NCBI RefSeq assembly: GCF_000003815.2
Contig: NC_049989.1
Location: 1 to 64,000, forward strand
Source: Branchiostoma floridae
Lineage: Eukaryota; Chordata; Leptocardii; Amphioxiformes; Branchiostomatidae
Reading direction: 5' to 3'
DNA: 64,000 bases
Shown: piece by piece, positions 1-64,000 of the stretch
Numbering within the stretch: position 1 is the first letter of the stretch
How the letters are laid out: each line of letters opens with the position of its first letter
Made by a program: the position numbers and the translations under genes
Notes under the pieces: generated by a model
What the model was told of the DNA's origin: nothing
What the model saw: the letters and a program-made list of their open reading frames with translations, nothing else
The model's database searches: none

Positions 1-960
1 TGCATGCCTAAAATGATGCCAATACGTCGTCCCTTTCTGCAGTTATTCTCTGTGAAGTGTCTTGACAAAAATGCCCCTGCAGTTCCACAATTAAATGTAG
101 GGGGCTGAAACTTGCCCCAATTTGTCATGGCACTAAAAGCTATCTACCAACTGTCAAGACCATAGCATGTCTGAAACAAGAGATACATTAAAAAAACTGC
201 TATTATAGAATATTCTCATTAATTATGCAAATGTGCTCCTATTTTGCATAATTAGTGTCTTATCGTGTACAACATTGTCTAAGGTACCTACATACCAAAA
301 ATCATGAAAATCCGTTGTTCCCTTCTAGAGTTATCCTCTTCAGAAGTTTTTGACAAAAATGCCCCTGCTATCCCAAAACTAGACGCTAGGGGGCCCAAAC
401 TTATGTCATTTCTTCTAGAGCTATCTAACACTCAAAAATCGTGACCATAGCATGTTCAGAACACCGAGATAGCAAAACCGGAAGTTGCGCTGCAATACCA
501 AGGGGAGCCGCTAGGGGGCCCAAAGTCTAATCATTTCCAGCTTTCATCACACACTACCAACCCACCAAGTATGAAACAAATCCACCCAGCCGTTCTTGAG
601 TTCTCTTGTTTACACACACACAAACACACAGACACACAAACACAGGGTAAAATATAACCTCCATGACATTTCATGGATGTAATAACACCTTATTTCCTTG
701 ACCAATACTTATCTGATTAGCGCCTGCAGGGACGTGATGACCACGATATGAGAAACAAAAATTCAGGTTATATCTCATTTATTTTTCATTTCTTTGATTC
801 TACACTGCTTGCAATATCATATATTCAGGAGAGAAAACTTTAATCATATATAAGCACCGATAGAGAGACAGTTAATTGAGATTGACCTACCTTGTAGATG
901 AGTGTGTCTTCACGTAGCACATGAGTACAGATTTTTGACGTTATCTTTTGCCAGGTTTAA
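1..960. repeat. Dispersed repeat block, no gene
   Basis: I see no coding exon here. The block holds pieces of two dispersed families that recur in the window. One has the core GGGCCCAAA next to CCGCTAGG (about 500-525; related copies near 14340, 14470 and 20060). The other includes the stretch ATTCTCATTAATTATGCAAA near 210-240, which recurs almost unchanged near 56510. A short CA-rich run lies at 615-645. The last 60 bases are the 5' leader of the exon starting at 970. Confidence 0.6.
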
Positions 961-969
961 CGACCAACA

Positions 970-1603
970 ATGAAGACCCCAACACTAGTCCTGGCCGCCA
1001 TCTTGGCCATGGCTGTGGGTATGTACTGGATTTCCTACTCCCGATCTAATTGCAATGGCAAATGGTCTTGTGGATTGATGTATTTAGATTTCAAAAAACA
1101 GAAGATTACATCTAAGAAGTATATAAAATGTATATATCATTGCATGACCTGCCATATACATACCCGTGTTTATTGGGGTTGGAATATAGTGAAAAAGAAA
1201 GCTCATACTTTTAATTGTTTATTTGGTTATTTGCATACACGTTACTTCAATGCTGATTCCATGGTCAATAGCTTATATCAATTACCAAGACCAAACATTA
1301 CATGTTATCAAAATGGTAAGACATGCTGTCACGTGAGATCGTGCCATTGTTTTTCCCCAATTTGACAGAGAAATGATATAATTTGGAGAATAAATTTTCA
1401 ATTTTTTTGTTGAAACGGGTTCTGTTACATTGCATCTGTCACGGTTGCGTCTGTCATGGTTTCGGACTAAGCAGTTTGCATTAGTAGGAAGAGACAGTAC
1501 TTTAACTGAAGGCACAATAACATTGTTTTATCATCTTGTTGCAGTGGGGGATTCTGCCAACATGGAGAAGATTTTGCATCAGCTTCGATTGTTAGCAGGT
1601 CAG
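970..1603 (+). CDS. Secreted protein of unknown type, first two coding exons (partial)
   Basis: Exon 1 (970-1018) encodes MKTPTLVLAAILAMAV, a hydrophobic signal peptide, and ends at a GTATGT donor in phase 1. Exon 2 (1545-1603) follows a TTGTTGCAG acceptor, restores the frame, encodes about 20 residues containing MEKILHQLRLLAGQ, and ends at a GTAACG donor in phase 0. A signal-peptide exon closed by a phase-1 intron is typical of modular extracellular proteins. The amphipathic helix in exon 2 gives no family. The remaining exons should lie to the right, but the sequence breaks into a gap at 1640 and repeats, and the next genes seen are on the other strand. The product therefore cannot be named. 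The open frame through 970-1365 beyond exon 1 is intron read-through. Confidence 0.5.
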
Positions 1604-1639
1604 GTAACGTTTTATGTATCGTATTTAATCAAATTAATT

Positions 1640-1739
1640 NNNNNNNNNNNNNNNNNNNNNNNNNNNNNNNNNNNNNNNNNNNNNNNNNNNNNNNNNNNNN
1701 NNNNNNNNNNNNNNNNNNNNNNNNNNNNNNNNNNNNNNN
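1640..1739. other. Assembly gap (100 N)
   Basis: Exactly 100 N, the usual placeholder for a gap of unknown size. It may hide the next exons of the plus-strand gene at 970 and the missing last exons of the minus-strand kringle/lectin gene. Confidence 0.95.
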
Positions 1740-1740
1740 C

Positions 1741-1850
1741 CCTGGGAAGTAATCTCCGTTTAGGCTTCACACGTCTTTCGGAAGGGACGTATAGTGGGGT
1801 TCCCCTGTTCGAGGAGGTGCCTCGAGAAAGGGAAGGAATATCAACCCCTA
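1741..1850 (+). repeat. SINE body fragment
   Basis: The stretch with GGGACGTATAGTGGGG and TTCGAGGAGGTGCCTCGA resembles, in opposite orientation, the body next to the 5S-like head at 37595-37800. It is also distantly like the GGACGTTAAATGGAGGTCC segment of the tRNA-headed SINE at 38200. No polymerase III head is left here. Confidence 0.45.
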
Positions 1851-1964
1851 CGTGAAGAAAATATGCCCTGATACTGAAACAGCAAGGAAACTTGCTGACC
1901 CATGTTTCACAACAATGTGAACAACCACAACAATTTTGCTGTTTACCTACTGTCACTGAGAATA

Positions 1965-2172
1965 CTGTAAATGCAGAAATGTTCGCGGTGGATTAATGTT
2001 CGCGGTTTTCGCGGTGACAACTTCACCGCGAACTTAAATCCACCGCGAACATTTTTCTATTATGGTTTTAGATTGCAGTCTATGCTGTTACCGCGAACTT
2101 AAATCCACCGCGAAAAGTCATTTTTCCCGCTACCGCGAAATTAAATCCCCGCGAACTTAAATCCATTTACAG
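1965..2172. mobile_element. 208-bp TA-flanked MITE, copy 1
   Basis: The element begins CTGTAAATGC and ends ATTTACAG, flanked by TA on both sides, so it looks like a Tc1/mariner-type miniature element with a TA target duplication. The interior alternates GTTCGCGGTGG and its complement, so the whole can fold on itself. It encodes nothing. A second copy of exactly the same length, reversed, lies at 42596-42803. Confidence 0.75.
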
Positions 2173-2301
2173 TAATAAGTCATCATGTTAACAGTTGAAA
2201 ATCGCAATACACTGTGTGTCTTAATCTATCCTGACAAATTTCTAAATTTCTACCATTAAACTATTCTTGATCTGAAATTCCTACAGAAGAGAAAAACATA
2301 C

Positions 2302-7012
<4,711 letters not shown>

Positions 7013-7878
7013 CCTTCCACTGTGGGTACGGTATAAGTGAATGACATGCGTATGTAACAGCTGGTACTACACGAGCGGAGTATGAAAGCAACATTGTGCC
7101 ATCAAGGTCGGCCTTGGATTTAACGTTAATGTTCTACTCGGTGCTTTCATATGTTGACCGCTTAGGCAAAACAAGCCCACAATTTCAATGGTCCGTTATT
7201 TAGAATTCACCAAAAAAAGGTGCAACTGTAATGAGATGTGAAGTTGTATATAACACTGATTTTTGACAAGAGACAGTCCGTTTCTGACGTATATGATGGT
7301 GAAAAGTGAAAGCGCTCCAACATTTAAAAGCTCCTTGGTTTAATGAAGTTGTGTAAAAGAGCGCGGTCACATTTGCCATAGGAAGTCGAAGTTTTTTTTT
7401 TCTTCAAGCAGGTTGTGACAGAAACAGAACTAACCGCCGACAAAGATCTAAGGCAGTCTTTTCGGTAACAAGACAAGTTGAAGTTTGTGCGACACATGCG
7501 TGACTATGCCAAATAAATAACGTATTTTTGAAAGCCTGTCTCGAATATATATTCTGATAACCTACCTCATGAGCGGAGTATTTCCCGAAGATCGTGTACC
7601 GAAGCGCTGTCCCTGTTTTCCACAACTGGCCCGCTAGTTTGTCCCGTTACTATTTTATCGGCTGTTTCTTGGGAAGACACAAAACACACCTGGTATCCAA
7701 GAACTTAATTACCTTTTAGTCACAATTTTGGAGATTTGCAGCATGCCATTGTCATCGCGAATAGTAACGGGTGGCGGAAAGCTGCTTTTTAACGAATGAC
7801 CAATCAATCAGATTTACAAAGTTGTGTTAAGTCTAATGAGCGAGGCTGTTGCTAGGTGTGTTTAAAGGAGCGATTTGG

Positions 7879-7911
7879 TGAGTCACAAATGACGTCACAT
7901 AGTCACGTCAA
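7879..7911. promoter_or_regulatory. AP-1 plus CRE motif cluster
   Basis: TGAGTCA (7879-7885), a perfect CRE TGACGTCA (7890-7897) and a further CACGTCA (about 7905-7911) fall within 33 bp, roughly 0.9 kb upstream of the kringle/lectin start codon. Motif presence is direct; a regulatory role is inference. Confidence 0.35.
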
Positions 7912-9046
7912 TCATCGCTTGCTTGTAATGACAAAGGACACAACAGCAAGTCCGTAGTTTCACTTTGTGGTTATCTTCTAATATCTAACGTTATTATCAT
8001 AAATATCATTATTTTCATTCATTCATCAAATGAATCTGTCCAGATATGCAGCTCATGACTCTTCAGTACAAACCTGGTGCGTCATGCCATGAGGCGGTTT
8101 ATTTGTATGGCATACAAATAAACCAAGGTGGTTGTTCCTTTTTCAACCTCCTTGAATAAAACAAACCAAAACAAACAAAATTATCTATTTCGGGTAGATG
8201 GTGTTTAAATGCAACTGATTTCAAGAGATTCGATATAAGTATTTCATTTAGATGTGACAACTCTCACAGTGCAAAAATGGGTGGACAGCTAAAATATTGC
8301 TTCGTTATAAGCGAAACCCACGATTGGCCCCACCTTATATAACGGTTTTACTCCTATTAGCTTTTATTATTTAAGTAAGTAGAATCATAAGATTTATGTT
8401 GTATTTCTATTTTGTAGCTTTTAGTTAGTGACTTTGTGGTTGACCGTAGGAAATTCACTGCACTTTTTGTCGCACCAATAAGACTTCATTCTTCTCGTCC
8501 AAGGAGTCTTCTTTACTCAACTTACGTGTATGCCACAACAGCCTCAATAAATCGTTACTATGGACGAGAGGAAAAGAGGTATAATTCTAAATGAATTAAA
8601 AAGCAGTGAATTGTCAAAAGCGCACGAAACCAGCTGTCATGCTGTCATGAGTCATGTACCGTGGGAATTGATATAAGCTGGAAATCGTCGATTTGTGGAA
8701 TTCCTGACAACGCCTGGAGATCCTGCATGGGAAGGAATGTGGGAATTTTGTACTAAGACAGATGTTACTATATGAGCGACCGTGATGATGTCACGGTGAC
8801 GCAGTGGTAGGCAAAAAAAACCCTGAAAAAGCAGGTGTTTGGCAAAAGATTGATTTACACATTAACTAGTAATTTGAGTTGACAATCTAAATATCAATTT
8901 TTAATCCAATCTACTGACGTCCTGATAGTCATCAACCGTCCAATGCCCCGCGGCCCGGATATAAACAACAGCGATCCCTCGTATACATGGATGTTCTGAC
9001 AATTCAACTCTGTCAGTGTACCTTTTGACAACCGTAATTGTACCGA

Positions 9047-9085
9047 CCGGAAGTATTCAAAATTGAAAGGCCGGAAGTGACGTCA
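9047..9085. promoter_or_regulatory. Two ETS sites plus CRE
   Basis: CCGGAAGT occurs at 9047-9054 and 9071-9078, the second overlapping a perfect CRE TGACGTCA at 9078-9085. Such ETS/CRE pairs are common in CpG-rich core promoters. No first exon could be assigned to it. Confidence 0.35.
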
Positions 9086-9876
9086 CACTGGTTATGGTGT
9101 TTGGCCCAGAATATAGAGGGTCCTCTGACATGCCACCACTGCTGTGCCCTTGGGAAATGCACTTTATACTTGATCACTCCAAATTTGTAAAAATGGGTAC
9201 CTCGCTTCCAATGGGGAGGTAAAAGTTGGATGGGCTCTACCTCCCAACACCGATTGAAATCAAATACTAGTATGTGTGTATGTTTGGATTATGAATTGTC
9301 TATTAGAAAATTTACAAAATTAACCAAAATAAGCGCTAAAACAATTCTATCACAGTTAAAAAGCTGTAAAAGTAATTTTTGTATGAAAGCCTTAAGTGCT
9401 GGATTCTTGGCATCAGTTGTTTGAAATTCCCATACTCAATGAGATCCTACACTGCAGTTACCCGTCTGATCGCTAGGTAAAGAATTGGCAATCGTAGAAT
9501 TGCAAAATTGTGCTGTTTTCGGAAATGGGAAAATGCCGGTTTTAAGCATTGACCGTTCAAGTACCAGCAAAAATAGTGATCAGAGTCTCTGTCAACAAAA
9601 TGCCAGATTGCTAATTCCCTATCCTACTTTGCCACTACCAAACTCATATGCCTGCTATTTAAAAGAAACATGCCAAAAACAGGGTGAAGAAATTGCTAGA
9701 GCTGTTAGGCCTCCACAGAGGTACATAGAGGTACGTTGAATGAGGCTTGGGGGCATCTAAAACTCGCTGGATTATCGAGATAATTCCGGGCTTTTTATTA
9801 CCGGAAATGTCATTTTGAGCACTCAGATTCGTCGGTCGATCAATATTCCCCATAATAGAATGTTTCTTCACTCATT

Positions 9877-9976
9877 NNNNNNNNNNNNNNNNNNNNNNNN
9901 NNNNNNNNNNNNNNNNNNNNNNNNNNNNNNNNNNNNNNNNNNNNNNNNNNNNNNNNNNNNNNNNNNNNNNNNNNNN
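9877..9976. other. Assembly gap (100 N)
   Basis: Placeholder-size gap. It may hide downstream exons of the minus-strand gene that starts at 11051. Confidence 0.95.
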
Positions 9977-10930
9977 ACTTTGAACATCTAAATTGTAAGT
10001 AACTTTAAACTGCCAGAGTTTCAGCCCAATAAAACACTCTCAGCGCCAGGGTATGAACAGACTGACCAGACAGACGAAAATAAATCCTCGAACAAGGTTC
10101 ATTCGTATCTTCCGGGTCTGGCAGGAAGTTGTTAAACTAAAATAAGAATAGGCTCGATGGCTGATTGCACACAAAGTAAAACAGTTTAACAGTTTTACAG
10201 CTTGAAGAAAACAAACGCTCCTACAGTACCTGCATCTGCTTGATAATTATTAAATCGTATGCCCTACTTGAATAAAAAAAGTTCACTGCAATAATAAATG
10301 TACCCACATCACAAGGAGCTTATACTTTTTTAAACTTACACCTGAAAATTGTTAATGACATTACATGAAGTCATTCAACAATTTTCAGTCATGATGAAAA
10401 TTTTCTGAATGGAAGGTGTGATTATTGTCATTTTCTGAAAAATAGAAGCAAGCTCTGTTTTTACCTGGAATCAATTCACAATACCAGTCCACTTTGGGGG
10501 ATAATGTACTGTTAAGAGGATGTTCCATTTTTGCGCAGGGGTGATTTGGGACAGTCCAATGTTGCGTGGGAAGGGGTATGGCTGAAATATGCTGTATTTG
10601 CTCTTAAGCAAATGTCGGCCTTTCTAGTTGTTGTTGTTTTGTTGGGGCGGGGCCCTTTATTGACAGTTTTATTGTTACACACTATGATTTTTGTATCTTC
10701 ACACAAAAATTCTTTAACTCAAGAAACAGCTTACAGTTACAAGTAAAACCCTTTGTGTTCACGATTAACGGTACAGGGGACAATTCAGTGGGCTGGGTTA
10801 TCCTTGTCAACAAGTCCGGATGGATATGATGATAAAGTGAATCTACTGTTGACAGATAAAAACGTCTTTTAGGCCAATGGTTTGACAAAATGTCGGCCCC
10901 TAAACCTTTTACACAACAACACAGCTTATC
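9977..10930. other. Non-coding; contains a reversed repeat end
   Basis: No supported exon. At about 10588-10635 lies, reversed, the motif AACTAGAAAGGCCGACATTT plus GCTTAAGAGCAAATACAGCA. The same motif begins the repeat arrays at 11978 and 46605. Confidence 0.5.
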
Positions 10931-10940
10931 ATTAACTTAC

Positions 10941-11051
10941 CAAGGTCAAAAAGGACACTTGATGCATCTCTGACATCTGAAGAAAGCTTTCTGACGCTTG
11001 TTTCGTCTCTCCGTAAACTTCTGACATGTTTTCTCCGCGAGATCCAAGCAT
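10941..11051 (-). CDS. First coding exon of an unidentified gene
   Basis: On the minus strand two in-frame start codons (11051 and 11027) open a frame that reads MSEVYGETKQASESF and ends in FLTL at a consensus GTAAGT donor (10941|10940) in phase 0. There is no signal peptide, so a cytosolic or nuclear product is likely. The exon lies 60-160 bp downstream of a cluster of three CCAAT boxes and an RFX-like X-box, as expected of a real transcription start region. Later exons should lie below 10900 but none was recognised; a gap begins at 9976. The family is unknown to me. Confidence 0.45.
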
Positions 11052-11108
11052 AGAATGACCAGGGCAACTTGACGTTGTCAACAAAACAACAGAAGTTGTG
11101 CGTCTCCC

Positions 11109-11208
11109 GTCACTATGGAAACATTGTGGCAACCAATAAGAGACGATGTAGATTGACCGTACTGGCCAATCATAGGAACGCTCACATCACCGCTTGTTGT
11201 TGGCCAAT
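11109..11208 (-). promoter_or_regulatory. X-box plus three CCAAT boxes (NF-Y/RFX-like promoter)
   Basis: An imperfect RFX X-box GTCACTATGGAAAC (11109-11122) is followed by CCAAT at 11133-11137, 11166-11170 and 11204-11208, the last two as GGCCAATCA. Spacings are 33 and 38 bp. The cluster sits immediately upstream of the minus-strand exon ending at 11051. Spaced CCAAT boxes recruit NF-Y; RFX sites next to them occur in ciliary and MHC-type promoters. The function here is inferred. Confidence 0.45.
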
Positions 11209-11229
11209 CAGAGGCGTGGTGACATAACA

Positions 11230-11975
11230 ATTGGACTATTCCACCCAGACGAGTGGAAGGGGGAACCATTGCAAAGTTCTAGAACCAAAGATATTAAAGC
11301 TTTCCGTTTGACACAGTTTTTGTTGTTGAATGCATCTGAAGCTTTACCAAAAGATCTCAAGTTGTATTCACCCTTTTCTTTTTTGAACATCGACTTTGAT
11401 GTTCGTTACACAAAACAAATGCCATCAGTGGTGAACAATGCAAAGTAACGTTAACTAACGTTACTTGTCACATAATCATGCGTTATCGTTAGCTTGAGGG
11501 ACATTTGACATTAAAGCGATTTATAACGTTGAATGATGTACAAAATCTTATTTCACATGTAAGTACTAACGATTGAAGTTACCACCGCTTTCCTGTGGTT
11601 CAGATGTCTTGATACAGATGATAGACCTTTCCTTGGTGCTGAAAAGCCTTCTATTGTATGCTCTGAATTCACAACCACCGAAATTCATTTGCTGTAACGT
11701 TACGTTGGCGTTTTCTGCTCATTCCTTCAGGCACTTATGAAATCAGTTACTGACCACTGACATGCCCCGTGTTGTGGTGTATTGACCATTGAGCGAGTGT
11801 GCTTTTACTTAAATGTATGTAGCTCAGCAAAAATATTTGTGTGAACATACAACCATAAGGGCTTGCAATAACGTTACACATGTCAACACACGTATCACGA
11901 GCGCCCCCTAGCGGATGTATGTACAGTTGGGAACTATGATCAATAACTATGTCGAAGATGGTTGTTGAACAATCA
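11230..11975. other. Non-coding, upstream side of the CCAAT promoter
   Basis: Nothing codes here that I can support. Several GTTAACGTTA/TAACGTTAC strings occur between 11440 and 11880. A GCGCCCCCTAGCGG phrase at 11908 links it to the dispersed CCCCCTAG repeat family. Confidence 0.4.
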
Positions 11976-11977
11976 GT

Positions 11978-13040
11978 TTAGAACTAGAAAGGCCAACATT
12001 TGCTTAGGAGCAAATACAGCAATCCATCTTCATCCTTGAAAAAATCCCCAACTTCAACAATTTGAAGTAATGTTTGCTCAAAGGAAAATGAAGTACTGTG
12101 GGTACTTGTCCTACACACCTTCATGCCGAATTTTAGGTCATTTGGTTTAAATATAAGGGCATAGGAGCCAAAAATATACATTTTTTAGTTAAAAATGGCT
12201 AAAAATCCCACAATAACTCATTTTATAAGTGCTCTATGAAGAAAGTGTTGATGGGGTCCTGTTGTCATATGTCCAATTTACCTTGGTACCAAATTTCAGG
12301 TCATTTGGTTTACATACAAGGGCATAGAAGCCAAAAATATAAATTTTTAGTAAAAAATGACTGAAAACCCCAAAATAACTAATTTTTAAGTAATCTATGA
12401 AGAAAGTGTCAATGGAGTCCTGTGAGCATTTGTTCAATGCACCTATGTACCAAATTCCAGGTCATTTGGTTTCTATACAAGGGCATAGGAGCAAAAAATA
12501 TACATTTTTAGTCAAAAATGGCCAAAAACCCTAAAATAACTCATTTTTGGAGTAAACATTGAATAAAGCGTTGATTGTATTCTGTGGTCATATGTCAAAC
12601 GCACCTATGTACCAAATTTCAGGTCATTTGGTTTACATACAAAGGCATAGGAGCCAAAAATATACATTTTTAGTAAAAAATGGCCAAAAACCCTAAAAAT
12701 GACTAACTTTTGAAGTGATCTATGAAGAAGGTGTTGATGGTTCTCTGTGCTCGTACGTCCAATGCACCTCTGTACCAAATTTCAGGTCATTAGCTTGTAA
12801 TACCAGGGCACAGGGGCCCAAAATATACATATTTTGTCTAAAAATGACCAAAAACCCTAAATATCATAAAATCTAAGGCCTCTATCAAGAAAGTGAAAAA
12901 AAGTCTGAGGGTATTTGCTATTTCTACCACCCTGCCAAATTTAAGCTCATTTGGCCAAAAAATGAAAAAATTAATCCCATTTAAAGATTTGACAGGAGAA
13001 GAAGAAGAAGAGACAAAGGAAAAGCAACATAATGCAATCC
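11978..13040 (+). repeat. Satellite-like repeat array, copy 1 (about 170-190 bp units)
   Basis: The block opens with CTAGAAAGGCCAACATTTGC and continues with five to six degenerate units. Each carries AGGTCATTTGGTT, 'aagggcatagga-gcc-aaaaatatacat' and 'atgaagaaagtgttgat'. It closes with GACAGGAGAAGAAGAAGAAG. The same opening, units and closing string recur at 46605-47945, so this is a defined repeat family rather than chance low complexity. It carries no open frame of note. Confidence 0.75.
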
Positions 13041-13110
13041 CATACTGTAGTATGGATTGCAATATAACATTCCCATACTGTAGTATGGATTGCAATATAA
13101 AAAGGGCCGA
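13030..13110. repeat. Tandem palindromic 31-33-bp unit
   Basis: CCCATACTGTAGTATGGATT occurs twice in direct tandem. Each unit contains the perfect palindrome CATACTGTAGTATG. It directly abuts the end of the preceding repeat array. Confidence 0.7.
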
Positions 13111-13319
13111 GCATATACAAGAGAAAATGTATTACTAACAAAAATTGTTTATCAAGGAATAGTTTGAAGAAATAAATTGAGCATCTATCTAAATTCTCTC
13201 GCCGGCGCCAATACCAAGGAGGTTAAAGAATTAACCTCCTTGCCAATACAGACACGTATATACACATCATGACATACTGTACTTAATGTATCAGGTAAAG
13301 CTTCTGTCTCTGTCTTTTT

Positions 13320-13715
13320 CTTGGCCTTTAATATGCATAAGTACGCCGTGTTTGTTGCCACCGACTATGATGATTAGAATGGTAAATAAACCAAGACCAA
13401 ACTAACAGCTGTTTTTATCCATTAAAAAGATAACTACACATAACGTTACCCCCCCCCCCCTTTTTTTGAAGACAGAATTTTCACAATAATGTTGGTAGTG
13501 CCGAATCACTGTGGTCACCTGTTACTAGGTATTGCTGGCTCGTGTCCCTAAATATACAACCTGTACCAAACAGCCACACAACTGTCATACACATAAGAAA
13601 TAAGGCTTTACAAAACACTACAAATATTGGTCTTCAAATGTTTGTTGAGTAGAAGATCGGCCATAGAAAAAAAAAACATAAGCATCACCGCTTTTGTTTT
13701 CCCCAGGGAGTGTGA
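13320..13715 (+). repeat. 390-bp dispersed repeat, copy 1
   Basis: This segment is matched in reverse orientation at 43125-43505, with shared strings such as CTCGTGTCCCTAAATATACA and CAAAACACTACAAATATTGG. The two copies lie 30 kb apart; the second sits between two SRCR exons. A 111-codon minus-strand frame spans 13618-13953, but half of it is inside the repeat, so I do not call it a gene. Confidence 0.75.
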
Positions 13716-13984
13716 CCTCGAAGGTGGCAGACGAGCGAACGCCCAAAAGATTTGTCACTCCAAGGAGCTTTTTGGTCACTCTAACAAATGATTCGTACCG
13801 TCTATAAACATTAAACTTCACAGAGTGACATGTCGAATATGTTTCCCAATACGTACACAGAGATTTTCTTGTGATTCTGGCGTTGTCGTTTTTATCTTCG
13901 CCAGCGAAGATTATAAGATTGCTTACTTGGGTCTGTATGTAGGTCAACAGCATATAAGTCGAGAAATTGTGGATGGAATTTTTT

Positions 13985-14600
13985 TATTTTTTGTAGGTGT
14001 GTAGCGGTTGTCGAAAGGCATGCCTAGTTTGAAAATGGTTTACCTGGCGTTTTCCTACGGTACAGCAGCGACCTTTGTATTTTTTCGAGGTTTGTTTCGA
14101 GAAGCATAACTCAAAATGCAGCTGGGCGATTTCTACGATATTTGGTAGGTGTGTAGCGGTTGTGTAAAGGATTGTCATGTGCGAGAATGGTTTAGCTAGC
14201 TTTTACCTATGGTGCTGTAGCTGGCTTTGTATGTAATTGCGTTTGTCTGTTAACACGATAACTCGAGATGTTCTACATGGATGCTAATGATATTTTGTTG
14301 ATAGGTAGGGGACACAGAAAGGAAGGTCAAGTTCGATAATGGGCCTCCTAGCGACTTGTTTTGGTACTACAAGTGAGCGTCAAAGCTTGCGCCTAAATTT
14401 TCCAGAAGTGCCATGTTCATGATTTTTAAGTGGTGGATAGCTGTTGGGACTAGGAGTAAATGGTGTAATTTTGGGCCCCCTAGCAGCTTGTTTGGAACTG
14501 CAGTGGGTCTTATAGTTTGTAACTTTTAAAAAGGATAACTGCAGAGGGGATTGATGGATATTCTTTGCTTTTGGTAGGTAGGTACTTAGGGTGATTATCA
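13985..14600 (+). repeat. Degenerate tandem repeat, about 152-156 bp
   Basis: The phrase GGTAGGTGTGTAGCGGTTGT or a variant recurs at 13994, 14146, 14302 and 14574. Each unit contains an 'aactc-a-atg' and a 'gggcc-cctagc' phrase. It belongs to the same dispersed family as 19627-20120. Confidence 0.6.
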
Positions 14601-14619
14601 ACATAATGAGATGCTAATT

Positions 14620-16240
14620 ATGTAAATTGCGATCTACTTAATATAATTACTTTGGGATTCTTATCATGGAGAGAACCACATCCCTTACAAAAGTGGTGTG
14701 CAGTGCAACATGACACTGGCACCATTGTCACCCTAGTCCAGCACTAATGTGTGGACCATTAATCTTCATTTATCATTCAAGCCCTTCAGACAGAAGCAGA
14801 AGCCTGATCTCCTTTCCCTGACAAGGGCCAGTCACACCAAATTAACCCCCTGCCCTCAGTCTCCGGGTCTTAGCACAGACAAATCAAAGGTGGAGCAGAA
14901 CTAATCGTCATGCCATGGCAGGGTGTTACACCCCTGCCCGTTTGAGGCATAAGACATGGTCACGTAAAAAAAAGATTAAAACATCGCGGTGGGCCAAATC
15001 AGGCTGTCAAAGGTGCCAACGTAATCCTCATGAGTTGTTCGATCGCATACAGTACGCTTAATGATTCAAATACTATTTCGGGATGAGATTTGAAGAGTCA
15101 AAGTTGGCCTTCAAACTGGCTCTTTTTGCCTGATTTTGGCCTCGATTTCACACTGCATGGGGGTTTCCGTGCAACCGATTACGACAATATCATATACTTC
15201 CGGGTTGTACGAGTGCGGTCATAGAACGCGGGTGGTATCGTATCTTGTCTCGGTTTGTGCTAGGTTGTAGAGGAGGATCTAAGTAAGGCTTATGAATATA
15301 CTAATACTTGGAGATTAGCAATTACTATGCCTGTCAATCAGCTATTTTGTCTTTGCGGGGCTATGAATGGGGGGATCTGAGTAGCCTGACGTGATAGCCA
15401 GGCCAGGTAGACTGTGTAAAATACCTCTGACTTAACTCGCGATTGCAAAACTTTACTTACTATTTTCATGAGATGGACACAAACATTCACCAAGGCGGGG
15501 CCGTAACAATCCTTACGTATGACCCTTAGGTAACCCTTAGATGACCTATTATCTAATATATAGGCCAGTCACTCAAAGTTTGTTTATTATTTCTTTTTTT
15601 ACGAAAAGACTGCAATGTACATTTTGTAGAGTGAAATCTTACATAAAACTAAAGACCTAGCCTAACCTAGCCTAACTAAAGACCTTATATCCAGCTTTGC
15701 TATATTAACATCTCGTATTAAGCTGTATTTGGTGCTTATCCGGCCCATTATAGCCATAATTACATACATTAATCATTCAAAAACAACGACCTTCGATAAA
15801 GAATGTTTATTTGGCGAAGAATGTGTGTTCGAGGAACTCTAGNNNNNNNNNNNNNNNNNNNNNNNNNNNNNNNNNNNNNNNNNNNNNNNNNNNNNNNNNN
15901 NNNNNNNNNNNNNNNNNNNNNNNNNNNNNNNNNNNNNNNNNNNNNNNNNNNNNNNNNNNNNNCATTTGATTTTTTGTTATCGAGGAACTGATAGGAATAC
16001 TTTACACATTTTGAGTCGCGTGAAGAAAGTTACGATTACGCATGGGTGCAGTCTGTGTACTTTTCATAAGCCCGTATATGGACGAGCATGGTCCTATGTG
16101 AGACTCCTGATGAGAATTTAATCTTACGACGACATGAAATGAAGTCTCTCAAAATGGTAAGAACTATTGATTTGTGTCAAAGTGATTGCATATAGATTTC
16201 TCACTGAGAGCATATTGGTGAAGACCGCACAACAGCTTAC
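14620..16240. other. Non-coding stretch
   Basis: No exon is supported on either strand. It includes a 22-bp imperfect hairpin near 14921-14945 (GGCAGGGTGTTACACCCC), a CCTAGCCTAACCTAGCCTAA run at 15658-15680, and the gap at 15843-15962. Confidence 0.4.
15843..15962. other. Assembly gap (120 N)
   Basis: 120 unresolved bases, not the standard 100-base placeholder, so perhaps a sized gap. Confidence 0.95.
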
Positions 16241-16618
16241 CATTTAGAGATAAGCCAAGGCACGTCCGAGAGTGCAGACATGGCAGGCCGTTCCTGTCCG
16301 CTGACACGCGACGAGCACTCGGTAGCATGTGACCAAATTCTCCCAGGCCCTATGAACTTCTACAGGAGCGTCCAATGAGTAAACTGTGACAGCGCATTTC
16401 AAGTCTATTTGTCTCCGCCCAGCGGAGGTCTTGAAACTGCAGCCGACGCACAATCAGTATCCGACCGAACAAACACCGTGATCCATTGAACTCATACAGG
16501 CTCAAAACTGATGTCAAACATTCACAATTGTTAACTTGTTGACATGCACAGAAGAATCTTTACGTCGTTTCCAACACTATGACGTACTACTTTGTACCAC
16601 TTTGATACTGTTTGGAAC

Positions 16619-16938
16619 AGGGGGCGCGGATGAATACTGTATTCTGCGACCTTGTGGACGTGCTGACACCGTACTGTCACCGTACTGACTGGGACCACAA
16701 CAGTGGGGCTGTCGGGTTCCCGTCTCTGCAGCCAGCCCAAGTCGTCACTGGGTACAGCGAGCACACTTCCATCGTGCCACACCTCATCTGGAACTACAGC
16801 ACACCTCCAGTGTACGAAATACTTGTTCCTAGAGACAAAGGAGAGGCAGTGTTTTCAGGATATGGTGCTGTCGTCCGCCCCCCTCCCACCCCAGCACCGG
16901 ATAACAACAGAATCAAAGTTCGTATCAAATTGATGTGA
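16619..16938 (+). CDS. Possible terminal exon, unknown product
   Basis: After a TTTGGAACAG acceptor-like site an open frame of just over 100 codons runs to a TGA at 16936-16938. An AATAAA lies about 45 bp further (16984-16989). It contains TDWDHNSGAVGFPS and a Pro-rich tail VVRPPPTPAPDNN. The composition looks protein-like and not like the repeats around it. I recognise no family, and no partner exon is seen, so it could also be a decayed element. Confidence 0.3.
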
Positions 16939-16989
16939 TAGAAAATATATATGGCGAGAATCTATTTTTGGCTAGTGTGAATTAATAAA

Positions 16990-18390
16990 TGTAGACTCGG
17001 CAAGTGTACCGTTACGAAAGCACGTGTTTTAGTGCTGTGAAACGTTTAGAGTTAAGGGTTTTTGGTTTCTAACTATAAAGTATAATCTAAGTTCTATATT
17101 TAGCTTATCACGAATATCAGAAACTCAGAGCCAAACCAGTTTGATTACTATTTGTGAGCCGTGTTTATTCAATAAATGATATAACATCTATTGGCATAAT
17201 ACCGCCACGTTAACTGCGATTTCACGAGCGATACTAATTTGGCAAATGAACAACGCATCATTTTCTCCAGTTACATGTTGCTGTTACAGCTTACCTTTGC
17301 CACTTCCTTTGTGTATCTTTTTTGTCTCTCTTGTCCTGCTAAAAGCGTAATATCGTAATTGTAACACACCGTGGAATTGCAGGGAGAACGGGTGCGTGGT
17401 TGGGAGGGGGATCCATAATACCGCCAGGAAGAAACAAGGCACAATTAACTGCCGCTATGTACCTTTATCAAGTTTATGCATCCTCTCTTGTTTCTTTCTT
17501 GTTACTAATTGCACAAAACAAAAAACTGCATGACCATGAGCATACAAAAAAAATAATGAGAAAACGTGTACTGTCAAAAAATTTTCATTCAACTTTGGTC
17601 CGTCGCAACTGCAATGACTTCTTTTAACTGCTAGCGTAGATAAAAATGGCGGAAAAATGGCGGCGTACGTTCAGTTTTGCCTGTTCAACCGTAGTTCCGG
17701 GCTAGTATGCAACGGTTCCTCACACTTTTACACGAATTGTACGTCACCAAAAGAAATTTAATATTGCTGTTGAATCATGCTCGTCTTGTGCCGTGAGCAG
17801 GTTTGATTGTTATTTACAAATCTGGTGATAAACGTGACAGTGTGTTCATCCCACGACGAGCTCGCCTGCTCCGAAAATGGACTCAAAACCTTTTGCCTTC
17901 TTGTCTTCGAATGCATCATTATCGAAGGCTTTTCAAACCTGTGTTGAACGTGTGGATGTCTGAAGTGTGCATACCTCGAAAATTACTATTGCTGCACAAG
18001 TAGATCTCTTTAAATTTATTTGGCGGTATTATGATAATGGATGTTACTAGTATTCGAGTAACATATAATATAAGGTGCTTGCACTGTGCTCTTGCAATCA
18101 TTACCAATCCCTGATACAGTACTATTGGAAGGTGATGGACTTTACAACATAATAAAACCATCTCTACTGTATCTGTATCAGTTGATGCTCTGCCAGTTAT
18201 TGGTAGCTTGGAAACAACACTTTGCACAGAGCAATCAAAGAGCGATATATACTGCAGACGTATTTAGCAGACAAGCAAATTATCTCTACTACAAGCCAAG
18301 AGACAGCTTTTTTTCAAAAGCACTTGTTTGGAAATGTCTGGACAATTTACTTAGTTAGTTTGCACATATTTCTTGACTATTTCTTGTTGC
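16990..18390. other. Non-coding; probable 5' region of the Q/P-rich gene
   Basis: No coding exon supported. Near the middle (17645-17665) are two ATGGCGG motifs, described separately. The open frames at 17400, 17803, 18086 and 18222 have no splice or family support. Confidence 0.4.
17645..17665 (+). promoter_or_regulatory. Tandem YY1-type motif (AAAATGGCGG x2)
   Basis: AAAATGGCGG and AAAATGGCGGC occur 12 bp apart. YY1 sites of this form commonly lie just downstream of transcription starts. They sit 0.75 kb upstream of the spliced coding exon at 18393 and may mark its 5' non-coding exon. Inference only. Confidence 0.3.
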
Positions 18391-18392
18391 AG

Positions 18393-18932
18393 GATTGCGA
18401 TGGCAGACCCCCAGCCCCAACCTCCAGCAGAAAAAGCTGGGCCACAACAGATGCTGTTTGGACAGAACCAACAGGAAACAGGGCTGAGGGGTGTTCAGTT
18501 TACACCACAGTACATCAGGAGAGCTCAGCCAGGCATGCAGTTCAGACTTCCACAGGCAGATGGCATGCAGGGTAGTGTGCAATACAGACCTCAGCTTCAG
18601 TATCAGGACCACTTTTCTTGCCAACAATCTGCTCGGAATGCAATGATGGCTTCCGGTCCACGAGTGCCTTTGATGAGAATACCTGGAGATCCCAGCATGC
18701 AGCAGAACTCACATGGGGACATTTCTCAATGTGGACAACAGGTCTGGTCAAATCCACTGCAGTCTAGAGTTCCTCAGAATAGGAAAAGTGGCTGGAGCCA
18801 GGAGTGTAGGAGATTAGCTCACACTGCAGTGTTTGGTGCAGCTGCCGCTAAAAATGGTCCCTGCACGGGAACATTCGGGACATTTCCGGCACATCATCAC
18901 AAACAGTACAAATGTGCTGCTGCGGAGAGCAG
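18393..18932 (+). CDS. Q/P-rich protein, first coding exon (partial)
   Basis: The exon follows a TTTCTTGTTGCAG acceptor. Seven bases of leader precede the start codon at 18400 (MADPQPQPPAEKAGPQQML). The frame runs 177 codons to an AGCAG|GTGGGT donor at 18932, phase 2. The encoded stretch is low in hydrophobic residues and rich in Gln, Pro, Arg and Met (RAQPGMQFRLPQADGMQGS), so it is probably disordered. I cannot name it. A 34-bp piece (18768-18801) is repeated exactly at 19596-19629, which hints that part of the exon arose from, or seeded, a local repeat. No phase-matched next exon was found before the gaps at 20280 and 21521. Confidence 0.45.
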
Positions 18933-19079
18933 GTGGGTTCACTAGTCTGTACTCTGGTACCAGTGATAGTCAAACATGGCTTTTTTTCCCCATTTTGGTG
19001 CATTTTGCGCTGAAATGCTCTGAGAATGATGGCCTGCATGTTGTTCTGCTGTCTTGGTTGTTATTTCAACACATGTAGT

Positions 19080-19555
19080 AACACTGCAGTCGTGCCATAC
19101 ATTATGTCTTTAGTGTGGCCAGTAATATAAAAGTTTGTGATCGAAGCAGGTCATATCTATGACATAGTGTCATACTATAATGTCATTAACCCTCTGGTGG
19201 ATACTATTACACCCTGCTTCAGGAATTTTACATAGAATATATTTACAGTCCAAAGTAACATCAGATATCTTTTTAAAAACTTTTACAGAACTGTCCCCAT
19301 GTCTTACAATGTTACAGTTATAAACACGAGGCTAAAACATGGCTAGATTGTGGCTTTCATCACTGTTGTATGTAATGAACACTCAGCTACAGTCGCTGGT
19401 AGCATCTTCATGGTAGCACGAGAATTCAGCTGCATAAGTCACCAAAAATCTCCTGATAACCTTGTAAAACATGTCCACCATGTAAACATGAAAACAAGCT
19501 GTTTCCCAAGATATGCCAGGGATTGCCGATGAGTAGCAATTAATTGTTAGTTATT
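19080..19555. other. Non-coding, intron-like
   Basis: I see nothing in this stretch beyond unremarkable AT-rich sequence; presumably intron of the Q/P-rich gene. Confidence 0.4.
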
Positions 19556-19597
19556 CTTGGACCAGTAAGCCTTTTTAAAAAGACTTACTGGTCCAAG
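19556..19597. repeat. Perfect 14-bp-arm hairpin
   Basis: CTTGGACCAGTAAG (19556-19569) is answered by its exact complement at 19584-19597. The loop CCTTTTTAAAAAGA is itself nearly palindromic, so almost the whole 42 bp can pair. Confidence 0.8.
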
Positions 19598-19626
19598 TTC
19601 CTCAGAATAGGAAAAGTGGCTGGAGC

Positions 19627-20041
19627 CAGCTGGATGGATTGGTTTCATACTTGGTAGGGTGTGACAAAAACTGGAAATGATTAGTGGTTTCCCTTGGTAC
19701 TGCAGCAAAGCTTCCAGTTTTGATATCTTGTGTTCTGAAGAAGCTATGGACATGATTTCTCTTGGAGAAAGTGTTAGGTAAGAACTGAACTGAACTGAAC
19801 TGAAGCCCCAAAATGTATGGCCGCCTGTCCATATAATCAGTTATGTTTTCACTAGCGTTTGTTTTACAACAAAATCACTCAAGAACAGCTGGATGGATTG
19901 GTTTCATACTTGGTAGGCTGTGACAAAAACTGGAAATGATTAGTGGTTTCCCTTGGTACTGCAGCAAAGCTTCCAGTTTTGATATCTTGTGTTCTGAAGA
20001 AGCTATGGACATTATTTCTCTTGGAGAAAGTGTTAGGTAAG
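19627..20041 (+). repeat. Two near-identical 156-bp direct repeats
   Basis: 19627-19782 and 19886-20041 differ at two positions by eye (G/C near 19659 and G/T near 19754). The offset is 259 bp. Each starts CAGCTGGATGGATTGG and ends GTGTTAGGTAAG. The unit includes CCCTTGGTACTGCAGCAAAG, tying it to the repeat fused to the decoy kringle exons. Confidence 0.85.
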
Positions 20042-20279
20042 CCCTTGTGACATAAGTTTGGGCCCCCTAGTGGCTAGTTGGAATTGGAGTGGCATTTTTG
20101 TGAAAAATTTCAGAAGAGGAGAACTCAAAGGAAAAAATGGATGTTCATGATTTTGGGGTTGTTATGGTAGCATAGAAATGTACAAATGAAATGTAAATTA
20201 TGGAAAATAGAGGACATTTGCATAATTCTATCATACCAGTTTTTGTCAACGTATCTATTGTCCCAGAAATGATATGGTC

Positions 20280-20379
20280 NNNNNNNNNNNNNNNNNNNNN
20301 NNNNNNNNNNNNNNNNNNNNNNNNNNNNNNNNNNNNNNNNNNNNNNNNNNNNNNNNNNNNNNNNNNNNNNNNNNNNNNN
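20280..20379. other. Assembly gap (100 N)
   Basis: Placeholder gap in the position where the next exons of the SWIM/YqaJ-type gene would be expected. Confidence 0.95.
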
Positions 20380-20715
20380 TCTCAAAGATCCCCGGATGTA
20401 ATACCCATTGTATAGCTGGAACCTGAAAGTGAAATTCCCTATTTAGAATTTCTGACATAGAAAGCACAAATGAATTACATCTCTAATATGACACTATCTC
20501 GCATTGACTGAACATTTAGACTGTCACACTTTGCAGAAATATTTAGACTCCTGGTATTGTTTAAATCCAAATAAAGATCAGAGCTACACTTGCTCTGGGA
20601 TTATTATGGTACATGTTCCAATATACAGGGTAATGTTGTCTCTTTGTGTGCCTTAATTACCTACGAAAAATGGCTTCCTGCAAGTGTACACTGTACTAGT
20701 TTTCAGTTAACTCAC

Positions 20716-23045
20716 TTGGCTCAAATCCTTGCAGTCATATTGCATGACCTTCCGTACTGCAGTGGTGGGGTTTGATGCATGAAGGACATCATGCATGGAT
20801 GTAGAAGTCACACGACCCTTGCGTTGCTGACGCCATAAAGCAGACTTGGACTGCCCCACTGTAGCTTTGTTGAGGTTTGTGATTTGCTCGGGGTTGCACC
20901 GAACATCCTCAAGGATGCTGTCTACACTAACACTAGTAACAGGGACTTTGGCTGGATGACAAGACCTGTATACCACAGGGGGAAGCGTCTCTGTGTTGAC
21001 ATCTGACTCATCTTCTGATGCTGTGTCTGTGTCCTCCTCCTCTTTAATGACAGCACTGGCAGTGGGACACAGCTTCCTCAGTTGTGAGAAAGCAGAAGCG
21101 ACCTCTTCTTCACTGAGTGGTGGCACATCACACTGCGGCTTCCGGCGCGCCTTCTTGATCTGGACTCCATGTTTAGGGTGCGAAAAGTCCATGTCCTCAG
21201 CCCTTTGTGGATCAACCTGAAAGAAATAATCCACAAAATGAATTATCAATAATATATGTGAGAAAAAGCATTATACAGTGGCCATGTCAGATATTACACT
21301 TTACAAAGAGGAACATCTTAGCCTGCAGTCCAACCTTGTGCTTTAGTTCGCTCCCAAAGGTCGCTACCCCATGGCATTGACGGGGTAGCCACCGTTGGGA
21401 GTGGACTAAAGCACAACAAGGCTGGACTCCAGGCTAGGAACATCTACTATATTGCTGTAAATCTATAGTGTAGTGCTATATATTGTGAATTGGATACATG
21501 TAAATGCCACATGATTTTGTNNNNNNNNNNNNNNNNNNNNNNNNNNNNNNNNNNNNNNNNNNNNNNNNNNNNNNNNNNNNNNNNNNNNNNNNNNNNNNNN
21601 NNNNNNNNNNNNNNNNNNNNNNNNNNNNNNNNNNNNNNNNNNNNNNNNNNNNNNNNNNNNNNNNNNNNNNNNNNNNNNNNNNNNNNNNNNNNNNNNNNNN
21701 NNNNNNNNNNNNNNNNNNNNNNNNNNNNNNNNNNNNNNNNNNNNNNNNNNNNNNNNNNNNNNNNNNNNNNNNNNNNNNNNNNNNNNNNNNNNNNNNNNNN
21801 NNNNNNNNNNNNNNNNNNNNNNNNNNNNNNNNNNNNNNNNNNNNNNNNNNNNNNNNNNNNNNNNNNNNNNNNNNNNNNNNNNNNNNNNNNNNNNNNNNNN
21901 NNNNNNNNNNNNNNNNNNNNNNNTTGAATATTTCTCTATATACACATTTCTTTTAGCATTATCTACATCTACATGATGATATGTGTTAGTATACTCACTC
22001 TCAGGAACTGTTGATAACTCCAAATTACCTAGAAAACGAAACACATCAACAAGTAAAACCTGCAACAAGAACATCAACAAGAAGAAATGCATTTGCAACA
22101 GGTACAAATACAACTGGAAACCATCAAGCACAAGAACATGAACCAAGGAAAAAAATTAAGACAGTTATCTTGCCACATACAAACTGCATGGTCGCTCCTC
22201 CCTGGAAATATACGGAGGAACATTTACAGGTGAGTACTAGTTTGACTTTCATTATTTCTAAAACTGTTTCTTGCCATGGACCTCATCTGACGAGAACACT
22301 GTTAGATAAAAATGTGACTTTTTGGATATGATGGTCAATGCAGTTATATTACCTACCCTGCCATACAAGTGCAGTGAGCTGCCATGACATAACCCTCTTT
22401 TTTGGTCAAACACACCCATGGGTTGTGAGGAGTCTCTGTTACTCTCTGTCCTGAAACACAAATGTAACAGAAAAAAAAGATAATACAGTAAATATAAAAA
22501 CGTATCTGACAGTTAAATACTAATCACGCATCTCATTCTTCATCTTCAAGAGTTCTCACTACAGGTACATGTAAGTAGAAATATTGTTCCAATGCACTCC
22601 AACACCCACCTGGCACAACCTTGGCCTTAAGGAAGCAGACCTTCACATTTTTTCCAATAGGGTGGTACCTGCACTCCCTCACATGGCCACTTATAAAGAG
22701 ATTGTACGCCTCCAGGGATTTATAGGCTTTCATGGCTTCTCCGTTAAACGGACCTGGAGCCTCGATTAGGTAGGTGTAGATGCACCCATAGTCCGTATCT
22801 GGCCAGAGGCTCAAATCATCCTTCCAACCTGTATAACATACAAATGATAATAAACATAACGTTACGTAGCCAGAATTTCTAGAGATTAGCAACAAACACA
22901 TTTACACGTACTCATGTTTTTGTAACCTTTATCTGACACAAAAATCTACCTTATCAAAATCTAGAAACACATGTACACATGATCCTCACCTGTCAGACTG
23001 TATGGGTCAGGTAGGCGTACACCGTCACCAGTCACCGCCGAACCA
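20716..23045 (-). CDS. SWIM zinc-finger / YqaJ-type nuclease protein, N-terminal part
   Basis: Exons in order: from the gap edge at 23045 to 22990 (LPDPYSLTG); 22828-22610 (GWKDDLSLWPDTDYGCIYTY, KAYKSLEAYNLF); 22450-22357 (AAHCTCMAG, the CxC half of a SWIM zinc finger); 21216-20716 (167 codons, acidic and Ser/Thr-rich, then VGQSKSALWRQQRKGRVTS). Phases 1,1,2 are consistent up to the gap at 21521-21923, which should hold the CxH half of the finger. The last exon starts and ends in phase 0. The final segment matches the lead-in to YqaJ/lambda-exonuclease-like domains known from multi-copy invertebrate proteins. The catalytic core itself is not in view: the frame ends at a GTGAGT donor, and the region to the left is repeats and a gap. 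It is either truncated by assembly or a pseudogene. DNA binding and nuclease activity are inferred from the family only. Confidence 0.7.
21310..21445. mobile_element. 118-bp foldback element with 9-bp target duplication
   Basis: The element 21319-21436 starts TAGCCTG and ends CAGGCTA. Its arms (AACCTTGTGCTTTAG... and ...CTAAAGCACAACAAGG) pair over about 50 bp. GGAACATCT is present directly on both sides (21310-21318 and 21437-21445). A 9-bp duplication with a fully foldback structure is the signature of Mutator-type non-autonomous elements. Confidence 0.7.
21521..21923. other. Assembly gap (403 N)
   Basis: A sized gap within the SWIM/YqaJ-type gene. It should contain the exon with the rest of the SWIM finger. 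Confidence 0.95.
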
Positions 23046-23145
23046 NNNNNNNNNNNNNNNNNNNNNNNNNNNNNNNNNNNNNNNNNNNNNNNNNNNNNNN
23101 NNNNNNNNNNNNNNNNNNNNNNNNNNNNNNNNNNNNNNNNNNNNN
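23046..23145. other. Assembly gap (100 N)
   Basis: Placeholder gap that cuts the most upstream visible exon of the SWIM/YqaJ-type gene. Confidence 0.95.
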
Positions 23146-24390
23146 AATGTAGCTGTTTGAAGAACTCATATTGATTAAACGTATTAATTAAACCACATTA
23201 GGAACAGAAATATAACAGCCCGGAACGGATGACAGAAAGCCCGTACGGCGGGAAAATCAAAACAACCGGAAACACATGACGGAAGTCAAGAGGGCAAGGG
23301 TCATTTTCTCCCAAAATATTACACAAGAAAAAAAAAAAAAAGACTAAGAAGTAGTGAAAAAAATACAAAATCTGAAAAAATCCCATGGATGCGATAAAAA
23401 CGTGGCTGAAAATGCGCAAATTCGCGTAAACAGTACGATCTGCTTCCGCGCCGGTATGCTAATTAGTAATCTGATCTCCTAACGCTTTTTGCCTACCAGT
23501 CAGCGCTCGTGCGCCGAATACCCCGGATGTAAACAATAACAGCGATTGCTCGTATTCTATATACATACTTGTCAATAAATGTCTTACCACCAGTGCTGCA
23601 GAGGTTTGTAAGTTTGTGTATGTGTATTAAGTCTGATGTGCATTTTGAACATGGAAGGTGTAGCTGATTTGATGTGTTGTGGGAATGTGTTGTAAGACTT
23701 TACACACCTGTACAAGAATGTCTTGGACAAGTAGATATTCATATTTCCTCCAAGTTAAGATAACCACATCCGTTTATATTTTTATGGTTACACTAACTGG
23801 AATTTGAAGGCAGATGGTCTTGGAAAGTTTAAAGTTATACTAACCAGGAAAGAAATCCTGAGGTCCCAGAGTATGTAGATCGAGCAAAAATAAGCATAGA
23901 CTTTGCACATGGGAATATACCCCTGGGGTCCATTGGGACGAGGTTTTAAGACGATATACATCACTTAAAATTGTCACAAATGGCGCCTTTTATTCCAAAA
24001 ACAACAACCAAAAGCAATCAAACTGTAGATTACCTTGCTGTAGTCTCTGCACAACTCAGAGGTTATAGAAGCGAAAAAGGTGCAACCCTCTACACAATAA
24101 GACTTTGGGAAGATCATTACTAATACATGTACTAGCAAAAAAATATTTGCAGTATGCCCTCTTCATACTACTAGAACAGTGACGAAACTGGGAGCCTTTC
24201 AGTAGGTGTTGCAACAGGCTACCCACGCAATGTAGTCGAATGAGAGTATGTGGGTGTCTACATCAAGTTGAACCATTTACATTCTACCAACTTCAAAACA
24301 TCAGCCCACGTCTACAGATGGATTAACATGATTTATGCATGGTGTTGTTCATCATTTAATAACGTACAGTACACATGTCACAAGTAAAAC
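23146..24390. other. Non-coding stretch
   Basis: No exon supported. A stretch near 23520-23560 (CCGGATGTAAACAATAACAG, then CGATTGCTCGTA) resembles 8957-8990, so it is another dispersed repeat piece. Confidence 0.45.
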
Positions 24391-24490
24391 NNNNNNNNNN
24401 NNNNNNNNNNNNNNNNNNNNNNNNNNNNNNNNNNNNNNNNNNNNNNNNNNNNNNNNNNNNNNNNNNNNNNNNNNNNNNNNNNNNNNNNNN
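24391..24490. other. Assembly gap (100 N)
   Basis: Placeholder gap that truncates the Mutator-like transposase exon. Confidence 0.95.
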
Positions 24491-24815
24491 TTGTCAACTG
24501 GTCGTCTGTTGCGAATATGAGGTGCCTCGACGTCGCTGCCGTTAATTTATTTCTGTAGAATGCGTCTGGGATGAAAGCGGTGTCAAAGTCAAAGTCCAAA
24601 TCGGTGGGGTCTGAAGGTCGCAGCTTTTGGCGGTGTCGGTTGGCAATACGGGCTAGGTTGGCTGGGTTCCCGATAGGGCACGGGGCATCTTGGTCCACCA
24701 TGTACTGGACGATGACTTCGTCTAATAGATTGCCGCATGTTGCGAACAGGTTTGCCTCGGCCCGTTTCTTAACCTCGGCGGTGATTTGGACGAGTTTTTT
24801 CCGTACCGGGTTCAC
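24491..24815 (-). mobile_element. MULE-type transposase fragment (N-terminal)
   Basis: After a CGCCCCAG acceptor at 24816 a frame of 108 codons runs into the gap. It reads VNPVRKKLVQITAEVKKRAE near the start, then IGNPANLARIANRHRQKLRP, and ends RHLIFATDDQLT. The layout (basic helix, 'N-anlaR-anr-R', then 'HL-FATd-Ql') is that of FLYWCH/MULE transposase-like proteins just ahead of the DDE domain, where a 'yiDGTFk' motif should follow. The catalytic part is not in view. Intact frame, so possibly a young copy. The call rests on motif memory, not a search. Confidence 0.5.
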
Positions 24816-24839
24816 CTGGGGCGAGATGGTATAAATAGT

Positions 24840-25640
24840 TGGGGCGAGTCGACCTGTTACCTTTCTATTGGAGCTCTAAACGTAATGAAGTAGATTTCTA
24901 GCGAGGTCAACGCCCATGAAGCCGGTTCTTTCAGATGCAAAGTAACCACTAAACCGGTGGCACGCGAGTGTCAGGGAGGAATGTTTCACACCTATTGTCC
25001 GTCGATTACTATCTGTTAAATACCGCCAATACATTACAAAGGAAATCTTTGTAGGGCTTCCTTTAGTTTGCAGCATGTATTTTTGTGAGCTGGTCCCTTT
25101 AATTACTGGTAATATATAGAATAGAGGTACGGACTGAAGAATCAACAGACAACACGACTTGAGTACATAACGTAACGTAACACCTTCGTTTGAATAATTA
25201 TAAGAAGATTAACAAATGAAATAAACCAAAAGAAGCAGAATGACCGATTATATAGTGTGTGATTTACGCTGGCTGTATTACATGTAACAAAATGGATCTT
25301 ATTTTCGTGAATAGACCATCCTTGGCATAACGAAGCATATGCTGCGAAACATATCGCTTTGTTTACTTATTTATTCATTATTGTAACTTTGTGTAGTGTG
25401 CAAAACACATCACTGTTCTCAACTGAGTACCAAGGTCTCCGGGGCGCTATTTAGCACACGACACTGTTTTGGGACTGCCCAAAAATTACATGTAACGTTT
25501 ATAGTTTATGTTTGGACAGTAACAATTATAAAGTTGTTTCTGTGTGGTCCCTGTTGACTCTGTCTTCAAGCGGGGGGAGGGGTTACGTGCCGATGACCTC
25601 GTTCGGTGGCAAGGGGTGATTGTCTCCAGCAGCCTTGCCC
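24840..25640. other. Non-coding stretch
   Basis: I find no supported exon. It carries TAACGTAACGTAAC near 25170. Confidence 0.4.
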
Positions 25641-26070
25641 ATATACTGTCCGTGTCTAATGGGTGGATAATAAAAATCACCGTCCTTTTGGAGTTTGCCA
25701 CCCGAACACACACCCCGAACCTATTGACATGGTAACCGTCAGGACTGTATAGAGCTGTCTTTGTCAATCCCATGTTTGATAGGTTATTATTGTCAGCGAT
25801 GTGCACGTAGTTGGTCTCTTCAGTAATGACCTTGAGGAATTAGTTCACATTGTCGCCTATCTGTTGCAGATCAGGGTCATCCCTTTGGAGGTATGTAGGA
25901 TAGCACGATTTCGGTTTGCGGAAATTTGTCGTGTGTTGTCTGGGTTGGCTTGCGGAAGCGCTCTGAAACTGAAGTTGGGTCTCGCGTATTTCGGACGCCA
26001 TTGGTACTCACGTGAAACAGAACAACCTTTGGATCTGCAATTCTTGGGCGCTGCACGTGCTCTGTAGCTT
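25640..26070 (-). pseudogene. SGNH-hydrolase-like domain of a retroelement, decayed
   Basis: Reading minus from about 26060, the frame gives PKVVLFHVSTNGVRN, matching the 'vvlfHvGTND' block of SGNH esterases. Further on it gives EIVLSYIPPK, then VHIADNNNLS, and YSPDGYHVNRFGV, the 'D-H' end block with histidine in place. An in-frame stop sits between the second and third blocks. Such esterase domains occur in first ORFs of CR1-type LINEs and other retroelements. A host esterase gene is unlikely given the stop and the transposon surroundings. Confidence 0.5.
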
Positions 26071-26422
26071 CTGTTATGGTAAACGTCGTTTATCTTTTCA
26101 CACATTTGTCAGGGTACATGTACAGGGTGTTGGTTTTAATGCTCTTTGTGTTAAGGTCACGAGTTTCTCAAAGTCATGTGTGTCACTGCCACATGGCAGG
26201 GCAAAGATGCTCCAATTCAATCTGACCCATACTGGGTTAATGGCCTTTAAGGTAGCTGATGCTTGATCCGAGAACCTTCGTTTGTTTTCTGGTAGTGGTG
26301 ACAAGTGTTGGAGAAATGATTTATAATCGTTCCTATCCTTTACAGGGCCACCATTATATTCCTATCCTCTCTTTTTTTATTTCTGCTCATGCTCTATTAC
26401 CTTGGCTTTCGTCGTGTTTTCT

Positions 26423-26830
26423 CTAAACAAACCCAATTAAATACAGTATTGACAACAATTCAAAGGAATATAATTCAGAATAGAACTTAACCTCGTCTGA
26501 TAAAATATAGTTCGGATCAGAAGTGAATTCACCGGAGGGTCTTTTGTTTCTCTGTACATTTTTCCTGGCATAATTTCTATTGAATAAATTCATAAGATGT
26601 TTAGTACACCGTTCCCCCTTTTTCATCCAGTGTGATTTAGATCCTATCAGCAGGCCATTTAAACGCGAATTATGAAGATATTCCATTTGTTTTTGCTTAC
26701 AAGACAATTCGTCCAGGAAGATGCGGTGGTGCAGCTGTTAATCTGCCTTCGTAGTGTGTTAATGTCATCAATAAGTTGTTTCTCTCGAATCAAGTACTGC
26801 TTTTTCTTCCGGCTAGAATAATCTATGCAA
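26423..26830 (-). mobile_element. LINE ORF2 fragment, endonuclease-RT linker
   Basis: Two frames joined by a frameshift. The first, to the right, gives SRKKKQYLIREKQLIDDINT. The second gives GLLIGSKSHWMKKGERCTKH then LMNLFNRNYARKN and FYSELY. This is the 'iRsrakWie-GEknTkyFlnLekrn...fY--LY' signature of L1/Tx1-like non-LTR retrotransposons. It is a short fragment without reverse transcriptase catalytic motifs. Confidence 0.65.
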
Positions 26831-26904
26831 TGCCCTCATTAAAAGCATATTGCCGCAGCCCATACTGTTTGCTGTGTTTACGTTATTGTCAACAAACTCA
26901 GACA

Positions 26905-27125
26905 TTAGTTGATGATGACATCAGTAGCAACGCCGCTCTCCATGCCTGAGGAGGCTTCTTCGATGAACTCGAGAAGCTGAGTCTCGCAGGAGCGGTGCTC
27001 GCGGAAGCCGTGTTGTTGAGTGGAGGTGATGCATGATGGCACTGACAAGGACGTGTTCAAGGATTTTGGCACGAACGCTGGTAGGGTAGATGGGGCGGTA
27101 GTTGGATGCCTTGTAGTGTTCTCAA
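26905..27125 (-). mobile_element. LINE reverse transcriptase fragment
   Basis: The frame reads YKASNYRPI, then KILEHVLVSAIM, then QHGFREHRSCETQLLEFI and TDVII, matching the 'NYRPIsLts...k-lE-v....QhGFR--rsc-tqLl...dvi-lDfskAFD' region of CR1/jockey-like reverse transcriptases. One frameshift occurs before the QHGFR block. At its right edge (27125-27128) it abuts the tyrosine-recombinase frame of the neighbouring element directly. Confidence 0.65.
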
Positions 27126-27127
27126 CC

Positions 27128-27632
27128 GGTCTGATACCCTATCCCCTGCGAAAAACAAAACCTTGAAGGGTTGATGTCTCGCTAACACAAAAAGTTTGGT
27201 TCCCGATCTCTCTGTCTCTATCGCTTTGTTAACATGTTCGTAAACGGCAAAAACCTTTGGAAGGAAAACTGGTCTTGCCTGCCTGGGTGTTAAACCCTGT
27301 TGCAGTTGCTCTCCTGTAACAGCGTTTGAATATTATTATTCTAATCTTGAATAGCCTGTCGGGTTCACTAGTCCTAATCTTCCATCCCAGCCCCCTCTTC
27401 TTTCTCTCTCCCTCTTCTTTCTATCGCCCCGATGTAAGAATCGTTTTAATTTCGAGGCGTTTGGGCAAACACGCGATCCCTCTTTTGACTCTCTACAGTT
27501 TTTATCATGTACCGCAGTTTTGCCTTGTTGACCTTTGTATATCGAGAACTTCTCTACATCTGCTGGTGACGCTGTTTGTATCGTCTTAGTCGGAGTCAAA
27601 GATTTAATAAAAATTGTAATTAAATCAGCCAA
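27128..27632 (-). pseudogene. Truncated tyrosine recombinase (copy 1)
   Basis: N-terminal core-binding part and the first catalytic arginine block of a tyrosine recombinase: ASPADVEKFSIYKGQQGKT, then a damaged stretch, then EQLQQGLTPRQARPVFLPK, then KLFVLARHQ and FFAGDRVSD. The segment after RVCP is out of register with copy 2. The lysine, H-x-x-R and tyrosine blocks are absent because the frame joins LINE sequence at 27125-27128. Confidence 0.6.
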
Positions 27633-29786
27633 AGCTCTTTATTGTTCTCCATATTCTGAGCTGTTTTGACCTTCCTATTTTTGTTTTTGTTAAGACGCGC
27701 ATTCATTTTAGTCATATTAATCCGGATACCTTGCTCCACCCTTCCTCTGTCTGGAACTTCCTTTGTTTTCCCACACTTTTGACAGAAATTAAAGTCAAAA
27801 TCATTTGGGGGTAATTACATTCTGGACAATTTTCAGCAGGTACCCAAATTCAAGCTGCCCCCTGGAACAACGCCTGTTGACCTCAAATACCCATAAGTCC
27901 CACTTTGTTGGATACAGCTTTCATCCCTGTCGTTTGGTTGGGTATAGCAGAACACTGACCCCCGCTACAGCTGCCCTTATGGCCTCGTCCGCCTGGTTGT
28001 CGAGAATGGGCCACCAGTGTCGCCTAGGGTGGAGATCAGGGACAATGTCACACAAGCCTTTTGTTTTATAATAAATGCAATAATGGATGGGATTAGTTGA
28101 AATGGTGGGAATTCCTGTTCTCTATGTTCTGAACGACTACGTTTACACCGCTAAATCCTGGTGCCGGGTTTGACTGAATAACTCCAGTTTCTTCCTGAGT
28201 TTCCTGTCTGTACATTGGATGGACAGGCCGTCAGGTCAGTGTCAAAACCCATACTACCCCCAAGTGTCGCATCTATTCTCTTAAATACCTCAAATGGAAA
28301 ATCATTGTTCTTACTGGTTGCCCGGACCTCTTTTGCCAGCTGGTCCATGACTTTATCCTTATACTGTTGGTTTAAGTATTTCAGATTTGCTTTGTCTTTA
28401 AAAAATGGTGTTGGCGGAAAAAGCTCTACCAAGTTCTCTGCCGGGAAAGAGCAATCCCTTTTCTCATTTGTCGCATCCTGTTCATGGGACACCATCTCTG
28501 ACCAACCACCCTCTTTGTGCTCAGACTAACAGGCGTCATCTTCTGACGCTTCCATTACTTCTCTCCTCTTCCTCATCTTTCTTTGGGCGGCTCTGGTCGA
28601 AGCTGCTACAGATAAAACTGACGGCTTCTTCTGCGTCTAATTACGCATCTTGGAGACGGGGTTTCAGCCCGACAGCAGTAAAAGTTTTGCATGCACGTAA
28701 AGTTCCACGGCGTGTCTGCGTGCTTCCAAATCCGTCGAATTCTAACGAGTTTGTACGGAGACGGTACTCACCACTTATGAACACCAAACAAATGTCCACA
28801 TTTTGGCACATAGGAAGCATGTATTTGCACGTACGGCGGGTTGTGCCCCTAGCTTTACGGGGTGTTGACTCGCTCTCCTGCTCTACCTTCGCTAACATAA
28901 CCAAAAGTGGTGAGTCCAGGGAAAGGGCCTTTTATTTTGTTTTATTATTTTTAATCCGTTTACCATCGGGTTTCAGTGTTATATGTCTACCGTGGCAGAG
29001 CAATATACGCAATGTGCATGGATAAAAGGTGTATCCTTATATTTTTGATCGTGTCAATAAAAATGAATCAAGCTAGCAAGCCTCGCTGAATATTTACAAT
29101 ACAGCGGTGCGTAAGGTGCTTGCTGCAAAGCTACGAATGGCGCAGGCGGGATGGAAACCAAGGGCGCCTGCTGTACCGGTACCTGTTGCTGTGCCTGGTC
29201 CCCTTGTTGCACCTGAGAACTCCGTTTCCCCGCCGCGTTGGCCACCCTAGAAAACTAGTACTTCGCACCTATCTTCTCGTCGATTTCCGAACCTAACGCC
29301 TGTAGGACCATCTCCCCCCAAATGGGGTTTAGCGCATGCATGGTTGCGTGCCTGAGAGTGGCAGCGAATTTTGCATGATCATTATGGCCGGATGCTCTTG
29401 CTGTCTCCTCCAACCGCTGGAGTGTGGGGATAAGCAGTGCACGATTCAATTCCGACGGCGTTTTGGCCAAGTCAAGGACCTGGTCCAAGGCGTCCGTTAC
29501 CGTGTCTTGGTAGTGAAGCCTGCTCAAGCACCTGCAGTCGCTGTATGACCGTCGCACCATCATCCTACAAAACAAATGCCCTCTATTATTTCACACAGGT
29601 ATGACATGTCTTATAAAATGTCCACCATCACAATCCTTCTCAGGATGCAACGCCCAACAGAGGCTTAATTCTGCTTCGTAAAAATACTAGTATCCATGTT
29701 TCCCAGTTTCCCGAAAATTGAGAAATTGCACCATATTATGACATTATTCACCGCACAGCGATTCACTCAATCCACCTTGTATTGCT

Positions 29787-29896
29787 CACGTGGCCCAAAA
29801 CTAATTACCACACAACAATTTACCACGTGTGCCTCCCACGTGGTACTCAAACCACTACTGCACAACGATTCGTTCACAAGGAGCGCTAACCACGTG
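29787..29896. promoter_or_regulatory. Four CACGTG E-boxes in 110 bp
   Basis: CACGTG at 29787, 29824, 29837 and 29891, within the presumed first intron of the recombinase element. They lie in a loosely repeated sequence (ccacgtgg, cacaacaatt), so they may be a by-product of a small duplication. Confidence 0.3.
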
Positions 29897-29979
29897 GTGA
29901 AAAATTAAATACTGGCCATGTTCCAATCAATCCATCATTTTCTACACGAAATGTGATAATGAGTTATATTGAGATCACC

Positions 29980-30880
29980 AGGTTTTCACCTTCGCCCTCT
30001 TCTCGTTTGCCAAAATGGGATAACGCCCACATTTTAATTATTAACGGATAATGTCTCGTCCGATCCATATGCAAAGTTACACCCGCGGTACCGAATTCAT
30101 ATTCAAATTGCCGGGCCTTCCGCCCAACTCCCGCCTCCAAAATGGAAAGCGCAAACTCTCATTACTGGATAATCCTCCGTCCAATTCAAATCCAATGTTC
30201 TCCAAGTGGAAATGAATTCATATGCAAATCACCGGGCCTTTCTGAAGCCCATACCCGCTTCCCCAAACTGGGAGAGAGCACACTTTAAAGGGGAATTCCA
30301 CTCCACACGGGAGTGTTATTTTCCGATAGATATTAATTTTAGGAAGTGATAACTGCATACTGCTTCACATTATACGATGAAGTACCCAGTTTCTTCACAT
30401 GTCTTCTACTAAACTCCCCAATTATCCTCTAATTGAATTAGTCCCATGGCTGAATACAATGCAAAACTTTTAGGTAAGGTTACAAAACTAATTTCAGGTT
30501 CGCTAAGAAATCTCGTCTTGTTCTTGTATTCTTTGCTATCTTATGAGGAATTTGCCTTCTCGGTGTGCTTAGCGTACCTCATTTATTCCGAAAATATGTA
30601 CGATAAACACAGTGTCTATGCGTATAGGGAATGCATGTCGTAATTCATCCCAAGGTGAATTCCACAAAACTCGGTTGATTAGGTATTCATTGCCACATTA
30701 TCTATTGGAAAACAAGACTCCCTTCTGGAGTGGAATGCCCCTTTACACAATTACTGGACCCTGTTCTGTCCCTTTTATTTCTTAAGTTACACATTCGGTG
30801 CCGGATTTACATAAATCACCGGGCAATGCCTCCGCCCATAATTCGCTTCCCCAAGTGAGAGAGCACAAATGTTAAACACA
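29980..30880. repeat. Tandem-derived units in the presumed element intron
   Basis: Units carrying 'aaat-gccgggcctt-cg/tgccca', CCCGCTTCCCCAAA and 'gagagagcaca' recur at about 29990-30150, 30150-30290 and 30790-30870. No coding content. Confidence 0.5.
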
Positions 30881-31229
30881 ACCTGTTCAATCCACATGCT
30901 GCTTTACATATGAACCTAAAATATTGGGCCATAACTTCCACCCACAAACACGCTTTCTACACTAGAAAGCGCACACAAATCACCATTTCATATAAAAACT
31001 GTGCTCACCTGTTGAGCATTGACTCCGGCCTGCTGTGCTTGAGGTACTGTTTGGCCTGCTACTGCCCCAGCGCCTTGCACCAGCCTGGACAGCCTGCTGC
31101 GGAGCCGGTCCTCCTTGTCCCGGGTTTGGAATTCCTGCAGCCACACCGTGGACACCACCTTTATTCGGGGCGCCCAATGCCGCGGCGGGCAATCGTCTCG
31201 GTCTCTGGGCCATCCTGGTACTCTTGCCC

Positions 31230-31796
31230 TCTCAACGGTCTCGTATATCTCGTGTGCAAGACAATCCTCGCTTACGTACCCTCTTATAAGTACATAGCAT
31301 CTATAATTATCACCTGTCTGCTTTCACCTGTGTTTGATTGAAGTGTTCCCACCTGTCTCCACTTACGCGGGGACTACATGATTAAGATATGACAGACAAC
31401 AGTTACCTATTCTTCCTGCGTAATGATCGGCTCATCCAAATGAAGCTATGGGGCAGTGCCTTCCGTCGCGCCCCTATCCAACTTTTCTACTTCTTCGCTA
31501 TTCCTTTCCTTCCTTCCTTCCTAAAATCTACATCCCCCAATCTCATTTTCCCCCCAACCTCATTTCCAAACCTGCCTTATATTATTGTACACCTTGTCCT
31601 CCACTTCTATCTTCCCTTCCTCATTTTATCCCCTTCCCTTTGTCAGACTCCCTTCTCGCCCTGTGTCTCCCTTCTCTCACTTTTCCTGTTGTATTCTATT
31701 TCTCTAATAACTGGGACACACGAACACAAAACCAAAATAAGGAGCCAACCAAATACGCTATTATCACTCATATTTTATTCGATTCCGGGGTTCTCG
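31230..31796. other. Pyrimidine-rich non-coding stretch
   Basis: C/T-rich on the plus strand from about 31480 to 31690. The long plus-strand frames here (31389-31922, 31448-32023) are low-complexity Phe/Leu/Pro/Ser products and are not genes. Confidence 0.5.
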
Positions 31797-32757
31797 GTAT
31801 ACAATATTTTCTTTATTTCTTTATTTCTTTATTTGAATTTACCACATGCAAAAACAAGTGGAAGGGAGGACAAAACAGGTGTATCAACACCTTTACAAGT
31901 TGTCCTCCCAAACCTGAAATGATAATAGAAAACAATACGAAACCAAATCAAACAATAAACATTAGACATCAAAAGTCAGTAGACATGAATATACAATTCG
32001 GTAACAATTATACACAGAATTGATTACATGTATATACAAAATTATCAAATATCATTATGTACAGAGTAAAAAGCTAATTATAATACTAATGTGGCCTTAA
32101 AGCAGTGCATGAGGCACACCCACAAGATGTGGACCAAGAGCAGGGGACGTCGATATTGAACTGGGTGTCAAATCTCACAAACGTGGCTCTCACAAGCGAT
32201 CGCTTGAATGTCAAGATGTTAGACTTTTCAGTGGCTTGAACCCCAATATTACGGAGGACAGGACTCAGCTGATTCCAGATGGTGACCAGCCTAGGTATGT
32301 AAGAAGAGCTGAAGGCTGATGTCCTTACTCTAATGGGGGTGAGCATGTGAGATCTGAGATATCTAGAGGGTCTGGAAGGGAAGGATACATACTTGTGAAC
32401 AATAGGTTTTGACTTGATAAACACCATGACGTCGCACACTTCGCGCCTGTGCGTAAGAGGCAACAGACCAAGGGTGGAAAGACGTTCCTTGTAGGTCAGG
32501 GTGTTCGAGTGGGCTCCTAGAATGAATTTAGTCGCCCGTCGTTGCACCCCTTCTACAAGGGACATGAGTTTGCGGGACTGAGGGGACCACAAAGGTGAGC
32601 AGTATTCTAAGATGCTTCTAACCAATGTAATATACAGTACCTTGCGTACATCAGTGCTAGAGTTGAACCCGATTGTTCTTTTAATGAAACCAGTCATAGA
32701 ATTGGCCCTGGCTACCATCTTTTTCATAAACTCCTTCGCATTCCTTCCTTCTTAACC
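31797..32757 (-). mobile_element. LINE 3' end: RT thumb/C-terminus, 3' UTR and tail (5' truncated)
   Basis: An intact frame from 32727 to 32086 (213 codons from the first Met) encodes the thumb and C-terminal region of a CR1/jockey-like reverse transcriptase: FIKRTIGFNSSTDVRKVLYI, LVRSILEYCSPLWSPQSRKL, GVQRRATKFILGAHS. It ends with a cysteine-rich tail (CSWSTSCGCASCTALRPH). Downstream is about 280 bp of 3' UTR ending in an (AAATAAAG)n-like tail near 31800-31835, the usual 3' terminus of such elements. It is 5'-truncated near 32757 and lies just downstream of the recombinase element end at 32811. Confidence 0.75.
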
Positions 32758-32810
32758 ATACCCAGCAGCCCTTTTACGCTCGGTGTAGTATAGGCTTATT
32801 TTACTTTACT

Positions 32811-34117
32811 TTACTTTAATGCTTTCTCAATGCCCTGTAACTGGTTGTTTCCCGTATACCTTTCCACTGCCTGTTGCACTTCCTTTGATGCTAAACTCTG
32901 GGACGGTTTTCCTAATTCCATTACCTGTGCTATCTTCATGTAGTAAGATGCTGTTCTCCTAGTGAACCATCCTACGTGACCCATCATGGTATTCGCATCC
33001 GATGCAACCGCCATGTGCATTCAAATGGCACATCCGGCCCTACAACCATGTAAGGTATCACCTTCATATATGCCCTGTCTTTCTAAATATCTCCTGAAAG
33101 CATTGTCCAAAGCAGCTGTGGATGGCGCCTCTACTAACACAAGCCCTTCTTTGGACGTTGACCTAAATAACAAGCCACCCTTCAAATCTATAGAGAGCCA
33201 TCTTGCGGTCTCTACATATTTATCGACTGCCGCTACCGGACAAGATTCTGGGTCCCCTGTTGGCTCTAAGGCGAATACGTTCGTCCTACCATCTCTTAAT
33301 GTTTTCCCCCAAGTATGGTTGAACAGTAACCCCCTGATGGCAACCTTCCAATATCGTCAGTCCTGGATTTCATTAAGTCTGCTACCCTGTCACCAGCATA
33401 AAATAAGGACTTGAAAATTGGCTGATCCCTCGCCAAAATAAAAAGTTTCGTTGGAGACTTCTCGGCCTTCATTTGTGATTTGATGTAACTTCAAACTTTC
33501 AAAATTTTTGGCAAGAAAACTGGTGTCGCCTGTTGTGGGGTTAAGCCCTGTTCTAGCTGTTCTTTAGTTACTGCTTTTAGGTATTTCTTGACGGCTGGGC
33601 TCGCCGCTGGATTCCCCAGCCCCAACCTATCGTCCCAGTCACCCCTTCTACCATTTTCAGGGAAGATTGCCCTTAATTTGCCGACGTAGGAGTCCACTGT
33701 CTTAAAAGCTAGACGTGTTGGGCAAGTGCATGTACTTTGGTTCCGCTCACAACTCTCTTTATGGACTTTTGTTTTACCTTGTTGGTCCTTAAAGATTAGG
33801 AATTTTATAATGTCATTCGGAGAGGCTGAAAGAATTAATTTTGGTGGAACCAGAGACTCCAAAAATCTGTTCAGAAGATCTGTCAATGACTGATTTTGTT
33901 TAGCATACGCTGAATTGTCTCCCGCTCCCATAATTTCCTCGAATCTTGTGTCGTTGTCTTTGTAATTTATTTGAATTCTCTGTCTCCTTTCAGTACTCTC
34001 TTGTTTTTTTGTTTTTCTCTCCACATTTTTGACAAAAATTAAAATCCTGGCCAAGGCGCTCGGGATAGGCACCATAGTTTGTGGGATAGATGTCCCTTTC
34101 TCGCCATATCTTGCCAT
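32811..34117 (-). pseudogene. Tyrosine recombinase of a Crypton-like element (copy 2, three lesions)
   Basis: From 34117 the frame gives a core-binding domain: LTDLLNRFLESL, ASPNDIIKFLIFKDQQGKTK, AFKTVDSYVGKLRAIF, GNPAASPAVKKYLKAVTKEQ. After a TGA at 33491-33493 the same frame continues LFILARDQPIFKSLFYAGDR (catalytic Arg, codons at about 33386-33394). A one-base slip in the GGGGG run at 33330-33334 leads into NHTWGKTLRDGR (Lys), then LHGCR (H-x-x-R, 33039-33050). A TGA follows at 33021-33023, then MMGHVGWFTRRTASYYMK with the second His (32976-32978) and the tyrosine nucleophile (32940-32945). All five classic tyrosine-recombinase positions survive. Upstream, in another frame, FCQKCG near 34020 is a possible half zinc knuckle. 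There is no reverse transcriptase of its own. Confidence 0.8.
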
Positions 34118-34660
34118 TATAGCTTCCGTGGTTCCCAGGCCCCGATGGCGTCATCAAGCCTGGACAGGTGAACACCCAGTATCACCGCCTCAGGCAGTCA
34201 GACGGGTCCAGAGGCCAGATCTTTTGCGCTAGGTCCATGCGGACGGGCAACGGACATGTCTTGGTGCTAAAAGCCGGCTGCATTTCCTTGCAATAAATAA
34301 ATAGGAGTAAAAGAACCCCGTGCAATGCATTGCAATGGGGAGAGGTTCTTTTAAGAGCCCTTAAAGGCGGCGACGCGGTGTGCGCCCGCTATGTGTCCCC
34401 AGCCATGCTCCTGGCCAAGGCGCTCGGGATAGGCACCATAGTTTGGGGGATAGATGTCTCTTTCTCGCCATATCTTGCCATTATAGCTTCCGTGGTTCCG
34501 AGGCCCCGATGACGTCATCAAGCCTGGACAGGTGAACACCCAGTATCACCGCCTCAGGCAGTCAGACGGGTCCAGAGGCCGGATCTTTCGCGCTAGGTCC
34601 ATGCGAACGGGCAACGAGCATGTCTTGGTGCTAAAAACCGGCTGCATTTCCTTGGTATAA
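34047..34660. repeat. Two 245-bp direct repeats at the 5' side of the recombinase element
   Basis: 34047-34290 and 34410-34655 are nearly the same (both contain GGCACCATAGTTTG, CCGATG-CGTCATCAAGCCTG, CAGTCAGACGGGTCCAGAGG). The offset is 363 bp. Between them is GCAATGCATTGCAATGGGGA. They could be tandem terminal sequence of the element. Confidence 0.75.
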
Positions 34661-35105
34661 AAAAAATTGGAGTAAAAGAGCTCTGCATCTGTATGGTCAT
34701 GCCATGTTATTTTTATACCTAATGTAAAAAATCACATTCAACTCAGGAGGGCTGCGGCTTACCTCTTGTGTTGGTTTGCGTGTGTAGAATAAATAGATAG
34801 ATAATGGTAAACAAAGTTTTGAAAAAAAAATCACTATATCACGGATGTGTATGGTCTTCAGCCATTGTGACTATCACATGTATTCCACAGTGTGAAAGAC
34901 AGGGGTTTAGTCATTGTGGATATCACACGTAACCCAGAGTGTGTAAGGCAAGGGTTTAGTCATTGTGGCTATCACATATAGTACAATTTAGTGCTGTTTG
35001 TAGACATAATAAGCACGTCCTTGTCAGGTTTAGCCTCGATCTGCCCAACTGCCCATTCCTGTATTCAATAGATATCTAACAGCAAACCACATTAATCTCC
35101 TAGCA
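34661..35105. other. Non-coding with a 58-bp-spaced repeat
   Basis: GGTTTAGTCATTGTGG followed by '-tatcacac/t' occurs at about 34904 and 34962, with a related start near 34860. No gene seen. Confidence 0.5.
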
Positions 35106-35109
35106 GATC

Positions 35110-35280
35110 CTACAATGGCATAAGATAGTACAAAACTGGCCAAGGAGTGTAGTCAGTCAAAAGGTGTCCATCTGCATTGTAGCAAAAAACACTACCATAG
35201 GCCGGCTTCACTCCTCTGGCAGCTTTGATACTGTCTTGTGCTGTCTTAGGATCTGATTGAAGATCAGACCACACAATAAG
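35110..35280 (-). CDS. Possible terminal exon, unknown; may be part of a repeat
   Basis: After TTCACAATCACAG a frame of 56 codons reads LIVWSDLQSDPKTAQDSIKA, then VKPAYGSVFCYNADGHLLTD, and ends PVLYYLMPL before a TAG at 35110-35112. It has no start codon, so it would be a last exon. The composition is convincingly protein-like. However, the bases just downstream (ATCTCCTAGCAGATCC, then TGGCATAAG) are a dispersed repeat phrase also seen near 6430, so this may be a transposable-element exon. Family not recognised. Confidence 0.25.
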   Translation of the reverse strand, partial: LIVWSDLQSDPKTAQDSIKAARGVKPAYGSVFCYNADGHLLTDYTPWPVLYYLMPL

Positions 35281-35289
35281 CTGTGATTG

Positions 35290-35985
35290 TGAACTTTATG
35301 TTCACTCCATTCAAATGTTCCAGCATATTTTAAGTAAAAAAAGTCAACAGTACACATTATTTTTGTTCATATTACAGTCTTTCTTAAATCCTTTCTTACA
35401 ACTATTCTTACAGCTTTTCTAACCATCATGTTGTCAGGTTTTTCATCTAGACACTATTTACTGATCAGCACGTGATAAACAGCGTTACAACATCCCGCCA
35501 ACTTCTAAAGTCACACCAATCGGCTAAACTTGTATTTACAATAAAAAAAGACACATTATATTAAAATGTTATGAATCATACATGTAGTTGTAAGTTAACT
35601 CTCAAAAAGCTGCATGTAAGTATTTGCTCTCTCAGAAAAAAAAAACACCTTGTTTACTTCTCGTTTCAGCATATCTGCAATGTTCTTACTCAACATGTTG
35701 TCATCCGATTTGTGAAAAAGTATCTACATTTGGCTTTCAGAAACAACTCCAAAATTACAACATAATGAAATAGAAAATGCAGATGTTTCAATGATCAATG
35801 ATCATACGCCTCATGTACTCAGGATTGAAAGCTTGAATGGTTTGATTGTATGTGCTAAAGACACTCATGAAAAATTTAATAAAGAAATCATATGATCAAG
35901 TGTAAAACTTGAATTAGTAATACCACTCAGACTATTATAGTTTTAGTGATTTTTACATTTTATGTGGATTTTGAAGAAGGCATGT
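35290..35985. other. Non-coding stretch downstream of the fibrinogen-domain gene
   Basis: AT-rich with no exon. An AATAAA (minus strand TTTATT) is not obvious close to the stop at 35989. Confidence 0.35.
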
Positions 35986-35988
35986 TGT

Positions 35989-38900
35989 TTATGGCCTGAT
36001 CTTCATAGACACGGACTTCAGGGAGTAATTCCAGCCTCTCCATTTGGCCCACAGCACACCTTGCCCGTTTGTACAGGAGTTCCCACAGTTACCCAGGTAA
36101 CGGCCGTTGAGAATAGCGTGGCCGCAGCTCCAAAACCACCAGCCGGCCTGCCCGTGGTGTTGGGAACAATGGTTATTTGTCCAGGCATCAAGGTCCCTGT
36201 CTACAGTGGAGAACCTCTGCCTGTTGTTGGAGGGCCAGCCAGTGATGCAGTCTCCCGCAGTGCCTGAATACCCGGAAATGTGCAGCCGGTACCCGTCCGA
36301 CTCACCGGATACACTAGATGGAAATATTAAACGAGCGAGATTAAATGAACGATAAAGATTTTCATCATAAATCTATGTAACGTTAATAAACAACTACAAT
36401 AACAATTTGATTGGAAGTATAGTAATCACACTGTTACTGATTGAGGCTGTACCTTCATACACCATACACACTCATGAATGTACATACATACATCCATACA
36501 TACATACATACATAGCGTTCCATACATACGGACAGGCATATGCAATCACACACACATTTGTAAACATAAGTAAACGAACACATACATATTCATGTATACA
36601 TCAATGTATGCATGATTGTATATATCAATGTATGCACATTCATATATATGCATATAAACACTCTCACATAAACACACACGCAAACATGCATATAAACACC
36701 CTTATGAATTCATTAACAAAACGTTGGTGCGCGCATGTGTGCGTGAGTCAGTATTTGCGTGTCAAAAGGTGTTTTACTCACCTAAAGGTTTTTTACTCAC
36801 CTGAAGATGCTTTACTCACCTGTAGAAGTTCTACTCGCCTGAATGGGTTTTAATGACCTGAAGGGTTTTAATCAACTGTGTTTTACTTACTTAAAAGTGC
36901 TTTATTTACCTGAAGTGTTTACTCACCTGAAGGTGTTTTACTCACCTGAAGGTGTTTTACTCACCTGAAGGTGTTTTACTCACCTGAAGGTGCTGTATTC
37001 TGCGTAGCGTGATTCATTGTTCCAGTCCATGAGGTCAATCCGAAGGCGATAGCTTTTCTGATTGGTCAGCTGGTGGATGTTCTCGTTCCCCAGCCAGTAC
37101 TCCCCGTTCTTGTTCCCAAAGCCCAGTCTGTACTCCATCCAGGTCCGGTTGAAGGGAACCGACCCGTCCTGCCGCCGCTGGATCACGGTCCACCCGCCTC
37201 CTGTGGGGAGAAGGAATCAAGTAATGCTTAAATTTTAGAAAATAAAAATATACCCTGAAAATAGATACATACAAAAGACAGACATTTCTTACCTTGATAT
37301 GAAAAAGGAAATTAAAAGATAGATGACTTACGCTGAGAATGAAATACGCAAGACGAATTAAAACTAGACAGGTAACATTTGCAAGCAAATACAGAATGTT
37401 ACCTTCACATGGTCTAGCCTAGCATTTCTACCAGGAAGGGTAAACTGAAATAGTTGCAGATGTTGACACAGGATAAGACAAGAAGGTACAAATAAATGTT
37501 GATAATTTTTTATCTGGAACGTTATAATAATAATAATAATAATCACCAGGTGTATTTTGCCAGCCAGTAGGTACCCAAATTATGAGTAATGAGGCTGATT
37601 AACGTGGTCGAGGCACCTCCTCGAGCACGGGACCCCCGTTTTACGTCCCTCCCGGAAGACGATTTCGTGGAAAACTTCGTGAGGCTACAGCAATCCGGTC
37701 AGTCCTTGGTTGGTCCCCCATCCAAGTACTATCCGGACCGCGCGTTGCTTAACTTCCGAGATCAAGGGATCGGGTGTACCAACGCGCCACGCGGCCGTTA
37801 TGCATCTTGAATGATGAACACAACGTCTAATATTGTTCCACACAGGGTTTCTCATCATCATCTCATCTCAGTCCCATAGCTACAAGCCAAAGGGCAGTCT
37901 GTCTGTCCACAAAGGTTCTCCATTTCTGACGGTCGTCAACAGGGTTTACTCGACGACATTTAACGTGGGGAAGACGGCCGTCTGCGGGAGGGTGAGGGCC
38001 TAGGAATTTTTTTCGGCTTGGGGGAGGGCCAGGGAGAAATTACTTGGCTTGCGGGGAGAGAGCCATGGAAAAAAACTGGTTTCCTTTAACAATATGTATT
38101 CAAATGTTAAAAAAATAAAGCTTTGAATCACTCGGGAAATTCATAATCTCTGACTTGGTGTAGAACGCGAGCTGCGAAGTTCAGTTGATTACATAAGAAT
38201 GTGTGGCCGCGTAGCACAGTGGTAGTGTATTCGGCCCGTGACCGAGAGGTCGCCGGTTCGAATCCGCCTGCCGTGTTGCCGGTCTTGTGCCCTTGGGAAA
38301 GGCACTTTACACGACTTTCCTCACTTGACTCAAGTGAAAAATGAGTCGTCCCTCGGACAGGACGTTAAATGGAGGTCCCGTGTATGGGGAGAGTCACACC
38401 CCATGCACGTTAAAGAACCCCCACATGTGCGATGGTGCGGTGTAGTTGGAGCAAACCCTTCTGTCTGGAGTTGGTGATTCACTTCAAATCACCCGGTTGT
38501 AGGCCTGGCGAACCTCCATACCGTATCAGCCACACGGTGATTTACATCATTCACCCGGACGGGAGACCTGGCGCATCCCCGTCTTGTAATTAGCCAGCGA
38601 AAGGGTATGTCACCCCGTAAGGGGCGGTATCACCCCGTCGTGTGTAAACATGTGCGAACATGTGTGATCACGTCGACCGATGATGATGATGATGACATTA
38701 GAATAAGTTAAATTTTGCGCTTTCCGTCATTGTTGACGGACAAACTCGGCTTGTAAGTATAGACAAATTTTGCAAAAATCTCTAGAAATCAGCGGATGTT
38801 TGCATACGGTGCTGACTTAGATGATAATTCCTAACGCCCGCCGGCGGCGAGAGAGAAGCGAAAAGCAACTGGTCGAACCCAGTCGACGCCCCTCCCCCTA

Positions 38901-41900
38901 CTGGTCTGGTCAGTCGCGTCGTGCTAGCGCCGATGTTTTTGTTGTCATTTTCCCGGCCCTGATTAACTGTCAGTTATTGCTACCATAGAAGTAAAAAAAA
39001 AATCTCAAAATATGTGAATTTAAATGTGTAAGGTACTTTCAAAATGGTATCCGGTAAGCCGATCGGACCTCACATGCTTGCGTTCTATATGGGGGCGGGG
39101 CCCTACATGAAACGTAACAAATAGGTTTGCTTTTGATTCTTTAATTAACTGCTTATAGAATATGGACCGAATCTACCGGTGTCAGACATGTTGCACCAAA
39201 TGTAGGCTGATAAGATGTCGAAGATATTTCCTAAAAGGTAGGCAGAGATTTTCTTGGTGTTGGCGGTGGTGCTTTTTTCGTAATGATTTTCTTAGTCGGA
39301 CCGTCGCAAACAGTGCATTCAGCCCGTTTCCCCGTGAAAACATCAGCTATATTGTGCTAGATACAGCCTCACGTGAGACAAGAAGCACACACAGTCACAA
39401 TTTTATTGTCGAAAGGAAGCCAAACTGTTTGGAAATGGNNNNNNNNNNNNNNNNNNNNNNNNNNNNNNNNNNNNNNNNNNNNNNNNNNNNNNNNNNNNNN
39501 NNNNNNNNNNNNNNNNNNNNNNNNNNNNNNNNNNNNNNAGAACGGGACCTGAATTTTCTGTACTGGTACCTCCCCCTACCAACAGTAGATTTTTTTCTTT
39601 CTGTCCTTTCACATCTTATTCTTTGACTTTAGATTTATTTTGGCATTCTATGGCATTAGACTATGATTAGTTATCTGTTTTCTGATACTTTTTTGTCAAT
39701 CTACAGAATATTTGTGCTCATTTCACAGCTGCTTTGCACAATTTAATGTGTGGTCGAAAACTTTTTTTTTTTTTTTTTGGAAACGGCCGAAAATTGGTGC
39801 GAGCGTGGATGTCATCCATATAATCAAATCAACATGGCCTTTCCCTCCCCGGAACAGCCAAAATGTGTAAGATTTCCCGCGAAAGTCCTTATTTGGGGAG
39901 CGGGGTTGATCAACACAAAGGCGCTTACAACTAGTTGCGTCATTTCTTTTTCACCGCGGAAAATAGAATCAATTCTTTCTGACACATTTCTAGAGCAAGA
40001 GCGGGTCGCGTCCCCAAATTTCCTGTTCTAAATTTTGCGTGTGCCGGCCTTGCGTTCGTGCAAAAATGTAAACAGGGTAGCGAGTAGGCCTTGCCGCATG
40101 TGACCAGCGGGATGGGATCCTTCCCCGGAACAGCCAGATTTCCCGCGAATGTCCTTATTTGTTGATCAACACAAAAAAGGCTCTTACAACTGGTTGCGTC
40201 ATTTCTTTTTCAGCGCGGAAAACAGAATCAATTCTTTCTGACATATGTCTAGAGCAAGACCGTCCGCGTTTCCAAATTTCCTGTTCTAAATTTGAAGCTC
40301 TTTGATTCGGCAATGTAAAATTCAAACCATCGTAAGTTTGTATGTAAAACCCGGGCATTTCCTTTCGGGGCCGGGGCTTTCGGGGGAGAAGCCTCGCCAT
40401 GTGGCCCCGCCCACAACGTCGGCTTCCTTGTTACCAAGGCAATGCACTTTTTCGCCCACTTCATCAAAGGCCGCCGCTGTTGGTTAGAGTTTCAAACAGC
40501 CGCGTGCCAGTTGACAGCGAACTTCATATGCTACGTGATTATTGCATTCCTTGGACTTCCCCACAGCGGTGCTTCTACAAAATATCTATTAGACTGTAAC
40601 ATTTATTCCCACGTAACGTTACGTGTTTCATAGAATAGAATCTGACGCGGAACAGCGGTTTCGCCGGATGTTTTCCTTGAAACATGTCCGTTGGAATATC
40701 GTCTGACAGCGAGGCGGCGACGTAGGGATATAAGACCGTCAACAACAATCGCACGGCACGGCAGCGCAGCGAAGGTACTAGCGCTATAAATCCTCTAATG
40801 TGAAAAACAAGCTCTACAGGAAGTATTTAAAGAACCCCACACCAACAACTTTACAAAAATACAAAACGTATAGAAATAAATTCAATGGTTTGATTCGCTC
40901 GTCTAAGAGGCAATATTATCAGGATAGGTTTACAACTGTGTCAAACGATATACGTAATACTTGGAAACTTATAAATGAACTACTTAACAGAAAAAAGGCA
41001 AGTCCTACCCTCCCTTCTAAGTTTATGGACGGAGAAGATGAGATAACAAATCAGCAGAACATAGTCAACAAATTTAATGATTTTTTTGTGAATATTGGCC
41101 CTTCTTTGGCAAAACAAATTGACAAAACTGACAATTCTCCCTTATCCTACCTGCAAAATGAATATCCAACCATCAGCTTGTTCGATGCCCCCAGCACAGC
41201 GGAAATTCTTGACCTCGTTCGAATACCATGTTCCATAACTCCCGGGCGGGTTCCATAGCTACCGGTCGTTGACCTCGGGTCCTTGGAACGTAGTTCTAAC
41301 GTTCTATGGGGGCTCGAAAGTTCGATTTTGTGTTAAAATTGCTAGTTTTTCCACCCTTTTTTGCCCCATAAAATCATTTTTGTATCTTTAGGGGACCAAA
41401 TGACCAAGGTGCAATGTCTTATGTGCAGACCTACCAGCTTGCTGAATTATGAGATATTTCAAGGTCTAGTTTCGGAGATATTCATGTTTTTTTATTTGTG
41501 CGGAAAAGAAGAAGAAGAAGAAGAAGAAGAAACAAAGCAAAAACAGTATATACCTTCTGTGAAGGTAACATTAAAAACTCCACAAGAACGAACCTACCAC
41601 CAAACACTATAGACGACAGACACCATGTTTGGCAAAACCCGTACCTGCGGTATCCATGTCACAGTACGCCTCGACATCAGCGGGGAGGAGGCCGATAGGG
41701 TAGACTCCACTTGTTGTCCATCCTGATGAATGATACCCAGCACAGTCACCCTCTGGAAAACGACAAGAAGAAAAAAAGAACCTTGTTTTTCCAATATCAA
41801 CAAAGATGAATGAAAAGGTCAGGAAACAACAGATACAAGCATCATACCTGCTACACAAACGACTCCTGCGTCTTCCTTGTGGGTACAGTCGTGGTCTCCC

Positions 41901-44900
41901 CACCTGTTGATCTCACAGTCCGATACAGAAGACTCGTTCCCCGCGCAGTTCAGATTGTCCAGCCAGATGTGTCCTGTCCCTTCAGGAAAAACTCCTCCCA
42001 CCCTGGCGGACCCAACGTAGTACCCAAGCTGTCTACAGACCGCCATGGCGTCCCTGTCGTCAAACCCGTCATCACAGACCGTTCCCCAGTCTCCATTTCC
42101 GGGCCGGACCTCCACTCGGCCTTCTGATGAACTCTGGCCTCCGGTAAGTCGGACAGACACGTCACCTAAGACAACATACGAGGGCATCTTACCATTGAAT
42201 ACTTTTCATTCAATTAAGATGGTTTCAATTAAAGACATTAACAAAACCAATAACTCTTTTGGCGACACCTCAGAGGCTAGCCTACTAGTATAGTGTGCGT
42301 CCGTTTGACAAAAATTTCCCAAATTCTACAGGCATGTCAAGAATTTTTCCACGCCTGCGTAACTGCATCATCAGAGGGGAATACCTCTGGAATGGGTTGA
42401 CGGATCTTCATGATATTTTGAACGCAGATAGCTTCAGTGATGCCTTACATAATCATATGCTAGTCATGTAAATCAGGGGCTCATTTGCATAATTAATTAG
42501 GACGGTTTATAAATACACTGCCTATTTTTTTAGAATACTAAAAATATGCCAAATGTAACTCAAAAAGAAAGAAATGTTCGGCTTACTGTTAAATACTGTA
42601 AATGCATTTAAGTTCGCGGGGATTTAATTTCACGGTAGCGGGAAAAAGGACTTTTCGCGGTGGTTTTAAGTTCGCGGTAACACCATAGACTGCAGTCTAA
42701 TACCATCATAGAAAAATGTTCGCGGTGGTTTTAAGTTCACGGTGAAGTGGTCACCGTGAAAACCGCGAACATTAATCCACAGCGAACATTTCAGCATTTA
42801 CAGTATATATCTGATTGGCAAAAATTCGTTCGCGCGTGCACAATTGCACCATCCTTTTGGAGGGGAATAACTCGGAAAATGGGTTGACGGATCAACGTGA
42901 TTTTTGATATGTAGATAACTTCGGAAATGTCCTCCAAATGTCAACGGCTATTAATGCAAATTAGTGGCTAATTTGCATAATTAATGAGCACAGTTTATTA
43001 GGCGACAGTATTCAATAATACTAGGACACTTAAACATGACAAATGTAGCTAGAAAAGAAAGAAATATCGAAAGACATCAATTATGCAAATTGTTACCTAC
43101 TTTGCATAATTAATGTGGCCACACTCCCTGGGGAAAACAGCGGTGGTGATGCTTATGTTGTTTTTTGTATGGCCGGTCTTCTACTCAACAAGTATTTGAA
43201 GACCAATATTTGTAGTGTTTTGTGAAGCATTGTTTTTAATCTTTATGACAGTTGCGTGGCTGTTTTGTACAGGTTGTATATTTAGGGACACGAGCTACCA
43301 ATGCCTAGTAACATGTGACCACAGTGACTCATCGCTACCAACATTTTTGTGAAAATTCTGTCTTCCAAAAAAGGGGAAGTGAATATGTGTACTAAGTATT
43401 TTTCTAATGGAAAAAAAACTGCTGTTTGTTTGGACTTGGTTTATTTACCTTTCTAATCATCATAGTCAGTGGCAACAAACACGGCGTACTTATGCATAAT
43501 AAGATGAACAAAAAATCCGTGCCATCTTAGGACAGAAACCATCTTAGGGCGGCCCCGGTTACTTAACAAACGGAAACTCCGTACCTGTACAGATGACACC
43601 TGCGTCCTGGCTGTGGCTGCAGTCTTGGTTGACCCAATTCTGAATCTGACAGTCACCTACAAAAGATTCTACCCCGACGCAGTTAGAATCCCTCAACCAA
43701 ATGTTTCCAGTCCCTTCTCCGAAGTCTCCTCCTGCCGTGGCGACTCCACCCCGATACCCGAGCTGTCTACAGACCACCTGGGCGTCCCTGTCGTCAAACC
43801 CGTCATCACAGACCGTCCCCCAGTCTCCATGGCGAGTCCGAACCTCCACCCGGCCTTGTAATGGACTTTGGCTGTCGGTAAGGCGGACGGACACTCCACC
43901 TGTACATGTGTAATTATAATCATTGATAAATCATCGACTTTCCTCTCACTTGTTGCGGGGATGAATATTGATACTGAATTTTCTATTCACCCGCTCGACA
44001 TTACCTAATAATTTCTAGCCTTATTGTCTAGGTCATATACATATGGCCAACCATTATAATGACGCGAGCTAATGGATGTGACTCTAACCTGTACAGACCA
44101 ATTGTACATCCTGGCTATGATCACAGTCAGATGGTTCCCAGCTAAAGCCACAGGACAGGATGTTGGTCTCGTCTCCGTTGCAGGTGACGTCACCCAGCCA
44201 GATGTTCTCCGACCCTTCTCCGATGTCTGCCTGTCCAGATGACGTCACCCCGCCGGTATAACCCATCTGTCTGCACACGAACCCGGCCTCAGCCTCGGTC
44301 CAGCTGGTGTTGCACACGGCACCCCACTCTAACACTGCCCACGGCCGGATTTGCAGCCGTCCTTTCCAGGGTATCAGATTCCCAATCAGCCGGAGAGCTG
44401 CGTCTCCTTTGGGCACATCAAACATGTTTTAGTTTCCGTTTTGGGCAATGAGTATTGGTTTTGTTACAACAAAAGTCCCTAATCTGACAAAATTATTCGC
44501 AGGTACCCAAGAGTTCCCATAATCTATATCTTAGCCAATTGTACCTTCACAGACGACTCCTACATCCTCCTTGTGTGAACAGTCACTCTGTCCCCAGGAG
44601 TCAGCAAGACAGTCTCCAAGGTTCATCTCGTTGCCCCTGCAGGCCACCTCGTCCAGCCAGACGTTCCCCGAACCTTCCCCAAAATGACCCGCCAGTTTTG
44701 CTTCCCGGGCCGACCCGAAGTCGAGCTGTCTGCAGACAACGTGAGCATCCTGCAGGTCAAAGTTGTCGTCACAGACGGAGCCCCATTGGCCGGTACCGTT
44801 TCGGACCTCCACTCGGCCTGCCGCTGGTCCCGGGCCATCAGCCAGACGGAGTTGAAGTTGCATTCCTGAAAATGACACTTCATGATCATCATCGCGAGAC

Positions 44901-45293
44901 AGAAAGAGAGAGAGTTTGTGGGGGGAGGGAGAAAGAAAGGATGGAAAGATAAATGGACTGACAGGTGGGCAGATATCTAGATGGTCGTCACGAGAGACGC
45001 ATACCATTTTAATTCCTAAACATTGACCAACTAAAAGATTCATTGCAAAATTTCTAACAAATGAAAGCAAACAGTACATTTTGCTAGATGTGCTAGACTA
45101 AACAGACTGTAGATTCCTCACCGATTACATGCGCCGCGTCAGGAGTGGATGATGAACTTTTTGTAGTGATCTCAACAGCTGTACTTTCGGCGCTTCCACT
45201 GGAAGGCTGTAAATCCATCGGTGCCGTCATCCTGGTTATTGGGGCGACTGCGTCACTGGGCAGCGTGGAGATGACATCATCCGGTACCAGCTT
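35989..45293 (-). CDS. SRCR x4 / fibrinogen-related-domain protein (C-terminal exons)
   Basis: Exons in order: 45293-45122 Ser/Thr-rich linker (PSSGSAESTAVEITTKSSSS; phase 0 to 1); four SRCR exons 44865-44545, 44406-44089, 43899-43585, 42165-41848 (all phase 1-1); 41752-41645 start of the fibrinogen-related domain (GDCAGYHSSGWTTSGVYPIG, YCDMDTAG; phase 1-1); 37200-36984 (GGWTVIQRRQDGS, EYWLGNENIHQL; phase 1-2); 36313-35989 (FSTVDRDLDAW calcium site, GWWFWSC, LNGRYLG, ends MKIRP, stop TAA). Every join keeps frame with GT/AG. The fibrinogen-like domain is complete. SRCR domains bind microbial or polyanionic ligands and fibrinogen-related domains bind acetylated or sugar ligands, so this looks like an extracellular pattern-recognition protein. 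No membrane span is seen. The probable N-terminus is the coiled-coil exon at 53185-53769 (phase 0, same strand); that link is inference. Confidence 0.85.
36470..36530. repeat. CATA microsatellite
   Basis: (CATA)n with interruptions at about 36485-36520, followed by CA/TA-rich low complexity to 36700. It creates a spurious frame rich in His, Ile and Tyr. Confidence 0.8.
36765..36990 (-). repeat. 19-bp minisatellite made of 5' splice sites
   Basis: On the minus strand the unit is GTGAGTAAAACACCTTCAG. Exact 19-bp spacing is seen at 36924, 36943, 36962 and 36981 (plus-strand CACCTGA), and degenerate 19-21-bp units extend left to about 36765. The first unit begins inside the real donor of the fibrinogen-related exon. 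Roughly ten TTCAG|GTGAGTAAA-like sites lie in a row in the intron. Confidence 0.85.
36984..37200 (-). CDS. Fibrinogen-related domain, middle exon
   Basis: A 217-bp exon, phase 1 to 2, acceptor CCCCACAG. It encodes GGWTVIQRRQDGSVPFNRTW, EYWLGNENIHQLTNQKSYRL, and ends YAEYSTF. Its donor CTTCAG|GTGAGT is the seed of the tandem array that follows in the intron. Confidence 0.95.
37210..37590. other. Intron sequence, no feature
   Basis: AT-rich intron between fibrinogen-domain exons. An (AAT)n run is at about 37525-37545. Nothing else seen. Confidence 0.5.
37595..37800 (-). mobile_element. 5S rRNA-headed SINE
   Basis: On the minus strand the head matches 5S rRNA: GATCTCGGAAGTTAAGCAAC (box A region, about 37743-37762) and AGTACTTGGATGGGGGACC (box C region, 37712-37730) in the correct order. 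It then runs into a body with GGGACGTAAAACGGGGGTCC and CTCGAGGAGG shared with 1741-1850. Divergence from a true 5S gene and the attached body make it a SINE3-type element rather than a 5S gene. Confidence 0.75.
37810..38199. other. Intron sequence between SINEs
   Basis: No exon. A GGGGGAGGG-rich patch (37985-38060) is the only notable composition. Confidence 0.4.
38200..38696 (+). mobile_element. tRNA-headed SINE, near full length
   Basis: The head has box A TAGCACAGTGG (38212-38222) and box B GGTTCGAATCC (38255-38265) at normal spacing, with D, anticodon and T stems visible. It is followed by a conserved SINE body (GTGCCCTTGGGAAAGGCACT) and ends in a (GAT)n tail at about 38680-38696. About 490 bp. 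It lies in the intron between fibrinogen-domain exons. Confidence 0.8.
38700..39850. other. Intron sequence with a dispersed repeat and a gap
   Basis: No supported exon. 39570-39850 resembles 59500-59660 (shared 'ctttcacatctt', 'ggtcgaaaa' and 'gtcatccat-taat/aatcaacatggc' phrases). The 100-N gap is at 39439-39538. Confidence 0.45.
39439..39538. other. Assembly gap (100 N)
   Basis: Placeholder gap inside the long intron of the SRCR/fibrinogen-domain gene. Confidence 0.95.
39853..40300 (+). repeat. Direct repeat, two diverged copies of about 175 bp
   Basis: 39853-40035 and 40127-40300 share GGAACAGCCA, 'gatttcccgcgaa-gtccttattt', GTTGCGTCATTTCTTTTTCA and CCAAATTTCCTGTTCTAAAT. The offset is about 270 bp. 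Confidence 0.7.
40775..41225 (+). mobile_element. LINE ORF2 fragment, linker before reverse transcriptase
   Basis: An open frame reads MKNKLYRKYLKNPTPTTLQK, YKTYRNKFNGLIRSSKRQYY, DIRNTWKLINELLNRKK and FNDFFVNIGPSLAKQID, the standard segment between endonuclease and reverse transcriptase in jockey/CR1-like LINEs. It breaks at about 41225, before any catalytic RT motif, into unrelated sequence. It is antisense to the host gene, in its intron. Confidence 0.7.
41330..41560 (+). repeat. End fragment of the satellite-like repeat family
   Basis: Phrases such as 'gaccaaatgaccaagg' and the terminal (AAG)n run AAAGAAGAAGAAGAAGAAGA match the closing part of the arrays at 11978-13040 and 46605-47945. 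It ends 90 bp from the 41645-41752 exon. Confidence 0.5.
41848..42165 (-). CDS. SRCR domain 4 exon
   Basis: A 318-bp phase 1-1 exon. It reads VSVRLTGGQSSSEGRVEVRP, then WGTVCDDGFDDRDAMAVCRQ, EGTGHIWLDNLNCAGNE, DCTHKEDAGVVC. Six cysteines and an intact acidic cluster. It is followed directly by the first exon of the fibrinogen-related domain. Confidence 0.9.
42310..43120 (+). repeat. Two tandem diverged 260-bp repeats interrupted by a MITE
   Basis: 42310-42590 and 42835-43080 share, in order, 'atgggttgacggatc', 'gctaatttgcataattaat', 'cagtttat' and 'aaagaaagaaat'. The 208-bp MITE at 42596-42803 sits at their junction. No coding content; intron between SRCR domains 3 and 4. Confidence 0.65.
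42596..42803. mobile_element. 208-bp TA-flanked MITE, copy 2
   Basis: Begins CTGTAAATGC, ends GCATTTACAG, flanked by TA on both sides. It is the reverse of 1965-2172 and exactly the same length. No coding capacity. Confidence 0.8.
43125..43505 (-). repeat. 390-bp dispersed repeat, copy 2
   Basis: Reverse-orientation match of 13320-13715, with shared AGTAACATGTGACCACAGTG-like and CGGCGTACTTATGCATAAT strings. It lies immediately 3' of the SRCR domain 3 exon. Confidence 0.75.
43585..43899 (-). CDS. SRCR domain 3 exon
   Basis: A 315-bp phase 1-1 exon. It reads VSVRLTDSQSPLQGRVEVRT, then WGTVCDDGFDDRDAQVVCRQ, FGEGTGNIWLRDSNC, DCSHSQDAGVIC. Six cysteines and an intact acidic cluster. Very close to domain 4 (VSVRLT, WGTVCDDGFDDRDA), so these two probably arose by recent exon duplication. 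Confidence 0.9.
44089..44406 (-). CDS. SRCR domain 2 exon, divergent
   Basis: A 318-bp phase 1-1 exon. It reads DAALRLIGNLIPWKGRLQIR, then WGAVCNTSWTEAEAGFVCRQ, GEGSENIWLGDVTCNGDE, DCDHSQDVQLVC. All six cysteines are kept, but the usual CDDxxD acidic cluster is CNTSWT and the final loop SxxDAGVxC is SQDVQLVC. Metal-dependent ligand binding may be lost in this repeat. The acceptor (TGTGCCCAAAG) has a weak pyrimidine tract. Confidence 0.85.
44545..44865 (-). CDS. SRCR domain 1 exon
   Basis: A 321-bp phase 1-1 exon (TTTTCAG acceptor, GTACAA donor). It reads QLRLADGPGPAAGRVEVRNG, then WGSVCDDNFDLQDAHVVCRQ, FGEGSGNVWLDEVACRGNE, DCSHKEDVGVVC. Six cysteines and the acidic CDD...D metal-binding cluster are present. 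It has the six-cysteine pattern of group A SRCR domains but is encoded by one exon, as group B usually is. Confidence 0.9.
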
Positions 45294-45299
45294 CTCACA

Positions 45300-46600
45300 A
45301 GAACAACAAGTGACCGTAGGTAACATACTCTGTGACCTAATTATGGTTTATGTCGGTTGTGATGTTTTCTGTGGTGTATGACTCGGTGTTTATATCGCAT
45401 ACAGAACACATCACATCAGCTTATACCAAAAACCAAGCACTACCAAATTTAAAACACAGTCCTGTACGCACGTCACTAACAGCGAAATCAGCGTCTCAAT
45501 CGAACGACACCAAATGGAAACAATAACACAGCTTCACAATGGATACCTCAGACGCACAGTGACACAATTTTAAAAAGTGGGTCAATGACAGCTGGAGACA
45601 TACCATAACCCCATATCTGCTTGGAGATAAGTGATTGCCAAAACCCATCGTCTGTAGGCCAGCTGTTCCACAATACCAGGGAAATAGAGGTGATTTCTCT
45701 AATTATTACATCGATAATGAAAACAGCTACCGCGAAAAAAAAATCCCAAGGATCAAACACGTTCTAACCATAAAATGCATATGACTATCAACCGCGCAAA
45801 CTGTTAACAGCTAGTATTGCTATGTCAAACCGACCTCAATACTGGTAACGCAAAGCCCGAAAGAGATGGCATATTCCGACTAGGACAACATCTGCTTGAC
45901 GGTATCCAATTACAACAGGGCTTAAGGCGCAATCATAAGGAAGACCTGAACCACTATACTGGACGGAGTAGGGGTGAAAACTGAAATATATAACATCCAT
46001 AATAAAAACAGCTACGGCGAAAAAAAAGAACGTGCATCATTTCCGGAGTACAGACGACATGCCAATCCACATGCGATTGCGGCATACAGAACATAGAGAT
46101 ATAGGTGCGAACATTCAACGCACAAAGTGATTACAAGACTCTGTTGCTGGAGGTGACCCTCCAGTCACAGATTAAAAACATGGAAGGTGGGAAACATGGC
46201 TCCATTACTACTGACGGAGTACTGTAGGTTGTTATGCTGTTCGCAGTTGTATCTCATGATCCCTTTGCTGCATTTGTAAGTAGTTTGACTTGTCGATAGC
46301 CCGTATGTGCGAGACGAACCATGTTGTTATTTGCAGCTGTTTTATAAGTGATGTAATATCTTAGAAATCCTTTTTTTTTAAATTGTGGAAAAGTTGGCCT
46401 TTTCTGTACGTGCTTAGCAGATGTTAGGTTTATCTGTATCTTGCGGCTTAAGGGGCACAAAAGCTGTTGTCTGTCAGATCAGACATCATGTCAAGCAGAT
46501 GCTAGGCTCCAACTTTCTATACTGCACTGGTTACTGCTGGTGTTGTGATTCAGAACTACATGGACATAATAGAAACGTCGGTTTGATGCAAATAGTGCAG
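45300..46600. other. Non-coding; one diverged internal duplication
   Basis: AAAACAGCTAC-GCGAAAAAAA occurs at about 45720 and 46005, suggesting a 285-bp duplication. The minus-strand frame 45548-45760 lies across the first copy and has no family support. I see no exon here. Confidence 0.4.
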
Positions 46601-46604
46601 ACTA

Positions 46605-47945
46605 ATTAACAACTAGAAAGGCCGACATTTGCTTGAGAGCAAAGACATCATATTTCAGTCAGCTCCCTCCCATGCAACAATAGACTGTTCCAAAATCACT
46701 CATGTTTAAAAATGGATCACTTTTGCTTAAAATGACTTCTTACTACTAATCAGACTTATAAACAAAATTGAACCTTACCCGTACAAAAATGGACTTATGC
46801 AGAAAGGGAAAATAGATCCGTCCAAAAACACGCTAAAAAATGGAATTTTGAATCATCATCGTCCAAAACTGAATTTGAAAAAAAATCCCCCCTCCGTGCA
46901 ATAATGGACTCTTCCTGTGACACCCCTATGTAAAGTGGAGAAGAATTAAAATGCTTCGCAAAAATAGGACTTAATCGCCAAAGTCGAAAAATGAATTGGA
47001 AAAAAATGCCCGCCCTCCGCTTAAGACTGGACTCTTTCGTCACACCTCATGAATACTCTCATTGAAAACATGGCTAAGCAACCCCGTCCAAAATTGCAAA
47101 ATTGAGTTTAAAATAAGTCCCCCGTGCAGGAATGAACTCTTTCAGCTTACATCAGGCTAGCTGATTGCCTGTCAAATCCTCCTCATGATATTAATTCAGG
47201 CTGCCTCTTTGATTAATTTATAAACATGTCAAGCCATGCACCTGCAAAATAAGTCTTCAGATGGGGTCAACGACCTTAAGGCCATTGGAAAATGACCAAA
47301 AAAAATCTCCAAATAAATCATTTTGAAGTGGTTCATGCCAAGAATTATATATGTGGTCTGAATAAAACATCTAGTGTGACCCTCGAACAAAATTTAGGTC
47401 ATTCGGTCGTAAAACTAGGGTACAGGAGCCAAAAGTGTCCCTTTTTGGTGAAAATTGGTCAAACAAATCGCAAAATTAAGTATTTTGTTGTACTGTACGC
47501 GAAAGTGTTGAATTCATGTGTGCATATGTCTAAGCCACTAATATACTGAATTTCAGGTCATTTGGTCCAAAAGGATCCAAAAATATACTTTTTTTCTAAA
47601 ACATTTCGCCCCAAACGCAAAAGTAAGCATTTTACTGTTACAGTACTTTATTGCTGTACTTACTTTATGCCAAAAGCGTTATTAAATCTGTATGAGTTTA
47701 TAATCGAGGCACTGCTGTACCAAATTTCAGGTCAGTCGGATGTTAAACCAGGGTATAGGGGGCCAAAATATACAGTTTTTGTCTACCCCCTCCCCCCAAA
47801 AAAAGTTGATAAAAAAAAGACACATGAAAATAACAGGGGGTATTGGTCTCTATCTATCTATGGCCAAAGTTCAGGTCATTCGGTCCAGAAACGAAGGAGA
47901 TGAAACGCTTGAAGATTCGACAGGAGAAGAAGAAAAAAGAATCAT
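46605..47945 (+). repeat. Satellite-like repeat array, copy 2
   Basis: Opens with CTAGAAAGGCCGACATTTGC, passes through a region of short 'aaaatgga-tt' and 'ctcttt-gtcaca' phrases, and continues with units carrying AGGTCATTCGGT or AGGTCATTTGGT plus 'aggag-ccaaaa-t'. It closes with GACAGGAGAAGAAGAAAAAA. Same architecture as 11978-13040. Confidence 0.65.
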
Positions 47946-48064
47946 TTAAAATAAAATATATTTCACCATACCATTTGGGAATTGTCAGTTTATGAATTCT
48001 TCAGTACATTCAAGACATGATCATCACAATTTAAAGAAGAAAGACGGTGTATAACTACATACAG

Positions 48065-48400
48065 TACATGCTAATCACTGAATAGCCGCACTCCTCTAGA
48101 ACAACGAATATGTAGATACTGCAATCTAGATAAGCTAGAAGACGAACATCATTTTGTAGTAGAATGTAGTTTGTACAAGAAAGAGAGAGCTGAACTCTGG
48201 AGACTGATAGAACCCATGTTCCCCCACTTCATACAACTAAGTAATAAAGACAAATTTATATTCCTTATTAATTTAGACAAACCTTTACTTTTAAAGCATA
48301 TCTGTTTCTATTTTTCAATATCACATTGTCCAAAAAACGAGAAGAAGTCGGATTCACGAAGTAGAATACAATTCTTGAGTATTGTAGATTCATTGCTCAT
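48065..48400 (+). mobile_element. LINE C-terminal zinc-knuckle fragment
   Basis: The frame gives TPLEQRICRYCNLDKLEDEH, then HFVVECSLYKKERAELWRLI, the 'R-C--C----ieDE-HF---C--Y---R--L' C-terminal motif of many non-LTR retrotransposons, followed by a decayed tail. About 110 codons survive from the first Met at 48171. Confidence 0.65.
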
Positions 48401-48549
48401 ATTTCATGCATCTCTTGTTGCGACCTGTACTGAACCCAGTGGGTATGTTTGCCAATTAAGGTCTTCATTTATTTACTCAGTAACACGAGTACACTATAGG
48501 CAGGTCCGAGCAAAAATGATCGAGGGTAGACTTAACGGGATGTGACTTG

Positions 48550-49125
48550 TGTTCGTACTAGACAAGCGTTCAAGACATGTGCAAATTGACCTCCGGACAC
48601 TCGAGTGAACCTGAAAAGCTGCCACGGGGTTTGTTTGTGGTGCATTTTTTAATGGATCCCGTGTCGGATGTAGTCCTAGCCGGGCTCCGAAGCCACACAT
48701 AAAAAACAAAACTACTAAAACTCTGGGTTAAACTGAGCCCAGGGCCAGGCGTACTCAAATTATAGCAGGAACCGCAAGGTGTCCCGCGGGGCCACATAGG
48801 AGTCACACACGAGACAGACCAAAACAGTCCGGCAGGACCCTATATCCAACTGTGGTGAAGCCTCTATTGACCAGGACAACACAATGCTTATGAATCATTC
48901 TGGTTTTGACCGACACTTGGCTGAGTTCACCGGTCTCAACTTCTGGACACAAAATAATATAAGAAGAACACGTAAAGGCCTGCTTTTTTTACTTAATGGC
49001 CACCACGTAACAAGACCTGAAGGCCACTCATGTCCACGTTCAAGGTTCAAGGTTACGGGTTACATGATTGGAACTGTAACAGCAACTCTTCGCCCTAGGT
49101 CAGAAACATCCACTGTGCGAAAGGG
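48550..49125. other. Non-coding stretch
   Basis: A plus-strand frame at about 48857-49000 (MLMNHSGFDRHLAEFTGLNF) is protein-like and could be retroelement debris. It has no splice or family support, so it is not called. Confidence 0.35.
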
Positions 49126-49139
49126 TGTCATTTCCGGAC

Positions 49140-49620
49140 GTTTCTATGTTTGTATACATCCGGATCGGGACCGTTTCTGGATATATCCGGACAATATCCG
49201 GACGAAATCTGACATGACTCCCCTGCGTTTTCGGAAAATTTCAGGAGTCCGGAACGGGACCATTTAATTCCTGCCTCATATCCGGAATTCCAGTAATGGA
49301 ACGTTTTCGGACTCTTTGGAGACAAACCACGTTCCGAATATTTCGTATATATCCGGATAATTTCAGAAGTCCGGAACGGGACCAAATAATTACGTCTCAT
49401 ATCCGGATTTCCCGTAATGGAACGTGTTCGGACTCTTTGGATACAAATCACGTTCCGAATATTTCGTACTAATCCGGATAATTTCAGGAGTCAAGAATGG
49501 GACCATATAATCATGTCGCATATCCGGATTTCAAGTAATGGAACGTTCTAGGACTCTTTGGAGACAAAACACGTTCCGAATATTTCATATTTTCTGAGCG
49601 CGTTCGGGGCTATTACGCCC
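49140..49620. repeat. 121-bp tandem repeat rich in TCCGGAT
   Basis: ACGTTCCGAATATTTC recurs at 49331, 49452 and 49573 (121-bp steps), and each unit carries ATCCGGATAATTTCAG and 'ggaac-ggaccat'. The TCCGGATAT core also pervades 51450-52860. Confidence 0.8.
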
Positions 49621-49624
49621 CGGA

Positions 49625-50140
49625 AAGGTTGCATAAACTTAAGATATACTGAAACATCATAGGAACAATACAACACATTATTTCAGAATATCCAGTAACT
49701 TTACGATCATGCTAAATACCTAATATTTAACGTTTCCTGTCCGTTTTAACCCGAAAATGCTAACTCGGTAAGGCTACATTTTGTGAAAGCTTTTCAAAGA
49801 CTTTCCTGTATAAATCAGATGACACAAGTATCACAACAAATACATTATGTGGAGGAACAGATCATGTTAACGTCAAGGGGCAAATCAATATGCATTTGTC
49901 TCTTAGTCTTACCAAGGACGTTTTAGCTCACTACAACCTCATTGGTCTTCACAAAAAGTGAAGCTCGAATGAAGCCAAAGTTAAACAGTTCACTGTCAGA
50001 TCCAATAATATCAAGCCCAAGTCAATAACATCATAACAAAACTGATCAGTTTAAATGTACAATATCAAATGTACAGTATCCGACACAAGTCTAACGTTAT
50101 AAACCATACAATCAATATTCGTAGGATAAAAATGTCATTA
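49625..50140. other. Non-coding stretch
   Basis: I see no exon, repeat or motif of note. Confidence 0.4.
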
Positions 50141-50145
50141 CGAAA

Positions 50146-50475
50146 TCAGTACGACAGTCCATTTTCAAGTCCTCTATAAGTCCGTATCGTGTTGACTGTG
50201 GAATCATCGTCCGGGGCGCCCTCTTCTGCGTCTTTGTGGTAGTGGACGATCATTGGCGACGGAAGATGCTCTGGCAAGACCCCGCAATATCGACGGCACG
50301 TCTCGAGGACAGTCCGCTCCATTGCATAGTCCAGGCACCGTCCGTCTTCAGAGTAGAAACAGTTCTGGCAGGTCATACAACGGCACCAGGCACAGACTGT
50401 CGTAAGTGTTACCAGGAGGTAGGCCTCGGTCGTCGGCATGGCAGGACAGACGATTGGGAAACAGAGGCTCAGCGG
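50146..50475 (-). CDS. Small cysteine-rich secreted protein (97 residues), unknown family
   Basis: After a TTTTTTTTCCATTCCAG acceptor (exon start 50475), a start codon at 50439 opens MPTTEAYLLVTLTTVCAWCR, signal-peptide-like, followed by a dense cysteine cluster (CMTCQNCFYSEDGRC, ETCRRYC) and an acidic tail to a TGA at 50146-50148. It would be a last exon with a short 5' leader. The frame also continues open upstream of the acceptor. Eight cysteines in about 40 residues suggest a disulfide-rich secreted peptide, but no named fold matches. It lies between the coiled-coil exon and the SRCR exons on the same strand, so it could alternatively be a skipped or alternative exon of that gene. Confidence 0.4.
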   Translation of the reverse strand, partial: PLSLCFPIVCPAMPTTEAYLLVTLTTVCAWCRCMTCQNCFYSEDGRCLDYAMERTVLETCRRYCGVLPEHLPSPMIVHYHKDAEEGAPDDDSTVNTIRTYRGLENGLSY

Positions 50476-50519
50476 CTGGAATGGAAAAAAAACGGCTAGT
50501 AACTGCCCCGAACCCATGA

Positions 50520-51450
50520 ACGGTACATGTAAAATTATTCAAACAACACGGCCATAAAAATCACAGCAGGACAAGACGGGGACAAAGGCAGGAATCTGGG
50601 GTCGGCTATCATCACAGGGCGCGGGCCACACAGATGGCACAGATAAGGACCCCCAGAGAACGAATGGAATTTTATATGCACACAATCACATTGGTCCTAG
50701 TGAGGAGATTACCGTTTCTCCTTGGTTCTACTAAAGATTTAGCCAGCCAAAACAACAGGACAGGAAAGTTTAGAAGCAGCCGTTACGGCACATACAGCAC
50801 AAAATAATATGAGAATTTAACTAACTATGGAACGGGCAGTTTGTAAACAAGCCGGGGATGACACGCGGGGGTTCCAGCTGAAAGAGAAGCGATCTATCAT
50901 ACAACAATCTTTACAAAGAGATCACACTACTAATTATTAAATACACAAAACACTAGGAAGGGATAACAGACATTGCTGACAGACATATACGGAACTAAGA
51001 ACGGTAACTGCTATGTATATACAATCTATGTACTAGAGAGCTACACTACTCACTTCTTGGTCCGGTAGCGGCTAGCGGCAGCGACAACTGAGATTCAAAT
51101 CTAGTTTCAAACCTAACTGCTGTCACCAGCTGGTCTACTATTGGTCTAGTCAAGTCATGTGACTTCCTAATATAGTCTTGTTACCTAAGGACTCCTCCAG
51201 ATGGTTCCAAGCAAGTTAGTGTCATCCATCATGCCTGTTTCACGGAAACACATGGCATTGTGCATTATTTTTGTGAATAAATGCATCATGTACTTACCAG
51301 TTTTAAAGTTGTACACAGCAGCAAACGCTGTGGCACGGTGTAGGCTGTTATCTGCAACGACTGCCCCAGTAGGCGCACCGTTGACATGCCAACGTACTGG
51401 TCTGCTCGGCACTTTGCACAGCTTGCATAACCGCTTTACGAGTAAAGTTG
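50520..51450. other. Mostly non-coding
   Basis: A minus-strand stretch at 51294-51440 (VPSRPVRWHVNGAPTGAVVA) ends at a GTAAGT donor but lacks an acceptor and a known family. Nothing else is supported. Confidence 0.3.
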
Positions 51451-51458
51451 CCTCGTGA

Positions 51459-51835
51459 TATTGTCCGGATATGGGCCATTCCCACACAGCAACGCTGGTA
51501 TTCAATATCATGAGTGACTTTTTGTCATGATATTGTCCGGATATGGACCTATCCCAAACTGCACCGCTGGTGTGGAGTGTTTTGACTGAACTTTTTCAAG
51601 ATATTGTCCGGATATGGACCTATCCCAAACTGCACCGCTGGGGTGGAGTGTTTTGACTGAACTTTGTTCAAGATTTTGTCCGGATATGGACCTATCCCAA
51701 ACTGCACCGCTGGGGTGGAGTGTTTTGACTGAACTTTATTCATGATATTGTCCGGATATGGACCTATCCCAAACTGCACCGCTGGGGTGGAGTGTTTTGA
51801 CTGAACTTTGTTCAAGATATTGTCCGGATATGCAA
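51459..51835. repeat. 72-bp tandem repeat, six boxes
   Basis: TATTGTCCGGATATGG or a one-base variant occurs at 51459, 51531, 51602, 51674, 51746 and 51818, a 71-72-bp step. The rest of the unit is 'acctatcccaaactgcaccgctgg' and 'gtggagtgttttgactgaacttt'. Because 72 is a multiple of three, an artefactual 24-residue repeat frame appears on the minus strand. Confidence 0.9.
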
Positions 51836-51839
51836 AGAA

Positions 51840-52900
51840 ACAATAATACTTGACTCATAATTGTTACCATCGCAAAGATTGCTTTTTGTGTCATTTGATT
51901 GTAAATGTCGATGTCAGTATATTTGCACATGTATATGGAAGCTTAATCTTCAATTACCAGAAAATTAAAGAGTAAACATACATTGACATCGGGCATACTC
52001 GTTGTAGAATAAAAACACATATACAGAAGCAAAAACGTTAATGACGTGTATTTGACAAGATAGGAAACCTTTTTAAGGATACCCAACAAAACAATCTCAG
52101 ATTCATGTATGACAAGAAAAGTAATTTGTTAACCATTAAGTTGTCCGAAAACTGATCTCTGGAATGTTTCTGTTTTGGACATCTGTCGTAAATGGAACGG
52201 AATATGAATTCGGAAGGAGCGAAAATTTCGGCAAAAAATGCAGTCTTATTTGTTCAGATGCGCAATAAAACAATCACCGATTCACAATTCACGTATAGAA
52301 TACCTTTATTGGTAACGGTCAGAATATGCTAACTTCGAATCTGTCCTAAAACTAATCCATGGAATATCTGTCGCGGATATGTCTCGTAAATGGAAAGAAA
52401 AGAAAATAGTATGAATTCGAAAACATGAAACGTCCCTGACACGTATTCGGAAGAACGGGAAATTCTATCCGTCCGGGCATGTGCTGAAACATTTCATGAC
52501 TCATGATATTCTGAGACATAATGAATTGAAAATGTCATCTGACAATGGCCCAGAAATAATGCACATCATGCTTCGTGCAAACTCCTAATTTGTCCGGGTA
52601 TTCCTTATCGAAATATATGGACCTTGGATATGTAAAGAATGTAGAACATATCACGTATTCGGAGGCAAGAAACGTCAATGGCGCGTATCTTGAAAAGCAG
52701 GAAAGTCTCATTTGTCCGGATACATAACAAGACAATTCCTGACTCATGATATTTCCAGATATGGGAAATATTGAACATCGTGCCCGGACACAGTCCGAAT
52801 ATTTAGCATGTCCAAAAATATGTCAACTCCGACTTTGTCCGGAAATCACACCCTTTCGCACAGTGATCATGATTGAGACCAGCCCAATTGCTCACTATGA
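51840..52900. other. Non-coding, scattered TCCGGATAT pieces
   Basis: No exon. Degenerate copies of the TCCGGATAT repeat (52375, 52723, 52755) and repeated 'acgtattcgga' phrases. Confidence 0.45.
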
Positions 52901-52904
52901 GTGA

Positions 52905-53096
52905 GGACTAACTGACCCAACAGGCGAAGCAGGGGTTACGAGGGCTGCTCGGGAGATTCGCTCCGAAGCTAAGTACTCATTTTTACCGGAGTAAAGTGAG
53001 GAAAGCCGTGTCTCCAAGGGCACATGACCAGTAACACGGCAGCCGGATTCAAACCCGCGACCTCTCGGTTCCTATGCCTGCGCTACGCGGTCCCAC
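52905..53096 (-). mobile_element. tRNA-headed SINE, 3' truncated
   Basis: On the minus strand: box A region CGCGTAGCGCAGGCATAGG and box B GGTTTGAATCC, then GTGCCCTTGGAGACACGGCT and CGAGCAGCCCTCGTAACCCC. Same family, by head and body, as 38200-38696; the tail part matches 4395-4470. Confidence 0.7.
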
Positions 53097-53184
53097 GGTC
53101 TGCTCTTTTGAATAAAACCTTATTTAGCCATGCTTAAGGATTTACTTCCGTGCAGTATGAATAGGAATAAGGATAGTTACTCAC

Positions 53185-53769
53185 CTGTTGCTGTTGTTTG
53201 ATGATTGCGTCGTGCTCGTACAATGTTGTCGTCAGATTCTGTACCTGGGTTTGGAGACGGGTTTCTTGTTCTTGTAGCTCCTGCGCTAGGTTCTGTACCT
53301 GGGTTTGATGACGGGTTTCTTGTTCTTGTAGCTCTTGTGTCATGTTCTGTTCCTGGGTTTGGAGACGAGTTTCTTGTTCTTGTAGTTCCTGTGTCAGATT
53401 CTGTACCTGGGTTTTGAGACGGGTTTGTTGTTCTTGTTGCTCATGTGTCAGATTCTTTTCCACCTCTAACTGATCAGACAGAGCGTCCATCCTCGACGTG
53501 AGATCGGACTGTTGACTCAGTAAGGTTTGCACCAGTGAAGTCAGGAGATGCACTTGATCTTTCAAGTAGGCCGTTTCTTCCTTGGTCTCGGCGAGTTGCT
53601 CCTCGAGCCGTGGTGGGGAAAAGGTCCCAGTACGAGACCCAGGCGGAACCACATAGGTGTAGGAACAGTAGCCCTTGTCTGCATACTCATGGTGGGGTCT
53701 AACATCCTGGGCTCGGGCAGGAAAACTAACGCCCAGGACCAACATAACGAGCAGTACGACACTCGCCAT
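53185..53769 (-). CDS. Secreted coiled-coil first exon (angiopoietin-like N-terminus)
   Basis: The start codon at 53769 opens MASVVLLVMLVLGVSFPARA, a clear signal peptide. Then comes GYCSYTYVVPPGSRTGTF, similar in form to the 'gqC-YtfilP' N-terminal motif of angiopoietin/ficolin-type proteins. About 140 residues of coiled coil follow (LAETKEETAYLKDQVHLLTS...). Its second half is four tandem 18-residue units (TRLQTQVQNLTQELQEQE and variants; 54 bp at DNA level) with NLT/NMT glycosylation sites. The exon is 585 bp and ends in phase 0 at CAACAG|GTGAGT. In this family such N-termini precede a fibrinogen-related domain, and one lies downstream on the same strand (35989-41752) after four SRCR exons. 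A single cysteine near the N-terminus could link chains. Confidence 0.75.
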
Positions 53770-53891
53770 CTTAGAGGAAATAAACTGGATGGTATAATCT
53801 TAAACACCTGGAGGAAGCAAAATGTAACGACCGTGCCACGCCCTGACACCTGATCGGTGCTGTTTCCCCAGCAACACAGGTACGTCTTTGA

Positions 53892-54560
53892 AGTTAAGGA
53901 AGTACGTCACACCTGATTGAGAACGACCTTTCGGACGTTTGGCTCACCTCAGGCACAGTTAGGGTCTTACGGTAATTAGCTGTTGTGAATAATAGAGTCA
54001 GAACTCTAGAACGGGCAGGTGTAAGACAGGGGTTGACTCTCGTATTTGGGTATCAAATGGGAGTTGGGATCGCGTAAAGTAAATATCTGAAAGATATGAA
54101 GCACTCAAGTATTGACAGTTAAACGTTTTCACAACCTAGAAAGAAACACTTCTTATGTCTGATTTGATGACTTTTAGTTTCTTTTACTTCAGAATCATCT
54201 TACTGTGGTTTTTAATTAGCCATCAACAAAGGAAACACGAGCAAGATGGACGGTTGCTAACGTTGAGAATATGAATATTTTGGAGGAAGCTTAGTTAAGG
54301 AACTACGTCACACCTGCTTCTGAACGACCTGACGGACGTTTGGCTCACCTCCAGCACGGGTAGAACTTAAGATGTGAATGACGTGAGCGCAACTGGAACG
54401 AGCAGGTATAAGGAAGGGGATTCCCCATTGTGGTAGCCATATTAGGGAGTCAAGGCTCCACAGTTAGGATGGAAATTGGATATCTAAAAAAGAGTTCTCA
54501 GCACTGGCAACTGAACTTGTTCATTATCGAGAAGAAACACTTCATGTTTATGTTGCCTTA
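53892..54560 (-). promoter_or_regulatory. Duplicated upstream region of the coiled-coil gene
   Basis: 53892-54180 and 54293-54560 are diverged direct copies at about 401 bp offset. Both carry AGTTAAGG, 'tacgtcacacctg', 'gaacgacct', CGGACGTTTGGCTCACCT and 'gaagaaacacttc'. They begin about 120 bp upstream of the start codon at 53769. TACGTCA is a CRE-like half. Promoter function is inference. Confidence 0.45.
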
Positions 54561-54599
54561 GTAATTTGGTTTCATTGAAATTTATGTATGATTATGTTA

Positions 54600-54735
54600 T
54601 TGAAGTTGATTTGGTTTTGTTGAACTTTATATATGATGTTCGGGGTTCTCCCCCCAAGGGGCTTTGAAAAACGCCGTCAGGCGACATGCTTTCTACCCTG
54701 GTTCAATAACGAATAAACAAACAAACAAACAAACA
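54600..54735 (+). mobile_element. LINE-type 3' terminus
   Basis: A hairpin-like GC patch (GGGGTTCTCCCCCCAAGGGG) is followed by TACCCTGGTTCAATAACGAA and an (AAAC)n tail, the usual layout of CR1/L2-like 3' ends. No ORF precedes it here. Confidence 0.45.
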
Positions 54736-54739
54736 TCTA

Positions 54740-56450
54740 AATAAAAAAAGATTCCAGGGACAGCGCAAAACAGTATCAGCCATTTCCTCGGCTCCATGGC
54801 CACTATGCCCACGGAAATTTCACCACGGACACTCCTGAGACAGGCCGTCTTCCGGGCTAATAGTGTTCATTGATAATTTTTTGTTTATCTGCTGAATGAC
54901 TTGTAATTATATGACTAAAGTCTATGTTTGAATTGTGACAATAAGTATATGATATAAGAAAATCGTGAGCATGGGAAATCTACGGAACTGACCGAGTCGA
55001 CTGTGACCGGCCAGCGGGAGAAACGCAACATCCGCCCGCCGACAATTCTGCTACGTCCCGGTGGTTCTTCAAACTGCGTGCATAGCCTTGTAGAAAAAAA
55101 ATTCATAACCCCATAATTGTATTGTTAAACTTATCAGTCTGAAAGTGTTCAGACTCGTTATGGATGAAAATTTCCACTCGGTTCACTTGCATCAGTCGAA
55201 GCGAGCCACCGGGCCGCAAAACAGGAATTCTGACGGGAGACCCTGCCACTGCCCCGAGGAAATCTCGCTCCCCACGCGGTGCCAGTTTCATCTTGTATTT
55301 GGTCGAGAGAGATCAATATATGCCACTCCTTCCCACAAAATACGCACGCAAGAACATTTTCATGTCAAAACATACTAACTTGATAATGTTCTTTTTCTGA
55401 TTCTGGTTTGAAACAGCAATGTGACTTGTGCCTTCCGGTGTCAAAAGAGACAATCGACGGCTCAAAAGAGACAATCTACGGTCAGCCAAGGTATGTTCTT
55501 GGCAAACTCGTTCATCGGCATAAGGTGAAATTTTTCGGTGAATTGCAAGGATCGCCAAAAGTCATACACATACACATACATCTGTCTCTCTTTTGTTAGT
55601 TTTAGGTGGAGAGATGGACTGTCTGTCGTACAGTGCTGGGTGGTTTTCACCAGGGTAACCAGGACGAATGTCGGTCGAGTTGTCCCGGCAGATAGGCCGA
55701 CTTGTCCAGGGGGTGGTCCGACTTGTCCAGGTGGATGGTCAGAGTTGACCAGGTGGATGGTCAGAGTTGACCAGGTGGATGGTCCGAGTTGACCAGAGGA
55801 GTGGTCCGAGTTGACCAGATTTGCAATGGGCCGAGTAGTTGGTAATGGTTCGAGTTGTCCTGGTTCAACCAGGACACGACAAACGGACTAGAAAGGTATA
55901 AGGTCACCTTTTATGTTGCGTCGATTACCCATATAAGACCTGTACTGCACAAAATATCCATAGGAGTTTCTTTTCTTGCAATTTCAGCTCCAGTTAGTGG
56001 CAACAGGACGAGAAAGGAGGGACTCAACAGGCGCAGCTGCAACTCTAATGGTGAAGCGGTTTATTCAAAACATTATCAATGGCGAAGCCGATGTTGAGAC
56101 ATTATCAGTAAAGCGGGATCATGTATCCTCTAACAACATAACAACAATCAAAATATACAAACAAAAAATTAATGTCATTACGTCGACATGATTCGAGGGG
56201 CGTGACTTCTTTGTTCCTCTCCCTCTCCCTCAAAGCCTCTTTTTCTACAAAGTAAAAGAACGTTAACGGACTATTTCTTTCTACTCATTTCTTTATATAA
56301 CAAGATGAAATAATGCGGCTCTGATGAATGCTACATATACAACTGCTTGGTAGAAAATATATCTTGATAAAATAACAGTACGCTAGGAATAAAGGGATAT
56401 GACTGGAATAGTAATTGTTATGAAATATACGATAATATGGTTTAAGGATC
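54740..56450. other. Largely unassigned; one minisatellite
   Basis: The minus-strand stretch 55103-55291 (MKLAPRGERDFLGAVAGSPV) and 54915-55080 look protein-like but have no family or splice support. The 22-bp minisatellite at 55690-55830 is listed separately. I found no extracellular-domain exons for the receptor fragment at 56693. Confidence 0.35.
55690..55830 (+). repeat. 22-bp minisatellite
   Basis: Units of GACCAGGTGGATGGTCAGAG plus TT, about five copies with changes, at 22-bp spacing between 55710 and 55825. Confidence 0.85.
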
Positions 56451-56454
56451 CAAA

Positions 56455-56600
56455 TGTCAAGACCATATCACGTCCAGGACAAGAGATACATAGAAAAAAA
56501 TGCTATGATAGAATATTCTCATTAATTATGCAAATGTACTTCTATTTTGCATAAGTAGTATGCCATTTTGTACAACATTGCCTAAGGTATCTACAATTTT
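56455..56600 (+). repeat. Dispersed repeat, match of 150-290
   Basis: Shares GTCAAGACCATA, 'aagagatacat-aaaaaa', ATTCTCATTAATTATGCAAA and 'gtacaacatt--ctaaggta-cta' with the first 300 bp of the window. Confidence 0.8.
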
Positions 56601-56692
56601 TGCTTTTACTATGCAAATATGTTCCTCATTTGTATGCTTGGTATCTGTTTATGTCTAAAATGTCATGAATTACGCGTAACAAAACAAATATC

Positions 56693-57249
56693 ATGGATGA
56701 TGTTACAGCCACTCTGATTGTCGTGTGCTTGGGGCTGATGGGACTTTTCCTGTTCTTCACCATCTACATCATCACCATTCACGGCAAGAAGGGGAGTCTG
56801 TCTCCAATGGCGAAGGCTTTCTTTCTCCACTACATGGCAAAGTACGTGATACTGGTATCAATATAAAGTTTTAGACTAAGGCTAAGTTGAATTTGATTAT
56901 ATGACATATGAATTTGATTATATGACTTTAAGATGGAGAGGCTGGCCTGGCCGTCAGGACGCTGGCCTATCGTGAGCGGACCGACCGTGACGTCCCTGCC
57001 GACGGCATGGCGGAGGGAGACGGAATAGGCCCGGCTGCTGTCTCCGAGACATCTCGCCAGTCGTCCGAAACGCTCACACGCCTGGAGGCCGCCGTAAGGG
57101 ATCTTATCAGTATTATTGAGGACCAGGCAGTGAAGAATGAAGAGGAGATATCCGACTACACCCTGTTGGCCAGGGTCCTGGACAGGCTATGCCTTGTTCT
57201 GTACGTCATCAGCATCGCCGTGGCCGTACCTATGGCCATGCATCTGTAA
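56693..57249 (+). CDS. Cys-loop (nicotinic acetylcholine) receptor-like fragment, M3 to M4
   Basis: First part, from 56693 (or from an AG acceptor ending at 56708) to about 56841-56859: ATLIVVCLGLMGLFLFFTI, a transmembrane M3, then the loop start IHGKKGSLSPMAKAFFLHYM, equivalent to the 'h-Rsp-thtMp-WvrkiFl--lp' block of nicotinic subunits. Second part, about 56950-57249: a cytoplasmic loop, an amphipathic helix (RLEAAVRDLISIIEDQAVKN), EISDYTLLARVLDRLCLVLY and a final helix ending AMHL, stop TAA. This matches the MA helix, the 'dWk-va-viDRl-l' motif and M4. The intron between is only about 100 bp and its exact join is uncertain (donors after GCAAA or after ATACTG). The ligand-binding domain, M1 and M2 are not in the window; just upstream is a dispersed repeat. 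Either the 5' exons are lost or it is a truncated gene. Confidence 0.65.
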
Positions 57250-58300
57250 AAATAGCGTTCAGACTTAGGGGCTCTGTGAATATGCCCGACACTGACACAG
57301 CCACTGCCTAACTGCCTACCTGCATACCTGCATTATGGTTATAAAAAAAAAGCATATTTTTTTCGCTGGTGTTTTTTATTCTAAATTTTTCTTCCTCCTG
57401 TGCCAGGAACGAATCATAGCTTAGAACTGTTGTGAATCAATCAGAGCTCAGATCTGCGTGATTTTATTTGCACACTATATTATAGGGCGAGCCTAATTGT
57501 AGAATTATTTTGCTGACCTGGTGTAAGAGGCGTAAAAATACACTGTTTGGAAGAATTTGTTGTATGATTTAAAGCAAAATGTTTATGGTTATCATTTTGT
57601 CATGTACATGCTCTGACTTCTGAGAAGCTACAGACAGCCCATCTGGTAACTGTAATTAGTCTGTTATTGTTGTGTGATAACTGCTGACAAGGTGTTATCC
57701 TTTGTATTGTTCTTTGATGTACTGAAGATGAAAAGAACAACAAAGCCAGTAGCAGGTACATGTTATAATTATTGCCATGCATAGCTCGTTCAGTTGTAGA
57801 CAATGTCTGGATATGTGTCTGGGTTTTGGGAATAAAGAAAGCCGGGAATTGGGAGTAGGGACAGTTGGACAGAGACTTGAGTGACAGAGAGAGCAGAGAG
57901 AAGGTCCCAACTCACAGCTCCCGTGCGTGTCAGTGGCATGCCCTGTGTCTTGCGTGTGTCTCTTTAGTCCTGTAGTTTAATAGTCCCTCGTGCAGCATTC
58001 TAAAGAACCTCCAAAGGAGTCCACAACATCGACTCCTTTCTTACACTGGTCCAAAAATCAAGTAGATGTAGAATGGCTTTTTTTTTTTACTCGCACAGAA
58101 TGCTATAGGGCATGGGCGAGCCTAACCGCATAGTAGACTATGCAGTGCACGTAATTTTGGGGAAAAGGCTACTGGGGAAGCATTCTCTGTATATTCGCGT
58201 TAAGTTTACTTATATTTCTAGTTGTTATTCTTTTACTTCAGCTTTGAATTATCCATATGCATCGCCAGAGCTAAAGAACCTTTACAAAGGGTTAGTCCTT
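57250..58300. other. 3' flank of the receptor fragment
   Basis: No further exon. An AATAAAG at about 57831 could serve as polyadenylation signal. GGAGTCCACAACATCGACTCC (58016-58037 region) forms a small hairpin. Confidence 0.35.
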
Positions 58301-58302
58301 TA

Positions 58303-60386
58303 AGAACTACTTACAAATGGCCTCCTTCGGTCAATATTGATACCATACCATGATGGTAAAATCCTAATTACTACTACTAAATGCTTATTCGATTGAAGTC
58401 TTCAAAATCAACAATAATGTGAAACGTGTAAAGCCCATGGAGCGTATAATACAGACAAGATGTTGTATTTTCTTAAAGGTACTCTGACTTCAAGGACTTT
58501 CCTAATCTTACACAATGTTATAACCAATTCTTTGTACCCCATTGTCTAACAATAGTCAAGAAATGAAAATGCAACATCATTGAGTCATTCGAACTCATCG
58601 AAAAGCTGCCATCATGTTTACATCCTGCTGGGGCTCATTTATCGGTACCAGTAAAAACGATGGCGCTGCGTACAGTGTGAATTGTATTTGTAGTAATGTC
58701 GTAAATGTGAAATCTCAAGGTCAATGATATAAATATTTTGATATCCAGAATTTTTTCGGTATTTGTACAAAAAAATTTTCCTATAAGAATTCATACTTAT
58801 TATTCATCTATGTGTTAGTATGTATCTAAGTAGGAAGTGCATGCATTAAGGCGTTTTTAGTGTGTCCTGGGGCAAGACCCCAAACATAGATAGTGATAAA
58901 AAAAAGAGTGAACTTCATGTATCTGAAGTGTGGAGTGTGGAGAGGCTAGAAAACTGCATATTTTATCTGTAAACGCTTGTATGATTCATATATTCTATCA
59001 CTTGACAAATACTAAGTAGACAATTGTTGTTGCGAGACATTGTGTTAAGAAGCTGTGTAAATATACCCAAACACAATCCTCTAGCACAAAACTATCACAG
59101 GTTTACTTAGTACGTAAATGTGCTATTACAAAAATAAAGGGCTATGTATTGTTGCTAAGAAAGATCAAAAGAAAACATCATGAAACCTACTATTTGTTGA
59201 TCTTTGCGTGCATTTGTTAGAAAGTTTAATGTATTACATTGTAATTATTCCAGGTATGACCGGAGAAGGTGGTATATCTATCCCATTCCTTGCAGCAACA
59301 ATATTTGTAAGTCAAAGACACCACAGACGTCCCCATAGGCCATTTTGATTTGACTATATGGATGACATCGTCTGGGAACCCCAAAAGCGTGCGAATAAAA
59401 AAAAAAAGTTTGGCCAAAACATACAAGTTGCCGTCATTATAAAATTTGAGAACTAAACTCACATGTACGGATATGGATACCAAACAATAGATTTTGCATT
59501 TTTGTTCTTTCACATCTTCTTTCACTTTGGCATTTTATCAGTATCCGTATTTCCGATGTATTTTGCTTCATTTACGTCATATACTGCTTTGTACGATTTA
59601 CGTAAGGTCGAAAATTGATGCGTGCGGGGGAGTCATCCATGTAATAAACTCAACATGGCTTTACATGATGAAATTGACAAAACTCTGTTGAATAGCAACA
59701 AACACATATTACACTTTGCGTGTGTACATATCTCTGATTTCAAACGTGCATGCTTACCATTCTTGAACATGTTTGCAATGAAGTAAAACTATTAAAAGTG
59801 TGAGTTTTATATGAAACGCGCGCACAAATGGGGTGTCTGTTATTTCTGCGTTTCATGGTTTCTTATAAGAATGTGTGTGTGTATTGTTTTTGTGTGTGTG
59901 TGTGTGTGTGTGAGAGAGAGTTGCATGAGAGAGAGACAGTGTGTGTGTGTGTGTGTGCGCTTGTGTGTGCGTGCGCGTGCGTGTGTATGTATGTATGTGT
60001 GCGTGTGTATGTGTGTGTGTGTGTGTGTGTGTCACAGTGAAGATCCAGGAAAATGTTGGATTGTCCTAGGGGAATTCCAATCTGTCCTATCAGTTACATG
60101 ATGATGCACATTGTTTTTTGCGGTAGCTGTTGTTCACCCCTATAGTCCCCTTATATTTGTATATGGTGTTATATCAAACGCATAATTATGCATTTCCTAA
60201 TCTTACACTGAGTACCTTTAAGAAAATACAACATCTTGTCTGTATTATACGCTCCATGGGTTTTACACGTTTCACATTATTGTTATTTTCTAAGACTTCA
60301 ATCGAATATGCATATTACTTTACCTGTACTAGTTATTAGGATTTTACCATGGTCAATATTGACCGAAGGATGCCATATGTAAGAAC
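58303..60386. mobile_element. 2.08-kb unit bounded by 200-bp inverted repeats
   Basis: 58303-58520 and 60190-60386 are inverted copies at roughly 85-90% by eye: the left arm has AATGTGAAACGTGTAAAGCC, CATGGAGCGTATAATACAGA and CAAGATGTTGTATTTTCTTA, and the right arm has the complements with few changes. The 1.67 kb between is non-coding as far as I can see and contains a dispersed repeat and a TG microsatellite. Either one foldback-type element or two opposed insertions of one repeat. Confidence 0.6.
59875..60033 (+). repeat. TG microsatellite
   Basis: Interrupted (TG)n/(GTGC)n/(GAGA)n run. It causes spurious Cys-Val and His-Thr frames on opposite strands. Confidence 0.9.
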
Positions 60387-60475
60387 TCACTCGGTGGTTT
60401 TATTCGGTGGTTATAGCAAAAGCCCAGGCGTTATGACAACATATACACCTCGGGGCGGGTCATTAACCCTTAATT
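60386..60475 (+). repeat. Third copy of the TCGGTGGTTATAG repeat
   Basis: CACTCGGTGGTTTTATTCGG then TGGTTATAGCAAAA and 'gggcgggtcattaaccctta' match 5999-6095 closely. Confidence 0.75.
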
Positions 60476-60904
60476 CTAGATGAATTTACATCTCAGTGGC
60501 ATGTACAAAGTACAACAACGAATTAGTGACACGGTATGCCAAATTAGCCATATACAAGTCAGAATTGTGTATATATGTATTAAATTGTACATTTGCTGTT
60601 GTTGGTATGTTTTATAATCGTATTCGCCTTTTATCCTATGGCCTGGCTGTATTTATAAAGGTTGTTTAACACAATGCATGTTTGTAGGGCACTGCTGTCA
60701 ATGAAAAAACGGTCTCCTGTGTGTGGCGAGCGTCCTTGATATCACATTCAACAACAAACACAATCATACAATGTAAAAGTGAACACACACCAGTGTTTTT
60801 TGGGGGGGCGACCGCCCCAACTGCCCCCAAACTTCCAAGGGTTGATGGATTACTCTGTCACCTGTAACCTCTGCACTGGAAAAAATGGGTTCAAATGCAG
60901 TCAA

Positions 60905-61530
60905 ATCCGGGCCGTTATCTTTCCGTATCCTTGAAGGATACGATCGTTTACGGACAGATGCGAGCGGAATCTGTTACGGATCCGAAATTTCGGATTTTCT
61001 CGAATCCGGACTAATTAAACACGGAAAAATACGAAATCCGTATTTTTGGCAAATACGGTAGTGGATCCCATTGGTATTTTTTCGTATCCTTACCGCGGAG
61101 AACACGTCGAAACGTCGGTATTTTTCCGTATACTAACCAAATCCCAAACGTATTTGCTACGTATACGTAGATACGAAATTCGGACTTTCTCGGATTCTAA
61201 CCAAATCCGAAAGCTGTATCCGCCCGTATTTTGGATACGTTTATGCAGATACGAAATGCGGATTTTCCCGGATCCTAACCAAATCCGAAAGCTGTATCCG
61301 CCCGTATTTTGGATACGTTTATGCAGATACGAAAGGCGGATTTTCCCGGATCCTAACCAAATCCGAAAGCTGTATCCCCCGTATTTTGTCTAAGTTTAGA
61401 TAGTACATACCTACGGAACAATTCAGATTTCGGATTTTCTTGAATGGGATCCAAGAAAAGTATACGTAGCAAATAAGTGGGGATACAGGTTTCGCATTTG
61501 GTTGGATCGGAAATATCCATATACTCTTAT
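60905..61530. repeat. Tandem 78-bp units rich in ATCCG / CGGAT
   Basis: Units with CGTTTATGCAGATACGAAA, 'gcggattttcccggatccta', ACCAAATCCGAAAGCTGTAT and 'ccgcccgtattttgga' are spaced 78 bp (61236, 61314). Less regular units lie on both sides. A 26-residue repeat frame results, which is an artefact. A looser relative is at 62475-62610. Confidence 0.75.
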
Positions 61531-61559
61531 ATCCAGGTATATAATTTTGCGGCCTTTTA

Positions 61560-62470
61560 TTCAAAACTTGTAGTTAACGTCGATGGCATTGGGATCAATC
61601 GCAGTGACTGTGCAATTTCAAAATGATTCACGATTCTGTGCTGTGTCCAACCAATTGGTCCAACTCAGACTCCATTGTCCAGCGACACTCCGGGGCCGGG
61701 ACCAGGGGTAGTTATTAAAAAGAGCACACGGTTCCAACAGGCTACGGAAGGAGGAATAATCCGCTGAGATTTGCGCAGTCCGATCCATATGACTTGTGTT
61801 GGATAGGTCGCAAAGTTTGTTCACCTTGCAATCTCGGCTCAAAGTGAATTTACCATTCCGTGACCTTGCACAAATCTCCAACATAATCCGCCTCATCAAC
61901 TTTGTACAGAATCCAGGCATCCTAGCGCATATAGCTTGGCGTTCTTTGGGTCGGCGGGGTCCCAGCTGGAAAGCAAAGTCCCGACCAGAACTTCAGAGGT
62001 AAAACAGGTCCAAACTTTCTCCATTTCTTCTCATCTCGCAACAGAGGCCCGGAAAATGCTTGCTTCGTCTCGCATAACGGTACATTTGAAATCCCCAGAC
62101 TTGCCTGTCATTGGGTACTCCCTGTCACATGACTCTCATCTGGCCCGAACGGAGACCTGCCCCCCGTTGGTGCTGATTGCTTGTTTACCAATTAACACCG
62201 AATGAATTTACATTTAAAAAGCACAGTGGCTGTGACACGCATTTGACCCGGACAAAACACATGAAACAAGCAACAAGTTACTATTATTTTACCAGATCGA
62301 CGCTGAATGGCCGGGAGAAGTGTATTAAACCGTTCGATAGGCGCAGGCAGAATTTCTGTTAGGACGCCTTTCTAAAGATTCTACTTGTCACTTGTAGCTT
62401 TAATACAATTAAACACTCGAATCCTGTGTATTTTGTTATATTTCATTTAGCCATTTATAGCCTTTCTACA
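61560..62470. other. Unassigned stretch between repeat blocks
   Basis: No supported exon on either strand. Short frames at 61618-61920 (minus) and 61936-62205 (plus) have no recognisable domain. Confidence 0.35.
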
Positions 62471-62682
62471 GCGTACGGATGGGTACGGATCCCGGCAGAT
62501 ACCAAGGTATCCGTCAAATCTCTCAAATGTGGATGCGGAAGATTCCGAACAAATACGAACGAATCCCAGATTCTAAAGGATACGCCAAAGTACCGAACAG
62601 ATGCGACACTGTATCTGCTGGAATTATAACACACAAGGAATGCGCTGTCGTATATACATGGATCCCTGGCTGTCAACGAACA

Positions 62683-64000
62683 TGGAAATGCTCTTTTTGG
62701 GTCAGGAGAGCAAATTAATAGTTTTCAACAAACAAGGTGTATGTCTGATGTCGAGGAACCGTTCCGCATGCAATAAAGTTGGTTTCGAGGAAATCGGACA
62801 TTGTTTCGCGAAACCTGAATTTTTTGTGAAAAATGCTCTTTTTGGCTCAGCAGAGGAAATTACCATTTGTCGACAAAAAATGTGTATGTCTGATGTCGAG
62901 GAACCATTCCGCATGCAATAAAGTTGGTTTCGAGGAAATCGGACATTGTTTCGCGAAACCTGAATTTTTTGTGAAAAATGCTCTTTTTGGCTCAGCAGAG
63001 GAAATTACCATTTGTCGACAAAAAATGTGTATGTCTGATGTCGAGGAACCATTCCGCATGCAATAAAGTTGGTTTCGAGGAAATCGGACATTGTTTCGCG
63101 AAACCTGAATTTTTTGTGAAAAATGCTCTTTTTGGCTCAGCAGAGCAAATTACCATTTTTCGACAAAAAATGTGTATGTCTGATGTCGAGAAACCATTCC
63201 GCATGCAATAAAGTTGGTTTCGAGGAAATCGGACATTGTTTCGCGAACCCTGTATTTTTTGTGAAAAATGCTCTTTTTGGCTCAGGAGAGCAAATTACCA
63301 TTTTTCGGCAAAAAATATGTATGTCTGGTGTCGAAGAATCGTTCCGCATGCAATAAAGTTGGTACGGAGAAAATCATACATCGTTTTGCGAAACCTGTAC
63401 TTTTTGTGAAAAATGCTCTTTTTGGCTCAGCAGAGCAAATTACCATTTGTCGACAAAAATTGTGTATGTCTGGTGNNNNNNNNNNNNNNNNNNNNNNNNN
63501 NNNNNNNNNNNNNNNNNNNNNNNNNNNNNNNNNNNNNNNNNNNNNNNNNNNNNNNNNNNNNNNNNNNNNNNNNNNNNNNNNNNNNNNNNNNNNNNNNNNN
63601 NNNNNNNNNNNNNNNNNNNNNNNNNNNNNNNNNNNNNNNNNNNNNNNNNNNNNNNNNNNNNNNNNNNNNNNNNNNNNNNNNNNNNNNNNNNNNNNNNNNN
63701 NNNNNNNNNNNNNNNNNNNNNNNNNNNNNNNNNNNNNNNNNNNNNNNNNNNNNNNNNNNNNNNNNNNNNNNNNNNNNNNNNNNNNNNNNNNNNNNNNNNN
63801 NNNNNNNNNNNNNNNNNNNNNNNNNNNNNNNNNNNNNNNNNNNNNNNNNNNNNNNNNNNNNNNNNNNNNNNNNNNNNNNNNNNNNNNNNNNNNNNNNNNN
63901 NTGTCTGATGTCGAGGAATTTTGGCTCAGGAGAGCAAATTACCTATTTTTCGACAAACAAGGTATATGCCTGATGTCGAGGAATTTTTCCGCATGCAATA
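62683..64000 (+). repeat. 145-bp satellite array
   Basis: Unit starts at 62688, 62833, 62978, 63123, 63268 and 63413 keep a 145-bp step (GAAAAATGCTCTTTTTGGCT near each start). The units carry ATGTCTGATGTCGAGGAA, CCGCATGCAATAAAGTTGGT and the palindrome-bearing TTGTTTCGCGAAACCTG. The second and third units are almost identical. A 426-N gap (63476-63901) interrupts it, and related but shortened units resume to the window edge. The repeated 77-codon plus and 70-codon minus frames are by-products. Confidence 0.9.
63476..63901. other. Assembly gap (426 N)
   Basis: A sized gap inside the 145-bp satellite array; close to three unit lengths (435). Confidence 0.95.

Follow-up and report, generated by a model that had tools for sequence, protein, structure and literature searches.

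Four scavenger-receptor domains (SRCR) and a fibrinogen-related domain (FReD) lie on the minus strand of one stretch of lancelet DNA, preceded by a Ser/Thr-rich linker and, 7.9 kb further upstream, by a signal peptide and coiled coil. Do these parts belong to a single gene, and if so, what kind of protein would it make? The stretch (hereafter the window, 64,000 nucleotides) is the first 64 kb of contig C11 in the 513-Mb genome of Branchiostoma floridae. We propose that the locus holds one intact gene of a multigene family, encoding a secreted coil-SRCR4-FReD glycoprotein of 891 amino acids that would bind microbes or damaged self multivalently, and we assign this reading a probability of about 0.8.

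Nine minus-strand exons were joined into one frame running from 53769 to 35989, which has no internal stop and encodes 891 amino acids when the linker is started at position 45290 (Table 1). The order of domains in the protein is a predicted signal peptide, a coil with five 18-residue repeats, the Ser/Thr-rich linker, four SRCR domains and a complete FReD. When the joined exons were compared with Pfam (in a version of the frame with the linker starting at 45293), four stretches matched SRCR (E = 2.5e-105; 345.9 bits, cut-off 26.1), and Fibrinogen_C was matched over positions 4-220 of its 221 (E = 2.8e-65; 220.7 bits, cut-off 22). These matches are beyond doubt more than chance. Both the four phase 1-1 SRCR exons and the complete FReD of the original prediction are present, the latter distributed over three exons and closed by a terminal stop. 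With at least one SRCR domain above the curated Pfam cut-off and a complete Fibrinogen_C domain, the gene belongs to the SRCR superfamily and is a FReD protein.

Table 1 Features of the coil-SRCR4-FReD gene in the window
Feature	Position	Strand	Phase or remark
Exon 1: signal peptide MASVVLLVMLVLGVSFPARA, single Cys in YCSYTYVVPP, coiled coil	53185..53769	(-)	phase 0 end
54-bp coding tandem repeat, corresponding to the 18-residue coil repeat	53231..53456	(-)	
Intron 1	45291..53184	(-)	collinear with the much shorter (1.5-kb) first introns of P1 and P2
Part of intron 1 (about 4.1 kb) without counterpart in the P1 and P2 introns	48960..53126	(-)	offsets 59 to 4225 from the exon-1 donor
Exon 2: Ser/Thr-rich linker	45122..45290	(-)	phase 0 to 1, 169 nt
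Exon 3: SRCR1	44545..44865	(-)	phase 1-1
Exon 4: SRCR2, most divergent of the four SRCR	44089..44406	(-)	phase 1-1
Exon 5: SRCR3	43585..43899	(-)	phase 1-1
Exon 6: SRCR4	41848..42165	(-)	phase 1-1
Exon 7: FReD part 1	41645..41752	(-)	phase 1-1
Exon 8: FReD part 2	36984..37200	(-)	phase 1 to 2
Exon 9: FReD part 3, putative ligand pocket, stop TAA	35989..36313	(-)	

With the domains of the gene as tblastn queries, no other significant SRCR or FReD match was found in the window, and there was no match to them in the 10 kb beyond it (L009). The same search of eight FReD loci of about 3.6 kb each (L001-L008) returned the FReD itself and no other domain of the gene. ARAGORN found no tRNA in the window. 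A Pfam scan of ten ORFs gave a match at E 0.01 for four of them (one to ALOG_dom, two to C-type lectin, and one to Viral_alk_exo that was weak and did not reach its cut-off), and a second set of ten ORFs had no Pfam match at E 0.01.

Exon 1 begins with ATG and a signal-like segment followed by the coil; the coil and secretion were judged by composition, periodicity and hydropathy. Residues 1-19 are the sole strongly hydrophobic stretch of the protein and are followed by A-R-A and Q, resembling a cleavage site. Over the rest of the protein, the most hydrophobic 19-residue segment had a mean of 1.12, too low for a membrane span. Since a signal-like segment is present and a second hydrophobic segment is absent, the protein is probably secreted. 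Residues 54-195 contain neither proline nor glycine, and hydrophobic residues recur with a period near 3.5 ahead of the coil repeats and of 3.6 within them, the latter as expected of five copies of 18 residues. This segment fits a long helical stalk, probably bundled. In four of the five coil repeats, one and the same position is occupied by an N-glycosylation sequon. As had been predicted, the exon ends in phase 0 at 53185; its donor, CAG/GTGAGT, has the joint top score on the minus strand (splice sites were scored with approximate matrices).

The junction of exon 1 with the linker was more difficult to judge. Serine and threonine make up 17 of the 58 linker residues (counted with the 45293 start), about twice the average of the protein, and the linker has a weak acceptor and a low codon score (-0.26). 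A higher-scoring acceptor lies within the linker frame at 45255 in another phase, so that the matching phases of exon 1 and the linker are weak evidence when taken alone. Exons similar to the linker arose in 4% of 200 Markov-shuffled 7.9-kb intervals, where similarity meant phase 0 to 1, an acceptor of ≥2, a donor of ≥8 and a length of ≥150 nt, values chosen with the linker already in view. Under relaxed thresholds the interval itself contained 20 candidates for internal phase-0 exons, two of them being the linker, in comparison with a mean of 25.8 after shuffling, which is no excess. At strict thresholds it contained no other signal-peptide exon; relaxing them gave six weak candidates, against 2, 36, 1 and 4 in four control stretches. 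Judged from the window alone, the connection of exons 1 and 2 across 7.9 kb is doubtful, and one gene could not be called with confidence.

Moreover, the interval contains a competing partner for exon 1. The frame at 50475-50147 is open in phase 0 to its stop and has a GC3 of 0.63, and its acceptor at 50475 ranks sixth among the 3559 scored on the minus strand, far stronger than that of the linker. If it were used, exon 1 would belong to a separate gene encoding a coil with a Cys-rich tail, and the SRCR-FReD exons would start elsewhere; in a milder form of this alternative, the frame would be another 3′ end of the same gene. The frame is single copy within the window. Its codon score is 0.05, whereas 480 ORFs that are not part of the model average -0.46 (sd 0.24), but three plus-strand frames over the same stretch score nearly the same (-0.02 to -0.05). 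Furthermore, nothing in Pfam matches it, the PDB offers no match with an E value under 0.045, and the nearest downstream AATAAA/ATTAAA is at 49268, about 880 nt away.

The genome contains two close counterparts of the window gene on contig C148. P1 (C148:189014-195337, plus strand) comprises exon 1, the linker, SRCR1-4 and three FReD exons in 6.3 kb, and P2 (C148:126827-135392, minus strand) has the same parts. With the window gene guiding the choice of splice sites for their exon ends, both paralogues showed the same nine exons and phases as the window gene, with open frames of 933 and 1009 amino acids. This bears out the proposal of a single minus-strand gene with its exons in register; SRCR3, SRCR4, the linker, the exon order and the phases were read base by base in these three genes only. 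P1 reads TAG directly ahead of the CTG that it shares with the window gene, and we therefore place the linker start at 45290. The start given originally, 45293, is three bases early, and the phase is 0 with either acceptor.

The first introns of the paralogues are 1501 and 1503 nt long, compared with 7894 nt in the window gene. The window intron aligns in order to that of P1 at offsets 9-59, 4225-4707, 5177-5212 and 6816-7009 from the donor, and it also aligns in order to that of P2. Therefore, it is the same intron in a lengthened form. The extra 4.1 kb or so would have been either inserted in the window gene or lost in P1 and P2. The frame 50475-50147 sits in exactly this stretch, missing from the introns of both paralogues, and has no match in the C148 stretches that hold P1 and P2. 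We rejected it as part of the gene, since it lies in sequence that the P1 and P2 introns lack.

The same arrangement was followed through the genome, where family positions are the best-scoring candidates of the searches. Among these, the first 112 residues of exon 1 had 27 matches including itself: 18 on C148, four weak ones on C14, two on C13, and one each on C6 and C8. For the comparison of positions we took 23 of the 27, leaving out the four on C14, together with the 16 SRCR1 matches of at least 77% identity (including the window; 27 others listed at 50-58% were left out), 15 of 98 SRCR2 matches (those of at least 63% including the window, plus one partial at 82%) and 21 of 52 matches to the last FReD exon (those on C11, C148, C6 and C8). 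Outside the window this left 15 SRCR1 homologues with 77-86% identity. In 14 of the 15, exon 1 has a same-strand copy at a distance of 0.9-13.4 kb upstream, with no other such SRCR1 in between; an SRCR2 copy (partial in one case) follows 0.1-5.3 kb downstream, likewise on the same strand, in 14; and the last FReD exon lies 2.3-11.6 kb downstream on the same strand in all 15. The sole homologue with neither a nearby exon 1 nor an SRCR2 is C148:304108.

The recurrence of exon 1 ahead of SRCR1 at 14 of the 15 other loci speaks against a separate gene ending with the frame 50475-50147, which we consider very unlikely. Together with the collinear 1.5-kb intron of two paralogues with the same exon order, it supports the earlier view of the 7.9-kb interval as a single intron. 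Given two paralogues of the same structure, and a dozen further loci in which the main parts follow one another in this order, we take the architecture to be real. Not every member need be intact. On C148, five of the 18 last FReD exons have no SRCR1 partner; a search with a simple pattern gave a phase-0 donor for 12 of the 27 exon-1 copies; for L030, which lies upstream of a listed SRCR1, it gave a donor in another phase only; and several exon-1 frames are short. Some members of the family may be pseudogenes or have a different structure.

At the other end of the gene, the intron separating the first and second FReD exons contains a 100-base N gap (39439-39538), and the genome holds at least 173 Fibrinogen_C matches. 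FReD exons 2 and 3 could in principle have been brought in from another gene by a scaffolding error across the gap. However, the FReD is continuous over nearly the whole Pfam profile, as described above, and a three-exon FReD follows SRCR4 in P1 and P2 alike. We regard such an artefact as extremely improbable, and treat the nine exons as one gene in what follows.

We compared substitution rates in the window gene, P1 and P2. The overall dN/dS was 0.40 for the window gene and P1, 0.55 for the window gene and P2, and 0.53 for the two paralogues. The values of 0.40 and 0.55, and linker length differences of 12 and 3 nt between the window gene and P1, indicate coding constraint. SRCR3 and SRCR4 had a dN/dS of 0.15-0.35 over the three pairs, and the last FReD exon reached 0.80, 1.03 and 1.74. 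Its relative excess of replacement changes gave p = 0.017, 0.025 and 0.005 against the other eight exons and p = 0.053, 0.012 and 0.002 against the four SRCR exons (one-sided Fisher tests for the three pairs, which share sequences among three genes and are not independent; p values uncorrected). For SRCR2, the dN/dS between P1 and P2 was 1.89, with few synonymous changes, and this value calls for caution against over-reading single exons. Exon 1 varies in length, from 585 nt in the window gene to 708 nt in P1 and 927 nt in P2. It measures 222-936 nt in nine other copies that have a phase-0 donor pattern, the shortest of which (222 nt, on C14) do not start at ATG. Three processes seem to contribute to the diversity of the family: gene duplication, changes in coil length and fast change of the last FReD exon. 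We put forward, at somewhat less than even odds, a more specific proposal: that these genes form an undescribed, clustered and expanded coil-SRCR4-FReD family with a fixed scaffold, a stalk whose length is varied by 18-residue repeats and a diversified FReD pocket exon, and so would constitute a germline repertoire of multivalent, two-headed recognition molecules.

Such a molecule might work as follows. The coil would bundle several chains, which the lone N-terminal cysteine could link, and the Ser/Thr-rich segment, probably O-glycosylated, would act as a hinge that spreads the arms. Each bundle would thereby present several SRCR arrays and FReD heads together, and the four SRCR domains and the C-terminal FReD head would bind microbial or damaged-self surfaces with avidity. 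Given several heads on a bundled chain, the most likely function is avidity binding to surfaces of microbes or of altered self, and the protein would be a secreted multivalent recognition molecule. Oligomerisation, glycosylation, ligands and a role in immunity are all predicted here from the sequence.

The layout resembles several known systems. Angiopoietins and ANGPTL proteins share with the window gene a signal peptide, an N-terminal coiled coil, a linker and a C-terminal FReD (secretion and coil being predicted for the window gene); this layout and five amphioxus Angptl-like genes have been described (PMC5237311). In contrast to them, the window gene has four SRCR domains between linker and FReD, and not a linker only, and it has an 18-residue repeat coil and belongs to a clustered multigene family. 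Proteins with tandem SRCR domains (CD163/M130, DMBT1, CD5L and PIT54) lack the coiled-coil stalk and the FReD head that the window gene adds, and no membrane segment is predicted for the latter. Class A scavenger receptors (MSR1, MARCO and SCARA5), which are type II membrane proteins with a coil and collagen layout and one SRCR, also combine a coil with SRCR, and their SRCR domains were among the PDB matches. The window gene differs from them by its predicted signal peptide in place of an anchor, its four SRCR domains and its FReD.

With ficolins and invertebrate fibrinogen-related proteins the window gene shares the FReD as terminal binding head; one title cited in PMC5117596 describes an amphioxus fibrinogen-related protein as a multivalent pattern recognition receptor. 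Unlike ficolins, the window protein has an SRCR array, and a coil-like region takes the place of collagen; the 14 Pfam families listed at E values up to 1 included no collagen family. In the FReD pocket, alignment showed that DxD is kept, whereas the His and Asn of the FGL1-type motif CHxxNLNG are missing in the window gene, P1 and P2. Ficolin-like specificity for acetyl groups is therefore not supported. Mollusc FREPs carry one or more immunoglobulin-like domains ahead of the FReD, and no Ig family was among the same 14 Pfam families. The coil-linker-SRCR4-FReD protein, an SRCR and a FReD protein by definition, thus lacks at least one defining feature of angiopoietin-like proteins, of ficolins, of class A scavenger receptors and of mollusc FREPs.

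The gene could nevertheless be real and encode a signalling ligand of the angiopoietin/ANGPTL kind instead of a defence molecule. Its coil and FReD layout suits such a ligand, and angiopoietin-2 and FGL1 were the best PDB matches of the FReD in a pairwise ranking. The peptide IQHGQCAYTFILPEHDGNCR is from angiopoietin-1. The N-terminal CSYTYVVP of exon 1 resembles this peptide as printed in PMC2982831, the one printed sequence on which the likeness to angiopoietin is based. The four SRCR domains, however, are nearest to CD163/M130 chains among solved structures, with PIT54, CD5L and DMBT1 ranking lower, and a clustered family of many copies with a variable coil and a fast last exon suits recognition more than it suits a conserved receptor partner. 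We consider a signalling role unlikely and favour the secreted recognition molecule.

The original prediction had described an architecture without a name, and within their limits the literature searches agree. The coil-linker-SRCR4-FReD combination was not found in the literature searched, Additional data file 3 of PMC2575513 and Supplementary Table S6 of PMC10855680 being outside its scope, nor in the available text of PMC11797021, PMC6208332, PMC6321704, PMC3927612 and PMC13228809. The two supplementary tables compile SRCR domain combinations and compositions and might list the architecture. In lancelets, more than ten new domain pairs are reported to be gained per Myr, and the shuffling of domain exons, mainly of phase 1-1, is described as extreme (PMC4284660); a wider range of partner domains is reported for the SRCR proteins of amphioxus than for those of other animals (PMC2575513), and an expansion of SRCR has been reported in B. 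floridae (PMC10855680). From these reports of 1-1 exon shuffling and SRCR recombination, an event of this kind is to be expected in lancelets.

To summarize, the combination of SRCR and FReD belongs to a duplicated and overall constrained gene family and is not a one-off chimera of gene prediction. The coil-SRCR-FReD gene provides a specific example consistent with the 1-1 exon shuffling that has been reported in lancelets. SRCR3 and SRCR4 seem to be constrained and the last FReD exon to change fast, a division that offers a testable model of a recognition repertoire in an animal without rearranging antibodies, in which the coil-SRCR-FReD genes may be a diversifying family of microbe-binding molecules.

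The first intron contains an open frame that resembles an exon and has a very strong acceptor. This frame, with a GC3 of 0.63, falls in the part of the intron absent from both paralogues. It had no match in a Pfam search, and a PDB search with it returned nothing below E 0.045. Possible origins for the frame are the insertion of a gene fragment or an alternative end. Behind exon 8, which encodes the second part of the fibrinogen-related domain (FReD), several copies of a tandem array carry perfect CAG|GTGAGT donors, candidate decoys.

Features in the window
Feature	Position	Strand	Remark
ORF, C-type lectin domain	2264-2614	-	Pfam match
ORF, C-type lectin domain	4726-5166	-	Pfam match
Candidate recombinase part	33024-33356	-	
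ORF, ALOG_dom	33494-34150	-	Pfam match, 1.4e-26
19-bp tandem array, ~12 copies	36766-36992		Immediately behind exon-8 donor
Open frame in intron 1	50475-50147	-	

Domains of the ALOG_dom type, matched here by the ORF at 33494-34150, are known from tyrosine-recombinase mobile elements. The recombinase part of this putative element may be the neighboring candidate stretch, for which Pfam gave no match. The two C-type lectin ORFs probably represent another gene near the contig start.

Genome-wide, at least 173 Fibrinogen_C matches were found, many of them clustered on contig C10 near 19.3-19.5 and 20.3 Mb. Several three-exon FReDs lie on contig C3 (L010-L021, 32.84-33.08 Mb), and some of these are preceded, in the same orientation, by a single SRCR exon of lower similarity; a tblastn search for exon 1 in the retrieved stretches of these loci gave no match. 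On contig C148, two copies of exon 1 (L043 at 203193 and L044 at 90381) contain an in-frame stop and are perhaps pseudogenes. This contig also carries a three-exon FReD of the same type (L023, 181435-184541). Since no SRCR match was detected in the 16 kb upstream of it, FReDs may occur without an SRCR array in the C148 cluster.
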